From the NCBI GenBank assembly GCA_023475105.1, contig JAMCWJ010000012.1:1-64000 (forward strand): a stretch of DNA of 64,000 nt. The letters run 5' to 3'. Below are positions 1 through 64,000 of this stretch, piece after piece. This DNA is from Nitrospirota bacterium. Lineage in GTDB: Bacteria > Nitrospirota > Thermodesulfovibrionia > Thermodesulfovibrionales > UBA9159. The notes beneath the pieces are model-generated. The model had not been told where the DNA came from. It searched no databases and saw only the letters and a program-made list of their open reading frames with translations. Within the stretch, counting starts at the first letter, position 1. Each line of letters opens with the position of its first letter. A program made the position numbers and the translations under genes.

Positions 1-748
1 AAATCTCGATATAAAGGTCTCCCGGCGGACCTCCCCTGAGTCCTGCATTACCCTTGCCCTTCACTTTGACCTTCGAGCCGTTATCGACCCCGGCCGGGAT
101 CTTCACCTTCACCGTATCCGCCAAGACGATTCGTCCCATGCCTCCGCAGGTCCTGCAGGCCTTCGTGATCCTTTTCCCGCTGCCCCCGCAGTCGGGGCAT
201 GTCTGTTGCATCCTGAAAAAACCCCTCGAGGCCTGGAGTGTTCCTCTCCCCTTGCACTTCTGACACGTTTCATAGGATTCGGCTCCTGTCCCGTTGCAAG
301 ATTGGCAGTTCGTCTCCCTGCGTATCGTGAGCGTCCTCTGCGTGCCGGCAAACGCTTCCTCGAGGGAAACGCTGAGCCCCGCAAGGATATCTTCGCCCCT
401 CGCCTGTACGGCCTCCGCCCCCGCCGCACCTCCGAAGAGGTCGCCGAAGAAATCCGCCGAGCCGAAGATGTCTTCGTACCGAGGCGCCTTGACGCCCTCG
501 TACCAGGGACCGCCCGGCTCGAACGGCGTCTTGCCGAAGCGGTCGTACTCCTCCCTTTTTTTCGGGTCGCTCAGAACGGTATATGCCTCGTTCATCTCCT
601 TGAATTTTTGCTCTGCTGTTTTGTCCCCCGGGTTCAGGTCGGGATGGTATTTGCGCGCAAGTTTCCTGAAGGCCTTCTTTATGTCGTCCTGAGAGGCATC
701 CTTGGGGACACCCAATGCTTCATAAAAATCATGTATGGTCGCCGGCAT
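1..748 (-). CDS. dnaJ: Molecular chaperone DnaJ (C-terminus runs off the window)
   Basis: Reverse-strand translation begins [41 protein letters not shown] (J domain with HPD), then a Gly/Phe region and CxxCxGxG zinc-finger repeats. Confidence 0.95.
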
Positions 749-957
749 TTTTACTCACCTGTTTCATATCATACATATTTAGTAGTATCTTGTCAATAAC
801 ATTAAGTCGAACAAGTCTGCTTCGCTTTCATAAGTGTAACAGAAAAGGGCATCCTGTCAAGTCCCGGATGGGCTTCTGAGCGCCCGGAATTGGGATATGC
901 GACAGGACAGCAGCCCAAATGTTGCACCGCACTGCATCGGCAAGGCATTCAGCGGGC

Positions 958-1116
958 TTACTAAGGAGGTCATAAGTTAAAGACCACCACGTGTCATTCA
1001 CGCAAGCGAAGCGCGTCGGGAATCTCTCTGAAAACGAAGAAATCCCGGGGCGGGACCGGACAAGACGAAATGACGGAATAAGAGGAGATGTCGCTTTCTT
1101 TCGACCTCATTAGTAA
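958..1116 (-). repeat. MITE/REP-like element, copy A (about 159 bp)
   Basis: TTACTAAGGAGGTCATAAGT...palindromic core (gtgtcattcacgcaagcgaagcgcgtcgggaatctctctgaaaacgaagaaatcccggggcgggaccggacaag)...CGACCTCATTAGTAA. Confidence 0.85.
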
Positions 1117-1132
1117 GAGGCCGCCCGGGGGG

Positions 1133-2284
1133 CTAAATCGGCCTGACCGGAACTCTCGGGAGGCGATGCCGCACTGCCGGCCCTCTCGTTGACCCCCTGT
1201 TCGCGGCTTCCCTGCGGTGCTCGAGCAGGATACCGGCGGTCTTCTGGGCCGCAGTCACGACGGGTACCCCGAGGATCATGCCAATTATGCCGAACAGGTT
1301 TTCTCCTATGATGATCGTAATGACAAGCAGCATCGGATGAAGTTCCACGCTCTTGCCTATCAGCAGGGGCTGGAGAAAGAGGTCGTCGACGAGCTTTATA
1401 CAGACGTAGAGCAGGACGACGTTCAGCACCGCGTCGAAACTATTGAACTGCATCAGCGCAATGAGGCAGGCAACCGAACATGCAATGACGGGACCGAGAT
1501 ACGGTATCACATTCGCCAGACCGCTCAGGATGCCGAGTGAAATGGGGTTGTTCAGGCCGATCAGCCATAATCCCAACGACGCAAGTACCCCTACGGAGAA
1601 ACACTCGCCCGCAAGCCCGCGGAGATACTTTCCGATGAGTATATTCATCTCTGCAACGACTGAAAGGGTGGTTTCGACGTAGGAAGGAGGCACCTGGTCC
1701 ATGAGGACCTTCAGAAACCTCGGCCAGTCCCTGAGCAGAAAAAAAATAAAAAAAGGGACAAGGATGAACCCCATGACGAATGGGGTCGCCTGCGTCAGAA
1801 GCCGGGAACCATCCAGGGTTGTTTCGAAAAAGCCGTCCGGACCGATCAGCGCGTCCACGACTTTTCTTATGCCCTGTCCGAGCAGCGGATACTTCTCCAG
1901 GCTGTCCTCCGCACTCGACAACAGCGTTGCTTCTATCTGTTTCGAGAACTCAGGCAGGCGGGCATAGCCTCTCCTGACCTCCCGCTGGAGGTAGGGGGAA
2001 AAGAGCAGGTGCGTCGAAACAACGAACGCGGCGGCGAGCACGAAGAGCTGCGTCACGGCCACGCTCCTCTTTATCCCGAGCCTCTCGATCGCGGCGACGG
2101 CCGAACTCAGGATATAGGCGATCACTGCCGCAATCAGGAGGGTTATCAGAAGGTGCACGATATGGCCGGCGACGAACGCCGCGACCCCGGCCAGAAGGAC
2201 GAGAAGGACCCACCTCGGCATCTGGTGATGGAGCTTCCGCAGGTCAGTGAACGACGGGCGTTCCCTATCCCTTTCCTGCGTCAT
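1133..2284 (-). CDS. AI-2E family (PerM/YdiK-like) transporter
   Basis: Multi-TM protein with typical AI-2E family C-terminal pattern (ISLGILSGLANVIPYLGPVIA, LLVITIIIGENLFGIIGMILGVPVVTA); start chosen at MTQERDRE. Confidence 0.85.
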   Translation of the reverse strand: MTQERDRERPSFTDLRKLHHQMPRWVLLVLLAGVAAFVAGHIVHLLITLLIAAVIAYILSSAVAAIERLGIKRSVAVTQLFVLAAAFVVSTHLLFSPYLQREVRRGYARLPEFSKQIEATLLSSAEDSLEKYPLLGQGIRKVVDALIGPDGFFETTLDGSRLLTQATPFVMGFILVPFFIFFLLRDWPRFLKVLMDQVPPSYVETTLSVVAEMNILIGKYLRGLAGECFSVGVLASLGLWLIGLNNPISLGILSGLANVIPYLGPVIACSVACLIALMQFNSFDAVLNVVLLYVCIKLVDDLFLQPLLIGKSVELHPMLLVITIIIGENLFGIIGMILGVPVVTAAQKTAGILLEHRREAANRGSTRGPAVRHRLPRVPVRPI

Positions 2285-2793
2285 GACGACGTCTGTGTTT
2301 CCGCAGTTTCGGGCTGGTTCGAATAGATGTAATTCGAGAGAATCTCGGCCAGGTTGAGAAGGATCTTCGAGGAAATGGCGCTGTTGCCCCTGATCAGGTC
2401 GTCGAAGTATGACTTGTACATAATCAGGGCCAGGGACTGTCTTTCCGCAGCAGCGGTCGCAAAGCGGGCGCATTGGTTGATAAGGGCGAGCTCTCCGAAA
2501 TGGGTGCCGGGTCCGAGAACGGCAAGCGTTCTATCTCCGGCATTCGACCTCTTCGAAATTTTCACCAATCCGTCAAGGACCACGTATACCGCCTTCCCCC
2601 TGTCTCCCTCATGAAAGATGACCTCACCGGGCTCGTACTCCTTTTCGACAAGGTCGACGAGGAGTTTCCGGAGAAGGTTTTCTCCCATACCCTTGAAGAG
2701 CGGAACTTCGCCGAGCACGCGCAGATGGGAGGCCTTGGAGGTATCCAGCGCCCAGGCGAAGTACTTCCTCACCATTTTGCTGTCCCGAAGCAT
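2281..2793 (-). CDS. Cyclic nucleotide-binding domain protein (Crp-like effector domain, no HTH seen)
   Basis: VPLFKGMGENLLRKLL...EYEPGEVIFHEGDRGKAVYVVLDG...GTHFGELALI; 4-nt overlap with downstream AI-2E gene. Confidence 0.85.
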   Translation of the reverse strand: MLRDSKMVRKYFAWALDTSKASHLRVLGEVPLFKGMGENLLRKLLVDLVEKEYEPGEVIFHEGDRGKAVYVVLDGLVKISKRSNAGDRTLAVLGPGTHFGELALINQCARFATAAAERQSLALIMYKSYFDDLIRGNSAISSKILLNLAEILSNYIYSNQPETAETQTSS

Positions 2794-2881
2794 CGATGCT
2801 AGATTCTACACCATGCCGGAGGTTTCTGACAATATGCGTCCCCGAGAGGCATACCGTCTCTGCGGGGAAGGGACAACGGCG

Positions 2882-3799
2882 CTATCCCCCTGCTTCTCCG
2901 GCAGCCCTATTATACCTGAGGTATTCTACGAGCCCGGGAAGGCTTCCCGCCGCCACGGACAGATACCATGCGAAAGAGACAGCGGTCGCCTCTGCCGGAC
3001 TTATTCCGAGAAAGCCGAAGAGCAGGACAAAGGAAGCCTCCCTCACACCTATCCCTGCAATAGAGATCGGGATTGCCGCGATGGTCGAGATCACCGGGAT
3101 AAAGATGAACAGGGGGAGCAGCGGTACCTTCACGCCAAGCCCCCGGCTGAGGGCGTAGACGGCAAATATGATGATCGTCTGAATGATCAGAGAGAGAACA
3201 AGGGTTTCTACTAAGACCGCCTTCTTTTCCCTGTAAAGGGCAAAATAGTCATAGAGCCCCGACAAAAATTTCAGTCTCCTGCCGACCCGTAACCCGAAGA
3301 CGAAGAAACTCCCCGCGACGAATGAAAGTACCATCAGGGGAAGGATCCATTCGATGTAGGATCCCTTGAAGTATCCGAACCCGAACGGGAATGCGAGCAC
3401 ACCCAGGAGCATCAGGGCGGAAAAGCCGACATACCGGTCCATGAACACAGAGGCGATGGCTGACGCCCCCTTCCTCGTATCGCGATAGAGGTAATATGCC
3501 TTTACCGCGTCGCCCCCGATCATCCCCGGCAAAAGATGGTTGAAGAAGGACCCGATGAAATAGAGGGAAAAAAGCCTCCTCATTTCAAACCTGTCGTGCA
3601 GGAGGAGACGCCATCGGATCGCGGATATGTAGATGGCGCAGATATAGATCAGGACCGCAAGGAGAAAAGAAAACACGTTTATTTCCTTCAAGGCCGAGAA
3701 CACCTTGCCGAGACCGGTCTTCGAGATGACCGCGTAAAGGAGCCCTCCGCTCACCAGGACTTTCGCGAAAAGGATGATTATCTTATTTGGCCGGGCCAA
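2882..3799 (-). CDS. Lysylphosphatidylglycerol synthase TM-region/UPF0104 flippase-like membrane protein
   Basis: Multi-TM; IGSFFNHLLPGMIGGDAVKAYYLYR and ISIAGIGVREASFVLLFG motifs typical of the family. Confidence 0.85.
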   Translation of the reverse strand: MARPNKIIILFAKVLVSGGLLYAVISKTGLGKVFSALKEINVFSFLLAVLIYICAIYISAIRWRLLLHDRFEMRRLFSLYFIGSFFNHLLPGMIGGDAVKAYYLYRDTRKGASAIASVFMDRYVGFSALMLLGVLAFPFGFGYFKGSYIEWILPLMVLSFVAGSFFVFGLRVGRRLKFLSGLYDYFALYREKKAVLVETLVLSLIIQTIIIFAVYALSRGLGVKVPLLPLFIFIPVISTIAAIPISIAGIGVREASFVLLFGFLGISPAEATAVSFAWYLSVAAGSLPGLVEYLRYNRAAGEAGG

Positions 3800-4727
3800 G
3801 GACCTTTTTTATGACATAGATGGGCTTACGCTGGGTTTCGTGATATACCCTCACGATCATCTCACCCAAAAGCCCCATCCCGATGAACTGGACGCCGACT
3901 ATCAGCAGCAGCGCGCCGAGGAGGAGGAGGGGCCTTCCGCCTATGGGATTCCGGTAGATGAGTTTCTCGATGCTCAGGTAGAAGAGGAGGAGAAAGCCGA
4001 TAAAGCCGCACCCTATGCCGATAGTACCGAAAAACTGGAGGGGCCTCGTCGAGAAGCTCTGGAGGAACTTCACGGTGATCAGATCGAGCACCACCTTTAT
4101 CGTCCTGGTGATTCCGTATTTCGACTTTCCCCTGAGCCTCGGATGGTGCACCGTTTCGACTTCGGCAACCCTGACGCCGTACCAGCTTGCAACCGCCGGG
4201 ATGAACCGGTGCATCTCGCCGTACAACTTCAGGTTCTTGATGACGTCCCTCCTGTAGGCCTTCAGGGAGCATCCGTAATCGTGGAGCTTCACGCCCGTCA
4301 CCTTGCTTATGAGCCAGTTCGCCGCAATCGACGGCAGCCTCCTGCTGAAGAAAGGGTCCTTCCTTTTTTTCCTCCAGCCGCTCACGAGGTCGTTGTCCTT
4401 TATGAGTTCGAGAAGTTTCGGGATATCGTTCGGGTCGTTCTGAAGGTCGCCGTCCATCGTGACGACCACGTCCCCCCTGGCAAAATCAAACCCTGCCGCA
4501 AACGCGGCCGTCTGGCCGAAATTCCTCCTGAGACTCAGGACGACGACGGAAGGGCTCTCCGCCTGCACCTGTTCAAGGAGCGCGAGGGTCTTGTCGGTAC
4601 TTCCGTCATCCACGTAGATGATCTCGTACTCACGACCGAGACCGTCAAGCGCCCCCTTCAGTCTTTCATGGAGGGCCTCGACATTGTCCTCTTCATTATA
4701 AACCGGGATTACGACGGATACCGTCAT
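3783..4727 (-). CDS. Glycosyltransferase family 2 (polyprenyl-phosphate glycosyltransferase, DPM1/ArnC-like) with C-terminal TM helices
   Basis: MTVSVVIPVYNEEDNVEALHERLK...IIYVDDGSTDKT...VVTMDGDLQNDP; two C-terminal hydrophobic segments. Confidence 0.92.
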   Translation of the reverse strand: MTVSVVIPVYNEEDNVEALHERLKGALDGLGREYEIIYVDDGSTDKTLALLEQVQAESPSVVVLSLRRNFGQTAAFAAGFDFARGDVVVTMDGDLQNDPNDIPKLLELIKDNDLVSGWRKKRKDPFFSRRLPSIAANWLISKVTGVKLHDYGCSLKAYRRDVIKNLKLYGEMHRFIPAVASWYGVRVAEVETVHHPRLRGKSKYGITRTIKVVLDLITVKFLQSFSTRPLQFFGTIGIGCGFIGFLLLFYLSIEKLIYRNPIGGRPLLLLGALLLIVGVQFIGMGLLGEMIVRVYHETQRKPIYVIKKVLGPAK

Positions 4728-6931
4728 CAGTAATCCCCGGTCGTTTCTTCCTGCAAGCCCTGAAAATCGTAACACATAAAGATGGAATACTCCCTCAAGA
4801 ACCGATTGCTTTTGTCGTAAACCCTGATGGTCCGCTTCTCGAAACTCCGAAAGGCTTCTCTGATCCTGGGGTCCAGCTCTCCATCGCCTATTGTAACAAA
4901 AATGCCGTTGGAATGGATAAGGTCCTGAAAACCCGGCCAGAGGTCATATTCGTTCATGCGCCTGCCGAGATTGACACAATAGGTTACCGGATGGCCCTCC
5001 ACATAAAAGGCGACCTCGCTTGCGGTTTGATACCCGTCGGAAAAGATAAAGACGTTTCCCTTCTCCCGCATACGCTGATACTCGGCATGTACCTGCCTGC
5101 CGAGTTCATTCCACCCCCTCAGTCTCGAGGACGGATCGAGCCTCGGAGGCAGGCAGAACTTTAACGGGTAGTGGGCAACCACGGTGACAGCGAGGGAAAG
5201 GAGAACGCCGATAACGACCACATTCTTTGCAAAAACCCCCTTCCTCTCCCACCGGGCTGCAAAAACTTCCGAGAACGCGATCAAACCGGTAAGGTATCCC
5301 ATCATCGCCCAGTTCGGCTGGACCTTTCCCTGGATGCTCTTGACGGCAAAAAAGACGATCACGGGCGCCGCAAACCAGAAGAGAAACCGGCCGCAGCTCC
5401 CTGCCGGCATCGCTGCAGACCCCGCCTTTTCAGGCCCGCCCCCTGTCCCTTCCCCGTGGGACGGGGAAGAAGAATCATCCGGGCGACCGGAAGGTCCTCC
5501 GGGCCGCCCCTCCCCGCAGGGCCTGTTCCTCACCTTCCAGAGCGCCGCGAGGATCAGCACGCAGAGCACCGGGGTAAGGACACCGAGTTGAGAGACGAGA
5601 AATTCGGCGAACGACTGCAGCGATATCCGCAGCCCGTCCGCCAGATGCGCCTGGCCGGCAGTATGTCTTACCGTCACCCAGTCATTCCGGGCATTCCAGA
5701 CGATCACCGGGGAGAAAAAGACAAGGCTGACAAGCAGGGCCGCATATGGCCCCGCAGTCCTGAAAAGTCTCCGGTGAGGAGGGGACGCAATGAGGAAACA
5801 CAATGCCCCCAGAAAGAAAAAGGCCATCGTATACTTCGTCAGAAGGCCGAGGCCGACCGAGGTCCCGGCGAGAATCCAATACCACAGTGAGGAGCGGAGG
5901 GTGACGAGAGGCGCATGATACGAACCGCCCTCAGACGTACGGCCCGCGGCGTGCATCCCGTCGCGACGCACCGCTTTCCAGAACAAATAGAGAGAAAGTA
6001 TCCAGAAAAATACAAAGGGGGAGTCGATCGTAAAGACGACCCCGAAGGTGGAGTAGAGGGGAATCAGCTGCAGGAGAACGGCCGAGGCGGCCCCCACGCG
6101 TTCGCCGTACATCTCCTTTCCCAGCCTGTAAAGGATAAGGCTGCTCGCCGCCATTAAGACGACCGCAAAAAACCTCACGCCGAAGGCGTTGCTGCCGAAC
6201 AGCGACGTGGAAAGTGCGATGAGGTATGCGATCATCGGGCCCTTCGAGTAATAGCTAAGGTCAAGCCTTCTCGACCACTCCCAGTAGTGGGCCTCATCGC
6301 CGCTCAGATCGAGAGGACCGTAAGCGAGGTAATACAGTCTGAAGAGGCTGAGGCAAAGAAGGAATACGTACATGAAGGTCGAAAAAGGGCGGTCCCTGAA
6401 CCTTTTTTCGGCCCACCTGAAGAGGCTGAGGGCAGTCATGGCTGCGAGGGAACCCGTCAGTCCGCCGGCGACAATGTCCGCAGGGTAATGCACCCCGACA
6501 AACACCCTCGACAGGGACACAACGACGGCGATAAAGAGAAAGACGTATTTGAGGCGGTTCTTCGACAAGGCGAGAAAGGGCACGGCAAAGGCGAAGGAGT
6601 TCGCCGCATGACTCGAAGGCATCGAAAAGGACCGCGTGCAGCCTACGAGGAGATTGATATTCTCAAGGACATTGCAGGGTCTTTGCCTCTCCATGAAATG
6701 CTTCAGGACATTGGTCGACGCATCGGCGGCCAGGATCGAAAAGAAAGAGACGGCGAGGATGACCAGCGCTCTCTTCCTTTCCTTCAGAAAAAAGATGAGG
6801 AAGAAGGGCGCCACGATCAGGGCCGGCCTGCTCGTGATAAACGGCATGATGAGATCGAAAAAACTGTTCTGACAATCCCTGTTCAGAAACAAAAACAGGG
6901 AAGTATCCAACTGTGTTATCCATTCAGGCAT
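4727..6931 (-). CDS. PAP2-family phosphatase fused to GT39/ArnT-like glycosyltransferase
   Basis: N-terminus KHFMERQRPCN...SFSMPSSHAANSFAF...SRVFVGVHYPADIVAGG (PAP2 motifs); C-terminal region LSGDEAHYWEWSRRLDLSYYSKGPMIAYLI (GT39/PMT type). Confidence 0.88.
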   Translation of the reverse strand: MPEWITQLDTSLFLFLNRDCQNSFFDLIMPFITSRPALIVAPFFLIFFLKERKRALVILAVSFFSILAADASTNVLKHFMERQRPCNVLENINLLVGCTRSFSMPSSHAANSFAFAVPFLALSKNRLKYVFLFIAVVVSLSRVFVGVHYPADIVAGGLTGSLAAMTALSLFRWAEKRFRDRPFSTFMYVFLLCLSLFRLYYLAYGPLDLSGDEAHYWEWSRRLDLSYYSKGPMIAYLIALSTSLFGSNAFGVRFFAVVLMAASSLILYRLGKEMYGERVGAASAVLLQLIPLYSTFGVVFTIDSPFVFFWILSLYLFWKAVRRDGMHAAGRTSEGGSYHAPLVTLRSSLWYWILAGTSVGLGLLTKYTMAFFFLGALCFLIASPPHRRLFRTAGPYAALLVSLVFFSPVIVWNARNDWVTVRHTAGQAHLADGLRISLQSFAEFLVSQLGVLTPVLCVLILAALWKVRNRPCGEGRPGGPSGRPDDSSSPSHGEGTGGGPEKAGSAAMPAGSCGRFLFWFAAPVIVFFAVKSIQGKVQPNWAMMGYLTGLIAFSEVFAARWERKGVFAKNVVVIGVLLSLAVTVVAHYPLKFCLPPRLDPSSRLRGWNELGRQVHAEYQRMREKGNVFIFSDGYQTASEVAFYVEGHPVTYCVNLGRRMNEYDLWPGFQDLIHSNGIFVTIGDGELDPRIREAFRSFEKRTIRVYDKSNRFLREYSIFMCYDFQGLQEETTGDY

Positions 6932-7093
6932 GTTATATAATATAGCATAGTGAATTTTTCCCCTTTTGATCGGCAATTCTTCTACCGGGTCGTGTTTTAA
7001 CCATACCTTTGTCGCTTATCCCATTGTTGAAGGGAAGGCAACCCTCCCTTCTTCTACCGTCAATTCTAATGCGACTGCAAGGTTGTCAGACGC

Positions 7094-8365
7094 TCACTTT
7101 GCAGCCGCTTTTTCCCTGTCTGGAAGGAACGGGATGGTCAGCATGCCCGGGATGGTGAGAAGGCAGACAATTACAAAGAAAAGGGGATAACCGACCCTTT
7201 GCTGGACCCAGCCGGAGACGAACCCCGGGAGCATCATGCCGATAGCCATGATACCCGTTGAGATGGCGTAGTGGGAGGTCTTGTACCTGCCTTCGGCAGA
7301 GTACATGAGATAGACGGTAAAGACCGTGAATCCCATGCCGTAACCGAACTGCTCCAGTGCAACCAACGGATAGACCATCACGAGGGAGGGCTGTGCCCAC
7401 GCCATGTACACGAAGAACAGGTCCGGCAGGTGCATGGTGATCACGAGCGGCCAGGTACAACGGCGGAGCCCAAAACGGGATATGAGCCATCCTCCGAGTA
7501 CGCCGCCCAGCACCAGTGCGGCAACGCCCACCGTACCGTAGACCAGGCCGACCTCCGAGGTGGCAAGCCCGAGCCCTCCATCGACTGGGCTGTCCAGCAG
7601 AAACGGCGAGACCAGCTTGAGCAGCATGGCCTCACCTAAACGATAGAACAGTATAAAAGCCACGAGCACTCCTATCTTTTCCTGCCGAAAATAGGCGGCG
7701 AATACCTCCTTGAATCTCGGTCCCCCGGCAGCGCCTGCAGCCGGACTGCGACGGTCGGTCGTCGGGTACGGAAGAACTGCATAATGATAGAGCACGGCGA
7801 TCATAAAGATTCCGCTGCCGATACCAAGGACCGCCATCCAGCCGGAACTGATGCTCCCCGTTGCAGTCTCGACAGCTCCTGCGATATAAACCAGGAACCC
7901 CGAGCCGAAAATCATCGCCAGTCGATAGAACCCTGACCGGAGCCCGGCGAAAAAGGCTTGCTCTTTATCGGTAAGGGCCAGCATGTAGTACCCATCGGTG
8001 GCGGTATCATAGGTCGCAGAGATGAATGCGCCGACCATGAACGCCGCGAGGGAGGGAAAAAAGAAGTCCGCTCTGCCGACGGCATAAGCGATGAAGCCGA
8101 TGTTCAACGCCATGACTCCCTGGGCCGTAAGCAGCCAGCCACGCTTGGTCCAGGCGAGGTCCAGGAGCGGCGCCCAGAACATCTTTATGACCCAGGGAAG
8201 GTAGAGCCAGCTTGTCCAAAAGGCAATGTCCGTATTGTCTACGCCCATCTTCTTATAGAGAATGACTGAAACCGTGTTGACGAGGACGTAAGGCAGGCCC
8301 TCACCAAAATAGAGAGTGGGAACGAAGAGCCATGGTTTGCGGTATGTGGTTTGTGGTGTCGCCAT
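7094..8365 (-). CDS. MFS transporter, AmpG/PAT-like
   Basis: 12-TM profile; LYFGEGLPYVLVNTVSVILYKKMGVDNTDIAFWTSWLYLPWVIKMFWAPLLD. Confidence 0.85.
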   Translation of the reverse strand: MATPQTTYRKPWLFVPTLYFGEGLPYVLVNTVSVILYKKMGVDNTDIAFWTSWLYLPWVIKMFWAPLLDLAWTKRGWLLTAQGVMALNIGFIAYAVGRADFFFPSLAAFMVGAFISATYDTATDGYYMLALTDKEQAFFAGLRSGFYRLAMIFGSGFLVYIAGAVETATGSISSGWMAVLGIGSGIFMIAVLYHYAVLPYPTTDRRSPAAGAAGGPRFKEVFAAYFRQEKIGVLVAFILFYRLGEAMLLKLVSPFLLDSPVDGGLGLATSEVGLVYGTVGVAALVLGGVLGGWLISRFGLRRCTWPLVITMHLPDLFFVYMAWAQPSLVMVYPLVALEQFGYGMGFTVFTVYLMYSAEGRYKTSHYAISTGIMAIGMMLPGFVSGWVQQRVGYPLFFVIVCLLTIPGMLTIPFLPDREKAAAK

Positions 8366-8423
8366 GCAGGGAAGGATATCAGATCAGGAAGAAATCATCC
8401 AGCAGAATAATGAGAAATTTCCC

Positions 8424-9230
8424 TCAGCAGGCCGATCGGGAACGACCTTTTCGCTGCCTGACCGCCTCATAGAGGCAGACCGCGGCCGAGGCCGCGACGT
8501 TCAGGCTTTCCGCCTTGCCGAATATCGGAACGCGGAAACGCACGTCGGCATGCGTCCTGAGGTAGTCGCTCACACCGGCGGCCTCATTTCCGAAGACAAA
8601 GGTCAGGGGACCGCGCAGGTCGATCTCATAGAGGGAAGCGGTCGCGTGCACATCGGCCACAGAGAGCCGGACGGATTTCGTCTTCAGCCATCGGAGGAGC
8701 GCTTCTGCCTCCTCATAAAGAACGGGGAGATTGAAAATGCTTCCCGCGGTTGCACGGACCGCCTTCGGCATGAAGACATCGCACGTCCCGGGAAGGAGGA
8801 TTATCGCATTCGCGCCGGCGGCATCGGAGGTCCTGACGATCGTGCCGAGGTTGCCGGGGTCCTGGATGGCGTCACAGAGGACGACAAGGGGCTCGGGTCC
8901 CAAAGAGAGTTCATCGAGCCCCGGCATTTTGTATGACACGAGGGCGACAAGACCCTGGGGTGTTTCCGTCCCGGCAAGCCTCGCGAGAACCTGCTCCGTC
9001 GTCTCGACGAGTTCCTGTATTTTCGCTGAGACCCGGACCAGGAATTCCTCGTTTTTCGACATGAATTGCCCGGTAAAAAACACAGTCCCGACTTGAGAGC
9101 CTGAAGAAAGGGCCATTTCGAGGAGATGCCGCCCTTCTATGATGAGCGCATTGCCGCCCCCGACTTTCTTTTTCCTGAGGATCTCCCTGATGAGCGGGTT
9201 CGATGCGCTCGTGATCTTCTTATATCGCAT
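8424..9230 (-). CDS. TrmH/SpoU family RNA 2'-O-methyltransferase
   Basis: LCDAIQDPGNLGTIVRTSDAAGANAIILL and FVFGNEAAGVSDYLR...IPIFGKAESLNVAASAAVCLYE motifs. Confidence 0.93.
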   Translation of the reverse strand: MRYKKITSASNPLIREILRKKKVGGGNALIIEGRHLLEMALSSGSQVGTVFFTGQFMSKNEEFLVRVSAKIQELVETTEQVLARLAGTETPQGLVALVSYKMPGLDELSLGPEPLVVLCDAIQDPGNLGTIVRTSDAAGANAIILLPGTCDVFMPKAVRATAGSIFNLPVLYEEAEALLRWLKTKSVRLSVADVHATASLYEIDLRGPLTFVFGNEAAGVSDYLRTHADVRFRVPIFGKAESLNVAASAAVCLYEAVRQRKGRSRSAC

Positions 9231-9327
9231 GGTATACGTTTGAGAAATAAAAGACGGCTTCTTTCTGCCAACAACAACTGTGACTAGATAAAAAAGAGTA
9301 CGACCTTTGGGCGCTGTCTCTCATGAT

Positions 9328-12300
9328 CTATGTCTCTTCCCAATCTCTGCACATGAGTTCAGCCTGGCTCAGTACGGTCTGGGTCGCTTTCTCCTGTTTG
9401 TCGGGCGGATAGCCGTACTTGCGGAGAATGCGTTTCACAAGGGTCCTCAATTTGGCTTTAACGCTCTCCTTGACGGTCCAGTCAATGGTGACATTTTTTC
9501 TTACCGCATCCACAAGCTCGCGGGCGATAGTTTTGAGAGTCTCATCTCCAAGCACCTTCACCGCACTGTCATTGGTTTCCAGGGCGTCGTAAAAAGCAAG
9601 CTCTTCGTCTGAAAGATTCAGTTTCTCTCCCCGCTTGTGAGCTTCACGCATTTCCCTGGCAAGCTCGATCAGCTCAAGGATAACCTTCGCGGCGTCTATG
9701 GTGCGGTTCTGGTATTTCCTGATTGTCTGCTCAAGCATTTCAGCAAATGACTTCGACTGGACAAGGTTTCTCCTTGACCTCGTCTTTATCTCGTCATTGA
9801 GCAGCTTTTTCAGAACTTCGAGGGCGAGGTTTCGCTGCGGCATGTGCCTTACCTCTTCAAGGAACTCATCCGAGAGAATCGAGATATTCGGCTTCTTCAG
9901 GCCGGCAGATGCGAATATGTCGATAACCTCTTCCGAGGCAATGGCCTTTGATACGATCTGCTTTACGGCAGAATCGAGGATATAGGGTCCTTTACCCCCG
10001 TTCGTTGTATTCTTTGCGAGGGCAGCGCGGACAGTCTGGAAAAAGCCGACATAATCCCTGATCTCGAGCGCTTTCTCATGAGGCACGGATAGAGCAAAAG
10101 CCTTCGATAACTCTGTAACTGCCTGCATGAAACGAGATCTTCCATCTTCCTGCGTAAGGATGTGCTCCATTGCCTCTTTGATGACCGTCAGGCGCTCGGT
10201 GGGGGTACCGGTAAAAAATCGCGAATAGTCAAAGCCATGGAAAATAGAAGAAACGATCTCGAACTTTTCGAGCATAAGCGCAACAGCCTCTTCCTGGGGT
10301 ATGCCGGTTATGTCCCGATCATGTTCGGTGTAGTCGGAAAGGGCTTTCTTTAGATCATCAGCGATCCCAAGATAGTCAACGACAAGACCGCCCGGCTTGT
10401 CTTTGAATACCCTGTTGACCCTGGCTATCGCCTGCATAAGGCCATGGCCCTGCATCGGCTTATCGATATACATTGTATGAAGGCAAGGCGCATCAAAGCC
10501 CGTAAGCCACATATCCCTGACGATGACAAGTTTAAACCTATGCTCAGGCTTTCTTGAAAACTTTTTCGCCAGCTTCTCCCGGCGTGATTTGTTTCTGATA
10601 TGCTGTTGCCATTCGACCGGATCGGAGGCAGAGCCGGTCATGACGACCTTCAGGAAGCCCTTGTCGTCATCCTCGCTGTGCCAATCAGGTCTGAGTTTGA
10701 TGAGAGCGTTATAGAGGTCGACGCAGATGCGGCGGCTCATGCAGACGATCATGCCCTTTCCATCCATAGCCCCGAGCCTCTTTTCAAAATGCTGAACAAT
10801 GTCTTTTGCCGCAAGGCCGACGCGTTTTTCAGTCCCTACCATCGCCTCAAGCTGTGCCCATTTGCGCTTAAGCTTCTCCTTGGTGGTCTGTTCTTCGCCT
10901 TCGGTGACCTCCTCAAACTCCTGGTCGATCTTCGGTCTTTCCTCTTCCCTGAGTTCAAGTTTCGCAAGCCGGGCCTCGTAATAGATACGGACGGTTGCCC
11001 CGTCCTCTACTGCCCGTTGAATATCGTAGATGCTGATGTAATCCCCGAATACTGCCGGGGTGTTCCTGTCTGCTGCTTCGATCGGTGTTCCTGTGAAGCC
11101 GATGAACGAGGCGTTCGGGAGGGCGTCCCGGATATGCCGGGCAAAGCCGTCAATAAAGTCGTACTGGCTCCGGTGGGCCTCATCTGCGATGACAACGATA
11201 TTCCTGCGGTCAGAGAGTCTCGGATATTCTTCGCCCTTCTCCGGGAAGAACTTCTGCACTGTTGTGAAGACAACGCCACCTGATGCGACGCTAAGGAGCT
11301 CTTTAAGTTGTTCCCTGCTTTCTGCCTGGACAGGTGTTTGCCTTAGTAAGTCTCTACATCTCGAAAAAGTGCCGAACAACTGGTCATCGAGGTCATTTCG
11401 GTCTGTGAGAATAACAAGGGTGGGATTTTCCATTTTGGGATGCTGAATAACCTTTCCGGCATAGAAGGCCATTGTAAGGCTTTTCCCGCTCCCCTGTGTG
11501 TGCCAGACCACGCCTACTCGCTTGTCTCCCTTGGGCGATGCAGCCTCAATTGTGCATCCGACTGCTTTATTCACCGCATGGAACTGATGATATCCGGCTA
11601 TTTTCTTGATGATCTCCGAACCATCAACTTCAAACACAACGAAATACTTCAGAAGATCGAGAAATCTCCGCTTTTCGAATATGCCTTTGATCAATACCTC
11701 AAGCTCAGGTAGCCCCTTCGGAGCCAATTCATCTCCTGCTATAGTCCTCCAGGGCAGAAACCATTCCCAGTCAGCGGTCAGGGTGCCTGCCCGCGCCTCG
11801 ATGCCGTCTGAGGAAATGAGGATTTCGTTGTATGGGAAAAGAGAAGGAATCTCCTTCTTATATGTCTGGAGTTGGTTAAAGGCGTCTTTGGTCGTTGCGT
11901 TTTCGTCAGATGGATTCTTCAGCTCGACGACACCTAAGGGGAGACCGTTCACAAAGACTACAACATCAGGCCTCCTGTTGCAGTTCCCTTCAACTACTGT
12001 AAATTGGTTCACTGCAACCCATTCATTGTTTCCGGGGTCATCAAAGTCCACAAGCCAGACCTTATCGCCAACGATCCGGCCTTCCGAGTCTTTGTATTCG
12101 ACATCGATGCCCTCAGTGAGCATTTTATGAAAGTGGTGATTGTTGGCGGCTAGAAGGGGCGACTCATGGATAGTCCTCGAAAGCTTTCGGTACGCATCCT
12201 CGATTGCTTCTGATGGTATAGCAGGATTGATGTTCGCCAATGCGGCGCGAACCCTACCTTCGAGGATCACATCGGCATAGCTTGCCCTCTCAGCGAACAA

Positions 12301-12402
12301 TTCACCAGGAGCAATATCCGGCCCACTAACGACCGAATATCCCAGCTCCTTGAACCAGTCAAGGGTAGCTTGCTCGATAATGGATTCGGTTATGTTGTTC
12401 AT
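9328..12402 (-). CDS. hsdR: Type I restriction enzyme R subunit (HsdR)
   Basis: 1024 aa; N-terminal nuclease region ([22 protein letters not shown]), helicase motifs ([32 protein letters not shown]). Confidence 0.97.
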
Positions 12403-12426
12403 CTGCTCACTGTTGTATAATAAATT

Positions 12427-12588
12427 ATGAAAAAGAAGTCTCTGAAAGAGACCAACCCCTATTTAAGAGACCCCGAAAAATATGAGGCTTCATTAACTGC
12501 AAGTGTCGTTACCTCCTCTGCGGTCGAGGGCATTCGGATAACAGCGGCGCAACTCCTGAAAAAGAGTCCTAAAGTCCGCCGCCACTAA
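12427..12588 (+). CDS. Small (53 aa) candidate Fic antitoxin carrying an (S/T)xxxE(G/N) motif; not in supplied ORF track
   Basis: Translation [59 protein letters not shown] matches the Fic inhibitory motif; TATAAT at 12416-12421; 3' end overlaps fic by 20 nt. Confidence 0.55.
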
Positions 12589-13225
12589 TTTTCTCACTCG
12601 TCGCAATTATTTTCTCAAACAGTTTTTCCATCGGCTTATAGTCTCTATCTAATCCGCTACTGATTGCATCAAAATAATTCTTTCTCTTTTTGCCGGTGAT
12701 ATCTCTGAAGTTAAGCATCGGTAATCCGGCCTGAAAGGCCATAAGCGTTGAGAGCAGACGAGCGACCCTCCCGTTTCCCTCCCTGAATGGATGAATCAGA
12801 ACAAGTTCGACATGAACTATAGCCAATGCCTGAAATATCCGGTCCAGTGATTTGAAATTGCAGGGCGTATGTTTGCGAAGAGGGCCTTTCTCAAGCTCTG
12901 CCATCAACCGAGGGATATGCAGTGAGGCGGCAAACTGAAAACCATTCTTGCTGACATTCACCTGCCTGTATTCACCGGCCCACATGTAAATATCACACAG
13001 CCAAATCTTGTGCATTCTCCGTATGTCCTCTGCGGTAAAGCGGTGCCCGGTATCGTACATCCCGAGGAGTTTATCCGTTGCGGTCTTGAGAGCAACGGAT
13101 TCGGCCTCGTCCATCTCTCTTTTCAACTTTATGCCGAGCTTGTTTTTGAGAACACGTCCGCGGGAACCCGGTTCAAACTGGGCCTCAGTTAAAGCCGATG
13201 CGTCATAGCGATCTAAGGTTTTCAT
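12569..13225 (-). CDS. fic: Fic domain protein (putative AMPylase)
   Basis: HPFREGNGRVARLL matches canonical HPFx(D/E)GNGRxxR; no (S/T)xxxE(G/N) motif recognised in its own N-terminal region. Confidence 0.95.
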   Translation of the reverse strand: MKTLDRYDASALTEAQFEPGSRGRVLKNKLGIKLKREMDEAESVALKTATDKLLGMYDTGHRFTAEDIRRMHKIWLCDIYMWAGEYRQVNVSKNGFQFAASLHIPRLMAELEKGPLRKHTPCNFKSLDRIFQALAIVHVELVLIHPFREGNGRVARLLSTLMAFQAGLPMLNFRDITGKKRKNYFDAISSGLDRDYKPMEKLFEKIIATSEKISGGGL

Positions 13226-13228
13226 ATC

Positions 13229-14137
13229 TTACGTTCTCAATTTGCACGGCGCTTTATCAGCTTCGTGCTGAGGCTCATACCACCAGAAATTAATCGGATG
13301 TTTTGCGTCCGGCGTTTTGAGACCCTTGTGCGTTTTCAAGCTCACGCCAAGCTTTTTACTTTTACATTTGTTATTGAATTCAAACATGACGCAACATCTT
13401 TCTTTATTTGATTTGCTCAGCTTTGGGAGACGTCCCTGTTCCATAGGGAATAAAGAACACTCCGCCTTCTTAGCTGCTTCCCAGGATTGGTAGGATGCGT
13501 AAGAGCTTCTTGAATATACGGATATGCCTGCAAAAAGATCAGCCAGTTGAACAAGCGGTTCCTGATGTGATTTGCAGGGTGAAAGCAATTCAATCCTGAA
13601 TTCTTGTTTCAACCTTAAAGCGAATTTGCCTTTTGTGAATAAGTCCCTTCGGATTTCGGTCTTTCTGCCGGCACAGTCCAAACAATCCTGAACAGAGTTC
13701 CATTTTAGTGCAGTATTCTCGTCAGGATATAGTGCCCAAATGCTGCCATCAGGCCACCGCTCGCAAAGAACATATTTAAGAAGGTGATAATACATCCGTT
13801 CGAGATTGGCAATGTCATCTCTTTTGGGGATTTTGTGTCGACTGTCTTCGGTATCCCATGTTAATACGTCTATTCTCAAAGAGCCATTTAATGCTTTCTC
13901 AATAGCGAAATCAATCATCTTTAGCGCAGCAAACCGCTCCCTTGCGCTCGCCAGTTTTTCCCATTTGAACTCACGGACCTCAGATTCTCTGAGCAATCTT
14001 TGCATTTCGTGACGGAAGACGTTCACGTTCTGTTGCGGTAGCGTTACCAATGCAATTCCACGATAGCGCCCTTCGTTATATCCTTTCTCATCAGCAAACG
14101 CTATATGACTCATCGCCTCTGCTTGTGTGGTGCTCAT
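13229..14137 (-). CDS. DUF3800 domain protein
   Basis: N-terminal FADEKGYNEGRYRGIALV and EPLVQLADLFAGISVY pattern typical of DUF3800; sits between hsdS and fic. Confidence 0.65.
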   Translation of the reverse strand: MSTTQAEAMSHIAFADEKGYNEGRYRGIALVTLPQQNVNVFRHEMQRLLRESEVREFKWEKLASARERFAALKMIDFAIEKALNGSLRIDVLTWDTEDSRHKIPKRDDIANLERMYYHLLKYVLCERWPDGSIWALYPDENTALKWNSVQDCLDCAGRKTEIRRDLFTKGKFALRLKQEFRIELLSPCKSHQEPLVQLADLFAGISVYSRSSYASYQSWEAAKKAECSLFPMEQGRLPKLSKSNKERCCVMFEFNNKCKSKKLGVSLKTHKGLKTPDAKHPINFWWYEPQHEADKAPCKLRT

Positions 14138-15330
14138 GAAAGTTCAGCCTCAACAAACCTCTCCGCATCCTTCACCCTTATCTCCCCCGACAACAGCTTC
14201 GGCAGCAAGGCATCACGGATAGCAGCAAGGGTGCGGGATTCCTTCAGATTGATCACGACTCGATGGTGGAATCCCTCCGCTTGCTGATTGAAAACTTGTA
14301 GCACTCGAGCCGATGGAACAATTATCGGAATTGGCCGAAAGTTCCTTTTGCTGACTTCAAGAAATGTTGTACCATTTGCTCGTCCCTCAATGGTGTCCAT
14401 ATTTTCTCTTGCCCAATAAAGAACATAATAATTTGGCAACTCCTGATCACAAATCATGGCGATGAAGCCTTGATTGACTGCAACCGGAACTTCTGAAACT
14501 GCAAGATAACCTATTGGTGCGCGTGAGGATAATAGCACCGTGCCCTTCGGCAATAGACCTGAACTTATTTGCTGTAATCCCTTCTCGGTGATACGTCGCT
14601 CAGTTTCAAGCAGTATAGGACTTGAGAGAGAAGCCAGGTCTTTTGGAGTCGCCCAACAGAGAGAGCCGCTTTGCCAGAAGGTAGGCTCTTTCGTGCTTGG
14701 CGTGCTGCCACCCACGACTCTTACTTCATCACTGACTGGGGAAACCCTCCACCGCTTCGGAATCTTTCCAAGCGGTGAGTCCTGCCATTCTTTGTGAGGT
14801 CCATAGCCGGGAATGGGGTCGAAGTCCACGAACCACGACTTGAAGATCGCCCTCGCCATAGCCTCAAGCGTCTCATTCATTTTCCTGTTCAACTCGATTT
14901 TGTCATCCAATGCGCCGAGGATCGAGGCAATGGCTTTCTGTTCGGGGAGAGGAGGGACTTTGACGGGCAGATTATAAAAAGCATCACGGCTTGTAGAGGG
15001 AATAGCAGAGCCGCTGTCCATGCTATTTATGTCTTGTGTGAGGAGTTGATAATAAGCCCACTTCAGGTCAATGTCCGTTTTGGGCTCTAAATAGAAGGCA
15101 GTATCGATGACAAAGAATGGCTTCTTTGAGTAATGAACCCCCCGGTATGCGCCTTTGCGGCCGATGATCACGCCAGGATGCGGACATAGTGGCTCAGCAT
15201 GGCTGCCTATGACACCGTTTGTCCCATAAACAGGAAACGATCCGGCTCCGTGTTCATAGCCACGGAGTCCTTTACCATATTCAAGAGTGGCCAGTTCACC
15301 CCATCGGCACTCGCGCCATTTCGCCGTCAT
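14134..15330 (-). CDS. hsdS: Type I restriction enzyme specificity subunit (HsdS)
   Basis: Two TRD regions; VKVPPLPEQKAIASILGALDDKIELNRKMNETLEAMARAIFKSWFVDFDP spacer is diagnostic. Confidence 0.96.
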   Translation of the reverse strand: MTAKWRECRWGELATLEYGKGLRGYEHGAGSFPVYGTNGVIGSHAEPLCPHPGVIIGRKGAYRGVHYSKKPFFVIDTAFYLEPKTDIDLKWAYYQLLTQDINSMDSGSAIPSTSRDAFYNLPVKVPPLPEQKAIASILGALDDKIELNRKMNETLEAMARAIFKSWFVDFDPIPGYGPHKEWQDSPLGKIPKRWRVSPVSDEVRVVGGSTPSTKEPTFWQSGSLCWATPKDLASLSSPILLETERRITEKGLQQISSGLLPKGTVLLSSRAPIGYLAVSEVPVAVNQGFIAMICDQELPNYYVLYWARENMDTIEGRANGTTFLEVSKRNFRPIPIIVPSARVLQVFNQQAEGFHHRVVINLKESRTLAAIRDALLPKLLSGEIRVKDAERFVEAELS

Positions 15331-15869
15331 CCTTTCTCTACTTCCCTCCTGAACCCTATCTTCCTCTTCTTCGTCTCCGGCGGGCTCATGAGTTGCCGGA
15401 TCGCATCGAAGACGACCTTGAACTGCGAGTCGTACTTCTTTTCAAGATCATCGAGTCTTTTGGCAAGGTCTTTGTGAGATCCAATCATTTCGCGGAGCTT
15501 TACGAATGCCCTCACCACGTACACGCTCATTGCCACTGCTTGTTTACTGTTCAAAACCGTCGCTGCCATAATTGCACCGTGTTCAGTGAAAACCCACGGC
15601 AAAAAACGAGGATCGCGGTGCTTCTGTGAACCGGTCGCAATTTGCGACCGGTTCAAATCGCCACGTGACTTTATACCTTGCCATTCTTCAGCGGTCAACT
15701 GGAAGGCAAAATCTTCAGGGAATCTGTCCGAATTGCGTCTAATCTGCTCATTGAGCCTCTTGGTCGTAACTCCGTAAAGCTCTGCTATGTCGGCATCCAG
15801 CATAACCTTCTCGCCTCGTATCAGCAGAATCTTCCTCTCAATCATCTCAACTGGTATTAATGCTTTCAA
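15327..15869 (-). CDS. ORF6N domain-containing protein
   Basis: MLDADIAELYGVTTKRLNEQIRRNSDRFPEDFAFQLTAEEW; C-terminal coiled segment. Confidence 0.92.
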   Translation of the reverse strand: MKALIPVEMIERKILLIRGEKVMLDADIAELYGVTTKRLNEQIRRNSDRFPEDFAFQLTAEEWQGIKSRGDLNRSQIATGSQKHRDPRFLPWVFTEHGAIMAATVLNSKQAVAMSVYVVRAFVKLREMIGSHKDLAKRLDDLEKKYDSQFKVVFDAIRQLMSPPETKKRKIGFRREVEKG

Positions 15870-15935
15870 CTCCCCTCCTTCTTTAAGGTCACAAATTGTG
15901 ATCTTAAACTAATCTTGAGGTTCCGAAATGGCACC

Positions 15936-17519
15936 TCAAAACCCGACCCCCCTCAAGTTCTTTCTTATAACCTTCTCAAGCTTTGCGCTCTCAGAAAACT
16001 GCTCTTCGAGCTTAGCGGTAAGCCTTTTCATTTTCTCATCAAAGGGCTCGTCATCGTCCTCGACATCCTCAGCGCCGACATAACGACCAGGTGTGAGAAC
16101 ATAGCCATGAGCCCGTATTTCCCCTATAGAAGCGCTCTTGCAGAAACCGGGGATGTCCTTATATTCGCCGGCTCCTTTTTCTCCGCGCCATGCGTGATAT
16201 GTCTGTGCTATCTTCATTATCTCTTCGTCGGAAAACTCCCTATGGGTCCTGTCGATGAGATCACCCATTTTACGGGTGTCTATGAACAGGGTCCGGCCAC
16301 TGCGATCCCGAAACTTGCCATTCTTCTTGCTCCTCGTGACAAACCAGAGACAGGCAGGGATCGGGGTCGTATAGAAAAGCTGGCCGGGAAGGGCAATCAT
16401 GCAGTCAACCAGATCGGCCTCGATGATGTTTTTTCGTATCTCTCCTTCTCCGGACTGGTTTGAAGACATGGAACCGTTGGCAAGGACAAAGCCCGCTATG
16501 CCGTTCGGCGAAAGATGGTGGATGAAATGCTGGACCCAGGCAAAATTGGCATTGCCTGCCGGCGGGATTCCGTATTTCCATCTCACATCTTCGCGCAACA
16601 GTTCGCCTTTCCAGTCACTCACATTGAACGGCGGATTGGCAAGGACAAAATCTGCCTTGAGATCCTTGTGCAGGTCTTGCCTGAAGGTGTCTGCATGATG
16701 AGAACCGATATTCCCCTCAATGCCTCTGATAGCAAGGTTCATATTGCAAAGGCGCCAGGTAGTAGGGTTTGATTCCTGACCGTAAACTGAGATGTCGCCC
16801 TTTCTTCCTCCGTGGGCCTCAACGAACTTATCTGATTGAACGAACATTCCGCCCGATCCACAGCAAGGGTCATAGACACGGCCTTTATAAGGCTCAATCA
16901 TCTCCACAAGGACCTTTACGACCGATTGAGGGGTATAGAACTCACCGCCGCCTTTGCCCTCTGCCGAGGCAAAGCGTCCGAGAAAATATTCATAGACACG
17001 GCCAAGGATGTCTTTTGACCGGCTCTCGGCATCACCAAGGCCGATAGTGCCGATCAGGTCGATAAGCTCGCCCAGGGTATGTTTATCCAGTGCGGGTCTT
17101 CCATAGTCCTTAGGAAGAACCCCTTTCAGCTTCGGGTTTTCCTTTTCGATAGCAACCATCGCATCGTCAACAATCTTTCCGACCGTCGGCTGTTTTGCGC
17201 TTGCACCGAGGTGAGGCCACCTGGCATCTTTAGGAACCCAAAAGATGTTTTCCGAAAGGTACTCGTCTCTGTCTTCGGTCACGCCATAACGCGCTTGTTC
17301 TTCCCTGACATAGTATTCACTCTTTGGATTGGATACAAGGGACAAGAGATTCTTATGCCGTTCTTCAAAAGCATCGGAGATATACTTGAGAAAGATGAGG
17401 CCGAGGGTAATGTGCTTGTATTCTGCGGGATCCATATGGCCGCGCATCTTGTCGGCGGCCTGCCACAGTTTCTCTTCGAAGCCAAGATTACCGCCGTTTG
17501 ATGTTTTCTTCGTTGCCAT
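15936..17519 (-). CDS. hsdM: Type I restriction enzyme methylase subunit (HsdM)
   Basis: [43 protein letters not shown] motifs. Confidence 0.97.
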
Positions 17520-17665
17520 GCGAACACTTTTCCGTTACCGCATCAAGAATGCAGTCCGCCCCCACACGAAGTATCTACTTTCGTGTAGAATTATAGCTCA
17601 TATTGGACCGTGTTGTCGTGGACAATTAGAAAAAGTGTGATGTTTCGAGAACGGAACCTATACCA

Positions 17666-18322
17666 ATGAGAAAAGCAGACATTGACATGGTAATGTCTCT
17701 CCTTAAAAAGCAGGTGAAGGGCCTCCATGTCCCCTGGCTCGAACAGATGGCGTCAGGCGAGAGGGATCCTTTCAAGATACTCGTCTCATGCATCTTAAGC
17801 CTGAGGACACAGGACAGAACGACCGGAGGAGCATCCGAGAGACTTTACAGACTGGCTTCGACCCCTGAAGAGATGGCGAAACTCCCTGTAGGGAAGATAG
17901 AGAAGGCCATCTATCCTGTAGGGTTTTACAGGGTAAAGGCACGGACGATTAGAACGCTGAGCCGCGAAATTTCGGAGAAGTATCATTCCCGCGTACCGGA
18001 CAAAATCGAAGGATTACTCATGCTGAAGGGTGTGGGGAGAAAAACCGCCAATCTCGTGGTGACCCTCGGATACGACAAGCCCGGCATCTGCGTAGACACC
18101 CATGTACACCGGATCACGAACAGATGGGCATATGTAAGGACAAAAACGCCGGAAGAGACGGAGTTTGCCCTGAGGGGAAAGCTCCCGCTCAAGTACTGGA
18201 AGGAGATAAACGGCCTCCTCGTCGCCTTCGGACAGCAGATCTGCAAACCGGTATCACCCCTGTGCAGCATCTGCAGCGTGAATGAATACTGCAGGAAAAG
18301 AGGCGTTTCAAGGCACAGATAA
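17666..18322 (+). CDS. nth: Endonuclease III family DNA glycosylase
   Basis: LKGVGRKTANLVVTLGYDKPGICVDTHVHRITNRW (HhH-GPD) and C-terminal CX6CX2CX5C-type Fe-S cysteines (CKPVSPLCSICSVNEYC). Confidence 0.93.
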   Translation: MRKADIDMVMSLLKKQVKGLHVPWLEQMASGERDPFKILVSCILSLRTQDRTTGGASERLYRLASTPEEMAKLPVGKIEKAIYPVGFYRVKARTIRTLSREISEKYHSRVPDKIEGLLMLKGVGRKTANLVVTLGYDKPGICVDTHVHRITNRWAYVRTKTPEETEFALRGKLPLKYWKEINGLLVAFGQQICKPVSPLCSICSVNEYCRKRGVSRHR

Positions 18323-18423
18323 GAATCATTGCGAATGAATTATTGCCCGGTGTCTTTCCGGGCGATAAAAAGCCCTTGACTCCCTCCTCGATCGAAAGCC
18401 CGCAGTCCCTTCGTTCTCAGATT

Positions 18424-19263
18424 TCAGATCTCGAGAAGAGGTATAAACCCGTAACCCTTATATATCGCTTGGGCCTCTCTTGAAAGGATGAAAGAGAGGA
18501 AGTCTCGGGCGCTTCCCGGATGAGGGGCGTTCTTCAGCTTCGCCACGTAATAGGTAACCCGGTCTCTCTGATCGAGCTTTTCCCCCGGCTCTATGACCTG
18601 AATCTCTAACCCCCCGCTCTTCGCATGGAGCGCCTCGGTAGCCCAGACCGGGCCTACATCGACTGTTCTCTTTCTGATCCTCAACGGAGTTTCCCTGTGA
18701 TGAACAACCGTAGGAATCGTTGACCCCTCAGCCCTCTTCTCCTCCATGATTCTCCTTGCGAGTTCTTCGCCGCCGGCTTCCTCATACATCGCCGCAATGT
18801 ATTTTGTAATATTCTCCATCTCGCCCGGTTGAGAGATTCTCACGTCGTCCCTTTGCAGGTCAAGAACGGAGGTTATCCCGGCAGGATTCCCTTCGGGGAC
18901 CATGAGGACAATCCTGTTATGAAGGTAAGGATGGTATTCTTCAATCAGTCCGCGCCTTGAAAGTTCCTGCATCGCCCCCTCGTCGACAGCGGCATAAATG
19001 TCGGGCCTTCCCGTTATCGTCCTGCCCTGAAATATGGCGCCCCCGGCCAGTATCTGTCTCAGTTCAAGGCCGGGCGGCAGCGTTTCGTAAAATATCTTTT
19101 CAACTTCCGGATGCCGCTCGCGAAAGGCGACAAGAAGTTCCTGCATTACCATAAACTGATTGCCGGCCATAAAAAGGATAAGCTGAGCCTCATCCATGAG
19201 TTCGAGGTCATGGAGGTCATCCAACCTCGTCGGCGGTATCTTCGGATATTCTTCAGTGCTCAT
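18424..19263 (-). CDS. ModA-like/type II periplasmic-binding-fold protein lacking an obvious signal peptide
   Basis: LILFMAGNQFMVMQELLVAFRERHPEV...FQGRTITGRPDIYAAVD...FLSFILSREAQAIYKGYGFIPL; N-terminus MSTEEYPKIPPTRLDDLHDLE is hydrophilic. Confidence 0.65.
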   Translation of the reverse strand: MSTEEYPKIPPTRLDDLHDLELMDEAQLILFMAGNQFMVMQELLVAFRERHPEVEKIFYETLPPGLELRQILAGGAIFQGRTITGRPDIYAAVDEGAMQELSRRGLIEEYHPYLHNRIVLMVPEGNPAGITSVLDLQRDDVRISQPGEMENITKYIAAMYEEAGGEELARRIMEEKRAEGSTIPTVVHHRETPLRIRKRTVDVGPVWATEALHAKSGGLEIQVIEPGEKLDQRDRVTYYVAKLKNAPHPGSARDFLSFILSREAQAIYKGYGFIPLLEI

Positions 19264-19349
19264 AGTTGTCCTTAATACCTTCAAAGTGAAACGAATAAAG
19301 TACCAGACTGCAGTCCTTTAATCTTCAAAAAGGGCAATATTATTTGCCT

Positions 19350-20114
19350 CTATGAGGAAGTCACAATCCTCGCCAGCCACAACTGCCAGCCTTCTGAGGC
19401 ATAGTTTTTTGCAAGAGAAGAGATCGCCTCGTTCGCGCGTTCGTTAAACATTTTTACGACTCCCGTCATGGGAGACATTATGTCGAAAATCTTTCCGTCA
19501 CTTGAGGTCAGCCGTGCAAAAGGTTCGCCTGCTGCAAGGGCCTTCATGTGTTTCATGAGCTCGACATACATGAGTTGCCCGCTCACCAGAAAATGCCTGA
19601 CATCCATGCCTATTTCCCATACCTCCTCCTTAATGAGGGGCCTCGCCCATGTCCCGTCCTTGTAATACACGGTAAAATTATCCAGCTCCGACGTAGGAAC
19701 TATATACTTTTTGAACTGATTTATGTATGTCTTTCTCAGTATCCATCCTTTTTGATCAAAAACCCTCTTCACGGCATTAAGCATAAAGTCGGGAGTGAAC
19801 GGTTTCTCCACATACTCGAACGCCCCAAGTCGCGTTGCCTCACGGGCATCTTCACGGGCGGGATACCCCGAGATCACCATGATATCCGCCGAAGGTTGTA
19901 CGATTCTCGATTCTCTCACGACGGCGAGACCGTTTATATCAGGGAGTCTCACATCGGTTATCACCATATCAAAAGTCTCGTCGGAAACCCTCTTAATAGC
20001 GCCTTCGCCGTCTTCTGCGGTAAATACAGTGAACCCTTCCATCCCCAGTATCTTCTTGCAGCTTAGTGCGATTACCGGATCGTCATCAACGATAAGGATT
20101 CTCTGTTTCTCCAC
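19350..20114 (-). CDS. Response-regulator receiver domain fused to a GcvH-like domain
   Basis: ILIVDDDPVIALSCKKILGMEG...DMVITDVRLPDINGL...MVISGYP (receiver); C-terminus AAGEPFARLTSSDGKIFDIMSPMTGVVKMFNERANEAISSLAKNYASEGWQLWLARI resembles GcvH. Confidence 0.75.
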   Translation of the reverse strand: MEKQRILIVDDDPVIALSCKKILGMEGFTVFTAEDGEGAIKRVSDETFDMVITDVRLPDINGLAVVRESRIVQPSADIMVISGYPAREDAREATRLGAFEYVEKPFTPDFMLNAVKRVFDQKGWILRKTYINQFKKYIVPTSELDNFTVYYKDGTWARPLIKEEVWEIGMDVRHFLVSGQLMYVELMKHMKALAAGEPFARLTSSDGKIFDIMSPMTGVVKMFNERANEAISSLAKNYASEGWQLWLARIVTSS

Positions 20115-20166
20115 ATCACCTCCCGCCGGGGAGCCCTCCCGGTTTTATATAACAGTGTTTCTTCCC

Positions 20167-22755
20167 TCATTCCCCGATAGTTGCACGGCTGCCATCCAAC
20201 ACAGGGACATTTATCAGCGGGTTCACCTTCCATTTTGTGACCTCGAAAATCCCTCCCTTTTCGAAGGGCGGAATAAGGACAATATTTTCCGGCAGACAAG
20301 GGTCCCGATATGCGGCCAGGGTGATGCTCCCTGCTTCCGTCGAGACCTTCACGTAATCGCCGCTTCTTATGGATAATCTGTCCGCCAGGATTTCACTCAT
20401 CTTAACATAAGGTTCAGGAGAAATGCTCTGCAAGGCCGGAGAAAACCTGCTTGCATTCTGCGAATGAAAAAGATGCGCTTCCCTGCGAACATGTACCCCT
20501 CCCGCTTCCGAGTTTTTCATGACAGAGATGATGTCGGGCAGATCAACCCCTTCTATGTGCGCATCGTGGCGCAACGGCCCGCCCCCGTAAGGCCACATGC
20601 ACTTGCCGCCCGCAATGTGATCATGGGTGACCTCTCTATAGATATGAGAAATCCTTGTTATCTCGGCAAATACATCGGTCACATCCCGGTAGCCCGTATC
20701 GAGGCCGAGTATCTTGCTGATCTCAGAGATGATCTTCCATTCCTCAATGCCCTCTCCCTCAACAGCCTTTCTGGTGAGTTGTATCCTGCGCTCAAGGTTG
20801 GTGTACGTGCCCTCTTTTTCGGCCCACGACAACGCAGGCAGCACCACATCCGCATGCCTGGCCGTCTCGGTAAGAAACCTGTCCTGGACGACAAGAAATT
20901 CAATATTCCTGAGGGCATCTCTCACATAGTTCGTATCAGGGAGACTCAGGGCCGCATCTTCCCCCATCACATAGAGCGCCTTTATCTTGCCCACATGCGC
21001 AGCTTCTATCATCTCCGCATAATCGAGTCCGGGTGTTGACGGGAGCACAATCCCGAGAGTTTCTTCACATCTCTTCCTGAAGCTCTCGATGGCCAGCGGT
21101 CTTCCGCTCGGAAGCATGTCGGGCTGGCATCCCATATCCAGGAGCCCCTGTTCGTTGGGAAGTTCTGAGAGAAGATAGACCTTGCCGTTCAGCAGATATG
21201 CAAGGGCGGCAAGGAACAAGAGATTCATATGTCCGGTGCTTGTCTGAACAATGTCTCTCCCTATGATGATTGAAGGATTGGTCATGTTTGACAAGGTGTT
21301 TGCCATATCGATGAGCTCATTGAGACCGAACCTGCCCACTTCAGCGGCGCTTTTCAGCGGTACGGGCTGGAGTCCGCTGATAATTTCATCGAAGGCAGGC
21401 CTCTCTCCCGGGAAGGATTTCATCTGTCTTACCTCGGAGACCAGAGCAGCCAGGAGCACTGTTTCGGCCGGGGAACTCGTAATGAATGTGTGTTTTGAAA
21501 ACCTTTTTAATCCCCCGGGATATCCTATCACGATAACGGGGACTCCTTTCTTATGGGCAGACCTGATCTGCAGACCCAACACAGGATTTACTGCAGTGGG
21601 ATCGCCGCCTATGACAAAGATGCCGTCGGAATTGGATATGCCGTGCACGTAGTTGGCGGTAACGCCCTGTCCGAAAATCCTTTCGAAGAATCTCTGGGCA
21701 GGTCCATACGCCAGGCCCGCAACCGAATCTATGTTGTTTGTGCCGATAGCTCCCCTGAGAAACTTTTGAAACACGTAGGCGTCCTCGTTGGTGCACCTGC
21801 CGGATATTATGCCTGCGACGGCATCACTCCCATTGTCTCTCTTAATCTCCTCCAACCGATGAGCGATATGGGTGATCGCCTCCTCCCACGTAACCGGCTC
21901 CAGCTCTCCATCCCTCCTCATCAGTGGAACGCTTAATTTGTCGCCGTTATTCACACAGTCATAGCCGAACCTTCCCCTGGCACAGAGGATCCCCTTGTTG
22001 AACCCTGGGTCGGTCCCGGGTACGCTTCTCACGACGGAATTATTTCTCACCTGCAGGACCAGGGAGCATCCGACACCGCAATATGAACAGACGGTTGCAA
22101 CTTCTCGCTCCATGAGCCACGGCCGATAGCCATGTCTGTGTAGCCGTGATGTAATGGCCCCCACAGGGCATACGGAGAGACAGTTTCCGCAATACTCGCA
22201 ATCGTACCTGCCCCCGGAAAAGGGTTCGACGTAAGCTTTGCTCCCCCGATTGGCGACGCACAGCGCTGACGCGCCCTGGACGTCGTCACACATCCTCACG
22301 CAACGGGAACATAGTATACAACGCTCCCTGTTTCTCACGATAAGGGGATCTTCAAAGTTTTCGGGATATTTCCTCTTGCTTTCCGCAAAGCGTCCCGTTG
22401 CAGGGCCGTACTTCACCGCGAGGTCCTGCAATTCGCATTCACCTGCCTTGTCGCAGTGAGAGCAATCGAGTGGGTGGTTTATGAGGAGAAACTCCAGAAC
22501 GGCCCTTCTCGCCTCAACGACTTTCTCCGTTTCCGTCCGGACCACCATGCCGTCACTTACCTGCTGGCTGCACGAAGTCTGGAGTCTCGGTACTTTCTCT
22601 ATCTCGACAAGACAGAGTCTGCACCCCCCGTAAGGCTTGAGAGCGTCATGGTGGCAGAGGGTTGGTATATCTATCCCCGCAGCCCTTGCCGCCTCGAGGA
22701 TCGTGACCGGTTTTACGAAAGTAATCTTCGTCCCGTTTATGGTTACCGTTATCAT
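20167..22755 (-). CDS. NADH dehydrogenase subunit G-like molybdopterin-fold Fe-S protein (NuoG-like)
   Basis: N-terminal 2Fe-2S (GGCRLCLVEI), HxxxC cluster (HPLDCSHCDKAGECELQD), two 4Fe-4S motifs, then molybdopterin-fold region; 'IDSVAGLAYGP' lacks the Cys/Sec expected in formate dehydrogenases. Confidence 0.85.
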   Translation of the reverse strand: MITVTINGTKITFVKPVTILEAARAAGIDIPTLCHHDALKPYGGCRLCLVEIEKVPRLQTSCSQQVSDGMVVRTETEKVVEARRAVLEFLLINHPLDCSHCDKAGECELQDLAVKYGPATGRFAESKRKYPENFEDPLIVRNRERCILCSRCVRMCDDVQGASALCVANRGSKAYVEPFSGGRYDCEYCGNCLSVCPVGAITSRLHRHGYRPWLMEREVATVCSYCGVGCSLVLQVRNNSVVRSVPGTDPGFNKGILCARGRFGYDCVNNGDKLSVPLMRRDGELEPVTWEEAITHIAHRLEEIKRDNGSDAVAGIISGRCTNEDAYVFQKFLRGAIGTNNIDSVAGLAYGPAQRFFERIFGQGVTANYVHGISNSDGIFVIGGDPTAVNPVLGLQIRSAHKKGVPVIVIGYPGGLKRFSKHTFITSSPAETVLLAALVSEVRQMKSFPGERPAFDEIISGLQPVPLKSAAEVGRFGLNELIDMANTLSNMTNPSIIIGRDIVQTSTGHMNLLFLAALAYLLNGKVYLLSELPNEQGLLDMGCQPDMLPSGRPLAIESFRKRCEETLGIVLPSTPGLDYAEMIEAAHVGKIKALYVMGEDAALSLPDTNYVRDALRNIEFLVVQDRFLTETARHADVVLPALSWAEKEGTYTNLERRIQLTRKAVEGEGIEEWKIISEISKILGLDTGYRDVTDVFAEITRISHIYREVTHDHIAGGKCMWPYGGGPLRHDAHIEGVDLPDIISVMKNSEAGGVHVRREAHLFHSQNASRFSPALQSISPEPYVKMSEILADRLSIRSGDYVKVSTEAGSITLAAYRDPCLPENIVLIPPFEKGGIFEVTKWKVNPLINVPVLDGSRATIGE

Positions 22756-24014
22756 CCGCTTTTTATCTTTTCCTTAAATTCATCTCCGAAATTGTTGACA
22801 AAGCTCTGCACAGCTGCAGCAGCGTTTTCTCCCAGAGGGCAGAAGGTCTTCCCCGCGATATTGTTCGAGACCTCCGTCAGGAGGTCTTTATCGCCGCCGC
22901 GACCGGAGCCATTACTCATCCTCTCCAGGACCGCTCGCAGCCAGCTGACCCCTTCCCTGCAGGGAGTACACTTTCCGCATGATTCATGCTCGAAAAACTT
23001 CGTTATCCTCAGGCAGACTTTCACCATGTCTACGGTTTCATCAAAAACGATGACAGCCCCGGAACCCAGCATGCTCCCGACTTTCCCAAGATGGAAGAAA
23101 TCCATGGGGCAATCGATCGTATCAGGCAGCAGAACGGGAGTTGATACGCCGCCGGGGATTACCCCCTTCAGTTTCCTGTCACCCCTGATGCCGCCGCAAT
23201 GGGTATAGATTATTTCCCGCAGGGTAACCCCCATGGGAAGCTCATAAACACCGGGTCTTTTTACATGTCCGCTTACGGAAAAAAGCTTCAGACCGGGGCA
23301 TTCAGGGCTGCCTATCTTTGCGTACTCATCCCCTCCGATTTCGAGTATGTAGGGAATATTGGCAAGGGTCTCCACATTGTTCACCACTGTGGGTTTTGAA
23401 GAAAATCCCTCATTCACCGGAAAGGGCGGCTTGATTCTCGGCTGGCCCCTTTTCCCTTCGAGGGACTCGATGAGGGCTGTCTCTTCGCCGCAGATATAGG
23501 CGCCGGCGCCGCAGTGAATATGGAGATGAAAGACGACTCCTTTCCCGAGGATACTGTCGCCGAGATAGTTCTTTTCGTATGCTTCCTTGATAGCCCGGAG
23601 AAGAATATCCTTCGCCTTCGGATATTCTCCCCTGAGATAAATGTACCCCGATGCGGCACCGACGGCATATGCCGAAATCACCATTCCCTCTATTAAGAGG
23701 TGCGGGTTTTTCTCGATGATGATCCGGTCTTTGAAAGTGCCGGGTTCGCCTTCATCGGCATTACAGAGCAGGTACTTCTGCGTTTGAGGGTCTGCTACGG
23801 CAAATGACCATTTCATGCCGGTCGGGAATCCGGCTCCGCCCCTGCCCCGCAGTCCGGACTTCTTCACTTCGTCAAGAACCTGGCCGGGCTCCATGGAGAG
23901 CGCCTTATGGAGAGAGCGATATCCTCCCCACTCTCCATACTCGTCTATGCCGGCCGGACCCGGGCGGTCGGCGTTCTTTAGTAAAACGCTTTCCCTGCTA
24001 TTCATATCTCTCAA
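22752..24014 (-). CDS. NADH dehydrogenase subunit F-like flavoprotein (NuoF-like)
   Basis: GLRGRGGAGFPTGMKW, CNADEGEPGTFKDR, GAGAYICGEETALIESLEGKRGQPRIKPPFP, ESCGKCTPCREG. Confidence 0.95.
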   Translation of the reverse strand: MRDMNSRESVLLKNADRPGPAGIDEYGEWGGYRSLHKALSMEPGQVLDEVKKSGLRGRGGAGFPTGMKWSFAVADPQTQKYLLCNADEGEPGTFKDRIIIEKNPHLLIEGMVISAYAVGAASGYIYLRGEYPKAKDILLRAIKEAYEKNYLGDSILGKGVVFHLHIHCGAGAYICGEETALIESLEGKRGQPRIKPPFPVNEGFSSKPTVVNNVETLANIPYILEIGGDEYAKIGSPECPGLKLFSVSGHVKRPGVYELPMGVTLREIIYTHCGGIRGDRKLKGVIPGGVSTPVLLPDTIDCPMDFFHLGKVGSMLGSGAVIVFDETVDMVKVCLRITKFFEHESCGKCTPCREGVSWLRAVLERMSNGSGRGGDKDLLTEVSNNIAGKTFCPLGENAAAAVQSFVNNFGDEFKEKIKSG

Positions 24015-24465
24015 GAATCCCTATGATATTCTCTTCTGTGAGATTGCCGTGGAGGTCCGTATCGACAAGCATGGCAGGAGCCGTATCACACGCGCCTATA
24101 CATTCCATTATGACAAGGGAAAACCTCCTGTCAGGTGTGGTGAGGTTTGGTTCAAGTCCATATCTTCCTTTTAGGATATCCAAAAGTCTTTCTCCGCCCA
24201 TGATCATACAGGCAACATTAGTACATAACTGGATGAGATGCCTCCCCATCGGCTTGTGAGAGAACATCGCATAAAACGTAGAAACGCCTTTCACCGTTGC
24301 CTTTGGAATATTCAGTATTTCTGCCACTCTCTCTAAAGCCTCAGGACTCAACCATCCGTATTCCCTCTGGAACAGGTAAAGCGCCGGCAAAAGGCAGGAT
24401 CGCTCATCCTCGTATTTGCGCTTCAATTCGTTGATCTCATCCAAAATCTTGTTGTCCAATGCCAT
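23998..24465 (-). CDS. NADH dehydrogenase subunit E-like 2Fe-2S protein (NuoE-like)
   Basis: LYLFQREYGWLSPEALERVAEIL...VSTFYAMFS...CTNVACMIMGG...ECIGACDTAPAMLVD. Confidence 0.93.
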   Translation of the reverse strand: MALDNKILDEINELKRKYEDERSCLLPALYLFQREYGWLSPEALERVAEILNIPKATVKGVSTFYAMFSHKPMGRHLIQLCTNVACMIMGGERLLDILKGRYGLEPNLTTPDRRFSLVIMECIGACDTAPAMLVDTDLHGNLTEENIIGILERYE

Positions 24466-24484
24466 CTTATCTCGCCAACTTATA

Positions 24485-24646
24485 TTACTAATGAGGTCGA
24501 AAGAAAGCGACATCTCCTCTTATTCCGTCATTCCGGCTTGTCCGGTCCCGCCTCGGCGGGATTTCTTTGTTTTCAGAGAGATTCCCGACGCGCTTCGCTC
24601 GCGTGAATGACACATGGTGCTCTTTTACTTATGACCTCCTTAGTAA
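24485..24646 (+). repeat. MITE/REP-like element, copy B (about 162 bp), inverted relative to copy A
   Basis: TTACTAATGAGGTCGAAAGAAAGCGACATCTCCTCTTATTCCGTCATTCCGGCTTGTCCGGTCCCGCC...TATGACCTCCTTAGTAA; reverse complement of copy A with few differences. Confidence 0.88.
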
Positions 24647-24939
24647 CTGCCATTATAGCTACTTTAGTGCTGTCGGTTACAGCCGGAAACAAGAGCGATC
24701 AGTAAAATCATCACCCTTTCATTATAACAAAAGAGAGCTGTCGGGAACGATTTGAGGGAGCGGAAACCCCGCGGCTTGCGGTCTACAGGCAGGCTTTTTT
24801 TGATCAAGCATATCTCCGCTTGATACTGAACCTTAACGTTGCAAAAAATTTGCGCAGTAAACTCAGCAAAGCATTGTACATAGCCGGTTTCAATAGGATT
24901 GGACAGGCAAGTGAGGAACTCACAAAAAATGAACTCCTC

Positions 24940-25221
24940 TCACTTGTCATTCCTGCAAGCGAAGCGCGTCGGGAATCCTTCTTTTTCGGAAAGATTCCGG
25001 ACAAGCCGGAATGACAGAGAAATCGTTCCATGCAACGTTAAGGTGAAGTGTTCTTTCCGGAACGGGATGCCCCGGCGAAGTATGGTCTCGCTGTTTGCCT
25101 CGTGCAACCCTATGGGTGTCTTATAAAAGTCAAGCATTTGCGGGGAGTATGGTTCACCGGAGAAATCGCAGATCTTCTTAAGCTCCTTTTCAGGCTTTCC
25201 GGCCAGATCTTCATACTTCAC
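24940..25221 (-). pseudogene. Sulfotransferase C-terminal remnant running into a REP/MITE core
   Basis: KYEDLAGKPEKELKKICDFSGEPYSPQMLDFYKT resembles the PAPS-sulfotransferase C-terminal motif; upstream in-frame stop (*KIQSGTWFDVKYEDL); ORF end is repeat-derived. Confidence 0.6.
24945..25016 (-). repeat. REP core-only copy E
   Basis: tgtcattcctgcaagcgaagcgcgtcgggaatccttctttttcggaaagattccggacaagccggaatgaca. Confidence 0.8.
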
Positions 25222-25413
25222 ATCAAACCATGTGCCGGACTGTATTTTTCACGGAAAGGCTTTACAAAGGTATAGGCTAAGTTCCGCGTATGTGCCGCAT
25301 AGTCCCTCTTTTTGACACCATGGGACAGCTCCTGAATCCATCTTTTGGGTTAAGCGCATTTTAGAGGACGTCCGGTCCGGAGCAAGAATTGTTCATCTCT
25401 TCGGGAAGACATC

Positions 25414-26256
25414 TTACTTTATCCTTTGGAGAAGCGGCTTCGATGATGTCAATGCCCTTTGAAGACCAAGCTTTCCGTAATCAAGTCCGAGCGCCACCCC
25501 AAGCAGCTGCGTGATGTACAGAACAGGGAGGTTTATCTTTTCGCCCGACTCCCGCTCGACCGCGCGCTGTTTGGCATCCAGCATAAAGTGACATAAAGGA
25601 CAGGCCACTACGATACAATCAGGAGATAATCTTTTTGCCTCATTCAGGATCGTTCCACAAAGCTTAAGGGCAACCTTTTCCCGTGAGAGAATGAGTGTCC
25701 CTCCGCAACAATCGACCTTATACGGAAAGGAGACGGGCTGTGCGCCGGTTGCCTCGATGAGACCCTCCATCGCCTTTGGGTTCTCCTGACTCTCCTCTCC
25801 CAGAGGAAACGGCCTTGTTATGAGGCAGCCGTAGTAGGGGAGCGCCCTGATGCCCTTGAGGGGACTCATGACCTGCCGCGTTATAGCCTCAGCTCCGACG
25901 TCGACTGCAAGCACCTCCAGAAGGTGTTTTACCTTTGGAATCCGGCCGAGAGAAAGCCTCTGCACAAGCGCCGTATCCTCCCGGGCCTTTTGCACTATCT
26001 GCAGATGGACCTGGTAACAGGACGAACACGGCATAAGCAGATCCATCTCCTCCTTGTCTGCCTTAACCAATGTCCTGGCCGGAAGGCTCTCTGAAAGTTC
26101 CTTACTTACTGATTTCGCAACAGATGCGCCGCAGCACTGCCAATCCTCCACCTCCTTGATTTCAATGCCGAGGGGCGAAGCCAGTGCGAGAAACGATTCT
26201 TCGTAATCGACCGCAGTCCCCTTCAGGCTGCATCCCGGATAGTAAAGATATCTCAC
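25414..26256 (-). CDS. hdrB: Heterodisulfide reductase subunit B-like (two CCG domains)
   Basis: VRYLYYPGCSLKGTAVDYEES...WQCCGAS...MPCSSCYQ...YYGC...DCCGGT...CPLCHFMLD; GTG start at 26256 preferred over a longer ORF overlapping hdrC. Confidence 0.9.
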   Translation of the reverse strand: MRYLYYPGCSLKGTAVDYEESFLALASPLGIEIKEVEDWQCCGASVAKSVSKELSESLPARTLVKADKEEMDLLMPCSSCYQVHLQIVQKAREDTALVQRLSLGRIPKVKHLLEVLAVDVGAEAITRQVMSPLKGIRALPYYGCLITRPFPLGEESQENPKAMEGLIEATGAQPVSFPYKVDCCGGTLILSREKVALKLCGTILNEAKRLSPDCIVVACPLCHFMLDAKQRAVERESGEKINLPVLYITQLLGVALGLDYGKLGLQRALTSSKPLLQRIK

Positions 26257-26311
26257 TTGCGCTCTCCCCGGCAATTCGAGCAACCACTCATTCCCGTGAA
26301 CCCAGCAAGCT

Positions 26312-26776
26312 TCATGAAAGCTTTCCCCGTCGCAGCAATTTGAACAACAGAACTGCATCTTCAAAAGGGTGGGCCGGCGGGAACTTGCTGAGAGCTATTC
26401 TCAAGCCAAGGCGAAGCTCGTTTATCCTGCCTTTTTTCTTTATCATCGCCATGAAGGCATTATAGTGAGGAAGCTTTTCTCCGGGCATGACCCATTTTCG
26501 TAGTTGCGCCGTCCGCCGTAATGCATACATAATCCCTGCAATATCGACTCCCCTGGGACATCTGACAGTGCAGGTCTGGCACGAGGCGCAGAGCCACAAA
26601 AAAGGGCTCCGGCCCGCCTCGCTAAGCCAGCCCCACTGGAGGAAACGTATGATCTTTCTTGGAGTATGTTCTGATTCAAAGGCAACAGGACATCCGGCGG
26701 AACATCGTCCGCATTGAACGCAGCTTGAGTATTCAGGAAGTGTATCAGGATGAAGAGGTTCCATTATGACCTTCAT
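26312..26776 (-). CDS. hdrC: Heterodisulfide reductase subunit C-like
   Basis: CVQCGRCSAGCPVAF and CASCQTCTVRCPRGVDI twin 4Fe-4S motifs. Confidence 0.9.
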   Translation of the reverse strand: MKVIMEPLHPDTLPEYSSCVQCGRCSAGCPVAFESEHTPRKIIRFLQWGWLSEAGRSPFLWLCASCQTCTVRCPRGVDIAGIMYALRRTAQLRKWVMPGEKLPHYNAFMAMIKKKGRINELRLGLRIALSKFPPAHPFEDAVLLFKLLRRGKLS

Positions 26777-29112
26777 ACCTTGAATGGATTAGGTCCCATT
26801 GCCTTAAGGTCTCTCATATAGGAATTTACCAACTCCACATACCTTCCGGAGTCCCGTATTTCCAGATGCTCGAAGCGCACCCTCTCCGGCTCGATCATCA
26901 TCTTCTTCAGTTTATCGGCTAAATCACCACTGCGGGTCTTGACAAGCTGATTGCCCCTGACAGAGTGGCACTGGCCGTCTTTGCAGCCGGCGATCAAAAT
27001 GCCGTCGATACCGAAAGAGAGGGCATCGGCCAGGAGGGCGTTGTTTACCGAGCCGGCGCAGGGGACTTTTATAAAAAAGACATTCGCAGGGATCACGGCA
27101 TCGGAATCAGCCGCTTCCCTCGCCGCGTGATAGGCATCGTTCTTACAGAGAAAGGCGAGGATAACGGGCTCTTCCTTCGGCAGCGAAGATACCTTAATCG
27201 CCTGGATCTGGGCCGCAGTCTGTTTGATCGTGAAATGACGGAGAGATATGGCGGTCAAAGGGCAGGTTCCCATGCAGTTTCCGCACTGGCGACATCTTGC
27301 AAGGTCGGGGGTCGGGAACCCCTCGGAGTCGAAGTAATACGCCGAAAAAGGACAGTCCTCCATACAGCGCTTACACTTGTCGCACTTGGTCTTGTCAACC
27401 AGGGGGTGCGTGGGTTCAACAAGAAATGTCCCGTCGATAAACTGCAGCGCTTCGACCATCGCCCGATGAGTTGATTCAATGGACTGCCCAACATTCATCG
27501 GCCCGCGACAGGCGCCGCCCACATAGATTCCGGCCCTCTGGCTCTCTTCCGGATGGCATTGGAGATGCGATTCAAAAAACCCGAAATTGTTTCGGGGAAG
27601 GTTGAAGAGTTCTGCTATCTCCCCGGTGCCTCCTGAAGGGGCCATACCCCCTGCAAGCACCAGCAGATCGAGACTGAGGGTTACCTCCTTGCCGGAGAGA
27701 GTGTCCTCGGCCCTTATCTTGAGTCTCCCATTTTCTCCGTCGGGTTTGACGGTCGAGGGGAGCCCGCGGATAAATATTACCTTGTCGAGAGACTTCACTC
27801 GCTGGTAAAGCTCCTCGTCAAAACCCGGCGTCCTTATGTCCTGATAAAATATCGAGAAGCGCGAATTGGGAAGTCTTTCCTTCAGAGAGAGGGCCTGCTT
27901 CAGAGAAACGGAACAGCAAACAGAAGAGCAGTAGTTGAGGTGTTTTTCGTCCCTGCTTCCGGCGCACTGTATGAAACCAACCTCTTTAAGCTCCGGAGGG
28001 TTTTCGAGCAGGCGCTCTGCTTCAAGATTGCTTATCACATTTGGATAAAGTCCGTATCCGTATTCCTCGACCTTTGACAGGGGGTATGGGTCCCAACCTG
28101 TCGTGGCAATGATCGCTCCCGCCCGCAGGGTCATGTCCGAAGGGGTTTGTTCGAGGTCCACCGAATTGGTCGGACATGCCTTCACACATTCCCTGCATTG
28201 CGGCGGGCAGTACCGACGCTCTACTACAAAGGCGGAGGGAAAGGCCATTGGGGTCGGAGAATGTATCGCCTTTTTCCCTGACTGATGCGGATTTTGAGGA
28301 AGATGTGATGTCGAATCGTCGGGTATGGTCACAGGGCATACCTCAGCGCATTTACCGCAGCCGTTACACCTTTCCTCGCTGACATACCGCGGCGCTTTCT
28401 CTATCTTCACCTCGAAGTTCCTCGGGCCGCCATCGAGACCTTTTACCCGCGAGAGAGTATGGAGTTCCAACTTGTTCGATCCCCTGAGTTTTTCGATCTC
28501 GAATTCCAATCCGCAACGGGGATCGCAGATCCGCGGGTAGAGCCTGTGGAGGGACGCAACCTTCCCCCCGACGCCGCTTTCCTTCTCTACCAGATACACC
28601 CTCTTGCCGAGCTTTACGAGGGAGGAGGCGGCATGGAGTCCGGCCACCCCCGCCCCTATAATGAGAACGGCGTCAACGGCAGGAAGGCTCACGGGCTCGA
28701 GGGCCTCGATGAGACGGGCCCTCCCAACCGCCATCTGAACCAGCATCATGACCTTCTGCGTCTGCACGGCACGATCCGGTCCTTCCTTGCCGACCCCCTG
28801 CTCCTCCACATCGCACCATTCGTGCAGGTAAGGGTTAAGTCCTTCGGCGGAAAGTTCGGCCTTGATTATCTTTTCCTGATAGGGGGAGAACCTGCCCACC
28901 CACAGGAGCCTGTTCAGGTTACCCGCTTTGAGGTCTTCCTTCACCGACACGAGGAACCCCGACCATATGTCCGCTATCACCTCACAGCGGCTCACATTCT
29001 TCATCTTGATCAGTTTCTGGACGACTGTTCCAAGATCAACTGCCCGGGCAAGTCCTCCCCCCGGATCGAATATAAATAAGCCGATTTTGGACGGAGCCTT
29101 CGTCTTCTCCAT
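26773..29112 (-). CDS. hdrA: HdrA-like flavoprotein fused to an MvhD/FlpD-like domain (QmoB-type architecture)
   Basis: FAD motif AVLIIGAGVAGLHAASSLVKLGKRVYLVEKESGVGGK; several 4Fe-4S motifs; C-terminus IKVPCAGSVNNALLADALSFGIDGILIAGCKDGQCHSVRGN is MvhD-like. Confidence 0.9.
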   Translation of the reverse strand: MEKTKAPSKIGLFIFDPGGGLARAVDLGTVVQKLIKMKNVSRCEVIADIWSGFLVSVKEDLKAGNLNRLLWVGRFSPYQEKIIKAELSAEGLNPYLHEWCDVEEQGVGKEGPDRAVQTQKVMMLVQMAVGRARLIEALEPVSLPAVDAVLIIGAGVAGLHAASSLVKLGKRVYLVEKESGVGGKVASLHRLYPRICDPRCGLEFEIEKLRGSNKLELHTLSRVKGLDGGPRNFEVKIEKAPRYVSEERCNGCGKCAEVCPVTIPDDSTSHLPQNPHQSGKKAIHSPTPMAFPSAFVVERRYCPPQCRECVKACPTNSVDLEQTPSDMTLRAGAIIATTGWDPYPLSKVEEYGYGLYPNVISNLEAERLLENPPELKEVGFIQCAGSRDEKHLNYCSSVCCSVSLKQALSLKERLPNSRFSIFYQDIRTPGFDEELYQRVKSLDKVIFIRGLPSTVKPDGENGRLKIRAEDTLSGKEVTLSLDLLVLAGGMAPSGGTGEIAELFNLPRNNFGFFESHLQCHPEESQRAGIYVGGACRGPMNVGQSIESTHRAMVEALQFIDGTFLVEPTHPLVDKTKCDKCKRCMEDCPFSAYYFDSEGFPTPDLARCRQCGNCMGTCPLTAISLRHFTIKQTAAQIQAIKVSSLPKEEPVILAFLCKNDAYHAAREAADSDAVIPANVFFIKVPCAGSVNNALLADALSFGIDGILIAGCKDGQCHSVRGNQLVKTRSGDLADKLKKMMIEPERVRFEHLEIRDSGRYVELVNSYMRDLKAMGPNPFKV

Positions 29113-29438
29113 TAATCGTCGCTGCCCCGGTTTCTATACTGGTACCTCTCAACCTTTCCGTTAAGGTCTATACATGTCCAGGTGATTGTGTTCGTTCCCA
29201 TCATCGGGATGAGCCTTGCCACATGATATCCCAATTGATAGGGAATCCTGGTCTCAAGCGCTCCCTTGGGGCATGCCTTTATGCAGGACATACAGTCCCA
29301 GCAATCGCGCGGCATCCTGCAAAAGGCCTTTTGGTCTTCGCCGAGATGCATAAGGTCCCCAGGGCAGACCTGTTCACAGAGAGACTCTTTCTCGGCTTTG
29401 CAGCCATCACATTTTTCACGGTCTACTTTCGGCGGCAT
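29112..29438 (-). CDS. aprB: Adenylylsulfate reductase beta subunit-like ferredoxin (AprB-like, 108 aa)
   Basis: KVDREKCDGCKAEKESLCEQVCPGDLMHLG...CWDCMSCIKACPKGALE...LIPMMGTNTITWTCIDLNGKVERYQYR. Confidence 0.8.
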   Translation of the reverse strand: MPPKVDREKCDGCKAEKESLCEQVCPGDLMHLGEDQKAFCRMPRDCWDCMSCIKACPKGALETRIPYQLGYHVARLIPMMGTNTITWTCIDLNGKVERYQYRNRGSDD

Positions 29439-29457
29439 AATTTATTCTCCTCCTTTC

Positions 29458-31215
29458 TTAGGGTTTTGTTCTATCGCCCGGAATTATTTGCTCATAGGGA
29501 CGTGTAGACATCTGGATTTCTCCGGTCTTTTGGTCCCGTCTGCTTTCCACAAAACAGTCGAGTTTCGGGTCCACGTCAGGATAATCCATACGGGTCTGCC
29601 ATCCCGGCCAGCGGGTCTCTTTCCTGTATTTGAGATGATGAACAAGGACCTCTGCCACATCGAGACGATCAATGACCTCGAGGGCATTCATCAATTCGTG
29701 AAGGTCCTTTGCATAGAGGTATTTCGTCTGGTCCTTGAGCATCTTAAGGTTTTTGAGCGCATGGTCCAACCTCTCCTCATTCATCCTGTAAAACTGGTGA
29801 ATTCCCCCTGCATACTCGTCCATCAGCCTCTGCATCCGCTCTTCCATCTCTATACCGGTAACTCCGTCATACTCAGGTCCCCTCAAAAGAGGAGCAAAAA
29901 CCCGTTCTTTCTCTTTTTCGACCTGTGCCTTATCGAGGGCAGGCAGCTTGACGTTCTTTACGTACTCGACAGCGCCTCTCGCTGCCAGTCGCCCTTCGGC
30001 CCCGCATCCGCCGACGAACTTGTTGGGGTTGCCCCCAGCTGTTTCTCCTGCCGCGAAAAGCCCGGGGGTAGTAGTCATCCTGTTGATATCCACCCAGTAA
30101 CCGCTGCCGGTATGACCGCCGACAATGTAGGGGTCGCTGCCGTAGATCTCTACGGGCTCCTTTGTGATATCATGACCGCGGCTGGCCAAAAACAACACAA
30201 AACTCGGTCGCTCGTTGAGGAGGTCTTCCCTTAAATCCTTTGCATCTTCCTGGCTCAACACAGTGGTATCCACATAGGTGGGTCCCCTTCCCTCGAGCCA
30301 CTCCGTCATGGGCGCATTGAGACGGTAGAATCGGGCGGCCTTGTCTCCCCCCTTGTCGGCATACCGGACCTGCATTACACGCTCGCCTTTGGCATTGGTG
30401 ATAAGGCATCCGAAGGCCACGGAAAGCGTATCGACCGGCCCGCTGAAATCCTTTGTCCTGGTCGCCACCCATCTCTGTTCGAGAGAACTCATCTCGGCGC
30501 CGGCACGGATACCCATCGCGTAGCCTGTTCCGACATTGAAGGGACACATCCATGTCTGATGATGTGCGCCGGAGTAATCGGTCGTCGGCGATTTATAAAT
30601 GCCGCAGGCCCCGCCGGTCGAAACGATGGTCGCTTTGGCGCGGATCACGTAGAACTTTCCATCCCTCACCCCGATACCCATGGCGCCGATACACCTGTCA
30701 CCATCCATTAATAAATTTGTGGCCACCACGCGGTTGAGAACCTGCGCTCCCATTTCCATGGCCTTTTCCGCCATTATCGGCTTGAGTTGCTCGCCGTGGA
30801 TCGAAACATCGAAGCGTCCCCTGAGCTGTTTGTGTCCTTCCTCGTCTTTGACGAAAGGGAGTCCCCATTCTTCGAGCATATCGACCGTCTCGTTCAATAT
30901 CTTCGCATTACTCAGGGCGAGGTCCTCACGGATGGGTCCTCCGCCTACCTGCGCCCGGCTCCACTTCACGAGACTTTCCGGGGTCTCCCCCTTGTCCGTA
31001 CGGAGATACGTATTGATCGCATCCATGCCGGCCGCTGTTGCGCCGCTTCTGCTGATGTGCGCCTTTTCCATGATGGTGACCTTCAGGGAGGGGTTCTTTG
31101 TCTTTGCCTCGACAGCGGCGAAACAACCGGCATTGCCTCCACCGACGATCAGCAAGTCTGTTTCAATCATCTCTGACTGAATCTCGTTGAAGTCTTTCGG
31201 AATCGTCTGAGCCAT
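29458..31215 (-). CDS. aprA: Adenylylsulfate reductase alpha subunit-like flavoprotein (AprA-like, divergent)
   Basis: LLIVGGGNAGCFAAVEAKTKNPSLKVTIMEKAHISRSGATAAGMDAINTYLRTDKG; RWVATRTKDFSGPVDT; adjacent to aprB-like gene. Confidence 0.78.
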   Translation of the reverse strand: MAQTIPKDFNEIQSEMIETDLLIVGGGNAGCFAAVEAKTKNPSLKVTIMEKAHISRSGATAAGMDAINTYLRTDKGETPESLVKWSRAQVGGGPIREDLALSNAKILNETVDMLEEWGLPFVKDEEGHKQLRGRFDVSIHGEQLKPIMAEKAMEMGAQVLNRVVATNLLMDGDRCIGAMGIGVRDGKFYVIRAKATIVSTGGACGIYKSPTTDYSGAHHQTWMCPFNVGTGYAMGIRAGAEMSSLEQRWVATRTKDFSGPVDTLSVAFGCLITNAKGERVMQVRYADKGGDKAARFYRLNAPMTEWLEGRGPTYVDTTVLSQEDAKDLREDLLNERPSFVLFLASRGHDITKEPVEIYGSDPYIVGGHTGSGYWVDINRMTTTPGLFAAGETAGGNPNKFVGGCGAEGRLAARGAVEYVKNVKLPALDKAQVEKEKERVFAPLLRGPEYDGVTGIEMEERMQRLMDEYAGGIHQFYRMNEERLDHALKNLKMLKDQTKYLYAKDLHELMNALEVIDRLDVAEVLVHHLKYRKETRWPGWQTRMDYPDVDPKLDCFVESRRDQKTGEIQMSTRPYEQIIPGDRTKP

Positions 31216-31327
31216 TTTCTCCTCCTTTTGATGAAAACTTTTCTATCTTTAGCTAAGAGTATCTTTTTTCTTCAGGAAAGTCTGTCCCGTAAAGGACATG
31301 AAAGAAAAGTATCGGGCGCGGGGGAAA

Positions 31328-32017
31328 CTAATCTATGGACCGGAGCATCTTGGAGAGCTTTTGCGGATCGAGAATTACCATTTTTTTGCCGCTGCACCGG
31401 ATTGAGCCGTCCTTAACGAAGTTATTCAATGCCTCGGTGACCCTCTGACGGGTGGCGCCGATCATGTCTGCCAACTCTTGATGGGTAAACTTTCTTTCGA
31501 TCGTTATTCGCCCTTCAGTCTCCACCCCGCAGAGATCTCCAAGGCTCAGAAGAAGCTGGGCCAGCCGGCTTCTGAGGTCCTGAAAGTGTAATGCATTCAG
31601 GGACACACCGAGGCGCCTCATTCTGGCAGCCAGGATCTTTATCACTATCAAGGCTATTCTGGGATTCCTCTGTATCAGCTCTTCAAAGACTGTACGCTTT
31701 ATCAGAAATATCGTAGTGGGCTCCACCGCTTCGGCAAAACACATCCGCTCTTCTCCTCCAAAGGCCTCGGCAAGACCGAAAAACTCACCCCGATAACGAA
31801 ACCAGAAGATCGACTCCCTCCCACTTTCGGCAAGATCATAAATCTTTACCGTCCCCGCCTGAATGAGATAAACGGCATCCACGGGGTCCTCCGATGAAAA
31901 GACACAGGAACCTTTCTCAACGCTTTTCCTGACCGCATTCTTCATAAGGAATCCGATGTCCTCTTCAGACAATTCGCTAAAGAGGTCAATCCTGTCCAAA
32001 TACCATTTCTTCTCCAA
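31328..32017 (-). CDS. Crp/Fnr family transcriptional regulator
   Basis: cNMP-binding fold plus C-terminal HTH (FTHQELADMIGATRQRVTEALNNFVKDGSI). Confidence 0.93.
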   Translation of the reverse strand: MEKKWYLDRIDLFSELSEEDIGFLMKNAVRKSVEKGSCVFSSEDPVDAVYLIQAGTVKIYDLAESGRESIFWFRYRGEFFGLAEAFGGEERMCFAEAVEPTTIFLIKRTVFEELIQRNPRIALIVIKILAARMRRLGVSLNALHFQDLRSRLAQLLLSLGDLCGVETEGRITIERKFTHQELADMIGATRQRVTEALNNFVKDGSIRCSGKKMVILDPQKLSKMLRSID

Positions 32018-32080
32018 TAGCTGCTCCGTTTATGTTTTCCGCCGCGGACCTCAATCAAAGAATACTCTAAATCCCCCATA

Positions 32081-32115
32081 AAAACAAAGTTGGGAGCTTC
32101 AGTCTCCCAACTTTG
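32081..32115 (-). terminator. Rho-independent terminator downstream of the DASS transporter gene
   Basis: CAAAGTTGGGAG-cttcagt-CTCCCAACTTTG perfect 12-bp stem; on the minus strand followed by TTTT. Confidence 0.85.
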
Positions 32116-32158
32116 ACCAGACCTCTATCAAAGGAGCCACCGGCCGGTTCTTACGGGA

Positions 32159-33670
32159 TTATAGCGGATACCCTATCAACGAAAGCCAGGCAGTCTGGAC
32201 GACCAAGACATAAATATTCGCTATTACCGAAAGCCCGGTCCCGAACCTGACCGCCGTCCATCCCGATGCCCCTGAAGCGCCCCAGGCGATGAGGAATGCA
32301 GTGATGGATATCGGCAGGAAGAACGCATAACTCAGGCAGTTTGTCAGAACTAAAGAGAACGGCAATATATTGAGGTTAAGTGTTTTGGCCATCCCGACCA
32401 ATAAAGGGATGAAGGCTGTGCCCATCGCAACAGCGCTCACTATCCCGGCCCTTGCTATCTGCAGCGCAACTGCGAGAACACCCATCATGAGAAGGGTCGG
32501 AAGACCTAAACCTCGTATCGGCTCTACGATAATGTTGGAGAGCCAAGCTACAGTTCCCACATCATACAGTATGGTGCCCAAAGAGATTGCGCCCCCAAGC
32601 AACACCCAGGTGTCCCACATGATATGTTGATTCACCTTCTTGAAATCGATCTTCCCCCAGGGCATGAACAGCAATGCCGCTGTTATTAATGCCACCATTC
32701 CCGATTTTATGTGGTGCAATCCCTCCGTCATCCAGAGGACCAGGCCTGTCAAAATACAGACAACCGCCCAGACCTCTCCCGGACTTATCTTGCCTAATTC
32801 TTTCGCAAGTTTCGGAAGCTCTTCTCTTGCGCCCGGTATTTCGAGCTTCCACAGCTTGAAGTAGGTGAAAACGTACCAGAACATTATAGGAAGGAGTCCC
32901 CAGAGAGGAAGGTTAAGCCAAAACCACTTCATCCATGAAATATAGATCCCTTCCGATTCAAGTTGACCAGCCAATATTACATTCGGAAAGTGGCTCGTCA
33001 GAATACACACACCGGTAAAAAGGGGTGTCAATCCGGGTGTCTGGAGCAGCAGGGCGGTATTGATCCTTTTAACCTCGGGCAGATGTTCTTTTCCATTCAT
33101 CAATGTGCCGATAGCCTTGGTAACAGGCAAAAAAAGCGCGGTTTCAGAAACAGTCGGCAGAACTGAGCCGACAGCTACGTCTGCCAGTCCAAGGCCTGTC
33201 TGAATTCTTGTTACCTTGCTTGACTTCATCTTAGTGACTATCGTCATGGCGATTCTTTTCCCGAGAGGCGTTCCCATCATGATGCCTGCAATTACGAAAG
33301 CCCCGCCTGCCAGGAAGAATATGTCGGTCGAAAATGCCTTGAAAGCCACACCCGGTTTGATTCCGGCAAACAGTACAACGAGCAACGGGGCTGAAAAACC
33401 CACAATAGCCTTTGGAAGGGCGTCTGTAACCATAATAGTGATGAACCAGAGAAAGACGCCCAAAACAGATTGGGAAGTGGGCCTTAAGCCGGGAAGGGTT
33501 GGACCGAAATGGCATAGACAGAGGATAGCAAAGGCGAGTATTAGTCCAAATATCGCCATCTTAGGCTTGCCCACCTCCTTCTCTTCCGCCTCTTCAATGG
33601 CCTTCATCTTCTCTTCCAAGAATGTTTCTTCAGCAGAACCCTTTTCTTCCATCTTCTTCTCCTTTTTCAT
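32159..33670 (-). CDS. DASS/SLC13 family anion:sodium symporter
   Basis: Multi-TM; SVLGVFLWFITIMVTDALPKAIVGFSAPLLVVLFAG, VLPTVSETALFLPV, SLGTILYDVGTVAWLS. Confidence 0.85.
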   Translation of the reverse strand: MKKEKKMEEKGSAEETFLEEKMKAIEEAEEKEVGKPKMAIFGLILAFAILCLCHFGPTLPGLRPTSQSVLGVFLWFITIMVTDALPKAIVGFSAPLLVVLFAGIKPGVAFKAFSTDIFFLAGGAFVIAGIMMGTPLGKRIAMTIVTKMKSSKVTRIQTGLGLADVAVGSVLPTVSETALFLPVTKAIGTLMNGKEHLPEVKRINTALLLQTPGLTPLFTGVCILTSHFPNVILAGQLESEGIYISWMKWFWLNLPLWGLLPIMFWYVFTYFKLWKLEIPGAREELPKLAKELGKISPGEVWAVVCILTGLVLWMTEGLHHIKSGMVALITAALLFMPWGKIDFKKVNQHIMWDTWVLLGGAISLGTILYDVGTVAWLSNIIVEPIRGLGLPTLLMMGVLAVALQIARAGIVSAVAMGTAFIPLLVGMAKTLNLNILPFSLVLTNCLSYAFFLPISITAFLIAWGASGASGWTAVRFGTGLSVIANIYVLVVQTAWLSLIGYPL

Positions 33671-33685
33671 TTTACTTCGCCCTTG

Positions 33686-34516
33686 CTAAAAAGTCCCCGC
33701 CGCCTTTGCCGCTTCCCTCATCAGGTCAAAGTCTTTGTCCGTCGTCGGGACAAATCCTTCAAGGTTTGCCTTTTTCAACGCCCTGTCGGCCTGCGCCGAG
33801 AGGGGCTTGAGCTTCAGGAAGGCGTTTTTCACCTTAGATGCCACGATTTTGTCCGTCCTCTTTGTTGTATGGACAGGCCAGTTGGGAAGGTCGATCGTTT
33901 TCCCGATTACCCTCATCATGTCCGCAAAAGCCAGTTTCTTGAAAACCGACTCCGGCATGCCGCCCGCATCAGCCTTTCCGTCCCTCACCGCTTCCCCGAC
34001 CTTCGGAGGTTTTCCGGCAAAGGAGATCCTCATATCATTCTTTGTAATCCCGACCTTCTTCAGCTCGAGCATCTGGGCAGTATAGCCGGCGGCAGAGCCG
34101 GGATCGACGAAACTGACCTTCTTCCCTTTCAGTTCCTTTATGGATTTGATAGGACTGTCTTCGGCGACTATGAAGACCCCTTTCAATTTGGTGCCTATCC
34201 CCGGTTCCGAAGCCATGGCGAGCGGTTCGATCTGCGGGACCGCCTTTTTGGTGTCAATGTAGATATTTGGGTTCGTGAACCCGATATCGAAATCCCCCGC
34301 TATCGCCTGCCGGGTGTATGTGGAGAAATCCTTCGGGATTATCAGCGTGACCTTCATCCCGGTCTCTTTCTCGATGTATTGCGCAAGCGGGGTGAACATA
34401 TCGCGGAGTTCCTTCTCGGGAAGCCTCGGAAGCAGGCCGAACCTGATTTCGGCGGCGTGACCGGCAGCCGGGATAAAGAACAGCAAAGCCAGGAAAAAAA
34501 CCGCAACCCTCTTCAT
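33686..34516 (-). CDS. Phosphate/phosphonate-type (PhnD-like) substrate-binding protein with signal peptide
   Basis: MKRVAVFFLALLFFIPAAGHAAEIRFGLLPRLPEKELRDMFTPLAQYIEKETGMKV...GDFDIGFTNPNIYI...KELKGKKVSFVDPGSAAGY. Confidence 0.88.
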   Translation of the reverse strand: MKRVAVFFLALLFFIPAAGHAAEIRFGLLPRLPEKELRDMFTPLAQYIEKETGMKVTLIIPKDFSTYTRQAIAGDFDIGFTNPNIYIDTKKAVPQIEPLAMASEPGIGTKLKGVFIVAEDSPIKSIKELKGKKVSFVDPGSAAGYTAQMLELKKVGITKNDMRISFAGKPPKVGEAVRDGKADAGGMPESVFKKLAFADMMRVIGKTIDLPNWPVHTTKRTDKIVASKVKNAFLKLKPLSAQADRALKKANLEGFVPTTDKDFDLMREAAKAAGTF

Positions 34517-34557
34517 CTTTCCCTCCGTTTCTCCGGGAGAATCATTCTCCCGTCTCG

Positions 34558-34983
34558 CTATTTTATTACCAGAACATTACACCCACAATGCTCCATGACC
34601 CGCATGGAAACACTCCCGAAGAAAAACCTCTCGGTAGCGTGCTTCCCGTGAGAACCGATCACTATGAGGTTTGCCCCGATCTCGTCAGCCGCCCGAAGTA
34701 ACTCTTCGGAAGGATTGCCGTGTCTGATGATGTGCTCCGCCGCGATTCCTTTCATTGCCGATCTCCCGGCTACCTTTTTCACTGAGCCTTCCGCATCGAC
34801 GTCCATAACCTTCATGATTGCTTCACATTCGCTCGCGGAGACGTCTCCGATGCAGAGATCGGGGATCACGGTTACGATCGTAATGGACGCGCCGACTGTC
34901 CTTCCGGCGATATCGAACGCCTCTTTCAGGGCCTTATCTGCCTGCTCCGACCCGTCATATGCGATCAATATCTTCATAATCAC
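34558..34983 (-). CDS. Universal stress protein (UspA family)
   Basis: KILIAYDGSEQADKALKEAF...LIVIGSHGKHATERFFFGSVSMRVMEHCGCNVLVIK. Confidence 0.93.
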   Translation of the reverse strand: MIMKILIAYDGSEQADKALKEAFDIAGRTVGASITIVTVIPDLCIGDVSASECEAIMKVMDVDAEGSVKKVAGRSAMKGIAAEHIIRHGNPSEELLRAADEIGANLIVIGSHGKHATERFFFGSVSMRVMEHCGCNVLVIK

Positions 34984-35267
34984 CCCTTTCTGCCGCTGCT
35001 GTCGTCAAAGCAGTCAGCCATGCGCCCCCCTTCCCCTTCTTACGCTATCAGATAATCCGGGAAAAGCATGTCACGCCGGTGACACAACCTAAGCTCAGGC
35101 AGCGTAGCGTTTTCGTGAAAAAGTATTGAAGAAGAAAAGACGGGGATTTGCGCGGGCGGACTACCGCGCAGACTTGCTCGTGCTTCCCTCTGCCGGGTCG
35201 ATGATAGATGCACGGCGCGTGCTCACTGCCGTCGTCATTGATCGCATCCCTGTCATCGTCGCAAAAA

Positions 35268-36027
35268 TTACTCATCGTCTACGGAAGCTGCCGCTTGCAG
35301 GTCTCGCTCGTCACGCTCATGAAGCAGTCCCGGCTCCGTGCACTTCTTCGCCTTCATCAAGAGCCTCCCCACCACAATAACGCTCACAGCACATAACCCT
35401 TCAACCGCATATTCCACGTAGTGCCCGGGATGGAATGTCTTCACCATGAACGGATCGGTTATCATCATCTCATGCAACTTTGCCCAGGACGGCAGCACCG
35501 ATATAAATGATTACAGGATATTTATCCATGAGCATTGACAGCAGGGTGCTCGTGCCGACCACCAGTGGTATACTTGAGCCGAGACCGAAAAGGAGAAGGA
35601 ACATATTCCCCTTTGATGCGCCCGCCACGGCAAGGACATTATCAATGCTCATCACCAGGTCGGCGATGCAGATGACCTTGACAGCCTGGACAATGTTCGA
35701 TGCTTCGTGAACCTTGTCCTCCGATGCGCCTTCGGTAAAGAGTTTCACCGCAATCCATGCGATGAGTGCCCCGCCCAGGATCTTGAGATAGGGAATCAGG
35801 AGGAGTTTCGCAGCAAAAAAAGTCAGGACCACCCTCAGGACTACTGCCGCCCCCGAACCGAGGATGATACCCCATTTCCTCTGCTTCCTTTCAAGAGACC
35901 TGACAGCGAGGGCGATAACCACCGCATTGTCTCCCGAGAGGATCAGGTTTATGAGAATAATGCTCATCAGCGCGGAAAAAAAAGGCAAATCAAAACTAAT
36001 GTACCCAAACCATCCCAGATCCCACAT
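35268..36027 (-). pseudogene. TerC family membrane protein gene split by a frameshift
   Basis: Frame 1 (35470..36027) LILSGDNAVVIALAVRSL...YIGAAVLGKVA*; frame 2 (35268..35498) continues HEMMITDPFMVKTFHPGHYVEYAVEGLCAVSVIVVGRLLMKAKK. Confidence 0.8.
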
Positions 36028-36386
36028 ACATTACCTCCAGACATCTCGTCTGATAGTACAAGTGCGCCATTTCAGAATAGAGGAATGCAGCCCGGAAGAG
36101 ATAAGTCGGGAAGAGAAGTCTTAACCTCTGAATTTCATTCTCTTTCCCTTCTCTTATTGACAAAGCTATCAGATAGTCCAAGGGAATACCGTCACACAGG
36201 TGACAAAATCGAATTTATGAGAGAATGAGAGATGCAGCAAACCCTTTGAACCCGGCAGACGGAAGTCCCAGTGTTTCATAAAATGGACTCACAGCCGGCC
36301 GTGCAAAAAGAACTATCTGTCAGGAAAGGAAATTCTGAGAACAAGGAAGCGACCCGGAATCTTCAGGCTGAGGGATAGAAGACACA

Positions 36387-36419
36387 GATAAAAAGGCCCT
36401 CTCCGCCGGAGAGGGGGCC
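36387..36419 (-). terminator. Hairpin terminator on the dapA (minus) strand
   Basis: aaaaaGGCCCTCTCCgccGGAGAGGGgGCC; on the minus strand the stem is followed by TTTTT. Confidence 0.7.
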
Positions 36420-36429
36420 GTCATTGCAC

Positions 36430-36547
36430 TTACTAAGGGGAACATAAGTAGGATACCTTTGAATGTCACTCCGGCTTGACCGGAGTCTCTCTTAAGAAGG
36501 ATTCCCGACAAGCGGGAATGACATCCTACTAACGAACGTATTAGTAT
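36430..36547 (-). repeat. MITE/REP-like element, copy C (shorter, about 118 bp)
   Basis: TTACTAAGGGGAACATAAGTAGG...tgtcactccggcttgaccggagtctctcttaagaaggattcccgacaagcgggaatgaca...attagta. Confidence 0.75.
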
Positions 36548-36558
36548 ATGTCCGGTTT

Positions 36559-37434
36559 CTATCTGATCAAACCGAAACCCTTCATCGTCTTTTTCAGCTT
36601 TTCTTTGTTCGCGTCCGACATCTCGCAAAGGGGAAGCCTGAACTCCTCCCTGATCTTTCCCATAAGCGCAAGGGCTGTTTTCGCAGGGATCGGGTTCGTC
36701 TCGATGAACATTGCCTGGTTCAGGGGTTCCAGTTTGTAATGCAGCGCCCTCGACTCTTCGTACTTCCCTTCGTTCCAGAGCCTGCACATGTCCGATACCT
36801 CGCGGGGCGCGATATTCGCCGTGACCGAAATAACGCCCTTCCCTCCGAGCGCAAGCAGAGGCAGCGTGGTGAAGTCATCACCGGAGATAACGGTTATCCT
36901 GTCGCCGCACAAACGTATGACTTCGCTCACCTGCTTCATATCGCCCGTCGCCTCCTTGATAGCGACGATATTCTCTATCTCGGCAAGTCTCGCTACAGTG
37001 GGGGGGAGGATATTCACCGCCGTCCTTCCCGGAACGTTATAAAGGACCAGGGGCATTTTCACCGCCTCGGCGACCGCCTTATAGTGCCGGTAGAGACCCT
37101 CCTGAGTGGGTTTGTTATAGTAAGGAGCGACGAGGAGCGCGCCGTCCGCCCCCAGCTTCTTCGCCTTTTTCGTCATCATGATCGTCTCGTCCGTCGAATT
37201 CGCCCCTGTCCCGGCAATGACCGGAATCCTCTTGTCCGCCGTCCTGATCACCAGCTCGATGACCCTGTAGTGTTCGTCATACTCGAGGGTCGCCGATTCT
37301 CCCGTAGTCCCGCAGGGGACAACGGCATCCGTGCCGGAGGCGATGTGCCATTCCACAAGGTTCTCCAGTGCCTTCTCATCCACTTTTCCGCCCTTAAAAG
37401 GCGTGACAATTGCAACGATAGAGCCACTAAACAT
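36559..37434 (-). CDS. dapA: 4-hydroxy-tetrahydrodipicolinate synthase
   Basis: MFSGSIVAIVTPFKGGKVDEKAL...GTDAVVPCGTTGESATL...PLVLYNVPGRTAVNI...VAIKEATGD. Confidence 0.97.
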   Translation of the reverse strand: MFSGSIVAIVTPFKGGKVDEKALENLVEWHIASGTDAVVPCGTTGESATLEYDEHYRVIELVIRTADKRIPVIAGTGANSTDETIMMTKKAKKLGADGALLVAPYYNKPTQEGLYRHYKAVAEAVKMPLVLYNVPGRTAVNILPPTVARLAEIENIVAIKEATGDMKQVSEVIRLCGDRITVISGDDFTTLPLLALGGKGVISVTANIAPREVSDMCRLWNEGKYEESRALHYKLEPLNQAMFIETNPIPAKTALALMGKIREEFRLPLCEMSDANKEKLKKTMKGFGLIR

Positions 37435-37517
37435 GTACTCCTCCTTCCGGGAATTCGACTCCCTGCGTGCTCTGCCGCTCTCAGACGGACTCTTTCGCGA
37501 CCCGTACCCGTCAGTAT

Positions 37518-38402
37518 TCACAACGCTGTTTCTCCGTCAAACACCTCCACGGCAGGACCTGTCATATAGACGTGGTTGTCTCCCGCCCACTCGATGCTCA
37601 GATCCCCGCCGCTCAGGTGCACCGTCGTCTTCGTTCCGGTGAGTCCCTTCAGATGCGCCGCGACGGCGGAAGCCGAGGCCCCGGTCCCGCAGGCCATCGT
37701 CTCTCCCGAGCCCCTTTCCCAGACCCGCATCCTTATCTCGGACGTGTTCAGGACTTCAACGAACTCCACATTCGTCCTCTTGGGAAAAAGGGGGTGGTTT
37801 TCGATCGCAGGCCCGTACTCTGCCACAGGGAACGCCTCTACGCCTTCGACGAAGATCACCGCATGGGGGTTTCCCATCGAGACGAAGGCCATCCTGAATT
37901 CCCTGTCCCCGATCCGCAGCGGATAATCGATAACCGCCTGCACATCTTTGGTCTCGCCTTTTGCGTTTCCTTTCCCCGAACTCTGAACCTTGAACGTGGA
38001 ACCCTGAACGATCTGTACGGGTATTTTCTCCGGATCGAAAATCGGCTCGCCCATGTCCACTCTCACAAGACCCCCGGCCTTCTCCGGCCTCACGATGCCT
38101 GCCAGGGTCTCGACCTCGATCACCCTCTTTTCCGAAAGTTTCCTGTCCCAGATATATTTCGCAACGCACCTGATCCCGTTTCCACACATCTCGACCTCGC
38201 TGCCGTCGGCGTTGAATATCCGCATTCTGAAATCGGCGAGATTCGAAGAGTATAGCAGCAGAAGCTGGTCGGCGCCGACGCCGAACCGCCTGCGGCAAAG
38301 TTTCCGGGCAAGCGCGGGGAGGTTTGGAAGCTCGACGTGTCGCGAGTCTACGAGAATGAAATCATTCCCCAGACCGTGCATTTTCGTGAATTTCAGTCTC
38401 AT
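37518..38402 (-). CDS. dapF: Diaminopimelate epimerase
   Basis: MRLKFTKMHGLGNDFILVD...GSEVEMCGNGIRCVAKY...RGSGETMACGTGASASAVAA. Confidence 0.97.
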   Translation of the reverse strand: MRLKFTKMHGLGNDFILVDSRHVELPNLPALARKLCRRRFGVGADQLLLLYSSNLADFRMRIFNADGSEVEMCGNGIRCVAKYIWDRKLSEKRVIEVETLAGIVRPEKAGGLVRVDMGEPIFDPEKIPVQIVQGSTFKVQSSGKGNAKGETKDVQAVIDYPLRIGDREFRMAFVSMGNPHAVIFVEGVEAFPVAEYGPAIENHPLFPKRTNVEFVEVLNTSEIRMRVWERGSGETMACGTGASASAVAAHLKGLTGTKTTVHLSGGDLSIEWAGDNHVYMTGPAVEVFDGETAL

Positions 38403-38422
38403 GAGAAGGACTCTTTTCCTCC

Positions 38423-39676
38423 TTACACAAACCGGGGAACGACCTCTCCCCGTATAAGGTCCCTGTATGTCTCTCTTGTGTTCACGAGGGCGAACCTCTT
38501 TCCCTTCACCATCACCTCGGCCGCGCGCGGCCTGCTGTTGTAATTCGAGCTCATCGTAAACCCGTAGGCGCCTGCCGACATCACCGCAAGATACTCTCCC
38601 TGTTTCACGCCGGACATCTCCCTTTCCTTCGCGAGAAAATCCCCCGACTCGCATATCGGGCCTACGATGTCGGCGAGGATACTCTTCCTCTTCTTCTTTT
38701 CAACCGGCTGGATACGATGATACGCGCCGTAGAATGAGGGCCTTATGAGATCGTTCATCCCCGCATCCACGATCACGAACTCCTTTTCCTCCCCGCGCTT
38801 CAGGTAGAGCACCTTTGTCACGAGTATGCCCGCGTTTCCGACAAGCGACCGGCCGGGCTCCATAATGAGCGTAAGCTGCCGGTCCTTCAGCATCGGGACA
38901 AGCCCCATTGCAAGGTCCCGCGGTACAGGGGGCTCTTCGTCCCTATAGGTAATTCCGAGACCGCCTCCGATGTCCAGATACCTGATCTGCACCCCATGCC
39001 TGCCGAGTTCGTCGACAAGGAGGAGCGTCTTCTTCAGCGCCTCAACAAAGGGAGAGACCTTCGTAATTTGCGAACCGATATGCTTGTGGATGCCGACGAC
39101 CTTCGTGTGTTCGAGACGCTCGGCAAGCCGGTAGTAGGCGAAGGCCTTCTCGATGGGGATGCCGAACTTATGTTTTTTCAGTCCCGTAGAAATATAGGGA
39201 TGCGTCCCGGGATCGATGTCCGGGTTCACCCTGAGGGAGACCGGAGCCTTGACCTTCATGAGGCCCGCGATCCTGTCTATCTCGACGAGTTCATTCTCAG
39301 ACTCCACGTTGAACATCAGTATCTTCGACCTCAGGGCATAGCGGATTTCCCTCTCCGTCTTCCCGACCCCGGCGTAGACGATCTTGTACGGCGGAATGCC
39401 CGCTTTCAGCGCCCTGAATATCTCCCCCCCCGACACGACATCTGCACCGCCGCCGTTTTTCGCAAACACCCTGAGTACGGAGACGTTGGAGTTTGCCTTG
39501 AGGGCAAAACAGATGATGCGGGGAATGCCGTCATAGGCGTCGTCATAGGCCTTGAAATGCCTCAGGAGCGTGCCGTAGCTGTAAATATAAAGCGGCGTTC
39601 CGCATGCCTCTGCGATCGCTTTTACCGGAACGTCCTCAGCATATAACACGCCTTTTCTGTAGTTGAAAAAGTGCAT
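38423..39676 (-). CDS. lysA: Diaminopimelate decarboxylase
   Basis: ICFALKANSNVSVLRVFAKNGGGADVVSGGEIFRAL...GICESGDFLA region ...AGAYGFTMSSNYNSRPRAAEVMV. Confidence 0.97.
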   Translation of the reverse strand: MHFFNYRKGVLYAEDVPVKAIAEACGTPLYIYSYGTLLRHFKAYDDAYDGIPRIICFALKANSNVSVLRVFAKNGGGADVVSGGEIFRALKAGIPPYKIVYAGVGKTEREIRYALRSKILMFNVESENELVEIDRIAGLMKVKAPVSLRVNPDIDPGTHPYISTGLKKHKFGIPIEKAFAYYRLAERLEHTKVVGIHKHIGSQITKVSPFVEALKKTLLLVDELGRHGVQIRYLDIGGGLGITYRDEEPPVPRDLAMGLVPMLKDRQLTLIMEPGRSLVGNAGILVTKVLYLKRGEEKEFVIVDAGMNDLIRPSFYGAYHRIQPVEKKKRKSILADIVGPICESGDFLAKEREMSGVKQGEYLAVMSAGAYGFTMSSNYNSRPRAAEVMVKGKRFALVNTRETYRDLIRGEVVPRFV

Positions 39677-39789
39677 GCCCTTCTCCCGGACCGAAAATTC
39701 TTTTCTCTTCGGAAAATAGTATTATATAATAAAAAACTGGTCATGGACAACAGCGGCCGACCTGCATGTCGAATAGAAGAAGCGAGGTA

Positions 39790-41748
39790 ATGGTGGGAAA
39801 GAATATCGTTGAGAAGATACTGGAGGCACATACAGTGTACGGAGACCTGGAGGCGGGAAGCGCGCTCGGGCTGAAGGTCGACCAGGTGTATACACAGGAC
39901 GCGACCGGAACGATGGCGTGGCTCCAGTTCGAGGCTATCGGCATAGACAGGGTAAGGGTCCCCCTTGCCGTCTCCTACGTCGATCATAATATGGTCCAGT
40001 CGAACTTCATGAACGCCGACGATCACGAGTTCCTCCGGACCGCGGCTGCGAAATTCGGCGCGCACTTTTCGAGGCCGGGCAACGGCATCTGCCATCAGGT
40101 GCACCTTGAACAATTCGCAGCGCCGGGCAAAATCGCGCTCGGCACGGACAGCCACACGCCGACGGGAGGAGGCGTCGGCATGCTCGCCATCGGTGTCGGA
40201 GGGCTCGACGCCGCCACGGTTATGGCCGGTTCTCCGTTCGAGATTACGATGCCCCGGGTCATAAAGATACACCTCAGGGGGAAACTCCGGAGACCCTGGG
40301 TGACCGCCATGGACGTGATACTCGAAATACTGAGACGGCTGACGGTGAAAGGCGGCGTCGGGAAGATCATGGAGTACGGCGGCCCGGGAGTGAAAGACCT
40401 TGCCGTCACCGAGCGCGCAACGATCACGAACATGGGAGCGGAACTCGGCGCGACAACCTCGGTCTTCCCGAGCGACAAAAGGACGCTCTTTTTTCTCTCG
40501 GCGGCCGGAAGGTCCTCAGACTGGCAGGACCTTTCGGCGGATGCGGGGGCGCGCTACGCGGACAGGATCGACATCGACCTCGGCTCGATAGAACCGCTGA
40601 TTGCGCAGCCCCACAGCCCGGACAGGGTAGTTCCGATCGCAAGCCTTTCGGGTACGAGGGTCGATCAGGTCTGCATCGGAAGCTGTACGAATTCCTCATA
40701 TCAGACGATGAAGGCGGTGGCCTCGGTGCTAAAAGGAAAGACCGTTGCGGAGGGGGTCAACCTTCTCGTAAATCCCGGCTCCAAGCAGGTATATGAGATG
40801 ATGGCACGGGAAGGCCTGGCTGCCGATATGATCGCCGCCGGGGCGAGGATGCTCGAAGCCTCCTGCGGGCCCTGCATCGGCATGGGAGGCGCTCCGGGGT
40901 CTGGCCAGGTATCGGTCCGTTCCTATAACAGGAATTTCGAGGGGAGGAGCGGCACGAAAGACGCGCATGTCTATCTCGCAAGCCCAGTGTCCTGTGCGGT
41001 ATTTGCACTGCGGGGGGAGATTGCGGACCCCCGGGAATCCGGCGTCGCTATGAAGGCCGTCAGGGAGCCGCACGCATATCTGATCAACAGGAGTTTTCTC
41101 ATCCCTCCCAAAGCGGCCAAGACGGGTGGTTCGGGCGTGAAGATCGTGAAGGGACCGAACATCAGAGAAGTCCCGGTGAAAGAGCCGCTGAGGGATACGA
41201 TCGAGGCGAAGGTCCTGCTGAAACTCGGCGACAACATAACGACCGACGACATTATGCCCGCCGGCTCTCAGGTCCTCCCTTACAGGTCCAACATCCCTGC
41301 CATCTCGCAGTTCGTATTCAGGAATATCGACGAGTCGTTCAGCAGTCGCGCGAACGAGGCGAAGGGGAAAGGCGGCGGGATCGTCGTGGGGGGAGAGAAC
41401 TACGGTCAGGGCTCCTCAAGGGAGCATGCCGCCATGGCGCCGATGTATCTCGGCCTCCAGGCGGTCCTCGCAAAGTCTTTTGCGAGGATCCACCGGTCGA
41501 ACCTCATAAATTTCGGCATCCTGCCCCTTATTCTCAGCCCGGAGGATTACGGGAAGATCGAAAAGGGGGACAGGCTCGTGATCAGGGAGGTCGTGAACTC
41601 ACTTTTTGCGGGAAAGGGTTTCACCATCGAAAACCTCACCAAGGGGTACGCCTTCGGGGCAACGTCCAACCTCAATGAGAGGGAGAAGAACCTGATTATG
41701 AGGGGCGGTCTCCTGCCCTACACAAAAGAGCAGGCAGGGCGGGGATAA
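39790..41748 (+). CDS. acn: Aconitate hydratase
   Basis: VDHNMVQSNFMNADDHEFLRT...GTDSHTPTGGGVGMLAIGVGGLDAA...IGSCTNSSYQ...GGENYGQGSSREHAAMAP. Confidence 0.95.
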   Translation: MVGKNIVEKILEAHTVYGDLEAGSALGLKVDQVYTQDATGTMAWLQFEAIGIDRVRVPLAVSYVDHNMVQSNFMNADDHEFLRTAAAKFGAHFSRPGNGICHQVHLEQFAAPGKIALGTDSHTPTGGGVGMLAIGVGGLDAATVMAGSPFEITMPRVIKIHLRGKLRRPWVTAMDVILEILRRLTVKGGVGKIMEYGGPGVKDLAVTERATITNMGAELGATTSVFPSDKRTLFFLSAAGRSSDWQDLSADAGARYADRIDIDLGSIEPLIAQPHSPDRVVPIASLSGTRVDQVCIGSCTNSSYQTMKAVASVLKGKTVAEGVNLLVNPGSKQVYEMMAREGLAADMIAAGARMLEASCGPCIGMGGAPGSGQVSVRSYNRNFEGRSGTKDAHVYLASPVSCAVFALRGEIADPRESGVAMKAVREPHAYLINRSFLIPPKAAKTGGSGVKIVKGPNIREVPVKEPLRDTIEAKVLLKLGDNITTDDIMPAGSQVLPYRSNIPAISQFVFRNIDESFSSRANEAKGKGGGIVVGGENYGQGSSREHAAMAPMYLGLQAVLAKSFARIHRSNLINFGILPLILSPEDYGKIEKGDRLVIREVVNSLFAGKGFTIENLTKGYAFGATSNLNEREKNLIMRGGLLPYTKEQAGRG

Positions 41749-41749
41749 C

Positions 41750-41911
41750 ATAACAATGAGATCGAAAGTAAGAGACATGGCTGCGTATCGTGTCAATCCG
41801 GCTTGTCCGGTCCCGCCTCGGCGGGATCTCTTCGTTTTCAGAGAGATTCCGGACGCGCTCCGCTTGCGGGAATGACAAATAGTGCTCGTATACATATGAA
41901 CTCCTTAGTAA
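41750..41911 (+). repeat. MITE/REP-like element, copy D (about 162 bp)
   Basis: taacaatgagatcgaaagtaagagacatgg...tgtcaatccggcttgtccggtcccgcctcggcgggatctcttcgttttcagagagattccggacgcgctccgcttgcgggaatgaca...gaactccttagtaa. Confidence 0.85.
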
Positions 41912-42177
41912 TAGCCATGGCATTGGGCGGGCATACTCAAGATCCTTCTAATCGACATGACAATTATATGGGTAGTGTTTACTCCTGTACGATGGCTCTT
42001 TTTCTCGGGCTCTTCAGAAGGGTCTTTCTTCCAAGGTGTCGTACAAGGATTTTTCGCCTGCCTGCCCAATGTGCTACCCTTGGTTCAAGAGATATGGTAG
42101 CGGCAAACTTTAGTTTGCGCTCTGGTGAACAGTCGGCGGCCTCGCGAATTCTATGATTGCCGGTTTTTGGGGAGCCT

Positions 42178-42591
42178 ATGCCGGGTCTTAGAGGACATCA
42201 TCTCATATGCCTCCATTTCTTCCACGGCGAGGGATATAATGAGGAGTTTGTCCAGAACCTCAGAGAAGTCCTCCGGAGCGCGGAGAACGGTGAGACGGAG
42301 GTCCGCAGGGGCGGAGACGACGTCTGCAGGAAGTGCCCCTATCTCGACCGCGCCGGATGCCGGTACAGCGATACTGCAGAAGAGGGCATCGCGGAAATGG
42401 ACAGAAAGGCGCTCGCCCTGCTTCGTCTTTCTCACGGCGCAAAGGTGAAATGGAATGAGACGAAACACAGACTGCCCGACATTTTCCGGACGTGGTACGA
42501 CACTTACTGCATCGCCTGCTCATGGAGGCGGGCATGCGAGAAAGACGACGGGTTCCGCCGGCTGACGGAATCCTGCCGGAAGACCTTATGA
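42178..42591 (+). CDS. DUF1284 domain-containing protein
   Basis: MPGLRGHHLICLHFFHGEGYNEEFVQNL...CRKCPYLDRAGCRY...DTYCIACSWRRAC. Confidence 0.8.
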   Translation: MPGLRGHHLICLHFFHGEGYNEEFVQNLREVLRSAENGETEVRRGGDDVCRKCPYLDRAGCRYSDTAEEGIAEMDRKALALLRLSHGAKVKWNETKHRLPDIFRTWYDTYCIACSWRRACEKDDGFRRLTESCRKTL

Positions 42592-42965
42592 AGGCGAAAA
42601 AACAGCTCGTCGTCGTCGGCGACAGGGTCCTCGTCGACCCTGATGAGAGAATGGACAAGACGAGTTCAGGGCTTTACCTTCCCCCGACGGTAAAGGAAAA
42701 AGAGAAGGTGATGGGAGGCCATATCGTGAAGGCCGGCCCGGGATATCCGGTACATGATCCCAATCTGGTCATGGAAGAGCCCTGGTTCTCGAACAAACGC
42801 ATGAACCTGAAGTACATTCCCCTTCAGGCCGCTGAGGGGGATTACGCGATCTTCCTGAAAGAAGCCGCGGTCGAAATCGAATTCGAAGGAAAAAAATATC
42901 TGATCGTGCCGCATTCGGCGATTCTTGCGGTCGTCCGTACGGAAATTTCAGAGGGTGACGCGTGA
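42588..42965 (+). CDS. GroES family co-chaperone-like protein
   Basis: VVVGDRVLVDPDERMDKTSSGLYLPPTVKEKEKVMGGHIVKAGPG; ATGA overlap with upstream gene. Confidence 0.82.
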   Translation: MKAKKQLVVVGDRVLVDPDERMDKTSSGLYLPPTVKEKEKVMGGHIVKAGPGYPVHDPNLVMEEPWFSNKRMNLKYIPLQAAEGDYAIFLKEAAVEIEFEGKKYLIVPHSAILAVVRTEISEGDA

Positions 42966-42968
42966 TTC

Positions 42969-43811
42969 ATGCTCCAAGCGACGGAAGAGACCTTCGAGCG
43001 TTTTTTGCAGTGCTTCGGCATTTCCCGGATGATAGACCTGGGGGAAATTTCCTTTATCGATCCCTGCGGAATGGTCGGGCTCCTCGAGATCGGAGAGGTC
43101 CTTAAACAGCCGGGCGCCGGGAGAACCCTTGTCCTTCCCCGCTCGGAAGAAGTCCTCAAGTATCTCGAACGAATGGATTTCCTTCGCCTTGCCCCCCGCT
43201 ATTTCACTCTCGATCCCCCGAACCCGCATCTGCCTGCAAAGTATCTGAGAAAGTCCTACTCCGACGTTCTCCTCGAAATCACCCCCATCGAAAAATCCGA
43301 CGATATCCACTTTATTGCCGCAAAGGTGAAGGAACGGGCGCAGGCGATCCTTGCGCGCCATCTCGGTTACGGAGAAAAAGCGATCGACGGCTTTATTGTG
43401 GCCCTTTCGGAGGTATGCCAGAACATCGTCGAGCACAGCGGAGACAAGGGTTTCGTGGGAATACAGAAGTACCATTTCCAGAAGCTCAAGAAGAATGTCG
43501 TCAAGATCGCCGTCATGGACACCGGGATGGGGTTCAGGAATTCCCTCTCGCACAGGTTCCTCCTGAGAAACGACCTCCATGCAATAGAAAAAGCCTTGCT
43601 TCAGGGCGCGTCGCGTTTTACCGATGAAGGAAGAGGGCACGGACTCGCCGCGGTGAGAAAGTTCGTCACCCACTGGAAAGGGAGACTCTCGCTCCGGTCG
43701 GGGACCGCAAAGCTCTCGATCATTCCGAATTGGTCAAGAGGAAAGGAGAAGGAATTCGACCTCACGCCCTTCCCCGGCGCCCAGATTAACATCATGCTCC
43801 CGGAAGTGTGA
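42969..43811 (+). CDS. STAS-like N-terminus with GHKL/HATPase (RsbW-like) C-terminus
   Basis: FGISRMIDLGEISFIDPCGMVGLLEI (STAS-like); FIVALSEVCQNIVEHSGDKGFVGIQ...VMDTGMGF...GRGHGLAAVR (ATPase). Confidence 0.7.
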   Translation: MLQATEETFERFLQCFGISRMIDLGEISFIDPCGMVGLLEIGEVLKQPGAGRTLVLPRSEEVLKYLERMDFLRLAPRYFTLDPPNPHLPAKYLRKSYSDVLLEITPIEKSDDIHFIAAKVKERAQAILARHLGYGEKAIDGFIVALSEVCQNIVEHSGDKGFVGIQKYHFQKLKKNVVKIAVMDTGMGFRNSLSHRFLLRNDLHAIEKALLQGASRFTDEGRGHGLAAVRKFVTHWKGRLSLRSGTAKLSIIPNWSRGKEKEFDLTPFPGAQINIMLPEV

Positions 43812-43863
43812 ATACATCGTCATCCTGAACTCGATTCAGGATCCATCTACTCAAAAATATTTC

Positions 43864-43905
43864 TTGACAAACATCTTTCTTTATGCTTCAATTGAATCAA
43901 TTGAA
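43864..43905 (+). promoter_or_regulatory. Candidate promoter with 19-nt palindromic operator upstream of the DUF3276 gene
   Basis: TTGACA (43864-43869), 17-nt spacer, then palindrome TTCAATTGAATCAATTGAA (43887-43905) at the -10 position. Confidence 0.45.
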
Positions 43906-43927
43906 AAGCTAAGGAGGGGAATATCTT

Positions 43928-44152
43928 ATGTCAACACAAAAGAAGGAACTGTTTTCGGAAACAGTGAAAGCGGGCAGTCGCACGTATTTCTTCGATGTCA
44001 AGGAGTCAGCAAGCGGGTCCAAGTATCTGGTGATTAATGAATCACGGAAAGTCGGTGAGTCCCATGAACATAAAAGGGTGATGGCCTTTGAAGAGGACGT
44101 CCAATCCTTCAGTGAAGGCCTCAAGAAGGCCGTGGAGTTTATGGGCAAATAA
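43928..44152 (+). CDS. DUF3276 / PUR-family nucleic-acid binding-like protein
   Basis: ELFSETVKAGSRTYFFDVKESASGSKYLVINESRKVGE...HKRVMAFEEDVQSFSEGLKKAVEFM; strong RBS aaggagggg. Confidence 0.8.
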   Translation: MSTQKKELFSETVKAGSRTYFFDVKESASGSKYLVINESRKVGESHEHKRVMAFEEDVQSFSEGLKKAVEFMGK

Positions 44153-44229
44153 TGAATTTGGGCAAGGGCAGAGGAGAGGTGAGAATGGGTTTATTCATAA
44201 ATAAATGCCGAGCCTGCGTGAGCTGAGAT

Positions 44230-46065
44230 ATGACTGCAAAAAAGATAAGAACGGGCGGTGAACTGAAGGCCGGGCATATCCGCGACTATATTAGCAATGA
44301 ACCGGTCAGGGCCACGCCTGAGGAGGTCGAGGCAGTCCAGGTTCTTTCACGGCGTTTGGTTGAAGATTTCGGTTATCCGAAGTCGCATATCCAGACACGT
44401 CCTCAACACCGCGTCAAGAAACGCCCGTCGGATGTGGAAAAATCATACCCGGTTGATATAGCCGTCTTTCATACATCGAAGAAAACAGACAGTGACCTGT
44501 TTATGGTCGCCGAGTGCAAGAAAAGGTACCGTAAGGACGGCGCAGAACAACTCAAGCTCTACATGGATATGTCCGCGGCCGAAGTGGGCGTATGGTTCAA
44601 CGGCGACGAGCATGAGTATCTTCGCAAGATCCATCATAAGGACGGCTCGCGCACGTATACGCCTCTCCCCAACATCCCGCGCCACGGCCAACGCATCGAG
44701 GACATCGGTCTCTTCGCGCGCAAAGACCTGAAAAAACCGTCCAACCTCAAGGCCGTGTTCCGCGATCTGCGTAATCATCTTGCCGGCATGACGACGGGCA
44801 TAACCCGTGACGAGGCACTGGCCCAGGAGATCATAAATATTCTGTTCTGCAAAATCCTCGATGAGCAGGAAACTGACCAGGATCAAACCGTGACATTCCG
44901 GGCAGGCGTCGGAGAAAAATCTGAGCAGGTTCGCGAACGCATTCTGGAACTTTTCGAGCGTGTCAAGACCGCGACATATGAAGATGTCTTCGACAAAAAC
45001 GATACGATCAGCCTCGACGCGGACAGTCTTTGTTACGTGGTCGGAGAGCTTCAGAACTACTGTGTCATGGAAGCTGACCGCGACGCTATTGGCGACGCCT
45101 TCGAGGTGTTCATCGGGCCGGCGCTGCGCGGGGCAGAAGGCCAGTTCTTCACCCCGCGCAACGTTGTCAAGATGATGGTCGAGATCTTGGACCCCAAGCC
45201 TGGAGAGAAGATCATCGACCCTGCTTGCGGCTCAGGTGGTTTCCTAATCGGAGCGTTGGAGCATGTGTGGCGGCAACTCAGAAGCCAGGCCAAGCGCAGG
45301 GGCTGGACGGAGAAACAGCTTTTCAAACGTGAAGTTGAAGTCGCCACAGACTGTTTTCGCGGTATCGATAAAGACTCGTTTCTTGCGAAGGTCTGCAAGG
45401 CATACATGGCGCTTGTAGGCGACGGACGTGGGGGCGTGTTTTGCGCGAATTCTCTGAGCAGGCCGGAGGAATGGAATCCTGTGATGCGCGACAAAATCGG
45501 CCTGGATCAGTTTGATGTAATTCTCACAAATCCGCCGTTCGGCAAGAAAATCGTCATCAAAGGCGAGGCGACCCTTTCTCAATACGACTTCGGACACAAA
45601 TGGACGCGGAATAAAGAGACAAAAGAGTTGGAGAAAACAACGACGCTTCATGAGGACCAACCGCCCCAAATCTTGTTCCTGGAGCGATGCTTACAGTTAT
45701 TGAAACCGAGCGGGAGATTGGGCATAGTGCTGCCTGAAGCAGTATTCGGGATGCCAACCTACGAGTATGTCGTAACCCATCTGCAGAAAAAAGTAAAGAT
45801 ACGCGGCATCGTTTCAATGCCCGAGCCGCTTTTCAAGACAAGCGGAAAAGGTGGTACCCATGCCAAGACATGCGTTTTGTTCTTGGAGAATACCCCGCCG
45901 CAGCCTGAAGAGGATTGGGACATATTTATGGCAGACGCCAAGTGGTGCGGACATGACTCAAGAGGCAACCCGACAATACGCAAAGATTCAAACGGAAAGG
46001 AAGTCCTTCTTGATGACATTCCGCTCGTAACCAAGAAATTCAAGGAGATCATCGGCTCATGGTGA
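44230..46065 (+). CDS. Nuclease-methylase fusion (N-terminal PD-(D/E)XK, HsdM-like N6-adenine methylase), BcgI-A-like RM subunit
   Basis: PVDIAVFHTSKKTDSDLFMVAECKKR (D-x(n)-ExK); GQFFTPRNVVKMMVEIL, IIDPACGSGGFLIGAL, VILTNPPFGKK. Confidence 0.85.
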   Translation: MTAKKIRTGGELKAGHIRDYISNEPVRATPEEVEAVQVLSRRLVEDFGYPKSHIQTRPQHRVKKRPSDVEKSYPVDIAVFHTSKKTDSDLFMVAECKKRYRKDGAEQLKLYMDMSAAEVGVWFNGDEHEYLRKIHHKDGSRTYTPLPNIPRHGQRIEDIGLFARKDLKKPSNLKAVFRDLRNHLAGMTTGITRDEALAQEIINILFCKILDEQETDQDQTVTFRAGVGEKSEQVRERILELFERVKTATYEDVFDKNDTISLDADSLCYVVGELQNYCVMEADRDAIGDAFEVFIGPALRGAEGQFFTPRNVVKMMVEILDPKPGEKIIDPACGSGGFLIGALEHVWRQLRSQAKRRGWTEKQLFKREVEVATDCFRGIDKDSFLAKVCKAYMALVGDGRGGVFCANSLSRPEEWNPVMRDKIGLDQFDVILTNPPFGKKIVIKGEATLSQYDFGHKWTRNKETKELEKTTTLHEDQPPQILFLERCLQLLKPSGRLGIVLPEAVFGMPTYEYVVTHLQKKVKIRGIVSMPEPLFKTSGKGGTHAKTCVLFLENTPPQPEEDWDIFMADAKWCGHDSRGNPTIRKDSNGKEVLLDDIPLVTKKFKEIIGSW

Positions 46066-47549
46066 ATATTCAACAAGACCATCTTGGATTTGCCCTGCCG
46101 AATAGTAAAATTCGCAATGGCGTTTTTATCCCGAAATTTTACAATCCGGAATTATTCGCACGTCTCAGAAGACTTAAAGCGACGCATCAACTACTATCCG
46201 TTAAAGATTTAAAAGACGACGGTTATCTTTCCGTTGCTACTGGTGATGAAATAGGAAAGATGGCATATGGAACAGGCGAGATACCCTTTATAAGAACTTC
46301 TGATATCGTCAATTGGGAAGTCAAAGCTGATCCTAAACATGGAGTGAGTGAGGAACTATACTCCGCCTACTCTGCCAAGCAAGACGTGAGAGAAGGTGAC
46401 ATATTCTTTGTACGCGACGGCACCTATCTGATCGGTCAAGCTTGCCTTCTTACCAAACATGATCTCCCATGTCTTTATCAATCGCACATCCTCAAGTTTA
46501 GATTGACTAAGGCATCACCGATTTCGCCGTATCTGTTTCTGGCCTGCTTGAATGGGCCGACAGTTAAGCAGCAAATACGTTCAACTCAATTTACAGCGGA
46601 CATCATAGATACTATCGGCAATAGGTATCTTGATCTGATGATACCCGTACCCAAAGAAAGGTCCCTTCGTGTCCGCATTGCTCATGAAGTGGAATTAAAT
46701 ATAACCAAGCGAATTTCTCTTCGAGAAAGGATACGCAAAATTCCCCTGTGGGTTGAAGGACAACTCAAAAGTCTTGATGCTCCAGTTCCCGAAGACTGGT
46801 TATGGCGGACTGAGTTGGTCGGCAATCCGGGTTTTATACAAACGCTGTCGGATATTAAGGGCAGTATTTTTATTCCGAAATATTACGATCCGCAACTCGA
46901 TGACACCTTAAAAGGATTGAAACGAACGCATGAATTGGCAACACTGAATGACCTACTCAAAGACAGCGTTATCACTTGGGATACGGGAATCGAGATCGGC
47001 AAAATGGCCTATGGCACGGGGCATATACCTTTTATCCGGACATCGGATATATCGAACTGGGAACTCAAGGGTGATCCGAAACAAAGTGTCAGCGATGAGA
47101 TATATGAGGAAAACAAACAGGATGTCCAAGCGGAGGACATTTTTGTAGTTCGTGACGGAACCTACCTCGTTGGCACTTCCTGCATTTTGACGGAAAACGA
47201 TACGAAGATTCTATACTGTGGCGGTCTCTACAAGCTGCGCGTTAAGGACAAGGGAAAGCTTGATCCCTATCTGTTGCTTGCTATCCTGAACACGCCGATA
47301 GTAAGGCGACAGATGCGCGCCAAGCAGTTCACCCGTGACATTATCGACACTCTGGGCAAGCGCTTGTTTGAAGTGGTACTGCCGATTCCAAAGAATACTG
47401 AGATTCGTAAGAAAATCGCTGACGAGACTCGGCGTGTGATTGAGAAACGCGTTGAGCTTCGTAATCGTGCCAGGGAAATTGCGTTTGAAGTTGAGGGGAT
47501 CAAATTCGAAAAGATGACTGTACTGGAATCTTTAGAAGGAGAAATCTGA
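46059..47549 (+). CDS. Restriction-modification specificity (S) subunit with two homologous TRDs
   Basis: Two tandem copies of EIGKMAYGTGxIPFIRTSDIxNWExKxDPKxxVSxExY...DIFxVRDGTYLxG; overlaps methylase ORF. Confidence 0.85.
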   Translation: MVNIQQDHLGFALPNSKIRNGVFIPKFYNPELFARLRRLKATHQLLSVKDLKDDGYLSVATGDEIGKMAYGTGEIPFIRTSDIVNWEVKADPKHGVSEELYSAYSAKQDVREGDIFFVRDGTYLIGQACLLTKHDLPCLYQSHILKFRLTKASPISPYLFLACLNGPTVKQQIRSTQFTADIIDTIGNRYLDLMIPVPKERSLRVRIAHEVELNITKRISLRERIRKIPLWVEGQLKSLDAPVPEDWLWRTELVGNPGFIQTLSDIKGSIFIPKYYDPQLDDTLKGLKRTHELATLNDLLKDSVITWDTGIEIGKMAYGTGHIPFIRTSDISNWELKGDPKQSVSDEIYEENKQDVQAEDIFVVRDGTYLVGTSCILTENDTKILYCGGLYKLRVKDKGKLDPYLLLAILNTPIVRRQMRAKQFTRDIIDTLGKRLFEVVLPIPKNTEIRKKIADETRRVIEKRVELRNRAREIAFEVEGIKFEKMTVLESLEGEI

Positions 47550-47587
47550 TTTTCATTAAGCGGTAAGTTAAGGCTGGTGAGAAGGTT

Positions 47588-48163
47588 ATGACCACGGAAG
47601 GAGAAAGGACGATCGAAACGGACAATCGCTCAATCGGGCGAGGAAAACATCAAATCTCGAAGAGTCGGTCTTATCCCGTTACTCCAAATCCCATGTATAC
47701 CAAGACGATGATTCTCGATGCAACGCCGCCAATTGTGCGACGGTATGCGATGAATGAAAAGCAATTACAACTTGCCATTCTGCGGTCTAATCGGCTTGTC
47801 GATGCATTTTTGCACTTGACCTGTTATTCGATTCAGAACAATTTACGAGCGACCGTTCGAGGCATGGGACAGACTGAAATAGATGAGATTTATATCGGAC
47901 TCGATCATCAGTTTCGGCAGTTTGTCATCCCCGTACAGGCAAAGGGAAAGGATGAGCAGATAGGAATTGTGCAAATCGAGCAAGATGTGGCGGTTTGTAA
48001 GACCAAATTTCCGTCGCTCATCTGCCGTCCGGTTGCTGCCCAGTTTGTAGAGAGGGACTTGATCGCCCTGTTCGAGTTCGAACGCAGCGAAGGTATGGTA
48101 TCGATCAAGGACGAGAAACACTATCGCATTGTCCCAAATGAAATGCTCGCGATGAAGAGATGA
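47588..48163 (+). CDS. Restriction endonuclease-like protein (PD-(D/E)XK-like core)
   Basis: GMGQTEIDEIYIGLDHQFRQFVIPVQAKGKDEQIGIVQIEQDVAVCKTKFPSLICRPVAAQF; context next to M and S genes. Confidence 0.55.
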   Translation: MTTEGERTIETDNRSIGRGKHQISKSRSYPVTPNPMYTKTMILDATPPIVRRYAMNEKQLQLAILRSNRLVDAFLHLTCYSIQNNLRATVRGMGQTEIDEIYIGLDHQFRQFVIPVQAKGKDEQIGIVQIEQDVAVCKTKFPSLICRPVAAQFVERDLIALFEFERSEGMVSIKDEKHYRIVPNEMLAMKR

Positions 48164-48228
48164 AATCATATGGCGGTGAGTAAATTGAAGTCATAGTCCA
48201 ACAATATGATATATCTTAAGAGGACAAA

Positions 48229-48738
48229 ATGGCAGAAGAGTTAAAATATAATCCAGAGACGGTGAAAACAGTTTTGAATGTCCTTCAAAAAGAATTTGAG
48301 GCTGAAGAAGGAAGGCACAAATTTATTACAACGAAAGTTCAAATGATGTTGACTCTTGCCGGTATTTTGCTAACGACGATTATCTTTCTTTTTAGAACAG
48401 CGATCGAGGAAAATTGTTATTGGAAATTGAATTCAGGATTATTAACATTGTCAATACTGATAATTATTTATGCGATCTGCCTTTTCATATACGTCATAAA
48501 AGTGAAGACTTTCAGGAGAATAAAATCTGATGCCCTTGTATTTAATGCTGAGTTAGAAAAGGCTGCAACGGAAGTTGAGAGCAGACTGATTTCTACCTAT
48601 CATGAAGCCATAGAGGCTAACCGACCTATAGTTGATTATATGGCTAAAGTTTTCCAAAGAGGAACGATATTGATTGTTATCTCAATAATTCTTATTGTCT
48701 GCACTATTATTTTGGTCATTCTCACTATGAACACTTGA
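48229..48738 (+). CDS. Small multi-TM membrane protein, SLATT/PycTM-like topology, candidate effector
   Basis: About three hydrophobic segments (MMLTLAGILLTTIIFLF; LLTLSILIIIYAICLFIYVI; TILIVISIILIVCTIILVILTM) with a soluble linker; defence-island context. Confidence 0.5.
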   Translation: MAEELKYNPETVKTVLNVLQKEFEAEEGRHKFITTKVQMMLTLAGILLTTIIFLFRTAIEENCYWKLNSGLLTLSILIIIYAICLFIYVIKVKTFRRIKSDALVFNAELEKAATEVESRLISTYHEAIEANRPIVDYMAKVFQRGTILIVISIILIVCTIILVILTMNT

Positions 48739-48754
48739 TGAAGGAGGTCAACTA

Positions 48755-48952
48755 ATGAGTGATAGCGAAAAAGATTCGGGAGCGAACAATTCACAACAGA
48801 ACTCGGGTAGTGATAGTCAAGACAAACCGCAAAGCTACGGCACAGAACCTGTTCAAAAAGGCCTAAAACCATCTAAACCGAAAAGCTATGGAACGATTAG
48901 ATTGGTTGGAAGTAAAACATCTGAGTCAAATATGGAGGTGCTAGATGAGTGA
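48755..48952 (+). CDS. Small Lys/Pro/Ser-rich hypothetical protein (65 aa)
   Basis: Strong SD (gaaggaggtcaactaATG); MSDSEKDSGANNSQQ...DKPQSYGTEP...KPKSYGTIRLVGS. Confidence 0.55.
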   Translation: MSDSEKDSGANNSQQNSGSDSQDKPQSYGTEPVQKGLKPSKPKSYGTIRLVGSKTSESNMEVLDE

Positions 48953-49094
48953 AAAGAAACAAGAGCCAACGCCAACTGAAAAATCACAAGCAAAACAAGA
49001 TAAACCCAAACCTTATCCTTTAAGAAGTGTGCCACTTTCGGAGGACCCGGGCAATAGCGTCACTATAGAATATCCTGCAGAAGAAAATAACTAA
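48945..49094 (+). CDS. Small Lys/Pro-rich hypothetical protein (49 aa); not in supplied ORF track
   Basis: MSEKKQEPTPTEKSQAKQDKPKPYPLRSVPLSEDPGNSVTIEYPAEENN*; overlaps upstream ORF by 8 nt and ends 1 nt before the next ATG. Confidence 0.5.
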   Translation: MSEKKQEPTPTEKSQAKQDKPKPYPLRSVPLSEDPGNSVTIEYPAEENN

Positions 49095-49095
49095 T

Positions 49096-49973
49096 ATGGC
49101 ATTTACATCTGCAATCGATAGAACCATAGAGCACAAGCTCTTCGACGCTCTTGTCTTGTACTTCAAACATGAGAACTTCAAACTCGGTCATGGTGTTACT
49201 GACGCCCAGATTGACACAATATGCAAGGTTCTTTTGTACAGTCAGGCTGAAGAAAGCACACTGAATGAATACCGCAAGGAAGAACTTGAGATAGTCGATT
49301 ACCTCCACCTCATCTCGATTGAATTACGGAAGCAGTTGGGCCAGTACGCCACGCCCGCTGCTATCGTCAGACGCATCCTCAGGTCCGTCGGGTTCGCGTC
49401 ATCGAAAGACATTCTCTCCAAGAGACTTATAGACCCTGCATGCGGTTCAGGCGCTTTTTTAGTAGAAGCGGTTCGCGTTTACTTAAGCGCCCTCAAGAAA
49501 ACCAAGACGCCGATGCCAGAGGGGAAAGCATTATGGTTCAGCGCGTAACAGCGGACGAGCAGCCTTCGCGCATTGTGGCCTGCATATCCGAGAAGTTTTT
49601 CAAGAAGACACAAACGGGATATTTCGTTGAGAATCACCTCAATATTGTTCAACCCGGGACAAACTCAAAAGTTGATCTGTACTTTGTTCTCGGCATTCTT
49701 AACTCGGAGATCGTCGAGTTCTTTTTCCGCGCCATGAACGGCAACACGCAGGTTTCCGCCACAGAACTGAATCTTCTCCCCATACCTGTCGGCAGATACG
49801 AACGGGAAATTGCGGCCATTGCTCGAAGGATACAGGATATGAGGGATCATGAGAAAAAAGGCGCGCTTATGGAAGTCTTAAACGGAGAGGTCGCAAGGGC
49901 ATATGGGTTGGATAACGCCGATCTCACCTTCGTCAGGAAATTTCTCTCGGACAGGAGAAAAAATGACAATTGA
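49096..49973 (+). pseudogene. Internally deleted N6-adenine methylase/Type IIG-like R-M gene (N-terminal motif-I fragment plus C-terminal TaqI-like specificity fragment)
   Basis: 49096..49548 LGQYATPAAIVRRIL...LIDPACGSGAFLVEAVRVYL then stops; another frame continues QRVTADEQPSRIVACISEKFFKKTQTGYFVENHLNIVQPG...; motif IV (NPP[YF]) missing. Confidence 0.7.
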
Positions 49974-50062
49974 AGCGATCAGGACCCTATGGGGGAGCAG
50001 CGTCTGGATTGAAAATGAGCCGAATAATATCGTGCATTTTGAAAAGATGGTTGACTCGTAAC

Positions 50063-50623
50063 ATGAGCACGTACGACCTCTATAAACTCCTCAGGGAAGA
50101 ACTGAAAAACGGCTCGAGCGATCTGGTTACGCGGCAGTCGGGGCAGGTGATACGGAAGCGCATCGAGAGAGAGCTCGAAAAGGAGGAAGACGGCTCGGTC
50201 ATCGTTCTCGATTTCTCGAAGATAGGGGTCATCGACTATTCGTGCGCCGATGAGATCGTGGCAAAGCTGATTTCAAGGCTCCTCGGAGGAGAATATGGAG
50301 AAAGATATATCATCCTTGGCGGTTTGAACGAAAACCAGAAGGAGAACATCGAGGTCGCCCTTGAAAGGAAAGACCTTGCGGTGATGGCACAGATGAGGGA
50401 TGGACGCAGAACACTCATCGGGAGCCTGCACAATTATCTCCAGAAGACCCTTGAGCTCATTCTCAGGAAAGGGAAGATTACCGCCGGGGAGCTTTCTGAT
50501 ATGCTTAAGCTGCCCGCGAACACAAGCGGCACAAGGCTGTTGAACCTTCACAAAAAACGTTTGGTGAGAAGGATGGATGAAACAAGAAACGGCGGCAGGG
50601 TCTGGGTCTATGAAAAGGTCTGA
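50063..50623 (+). CDS. STAS-like (DUF4325-type) domain plus winged-helix protein
   Basis: IVLDFSKIGVIDYSCADEIVAKLISRLL...; C-terminal KGKITAGELSDMLKLPANTSGTRLLNLHKKRLVRR. Confidence 0.65.
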   Translation: MSTYDLYKLLREELKNGSSDLVTRQSGQVIRKRIERELEKEEDGSVIVLDFSKIGVIDYSCADEIVAKLISRLLGGEYGERYIILGGLNENQKENIEVALERKDLAVMAQMRDGRRTLIGSLHNYLQKTLELILRKGKITAGELSDMLKLPANTSGTRLLNLHKKRLVRRMDETRNGGRVWVYEKV

Positions 50624-50644
50624 TCCTATAAGAAGGGAATAAAC

Positions 50645-52069
50645 GTGGCGACGGCAGCATATATCATTTCGGCTATGTGTATCGGCGGGATTGTCGTATG
50701 GCTTTTCGTCTCATATCGTCTGAAAGGTTATTATTCAGCACAGACGGCAGCCCTTCAAATGGATTATTCCAATAAGCTGACGGAGTCAGAGGGCAGGGTC
50801 AAGAGCGCCGAGGCGGTGAACAACGAACTGAGGCAGCAGATCCAGCAGAAGGACACGGAGACAGACGGCCTCAGAAGAGACCTCAGGAACGAAGGGCAGA
50901 TCAAGACAGAGGCGCTCACGAGTCTGAGGGAAGCGCAAAAAAGCTTTGAGGAACAGAAGGCCCTCATTGATGTCCTGAAAAAAGAAATGACCGATACCTT
51001 CAATGCACTTTCTTCGGCGGCACTGAAGAGCAGCAGCGAAGACTTCCTGAGGCTCGCCTCCGAACACCTCGGCAAGGTCGTCGCCGATACCAAAGGAAAG
51101 CTTGGAGAGCACCAGGTCGCACTGGACGGCACGATAAAACCTCTCCAGGAAATGCTGAAGAAATACGACCAGCAGATAAAAGAGATCGAGGAAGACAGGC
51201 ATAAGAGCTTCGGCAGCCTCACGGAGCAGATCCGGGCCCTTTCGACGATGCATGAAAGGCTGCAGAAAGAGACGAACAATCTGGTCACCGCGCTCAGGAA
51301 ACCCCAGGTGAGCGGGTCCTGGGGACAGATGTCCCTGCGGCGCGCCTCCGAGCTTGCGGGAATGACCCCCTATTGCGACTTCTACGAGCAGGTGTCGGTC
51401 TCCACGGAATCGGGCAGGCTGAGGCCCGACATGATCATACGGCTTCCGAACGGCAGGGTCATCGTTGTCGACGCGAAGGCCCCTGTCGATGCCTACCTCG
51501 CGGTCGCCTCTGCGGCCAATGACGAAGAAAGAAACAAGGCGATAGCCAATTATATCGCGCAGGTAAGGAATCATATGACGGCCCTCGGTTCAAAGGCCTA
51601 CTGGGACCAGTTTGAGGAGTCTCCGGAGATCGTCATCATGTATCTTCCCGGCGAGTCCTTTTTCAGCGCGGCAATAGAACATGATCACAAGCTGATCGAA
51701 GACGGCAGCGCCAAGAAGGTGATCGTCGCGACACCCACGACCTTCATCGCCCTCCTGAAGGCGATCGCCTACGGCTGGCAGCAGGAGCAGATGACCAAGA
51801 GCGCGCAGGAAATCAGCAGGCTCGGCAAGGAATTGTACGAGAGGATGAGGACCATGGCGGGACATTTTGACGACGTGGGGTCTGCAATCGAAAAGGCTAT
51901 CGGAGCTTACAATAAGGCCGTAGGATCGTTCGAATCCCGCGTACTGCCGTCTGTGAGAAGGTTCAGGGAGCTCGGCGTCACCGGCGCCGATGAGATTCCG
52001 ATCCTTGAACAGATCGACCAGAAACCGAGGAACCTGAACCTTTTGCCGGGTCAGTCGCGTGAACTGTAA
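50645..52069 (+). CDS. rmuC: DNA recombination protein RmuC family
   Basis: Long coiled coil then GSWGQMSLRRASELAGM...RLPNGRVIVVDAKAPVDAYLA...ALGSKAYWDQFEESPEIVIMYLPGESFFSAA. Confidence 0.95.
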   Translation: MATAAYIISAMCIGGIVVWLFVSYRLKGYYSAQTAALQMDYSNKLTESEGRVKSAEAVNNELRQQIQQKDTETDGLRRDLRNEGQIKTEALTSLREAQKSFEEQKALIDVLKKEMTDTFNALSSAALKSSSEDFLRLASEHLGKVVADTKGKLGEHQVALDGTIKPLQEMLKKYDQQIKEIEEDRHKSFGSLTEQIRALSTMHERLQKETNNLVTALRKPQVSGSWGQMSLRRASELAGMTPYCDFYEQVSVSTESGRLRPDMIIRLPNGRVIVVDAKAPVDAYLAVASAANDEERNKAIANYIAQVRNHMTALGSKAYWDQFEESPEIVIMYLPGESFFSAAIEHDHKLIEDGSAKKVIVATPTTFIALLKAIAYGWQQEQMTKSAQEISRLGKELYERMRTMAGHFDDVGSAIEKAIGAYNKAVGSFESRVLPSVRRFRELGVTGADEIPILEQIDQKPRNLNLLPGQSREL

Positions 52070-52095
52070 ACTACCTTATGAAGGAGGAGGGGACT

Positions 52096-52377
52096 ATGTC
52101 GGAAAAGCTCAGTCATGAAGAATTCGTGAGGAAGGCTATCGTGAGTCTGAGGAAAGACGGCTACAAGGGGATTCACTCCGTATATTCGGGGTTCAATGAG
52201 GCGTTCAAGAAGTATTTTGCCGGCGAGAACCCCGTCGAGGTGACGAACCACCTGGCGCAGGAAGGAAAGCTCGTCATACGACCGGTCAAGGGAGGGGTTA
52301 TGTTCTACCTCCCTGAAGAGGCGCCGTCGGCAAAGAGCACGGCTGATGAGGCGCTGAAGAAGATGGGGATCGAATGA
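52096..52377 (+). CDS. Small conserved hypothetical protein, winged-helix-like
   Basis: MSEKLSHEEFVRKAIVSLRKDGYKGIHSVYSGFNEAFKKYFAGENPVEVTNHLAQEGKLVIRPVKGGVMFYLPEE; RBS and tight spacing. Confidence 0.6.
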   Translation: MSEKLSHEEFVRKAIVSLRKDGYKGIHSVYSGFNEAFKKYFAGENPVEVTNHLAQEGKLVIRPVKGGVMFYLPEEAPSAKSTADEALKKMGIE

Positions 52378-53336
52378 TGCCGATGCGCGCTGACGAGGCA
52401 AGAGAGCTGCGAAGGATATGGGGCGGATTCCAGGCGGCGCGGGTCCTCCTGACTGCAAACAATTACCGGGTCTTCGACTATCTGAAAACTCCGAAGACGG
52501 CATCCGCAGTAGCGGCAGCCCTGAAAACCGACAAAAGAGCGGCAGAGATACTCATGGACGCGCTGACGGGACTCGGACTCCTTCAAAAGACCGGCGTGAA
52601 ATATCGGAATACGCCTCTCTCCGCTCGTCTCCTCGTCAGAGACAGCCCGCGGTACCAGGGCGACATCATACGCCATGCCGACATCCTCTGGAAAAACTGG
52701 TCGGGCCTCGACTCGGTGATAAGGACGGGCAGGCCGCATCGGGCGGCCCACGAGCAGGAATCCTTCATCAGGGGGATGCACAACCTCGCAGTGTTCAAGG
52801 CGGAAAAAGTGATGCGTACCATCGGGCTGCGGGGCGTCAAGACCGCCCTCGATCTCGGCGGCGGTCCCGGGACCTATGCGATCGAGATGGCAGGGAAAGG
52901 CGTGAAGGTCACTCTTTTCGACAGGCCCGAGACGATAAGGATCGCGAGGTCGGTAGTCAAGAAGTCGGGAGCAAAAGAGATAACTTTTCTCCGGGGGGAC
53001 ATCCTCACGGACGATATAGGAGGAGGGTACGACCTGATATTCATCAGCCATGTGCTCCACTCCTGCTCAGAAGAGGAGAGCTTCCGGATAATCCGGAAAT
53101 CCCGTGCCGCCCTGAACCCGGGCGGAAGGATCGCGGTCCAGGAATTCTTCATCGAAAAGGACCGGACGCGGCCCGTCCGGAGCGCGCTCTTCTCGGTCAA
53201 CATGCTTGTGAATACGCCTGCGGGGAGATGCTATTCGTCTCAGGAAATCGGGCGGTGGCTCTCGCGGGCCGGGTTCGGGCAGATTCAGGAAAAAATGAGG
53301 GAAGATACGGTCCTCGTTCTCGGGAGAAAACGCTAG
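52374..53336 (+). CDS. SAM-dependent O-methyltransferase-like protein with N-terminal dimerisation wHTH
   Basis: KTALDLGGGPGTYAIEMAGKG...LIFISHVLHSCSEEESFRIIRKSRAALNPGGRIAVQEFF. Confidence 0.88.
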   Translation: MMPMRADEARELRRIWGGFQAARVLLTANNYRVFDYLKTPKTASAVAAALKTDKRAAEILMDALTGLGLLQKTGVKYRNTPLSARLLVRDSPRYQGDIIRHADILWKNWSGLDSVIRTGRPHRAAHEQESFIRGMHNLAVFKAEKVMRTIGLRGVKTALDLGGGPGTYAIEMAGKGVKVTLFDRPETIRIARSVVKKSGAKEITFLRGDILTDDIGGGYDLIFISHVLHSCSEEESFRIIRKSRAALNPGGRIAVQEFFIEKDRTRPVRSALFSVNMLVNTPAGRCYSSQEIGRWLSRAGFGQIQEKMREDTVLVLGRKR

Positions 53337-53380
53337 GTCTCATGTATCGCAGAGCGAGGCACGGTTTGTCTGTCCCAGGC

Positions 53381-53468
53381 TGTCATTCCCGCCCGACACG
53401 AATCCTCGTCGGGGTATTGAAGGGAAATACAGCGGGAGGGGAGAGATTCGGGACAAGCCGGAATGACA
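53381..53468 (+). repeat. REP core-only copy F, immediately upstream of nadD
   Basis: tgtcattcccgcccgacacgaatcctcgtcgggg...gggagagattcgggacaagccggaatgaca. Confidence 0.65.
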
Positions 53469-53480
53469 GGAGTTGACCCC

Positions 53481-54158
53481 ATGGGTGACAATGACAGAAT
53501 CGGCATAATGGGAGGGACCTTCAATCCGATACACTACGGACATCTCAGGGTCTCCGAAGAAGTGAGGGAAGGAATCGGCCTTGGAAAAGTGCTTTTCGTC
53601 CCTTCGGGAAACCCTCCGCTGAAGGCCAGGGACCTGGCTCCGGCGGAACACCGGTTCGAGATGGCCAGACGCGCGGTAGCGACGAACCCGCATTTCGAAC
53701 TGTCGGACATCGAGTGCAGGGAGCAGAAAAAATCATACACCGTCGAAACACTCGCAGCCCTTCGAGCGATGCACCCCGGAAAGGAGTTCTATTTCATCCT
53801 CGGGATCGATTCCTTCCTCGAAATCCCCTCGTGGCACCGGCCTGAAAAGCTCCTGGAACTGACGAATTTTGTGGTGGTATCGCGGCCCGGCTTCAGCTTC
53901 TCGACGGTTGCGCCGTGGGTACGTGCGGATCTGTCCCTGCTTTCCTCGCTGGATACTTCCGGGCGTGCCGTGTTTAAGGGCAGTCTCAGAAACGGCAGGG
54001 ACGTGTACCTGATGAATGTCACCTCCCTGCCCATATCGGCAACGACCATCAGAGGGCTCATACGAAAGGGAAAAAGCGTAAAATACCTGTTGCCAGAGAG
54101 TGTGGAATACTTTATAATTTCTCATAAGCTGTATTCGGAAGGGAGTGATCACCTTTAG
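53481..54158 (+). CDS. nadD: Nicotinate-nucleotide adenylyltransferase
   Basis: IGIMGGTFNPIHYGHLRVSEEV...LGIDSFLEIPSWHRPEKLLEL...LPISATTIRGLIRKGKSVKYLLPESVEYFI. Confidence 0.95.
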   Translation: MGDNDRIGIMGGTFNPIHYGHLRVSEEVREGIGLGKVLFVPSGNPPLKARDLAPAEHRFEMARRAVATNPHFELSDIECREQKKSYTVETLAALRAMHPGKEFYFILGIDSFLEIPSWHRPEKLLELTNFVVVSRPGFSFSTVAPWVRADLSLLSSLDTSGRAVFKGSLRNGRDVYLMNVTSLPISATTIRGLIRKGKSVKYLLPESVEYFIISHKLYSEGSDHL

Positions 54159-54556
54159 AAGCTAAGGAAAAGGCGCTTGAAGCTGCAAGGTTCGCATCAG
54201 CGAAGAAAGCAAAGGACATTCTTATCCTTGAACTCAGGGATTTGACCATTTTCACGGACTATTTCGTTATCTGCTCCGGAGAAAGCACGACCCAGGTAAA
54301 AGCGATCGCCGAGCATATCGAGTCTGAATTCGCGAAGCAGGCTGTCAAGCCGCTCTCGACGGAAGGCGTCCGCTATGCGCACTGGATCCTGCTGGATTAC
54401 GGCGATGTCATCGTCCACGTCTTTGAAGAGGAGACGCGGGCGTACTACGAGCTGGAGAAACTCTGGCTCGACGCACCGAAGATTCCCCCTGAGGAGAACG
54501 ATCGCGCCGATGTGCGGAACGTCCCGCCGGAAACGGACGAGAGGCTTAGTCCCTGA
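54155..54556 (+). CDS. rsfS: Ribosomal silencing factor RsfS (start codon unclear)
   Basis: In-frame reading (X)EAKEKALEAARFASAKKAKDILILELRDLTIFTDYFVICSGESTTQVKAIAEHIE...VRYAHWILLDYGDVIVHVFEEETRAYYELEKLW; no ATG/GTG/TTG at the expected N-terminus. Confidence 0.85.
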   Translation, partial: LEAKEKALEAARFASAKKAKDILILELRDLTIFTDYFVICSGESTTQVKAIAEHIESEFAKQAVKPLSTEGVRYAHWILLDYGDVIVHVFEEETRAYYELEKLWLDAPKIPPEENDRADVRNVPPETDERLSP

Positions 54557-55869
54557 TGGGGAAGTTCGCTCTTCTTCTCTTCGTGCTGCTCCTCCTGGCC
54601 CTCGGGTACTTCGCCGTCCTGAACGAGGAGACCGTCACCTTTCATCTCGCGCCGAAGATAGCCTACGAAACGCCGAAGATAGCCCTCATCCTGCTCTCTT
54701 TCGGAGTGGGGATGGCGGTGATGCTCCTTTATTTCTTCATCAGGGACACGAAGCGCTTCATCGACAACAGACAACAGCAGCGCAGACACAAGAGAGACAT
54801 GCATATCCAGAGACTCTATTCAAGGGCATTGAATGCGATCCTCGCCGACAACGAGGAGGAGGCGCAGGCGGACCTCGAGGCCATACTGAAGGAGGAGCCG
54901 GGGCATATGGACGCCCTCCTCAGGCTCGGCGATATCGCCGCCGGAAACGAAGACTACCAGAGGGCCTTTTCCTACTACAAGAAGGCCAGGGACATCCAGC
55001 CCGGCAACAGCGAAGTCCTCTTCTCCCTCGAGAGGATAGGGGAGAAGACCGGCAGGATTTCCGAAGCGACCGCATACCTCGACGAAGTGCTCGCTGCGGA
55101 TCCCGACAACCTCACGGCCCTGTACCGCAAACGCTCCCTCCTCGAGAAGGGGGAAAAATGGGACGATCTCATCACGATCCAGAGGGCGATAATAAAATCC
55201 GAGCATAATGAGAAGGACCGCGAGAGGGAGCAGAAAAAGCTCGCGGGATACAAATACGAGCAGGGACGGTACGCGCTCGAGACAGGCGAGCTGGAGAAGG
55301 CGAAAAAGGCGTTCAAGACCCTCCTCCGCCTCGACAGGAACTTCGTGCCCGCCTATCTCGGTCTCGCTGAGACGATTCTGAGGGAGGGAGATGCCGAAGA
55401 CGCGGTGAACTTTCTCGAGAAGGGGTTTGCCCTGACAGCTTCTCCGATCATCCTGGCGAGACTGGAGGACCTTCTCCTGAATCTCGGTGATCCGGGAAGG
55501 TTGATAGCGTTCTACCGGACAAACGCCGCGAAAAATCCTCAGGACCAAACCCTCCGCTTTTTCATGGGGAAGATCTTTTACCGGCTCGAGATGCTCGACG
55601 ACGCCTTCGAGATCCTCGTTACCCTTGAGGGAAGCGGCGCTCCCTACCCCGAGCTTCACCAGCTGCTCGGCAATATCTACGTCAGGCACGACCGGTGCGA
55701 AAAGGCTGTGGAGGAATTCAGAAAAGTAATCGATATGAAAAAACCCTTCAAGCTGCCTTACTGCTGCGACAGCTGCGGCTACACTTCCCAGGATTGGTCG
55801 GGCCGCTGCCCCGCCTGCAAGGAATGGGACACCTTCACGTTCAATCTTTACGGGACTTGCAAGGCATGA
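54556..55869 (+). CDS. LapA-like membrane segment plus TPR repeats plus C-terminal rubredoxin-type zinc ribbon (LapB-like)
   Basis: N-terminal ALLLFVLLLLALGYFAVLNEETVTFHL; TPR array; C-terminal CCDSCGYTSQDWSGRCPACKEWDTF. Confidence 0.8.
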   Translation: MGKFALLLFVLLLLALGYFAVLNEETVTFHLAPKIAYETPKIALILLSFGVGMAVMLLYFFIRDTKRFIDNRQQQRRHKRDMHIQRLYSRALNAILADNEEEAQADLEAILKEEPGHMDALLRLGDIAAGNEDYQRAFSYYKKARDIQPGNSEVLFSLERIGEKTGRISEATAYLDEVLAADPDNLTALYRKRSLLEKGEKWDDLITIQRAIIKSEHNEKDREREQKKLAGYKYEQGRYALETGELEKAKKAFKTLLRLDRNFVPAYLGLAETILREGDAEDAVNFLEKGFALTASPIILARLEDLLLNLGDPGRLIAFYRTNAAKNPQDQTLRFFMGKIFYRLEMLDDAFEILVTLEGSGAPYPELHQLLGNIYVRHDRCEKAVEEFRKVIDMKKPFKLPYCCDSCGYTSQDWSGRCPACKEWDTFTFNLYGTCKA

Positions 55870-55891
55870 GCATCACGGCGTCGTATACCCG

Positions 55892-56557
55892 ATGAGCGAC
55901 GAACCGAGAGAAAGTGACGACCGGTCTCCGGACCGTTTGCCGCAGCGGGCCCCCCTCCAGAGAGTCGTTCTCGATACGAGCCTCTTCGTGAATCCCGACG
56001 TCAGGACGAGCCTCGGCAATACCCCGACCGAGGCGCTGGAGACTTTTCTTTTTCTCGCGGCGCAGATCCCTATCCTCGAGTTCTATATGCCCCCCTCGAT
56101 ATTCGGGGAACTTCTCCATTTTATTGAAAAGGACAGGGTCCCCGGAGACCTCCTCCTCATCCTTCACCAGAAGCCCCCCAAGAAGCATGAACTGAAGTGC
56201 CCTGCCTTTCTTCTCTATGAACTGGTGGAGGACACGCGGGAAAGGGTGAACAAGGGACTGCGGATTGCCGAGAAGGCGGTGAGGAGCGCCGAGAAGAAAA
56301 AAGCCGAAGAGATCATCCAGGATTTGAGAAGAAAATACCGGGAGGCCCTGAGAGAAGGGATTATCGACAGCAAGGAAGACGTGGATCTCCTCCTCCTCGC
56401 GATGGAGCTGGACGCGCTCCTGATTTCCGCTGATCAGGGCCTGATCCACTGGGCCGAAAAGCTCGGGATACGATGGCTCTTCCCGGACAGGTTCAAGGAC
56501 TACCTCATGGGCGCGATCAGGAGGGCCGAGTATCTGGGCAGGGAACCCGGGGGCTAG
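55892..56557 (+). CDS. 'RNA ligase partner' PIN-domain family = HARP-like (homolog of Aquifex RNase P), putative RNA-free RNase P
   Basis: RVVLDTSLFVNPDVRTSLGNTPTEALETFLFLAAQ...SKEDVDLLLLAMELDALLISADQGLIHWAEKLGIRWLFPDRF; PIN acidic residues and family length. Confidence 0.8.
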   Translation: MSDEPRESDDRSPDRLPQRAPLQRVVLDTSLFVNPDVRTSLGNTPTEALETFLFLAAQIPILEFYMPPSIFGELLHFIEKDRVPGDLLLILHQKPPKKHELKCPAFLLYELVEDTRERVNKGLRIAEKAVRSAEKKKAEEIIQDLRRKYREALREGIIDSKEDVDLLLLAMELDALLISADQGLIHWAEKLGIRWLFPDRFKDYLMGAIRRAEYLGREPGG

Positions 56558-56843
56558 CCGGGGCCTGAGACTGCCGTCCAAAAGAGGAAGACATCGAAGG
56601 GAGAGAGTGGCCGTACCGCGAGTTATTGCATCGCTTGTCGGATAATAACCAGGACCTCGATAACAACACTTTCTTAATAACCCCCAGTTGCCCCATCGGC
56701 ATCCGCGCTCTTAATCGAACATAGCGTTGCAACAGCACCTTCCTCAACAGTTTCCTGTCCACCACGGTTTTGGTTCTCATCCCGAATGCGCACGCGGATG
56801 GAAAACAGTTGCACAACCCTTTAGAATACTCTAAGTTTTATGT

Positions 56844-57869
56844 ATGAGGGGACACCAAGCTGCCACCCGGGAGACTCATTTGAATGAACATGAGTTGAGG
56901 GAAACGATAGCCCGCTGGGTCGGGCGTGAAAGAGTACCGAAGAGACTGAGAGTTGTCGACGACACATCAGATTTTTTCGGGGTCGATTACGATGACGTGG
57001 TTATCCTTGACAATCGTCCTTACTTCATCCGGAATTACGAGCGTGAGGGTCGCTTTGGGATAGACGAGGAGCCGAAGTTCTGGGTAAGAAGGGCTGTGGA
57101 CCTGTCAGACGGAAGCATAAAGATCATTAAAATGGTTTTTCATGAACAGTTCAAGGCGCGTGCAGGTGATTTGATATTCGAATGCGTCCGCAGCCCTAAA
57201 AAGGAGGCTGCCATTCTTGATATGGTCAGGGGCCATCCGAATTTTGCGCAGGGTTTTTGGGTCAATGACGTATCGGGAAACATTGTCAGGATCATTGACT
57301 TCATCAGGGGAAAAACGCTCGCAGACTATGTCCTCGACCTCGGCAAAGATCACGAGGACTATTTCTATAATCATTTCCCGTCCGTGCTGAGTGAATTTAT
57401 AGAACTCGCGAAGGCGATTGGGTTTCTTCACGAACACCACCAGAAACACGGAGACATAAGACGTGACCACGTACTCAAGGAAAAGGACACCGGTCTTTGC
57501 CGCTGGATAGACTTCGATTTCAACTACTTGCATAAGGAAAGCATGTTCGGATATGACCTGCTCGGCCTCGGAAACATATTGGCTTATCTTGCGGGTCGCG
57601 GCGATGTGACGGCGAGTTGGCTCAGGGAAAACGATTCTCCGGTTTTTCGCAGGCTGTCTTCCGCCGATATGAACATTATTTTCAACAACCGCGTTGTCAA
57701 CCTGAGGAAAGTCTTTCCTTACCTGCCGGAGAGTCTGAACCGCGTCCTGCTCCATTTTTCCGCAGACGCAGATATCTTCTATGATAATGTCGACGAGCTA
57801 TTGACCGACGTGCAGGAGGTGAGTGACAGGATCGGAGACCGTAATGAGAGCAGAGAGGAGATACGATGA
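56844..57869 (+). CDS. Atypical protein kinase-like (RIO/lipopolysaccharide-kinase-like) protein
   Basis: AKAIGFLHEHHQKHGDIRRDHVLKEKDTGLCRWIDFDFNYL (catalytic HGD and DFD-like motifs). Confidence 0.6.
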   Translation: MRGHQAATRETHLNEHELRETIARWVGRERVPKRLRVVDDTSDFFGVDYDDVVILDNRPYFIRNYEREGRFGIDEEPKFWVRRAVDLSDGSIKIIKMVFHEQFKARAGDLIFECVRSPKKEAAILDMVRGHPNFAQGFWVNDVSGNIVRIIDFIRGKTLADYVLDLGKDHEDYFYNHFPSVLSEFIELAKAIGFLHEHHQKHGDIRRDHVLKEKDTGLCRWIDFDFNYLHKESMFGYDLLGLGNILAYLAGRGDVTASWLRENDSPVFRRLSSADMNIIFNNRVVNLRKVFPYLPESLNRVLLHFSADADIFYDNVDELLTDVQEVSDRIGDRNESREEIR

Positions 57870-58345
57870 GGACAGAAACTTTGGGGTCTTTTAATAAAGA
57901 CCGCCACATCCTTGTTGCCGTGGATAATTCGAAAAACGCAGAACGAGTGATCCTGTATGTTGCCGATGTCCTGGGAGGGGTTTCGGGGTTTTATGTTACC
58001 ATACTCACCGTCATACCCGAACCTCCGGCAGACTATTTTGAGACCGATACAGAGCGCAATTCCTGGATCGAAGAGCAGAAATCCGAGGCGACACGGATGC
58101 TCGACAAATACCGCCGGATACTGATCCAATCCGGCTTCGTCGAAGAGAAAGTGGAAACTATTATGGATATAAGGAAATGCCCGTCTGTCGCCGACTGCAT
58201 CATTGACGTGCAGCAAAAACTCAAATGCTGCACTATTGTTGTCGGAAGGCGCGGCGTATCCAAACAAGAGGAGTTTCTTTTCGGAAGCACATCGAGCAAG
58301 ATCGTGCGCTCAGGGAAGAACTGCGCCGTATGGGTCATCGAATAG
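57866..58345 (+). CDS. Universal stress protein (UspA family)
   Basis: HILVAVDNSKNAERVILYVADVL...TIVVGRRGVSKQEEFLFGSTSSKIVRSGKNCAVWVIE; 4-nt overlap with kinase-like gene. Confidence 0.9.
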   Translation: MRTETLGSFNKDRHILVAVDNSKNAERVILYVADVLGGVSGFYVTILTVIPEPPADYFETDTERNSWIEEQKSEATRMLDKYRRILIQSGFVEEKVETIMDIRKCPSVADCIIDVQQKLKCCTIVVGRRGVSKQEEFLFGSTSSKIVRSGKNCAVWVIE

Positions 58346-58448
58346 GGTTTTTGTAAGGAAAACTTCACGAAGGAGAATCGCCGTACGTATCAATTGCCGA
58401 AATGAAAGAGCGGCCGAACATTTTATCAGGGCCGGAGAGTAAGGGACT

Positions 58449-59408
58449 TCACCACAAACGAACAATCCTCATCCTCCTTTCTCGCCTGTCGAGCCTGGTG
58501 ATCCCTTCTTCACGGGCGGCCAGCAAAGCCTCCTCATATTCTTCATCGGTAATGCTTCTGTCTAACGGCGGGTATTTCTTGGCGTTGCCGCATGGCCGGT
58601 ATTGGTCCATGATATTTACATACGTGTTCGGAGAAATCTCTTTTGCGATAAAATGCAGTATGTCTCTCGTCCCTGCCACTCCGCCGGGCATGACCAGATG
58701 CCGCAGGAGAACCCCTCTCAAGGCAATGCCGTGTTCATCAACGGAAAGATCGCCGACCTGACGATGCATTTCTTTTATAGCGCTCCTGGCCTTTTCAGGA
58801 TAATCCGGAGCCTTCAAATAGCGGCGCGCCATTTCAGGATCCCAGAATTTAAAATCTGGCATGTAGATGTCGAAGATTCCGTCCAATAGTCTCAGACTTT
58901 CGACGGAATCATAGCCGCCGGTATTGTAGACCAGGGGGATATGCAAGCCATCCTCGATTGCATAGGACAGGGCGTCCAGGATTTGAGGCACCACATGGGT
59001 CGGGGTCACAAAATTAATGTTGTGGCATCCCTGCCTCTGAAGATGAATCATCATGTCCGCAAGCTTTTTTGAACTCACCTCGCTTCCTTCACCCAAATGG
59101 CTGATTTCCCAGTTCTGACAGAAAATACAGAGGAGACTGCAATTGGTCAGAAAGATGGTCCCCGAACCATTCGTCCCTACCAGAGGACCCTCTTCTCCAA
59201 AATGAGGATTCCAGCTTGCTACCACAGCTAAGCGACCCGTACGACAGACGCCTTTTTGATCCTCCAACCGATTCACTTTACATTCCCGGGGGCAAAGGCG
59301 GCAATTCTCCAGTATTGTATACGCCCTTTTTCTGCTTTCGGCCAGCCTTCCGGAGCGATGCGCCTCTATGTAAGATGGTACGAACAAGATATTTTCCCTA
59401 GCCGGCAT
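58449..59408 (-). CDS. Radical SAM protein (PflA/PflX-like)
   Basis: CRLCPRECKVNR...NCSLLCIFCQNWEIS (CxxxCxxC)...YNTGGYDSVESLRLLDGIFDIYMPDFKF. Confidence 0.9.
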   Translation of the reverse strand: MPARENILFVPSYIEAHRSGRLAESRKRAYTILENCRLCPRECKVNRLEDQKGVCRTGRLAVVASWNPHFGEEGPLVGTNGSGTIFLTNCSLLCIFCQNWEISHLGEGSEVSSKKLADMMIHLQRQGCHNINFVTPTHVVPQILDALSYAIEDGLHIPLVYNTGGYDSVESLRLLDGIFDIYMPDFKFWDPEMARRYLKAPDYPEKARSAIKEMHRQVGDLSVDEHGIALRGVLLRHLVMPGGVAGTRDILHFIAKEISPNTYVNIMDQYRPCGNAKKYPPLDRSITDEEYEEALLAAREEGITRLDRRERRMRIVRLW

Positions 59409-59448
59409 AACGTAACAACCGCATGGTTATCAGAGAGTCCTGCACGCG

Positions 59449-59907
59449 TCAATTGCCAATCTGAAGAGCGAAGTACGCCGCGCTGGCGGACAACGCGGTC
59501 ACAAGGCCGTCTCCGGTGAAACTGTGGTCCATATTCGGCACTGGAATAAAATCGAAGGGCTTGTCCGCGGCCATGAGCGCCCGGATAAAGTCCAGTGAGT
59601 TTTCGACATGAACGTTCCTGTCGGCCAGTCCATGAATCAGCAGTGGCAGGGCCTTTATCTGCGGCGCTGCAGCCGGCCTTTTTAGCTTGATCAGCTTGGG
59701 CGGAAGGACTCTTGACAAGTCGGGGCTATGCGCGTCTTTCTCGATGGAGGCAGGCACGTTGTTCTTCGGTCCGGGACTGTTATCGGATGAACAAGCGGCA
59801 AGGAGAAGAAACGCAATGGAAGACAACAGAACAGCAAAGATTCCGCCATGGATAACCATTGACATCCCCCCTTTTGCTGAAGGGCCGCTCCGTTTTCCGC
59901 TATGCAT
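59449..59907 (-). pseudogene. Lipoprotein-like ORF carrying only the C-terminal end of an S9/alpha-beta hydrolase
   Basis: LLLAACSSDNS lipobox followed directly by LPLLIHGLADRNVHVENSLDFIRALMAADKPFDFIPVPNMDHSFTGDGL; no nucleophile elbow (GxSxG). Confidence 0.55.
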
Positions 59908-60094
59908 TTCGCGCCCTCCGCGCTATGAGAACGGCCTTTCCGTTGTTACAAAAGTCTAACAAGCGGTCCGGTCAAAGTCAAGGAAAAGATTGTCGTGGCA
60001 GCGTGAGATGTTCTGTGTAAAAATCTTGAGGGAAAAAGAGAATGGGGGTATTCTCCATTGTTCCGACCAAAGAACAAGAAAGGAGGATACACCC

Positions 60095-60268
60095 ATGTCA
60101 GTAAAGGACCTGACGAAGATAACGGTAACAGATTTATGGAAAGAGTTCAACGGTATAGGAGATTCTTGGGAAATGCAGGAAGAGGCTGTAAGAGATCTCG
60201 GGCAGGGCGAAGCATTGAGGCCGCTCTTGGTTGACACTACCGCGCCCGTGCGCATTTGCGATCCCTGA
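60095..60268 (+). other. Truncated 57-aa ORF, possible transposase N-terminal/IS-end remnant
   Basis: Good RBS (aaaggaggatacaccc) then MSVKDLTKITVTDLWKEFNGIGDSWEMQEEAVRDLGQGEALRPLLVDTTAPVRICDP*; upstream TGTTCTGTGTAAAAATC resembles an IS end. Confidence 0.3.
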
Positions 60269-60320
60269 ACGCTTATGGTATTCTTCTCTATACCAAAGAG
60301 CTGTTTGTTATGGCAGAGCA

Positions 60321-62129
60321 ATGGCCTTTACGGGAGACTTAGAACTACTCAACATAGTCGACATCATTCAACTGCTGAATACGACGCGGAAGTCCGGCAC
60401 CTTTACTGTGAGAAGCAGCAGGGGCGAAAGCCGGATCATTTTCAGCAACGGGTATATTGTCGGTGCAAGCCATCTCGACAACAGGGTTCGCATCGGCACG
60501 GTCCTCGTCAAGATGAATGCCATCTCCCCGAAAGACCTCGAAGAGATGCTTGCGTTTCAGAAACAGGCGGGGACTGACCGCAAACCCCTGATCGCCACTC
60601 TCATCGAAACCGGCAGGCTCACACGCGAAGACGCTGCGAAGGGGCTGAAAAAGCTGATCGAGATGACCCTTGTCGAGCTGATAGGCTGGACGAAGGGGAC
60701 CTTCACTCTCGATACGGACGCGGTCGCCGCCTCGCCTGGATGCAGTTATCCCATCAGCAAGATGGAACAGGAAGTGAGCCTCGACGCCCAGATGATACTA
60801 ATGGATGCGCTTCGCATCTTTGACGAGCGGGAGCGCGACCGGAATTCAGGAAAACCGGTACCTTCCGATGAGGAACTCTTCGCTGATGTGATCCCCGGGG
60901 AAGAAACCGCGGCAAACGGGGGAAAAGGCGCGGGCATCACTGCCGACGACCTCGGTCTGGGCAACCTCGACCGCCTCGAACGGAAAATACCCGAGGCCTC
61001 TCCGGCAGGGGAGCTTTTCGATCCGGCAGAGATCCATCGTCAGAAGATAAAGGGGCTCCTGTCGGGCTTTACGCCCGAAGAGCAGGAGGCCTTTGTCTCC
61101 TTTCTCGGAAAACCTGCGGCAAGCCGGCTCACTTCCGAGGAGCCGGCGAAGAGGGGCCCGGTCAAGGGACTCGTCCTGTTCAGCGAAGATGACCTTCTCA
61201 AGCATTCCGTCATGACGATATGCAAAGACGAGGGCGTGCTCGTCTTTGCGACGGACGGGGAAGAGGAGCTCTTTCGGATCATAGAGCAGTGCCTGAAGAT
61301 AAAGGTTTTGCCGGTTCTGATGTTCGACGTCCCGGGGAAACCGGGGGGGATGTTTTCTCCGGAAAAGATCGTGAGCCTGCGGCAGCAGGCAAGAGAACGG
61401 TATCCGAAGGTCCCCGTCGTCCAGATGGCCTCATTGCAGGATTATCCCTTCATCCTGCAGTCTTTTCGCGACGGTATCAGGGCCGTCTTTCCGAGACCCT
61501 CGGAAGAGGCAGGGAAGGCGACGTTCATCGGCGATATGATAGCATTCCTGGACACCTTCAAATCCTACATCAGAGCTCTTTTCGATGAACGGCAACCGGC
61601 TGCGACAGACAGCCCGCTGGCGGCCCTCAAGGAGCGCGTTCTGACCCTAAGGGAGCTGAACGATCCTTCCTCAGTGTCCCTCCTGCTTCTCCGGTGTCTC
61701 TCCGAAACGTGCGAACGGTGCGTCACATTTATTGTCCGCCCCGCGGAACTCATCGGGGAAAGGGCGCTGGGAGTGCATGCCGGAAGAGAGGCCGGACCGA
61801 CTTCCGCGGCAGGCATCAGAATCCCTCTCACAAAGCCCTCGGTCTTTCAGGCGGCAGTCGAAAAGGGGACGCTCTTTTGCGGAGACAGCGACGATGAAGT
61901 CCTGAAGCGGCATCTGTTCGAGGGAATCGGCGCGCCCCTCAGGCCGAAGGTGCTTCTGCTCCCTCTGAAGAGCCGGGGCAGGACAGTGGCCGTTCTTTAC
62001 GGGGATTTCGGGAGCGGAGAGCCTGCGCCCGTGCAGAGCGATATGCTCGAAATTCTCGCGCACGGGGCCGGCCTGGTGGTCGAAAATGCTTTCTATCGGA
62101 AACAGCTCAATGCGGCTTCTCGCAAGTGA
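60321..62129 (+). CDS. DUF4388 (PatA N-terminal-like) domain protein with C-terminal GAF-like region
   Basis: MAFTGDLELLNIVDIIQLLNTTRKSGTFTVRSSRGESRIIFSNGYIVGASHLDNRVRIGTVLVK. Confidence 0.8.
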   Translation: MAFTGDLELLNIVDIIQLLNTTRKSGTFTVRSSRGESRIIFSNGYIVGASHLDNRVRIGTVLVKMNAISPKDLEEMLAFQKQAGTDRKPLIATLIETGRLTREDAAKGLKKLIEMTLVELIGWTKGTFTLDTDAVAASPGCSYPISKMEQEVSLDAQMILMDALRIFDERERDRNSGKPVPSDEELFADVIPGEETAANGGKGAGITADDLGLGNLDRLERKIPEASPAGELFDPAEIHRQKIKGLLSGFTPEEQEAFVSFLGKPAASRLTSEEPAKRGPVKGLVLFSEDDLLKHSVMTICKDEGVLVFATDGEEELFRIIEQCLKIKVLPVLMFDVPGKPGGMFSPEKIVSLRQQARERYPKVPVVQMASLQDYPFILQSFRDGIRAVFPRPSEEAGKATFIGDMIAFLDTFKSYIRALFDERQPAATDSPLAALKERVLTLRELNDPSSVSLLLLRCLSETCERCVTFIVRPAELIGERALGVHAGREAGPTSAAGIRIPLTKPSVFQAAVEKGTLFCGDSDDEVLKRHLFEGIGAPLRPKVLLLPLKSRGRTVAVLYGDFGSGEPAPVQSDMLEILAHGAGLVVENAFYRKQLNAASRK

Positions 62130-62175
62130 CCGGAAACCGCACGAGTGAACCGGAGGGAAAACGGGAGGTAAGACC

Positions 62176-63243
62176 ATGGACATCGCCACTTTTACGCAGA
62201 TCTTGGAAATCGCCTTCGAAAAGAAGGTCTCGGACATCCACTTCGAGGTGGACAATCCCCCCATCTTCAGGGCGCGGGGACACCTCATACACTCCAAGCT
62301 GAGCAACCTGACAAACAGGGATACCAAGTTCGTGGCATCCACGGTAATGGAGCAGCACGGCCGGCAGCTGCCCGAGGATCTCAAGGAATTCGACACGTCG
62401 TATACTCTGGCGAACGTCGGCCGTTTCCGGGTCAGCATATTCCGCCAACGCGGCAATATCGGCCTCGTGATGCGCGTCATTCCCCACCGCATCGGCACAT
62501 TCGAGGAACTGAACCTCCCGCCCGTGCTCGGCAATATCGTCACGGCGCCGAACGGCCTGGTCCTCGTCTGCGGCCCGACAGGCAACGGTAAATCCACGAC
62601 CCTGGCCTCGATGATACGGCATATCAACGACAATTTCAACTACAACGTCGTCACCATCGAAGACCCGATCGAGTTCATCTTTCATGCGCGCAAGAGCTGT
62701 ATCATTCAGAGGGAGGTGGGCATCGATACGGAGAGTTTTGCGGGGGCCCTGAAGGCCGCCATGCGCATGGACCCCGATGTCATCATGGTCGGAGAGATGC
62801 GCGACCTCGAGACGATCGACTCCTGCATAAAAGCCGCCGAGACCGGGCATCTGGTCCTGTCGACCCTCCATACGCACAACGCGGCTTCCACGATCAATCG
62901 CATCGTCGGCTACTTCCCCACCCAGGTGCAGGAGAATGTCCGCCACAGGCTTGCGGAGATCCTCGTGGCGACGGTTTCGTTACGCCTCGTGAGGGGCAAG
63001 AGCGGCGAGACGGTCCTGCCGGCCCTGGAGGTGATGACCGCGACGTCGACCATCAAGGCATGCATCCGTGACGGTCACCTCGACGAGGTCGAACAGTACA
63101 TCGAAAAAGGCCGCGACGAATATCATATGCAGACCCTCGACCAGCATCTGATCCAGCTCGTAAGGCAGGATGTCATCAGCCTCGACGAAGCGAAGCGCAT
63201 CTCCCGCTCGACCGATCTCGAACGGAAGCTGATCTATTATTAG
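62176..63243 (+). CDS. pilT: Type IV pilus twitching ATPase (PilT/PilU family)
   Basis: VSDIHFEVDNPPIFRARG...GLVLVCGPTGNGKSTTLASMIRHIN...VTIEDPIEF...AMRMDPDVIMVGEMRD. Confidence 0.93.
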   Translation: MDIATFTQILEIAFEKKVSDIHFEVDNPPIFRARGHLIHSKLSNLTNRDTKFVASTVMEQHGRQLPEDLKEFDTSYTLANVGRFRVSIFRQRGNIGLVMRVIPHRIGTFEELNLPPVLGNIVTAPNGLVLVCGPTGNGKSTTLASMIRHINDNFNYNVVTIEDPIEFIFHARKSCIIQREVGIDTESFAGALKAAMRMDPDVIMVGEMRDLETIDSCIKAAETGHLVLSTLHTHNAASTINRIVGYFPTQVQENVRHRLAEILVATVSLRLVRGKSGETVLPALEVMTATSTIKACIRDGHLDEVEQYIEKGRDEYHMQTLDQHLIQLVRQDVISLDEAKRISRSTDLERKLIYY

Positions 63244-64000
63244 CGCGCCGGCAGCCGGTGCTCCCCCTGTTGCCCGCCGTTCCGCACCTTCCTGTAGAAT
63301 TCGCACTTCTTGCAGTCCTCGTATTTCTGGGCGAAGGTGCCCTGTGCCCTGCCCTCGCAAAACGTTCCTGCGACGGCCCAGCAGATCCTTCCGAAATTCG
63401 GATACGCGGGGCATTTCAGCGAGGCGTCATTGTCCCTTCCGCATTTCATGTATTCCCAGCACTTCACCTCGGGCGATTGTTCCCCCTGTTGATATGGGAA
63501 GTAGAGCGTGAATGAGGAGCCTCCGCCGGGTCTGTTCCCGGCCCTGATGAGTCCGCCGTGCTCTTCCATGATTTTTCGCGTTATCGAAAGCCCGAGGCCG
63601 GTCCCATGCGTCGCCGTCCTCGTGGTGAAGAACGGCTCGAAGATGAGGGGCAGATGTTCCTCCGGAATCCCCGGCCCCGTATCGCTCACGCGCAGGAACA
63701 TGTAGAGGACGCCGTTCCGCTCTTCTTTCCCTGTCTTGACGGTCAGCGCGCCGCCTTCCGGCATCGCGTCGAGCGCGTTGGTGATGAGACTGCCGAGGGC
63801 GTGCCTCACCTGATCGGGGTCTATCAGCACCGGGAAGAGCTGTTCGTCCCGCTCGTTTTCGACTGTCACCGACTGTTCCCTGCACAAGTCTTCATACAGC
63901 TTCAGTGTGCCGAGGACCACGTCTTCCAGGTCATACGTCCCAAGGTTGTTCCTCGCCTCGCGCGAAAAGGTGAGGACATCCCCCAGTATCTTTTCGAGCC
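63240..64000 (-). CDS. Sensor histidine kinase (N-terminus beyond window) with C-terminal two-CW Cys-rich domain
   Basis: HALGSLITNALDAMPEGGALTV...VSDTGPGIPEEHLPLIFEPFFTTRTATHGTGLGLSITRKIMEEHGG; C-terminus CWEYMKCGRDNDASLKCPAYPNFGRICWAVAGTFCEG...CKKCEFYRKV. Confidence 0.92.
   Translation of the reverse strand, partial: LEKILGDVLTFSREARNNLGTYDLEDVVLGTLKLYEDLCREQSVTVENERDEQLFPVLIDPDQVRHALGSLITNALDAMPEGGALTVKTGKEERNGVLYMFLRVSDTGPGIPEEHLPLIFEPFFTTRTATHGTGLGLSITRKIMEEHGGLIRAGNRPGGGSSFTLYFPYQQGEQSPEVKCWEYMKCGRDNDASLKCPAYPNFGRICWAVAGTFCEGRAQGTFAQKYEDCKKCEFYRKVRNGGQQGEHRLPAR

Follow-up and report, generated by a model that had tools for sequence, protein, structure and literature searches.

The gene aprA is a standard marker of sulfate reduction and sulfur oxidation. 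In Gram-positive sulfate reducers, an AprAB-type enzyme is paired with QmoAB-HdrBC, a soluble partner of Hdr type (PMC10504309), and Taurinivorans muris has AprAB without Sat or Qmo (PMC10507020). In the Methanothermococcus PAPS reductase, Lys120-Arg121-Ser122 forms the proposed loop for PAPS and its 3'-phosphate (PMC10322725). On the side of uptake, the TTT transporter SlcHFG takes up sulfolactate (PMC5812351), and the substrate ranges of DASS, TTT and TauE/SafE transporters overlap, covering both carboxylates and sulfonates (PMC5812351; PMC10507020). Here we describe an AprAB-like pair joined to an Hdr module and preceded by an anion importer, in a Nitrospirota genome that also carries a canonical system.

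A five-gene operon and its neighbours

The window, i.e. the whole stretch of 64,000 nucleotides that was analyzed, carries on its minus strand a tight operon in the order aprA-like, aprB-like, HdrA-MvhD, HdrC and HdrB, with all frames open and junctions of +19, -1, -4 and -53 bases. The order and positions given for these genes in the initial annotation are borne out by the open frames together with domain matches. The alpha subunit (29458..31215, 585 aa; FAD_binding_2/Succ_DH_flav_C) matches AprA-type models best, with FrdA/SdhA models ranking lower; it reaches 599 bits with NF005331 ('adenylyl-sulfate reductase', cut-off 557), for which the relative L117 obtains 554 bits, and 396 bits with TIGR02061, below the cut-off of 642. 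An AlphaFold model of AprA built from six sequences had a mean pLDDT of 53.6 and was too poor for use. The beta subunit (29112..29438, 108 aa) contains two [4Fe-4S] cysteine sets and, in CWDC, a tryptophan like that of the electron-transfer Trp-B48 motif, and scores 89.7 bits against a model cut-off of 135.65.

The third gene (26773..29112, 779 aa) codes for an HdrA of the HdrA2 type with four 4Fe-4S cysteine motifs, fused to an MvhD/FlpD domain (PF02662, 2e-33). It is followed by a soluble HdrC (26312..26776) with two 4Fe-4S motifs and by HdrB (25414..26364), whose real start probably lies downstream of the TTG and whose two CCG motifs are complete, in agreement with the initial reading of both CCG domains as intact. 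The module combines all the features of a soluble HdrABC-MvhD complex, namely the FAD motif and clusters of HdrA, the MvhD domain, HdrC and a two-CCG HdrB, and the anatomy of HdrA-MvhD makes bifurcation or confurcation possible. That this single gene replaces QmoA and QmoB, as had been suggested, is only loosely right: the protein can be aligned with QmoB along most of the sequence (24% and 34%) and with QmoA at 33%, yet is of the HdrA2 type. The operon contains no hydrogenase, formate dehydrogenase or Flx genes. NuoEFG-like genes located downstream (24513-20167) were considered as electron donor and are counted as mere neighbours, since a gap of 900 bases separates them from the operon and since nuo genes accompany the module again in just a few loci of Thermodesulfovibrionia, namely L062, L063 and L065, where the complex I operon is larger.

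Directly 5' of aprA, and on the same strand, lies a gene for a Crp/Fnr-family regulator (31328..32017), and a Crp gene is close to most loci of the clade described below. It is preceded by a DASS-family anion:sodium symporter (Na_sulph_symp; 32159..33670), which is the conserved importer partner, and by a periplasmic oxyanion-binding protein assigned through its domain match to the PtxB/HtxB/ArrX/AioX family (PF12974; 33686..34516), with no ABC permease adjoining the latter. Relatives of this binding protein have phosphite, arsenite and arsenate as ligands; a PtxB-like protein fits an inorganic oxyanion cargo as easily, which counts against an organosulfonate. A terminator-like hairpin of 12 pairs plus a T tail (32085..32115, minus strand), detected by consensus scan only, is predicted to separate the Crp-aprA-hdr genes from the DASS gene; in this genome, the reductase and its importer are thus probably transcribed apart.

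A search of the genome for a separate canonical aprBA-qmoABC found it elsewhere, as sat-aprBA-qmoABC on C25. The operon is therefore a second system of a sulfate-reducing host. This canonical cluster, the Crp, DASS and PtxB-like genes, and the closest solved relative, a PAPS reductase, were not identified in the initial annotation.

A separate clade with a distinct substrate channel

In our tree, the window alpha subunit falls in a separate clade, here called clade A (28 rows, support 99/100), apart from canonical AprA (support 100/100) and from the short P/APS-reductase clades, which include the group of the Methanothermococcus PAPS reductase (100/98) and a sat-linked assimilatory type of Nitrospirota. 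The window genome's own Sdh/Frd homologue forms a very long outgroup branch. The suspected divergence of the pair is thus supported, with respect to fumarate reductases as well as canonical AprA, the window protein falling within neither. Also real are the short beta subunit and the alpha-before-beta order pointed out in the initial annotation, and these are normal for short-type relatives, as they are shared by clades B (the short AprAB of other Nitrospirota) and M; the beta subunit of the Methanothermococcus enzyme has 104 aa. A search of open-licence papers for an additional AprAB accompanied by importers or Hdr returned none describing clade A. The AprAB of T. muris was considered as a possible example and was not used; within the family of genome G417, clade A is present in G417 only. 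G417 and another carrier, G479, are on near-complete contigs.

Numbering residues as in Archaeoglobus (Af) AprA and taking channel positions from PMC2211403, we found that the catalytic residues Asn74, Trp234, Arg265 and His398 (N68, W222, R253 and H368 in the window protein) are kept in all clade A rows covering them, and that R317 and D361 are likewise invariant in the 28 sequences. The superfamily outgroup, i.e. the Sdh/Frd homologue, lacks this tetrad. The channel lining, however, is replaced throughout clade A by Trp95, Asp145, Trp261, Asp274, Ser/Ala277, Val278 and Asn446. Where the canonical channel has the strictly conserved Tyr/Met95, Gln145, Gly274, Phe277, Leu278 and His446, the window protein has W, D, D, S, V and N, and in its own numbering the clade-specific channel residues are W85, D136, M223, W249, D262, S265, V266 and N398. 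W95, D145, M235, W261, D274, V278 and N446 are invariant in the 28 clade A sequences and absent from 32 other AprA/PAPSR sequences. Position 274, which adjoins the AMP phosphate, is Asp in clade A and glycine in all other rows readable there. Clade-specific columns represent 7 of the 18 channel positions versus 32 of 566 overall (enrichment P=2e-5). Judging from the alignment, the sulfur-handling core of clade A AprA is intact while the nucleotide pocket is rebuilt.

Importers and the proposed source of sulfite

We then compared the 28 clade A loci for which 2 kb or more of sequence upstream is available. In every one of them, aprA is closely preceded by an anion transporter, of one of four types: DASS, either alone or together with a PtxB-like binding protein, TctABC (in place of DASS at five loci), and a TauE/SafE-family transporter (one locus). 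None of these loci has sat beside aprAB, versus nine out of nine for clade B, which sits with sat and often with a NIR_SIR sulfite reductase and can therefore be considered assimilatory by context. Nine of the 28 have no Hdr gene next to aprAB, and the Hdr partners present elsewhere belong to at least two lineages with several architectures. The Hdr module, initially presented as the linked partner, is thus not defining: it is the importer that is constant, and this link, together with the rebuilt channel, strengthens the early suggestion of a different substrate. Two apparent DASS-AprA fusions were rejected, one bridged by a run of N (L060) and the other a spurious long frame, DASS itself being encoded in a different one (L115). 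DsrA accompanies clade A in 16/16 genomes from the second sampled phylum and in almost every Nitrospirota genome with the clade, and most hosts also carry a canonical sat-apr; ATP sulfurylase was not detected in three draft MAGs (G284, G302, G399).

The intact core, the rebuilt pocket and the importer genes indicate that the sulfite is probably released not from APS but from an imported compound. From these sequence features, we tentatively propose that the locus may represent a third functional class of the AprAB family, freeing sulfite for DsrAB from a sulfo-anion taken up by the cell, with an organosulfonate as the likeliest substrate. The DASS symporter, with its PtxB-like binding protein, or TctABC or TauE/SafE in relatives, would import a small sulfo-anion; sulfoacetate, sulfolactate or another carboxylated organosulfonate is the likeliest cargo. 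N5 of the reduced FAD in AprA would attack the sulfonate sulfur, as with APS, the leaving group being the organic part instead of AMP, perhaps protonated by the clade-specific Asp262 (window numbering). The FAD-sulfite adduct would then decay to sulfite, to be respired by DsrAB. Electrons would reach FAD via the two AprB clusters, from the soluble and possibly bifurcating HdrA-MvhD/HdrC/HdrB in the window genome, and from other Hdr sets or none in relatives. It is more doubtful that clade A AprAB amounts, in this precise sense, to a new class of enzyme, a reductive desulfonase of flavin/iron-sulfur type acting by N5 attack on an imported organosulfonate, driven in part of the family by a bifurcating Hdr. 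We know of no precedent for C-S cleavage in which the N5 of a flavin attacks an unactivated sulfonate; such cleavage requires a stabilised carbanion leaving group. Nor was any known sulfonate gene (suyAB, xsc, islA) noticed next to the module.

An alternative APS reductase, using APS from the cell's own Sat and low-potential electrons via a cytosolic Hdr instead of menaquinol/Qmo, with DASS importing sulfate, would account for the retained catalytic residues and adenine-clamp Arg317, and for the presence of Sat and DsrAB in most hosts; DASS members can indeed carry sulfate (Pfam name; SLC13A1 among weak structural matches). We regard it as unlikely, because the channel residues touching ribose and phosphate have given way to others that are themselves invariant, including an Asp for the glycine in contact with the phosphate, sat never adjoins the genes, three genomes have no detectable sat, and TctABC, mostly a carboxylate importer, substitutes for DASS in five loci. 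N5 attack could also occur on the sulfonate sulfur of imported thiosulfate (or polythionate), yielding sulfide and sulfite, a reaction that we judge improbable. No simpler analogue than thiosulfate carries a good leaving group on a sulfonate sulfur, and the low potential of its couple would explain the recruitment of a bifurcating Hdr. The hosts are DsrAB organisms, the DASS family includes sulfate carriers, and PF12974 includes the tetrathionate sensor TtrS (a weak match). However, TctABC is not known for inorganic sulfur oxyanions (PMC5812351), and about one third of the loci are without Hdr.

AprA is a member of the fumarate reductase superfamily, and di- and tricarboxylates are the typical cargo of DASS and TctABC, which could fit a reversion to fumarate-reductase-like C=C chemistry in a di-/tricarboxylate reductase or dehydrogenase. 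We hold this to be quite improbable, given an AprA-specific tetrad that is invariant in clade A and missing from the own Sdh/Frd homologue, the near confinement of the clade to DsrAB organisms, and the TauE/SafE-family importer of one locus. Finally, an assimilatory PAPS reductase of Methanothermococcus type, brought to mind by the closest solved structure and by a strong APS kinase match in the window genome, is highly improbable, since Arg-Phe-Asp replaces the proposed PAPS-binding Lys120-Arg121-Ser122, clade A lies outside the PAPSR group, neither sat nor a sulfite reductase adjoins it, unlike in the assimilatory clades, and many hosts have no strong APS kinase match.

Current models label clade A as 'adenylyl-sulfate reductase', although both the channel and the surrounding genes argue against APS being the substrate. 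Should sulfite indeed come from an imported sulfonate or other sulfo-anion, clade A would feed sulfidogenesis from an unrecognised source, a change of the channel alone would have redirected the FAD-N5 sulfite chemistry of AprA, and, with an organosulfonate as substrate, sulfite respirers would gain a route from organosulfonate to sulfide without glycyl-radical or lyase enzymes.

Comparison with known systems

The closest solved relative of the window AprA is the PAPS reductase of Methanothermococcus thermolithotrophicus (8a8o; E 2.6e-150, ~46% identity), which likewise has short alpha and beta subunits with alpha first, FAD plus two [4Fe-4S] clusters, and the catalytic residues. It differs from clade A, which is phylogenetically separate, has W95, D145, W261, D274, V278 and N446 in the channel, and is linked to importers, whereas 8a8o is tied to sulfate-assimilation genes. 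Clade B is also similar in its short subunits and alpha-before-beta order (47-54% identity), but adjoins sat and keeps Y95, N145, G274 and L278. With canonical AprBA-QmoABC the locus shares the catalytic tetrad, the cluster and Trp motifs of AprB and, in many clade A members, an HdrA/QmoB-related electron supplier; it departs from it in sequence (33-41% identity), in the alpha-beta order, in the absence of sat, in the rebuilt channel and in the DASS/TctABC/TauE importer. The Hdr module resembles the bifurcating HdrABC-MvhD and FlxABCD-HdrABC complexes in having an HdrA with an MvhD domain, HdrC and a two-CCG HdrB, and unlike them is joined to an AprAB-like pair. As in QmoAB-HdrBC, an AprAB-type pair is provided with a soluble Hdr-type partner, but one HdrA-MvhD gene stands in place of separate QmoA and QmoB, and the pair belongs to clade A instead of canonical AprAB.

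Organisation and genomic setting of the window module

The five genes described in the initial annotation are confirmed at their stated positions and form a tight minus-strand operon, and family searches assign their products to an AprA-like protein (31215-29458; FAD_binding_2 plus a succinate-dehydrogenase C-terminus), the AprB family (29438-29112), HdrA2 with an MvhD/FlpD domain (29112-26773), HdrC (26776-26312) and HdrB (26364-25414), the last with both CCG motifs present. On the same strand, 5' of the operon, lie a Crp/Fnr regulator (32017-31328), a DASS anion symporter (33670-32159) and a PtxB/AioX-type (phosphite/arsenite-binding) periplasmic protein (34516-33686). The genome also contains dsrAB and, as had been proposed for checking, separate canonical apr-qmo genes, namely sat, aprA and qmoABC on contig C25, with a pyrophosphatase after them. 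In this sulfate reducer, then, the window module is a second system beside the canonical one.

Elsewhere on the window's minus strand (9328-17519), translations inspected by eye suggest a type I restriction-modification set with products resembling HsdR, HsdS and HsdM, and with Fic-like and KilA-N/ORF6N-like genes scattered among them.

Phylogeny, pocket and distribution of the alpha subunit

The AprA-like protein lies narrowly above the cut-off of NCBIfam PRK06854 'adenylyl-sulfate reductase' (599 vs 557) and far short of that of the canonical AprA model (396 vs 642). Among solved structures it matches the Methanothermococcus PAPS reductase alpha subunit best (E 2.6e-150) and canonical APS reductases next. 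In a maximum-likelihood tree built from 61 sequences, canonical AprA (support 100/100) and a Methanothermococcus-type group (100/98) stand apart from a group of 28 rows that includes the window protein (clade A; 99/100). The named row closest to the window protein is a Thermodesulfovibrio MAG, and by this relative the window genome is Nitrospirota-like. The suspected divergence from canonical AprA is borne out, as the protein falls neither within that group nor among fumarate reductases, the two contrary outcomes named beforehand.

The substrate channel was compared through the residues that PMC2211403 gives for the Archaeoglobus APS reductase, whose numbering is used here. Clade A never varies at Asn74, Trp234, Arg265 and His398, the four residues that keep the sulfonate group in place against FAD, and the AMP-receiving lining is exchanged for Trp95, Asp145, Met235, Trp261, Asp274, Ser/Ala277, Val278 and Asn446, as invariant as the catalytic residues. 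Position 274, where the neighbourhood of Gly274 contacts the phosphate, is Asp in every clade A row and Gly in all other rows readable there. In 32 of 566 aligned columns, all clade A rows share a residue that occurs nowhere else, and seven of these columns are among the 18 channel positions (P = 2e-5, a descriptive value because the rows share descent). The Lys-Arg-Ser loop that marks PAPS reductase (PMC10322725) reads Arg-Phe-Asp in the window protein. Kept catalytic residues, a replaced lining and a changed loop together argue for conserved sulfite/N5 chemistry with a different leaving group; the pocket does not give the identity of the substrate.

Clade A is carried by a minority of sampled Nitrospirota (matches at 63-89% identity) and by 17 of 395 genomes sampled in the phylum to which a 'Deltaproteobacteria' MAG belongs. 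DsrA occurs in all 16 carriers tested together from the latter phylum and in most Nitrospirota carriers; three carriers, all drafts (G284, G302 and G399), have no detectable sat. Second, divergent dsrAB copies are found in carriers G302 (contig C117), G217 (C40) and G284 (C8), their DsrA scoring ~330 bits, under the family cut-off; in G284 it is the sole type, apart from a small fragment. In G030 (C12, 265997-267711), clade A aprA is broken into two frames (residues 1-321 and 339-584), by either a frameshift or an assembly error.

The short AprAB of other Nitrospirota (clade B; 47-54% identity) adjoins sat, often with a NIR_SIR sulfite reductase, and is assimilatory by context. At loci L071-L079, from other classes of Nitrospirota, short AprAB is joined to sat, in L071-L074 also to NIR_SIR (TusA-fused in L071), and AprAB-type sulfate assimilation seems widespread in those classes.

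Importers and electron-transfer partners

The proposed search for neighbourhood conservation took in the window and every other clade A locus for which 2 kb or more is available on the 5' side of aprA, 28 loci altogether. Each has a gene for an anion transporter immediately 5' of aprA: DASS accompanied by a PtxB-like binding protein, another DASS subtype, TctABC or a member of the TauE/SafE family. A Crp-family regulator is close to most. sat adjoins aprAB at none of these 28 loci, as against 9/9 in clade B. DASS cargo consists of dicarboxylates or sulfate, and TauE/SafE proteins are thought to transport sulfite and sulfoacetate. TTT systems are chiefly carboxylate importers, one sulfolactate importer included (PMC5812351), and sulfolactate import by TTT was also proposed for a taurine-respiring gut sulfidogen (PMC10507020). 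The simplest overlap of these cargoes would be carboxylated organosulfonates.

Other genes were observed nearby. A SBP_bac_11/ModA-like protein with no obvious signal peptide adjoins a response regulator in the window (18424-19284, minus strand); at locus L064 of clade A a copy with 70% identity sits between DASS and Crp, which makes this protein a possible part of the system. A PF13469 sulfotransferase-family gene occurs within ~6 kb of the clade A module in three genomes (L012, 4652-5797; L112, 3115-4260; L069, 2985-4124), and L060 and L069 have CHR (chromate/sulfate) transporter genes in their vicinity.

Electron-transfer partners vary: the window type HdrA-MvhD/HdrC/HdrB, an HdrABC of different lineage (HdrA at 39% identity), HdrA plus a membrane HdrC, HdrA plus FdhB/AsrAB-like subunits, or HdrA alone; nine clade A loci (L117-L125) have no Hdr gene beside aprAB. 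The Hdr linkage initially put forward is thus recurrent but dispensable, and the importer is the constant partner. Downstream of the window operon (20167-24513, minus strand) are nuoE-nuoF-nuoG-like genes. Both 2Fe-2S and 4Fe-4S domains occur in their large subunit, which is of molybdopterin type and, by eye, seems to lack the Cys/Sec expected in formate dehydrogenase.

A possible reaction and its alternatives

We take as observed the clade, its pocket, the gene linkage, the co-occurrence with DsrAB and the lack of detectable sat in three drafts, and infer that an imported sulfo-anion is the substrate of clade A AprAB. The importer would bring in, most likely, a carboxylated organosulfonate, which AprA would cleave reductively, passing sulfite to DsrAB. 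HdrA-MvhD could provide low-potential electrons through bifurcation, a supply that APS, of higher potential, should not need; speculatively, the clade-specific Asp262 (position 274) could protonate the leaving carbon. If true, such a desulfonase would be a new enzyme class.

Of the alternatives, another APS reductase rates highest but appears unlikely. Doubt about the sulfo-anion reading comes chiefly from the presence of sat and canonical AprAB in most carriers. Reduction of thiosulfate is doubtful, and a carboxylate oxidoreductase slightly more so; a PAPS reductase is very improbable. The initial interpretation holds in part: clade A AprAB is divergent and probably acts on a substrate other than that of APS reductase, but the system is defined by its importer, not by Hdr. 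Compared with canonical APS reductase, clade A has the same sulfonate-holding residues but a different AMP-side lining, whereas from Methanothermococcus PAPS reductase it differs by its separate position in the tree and, in the window protein, by that altered loop.
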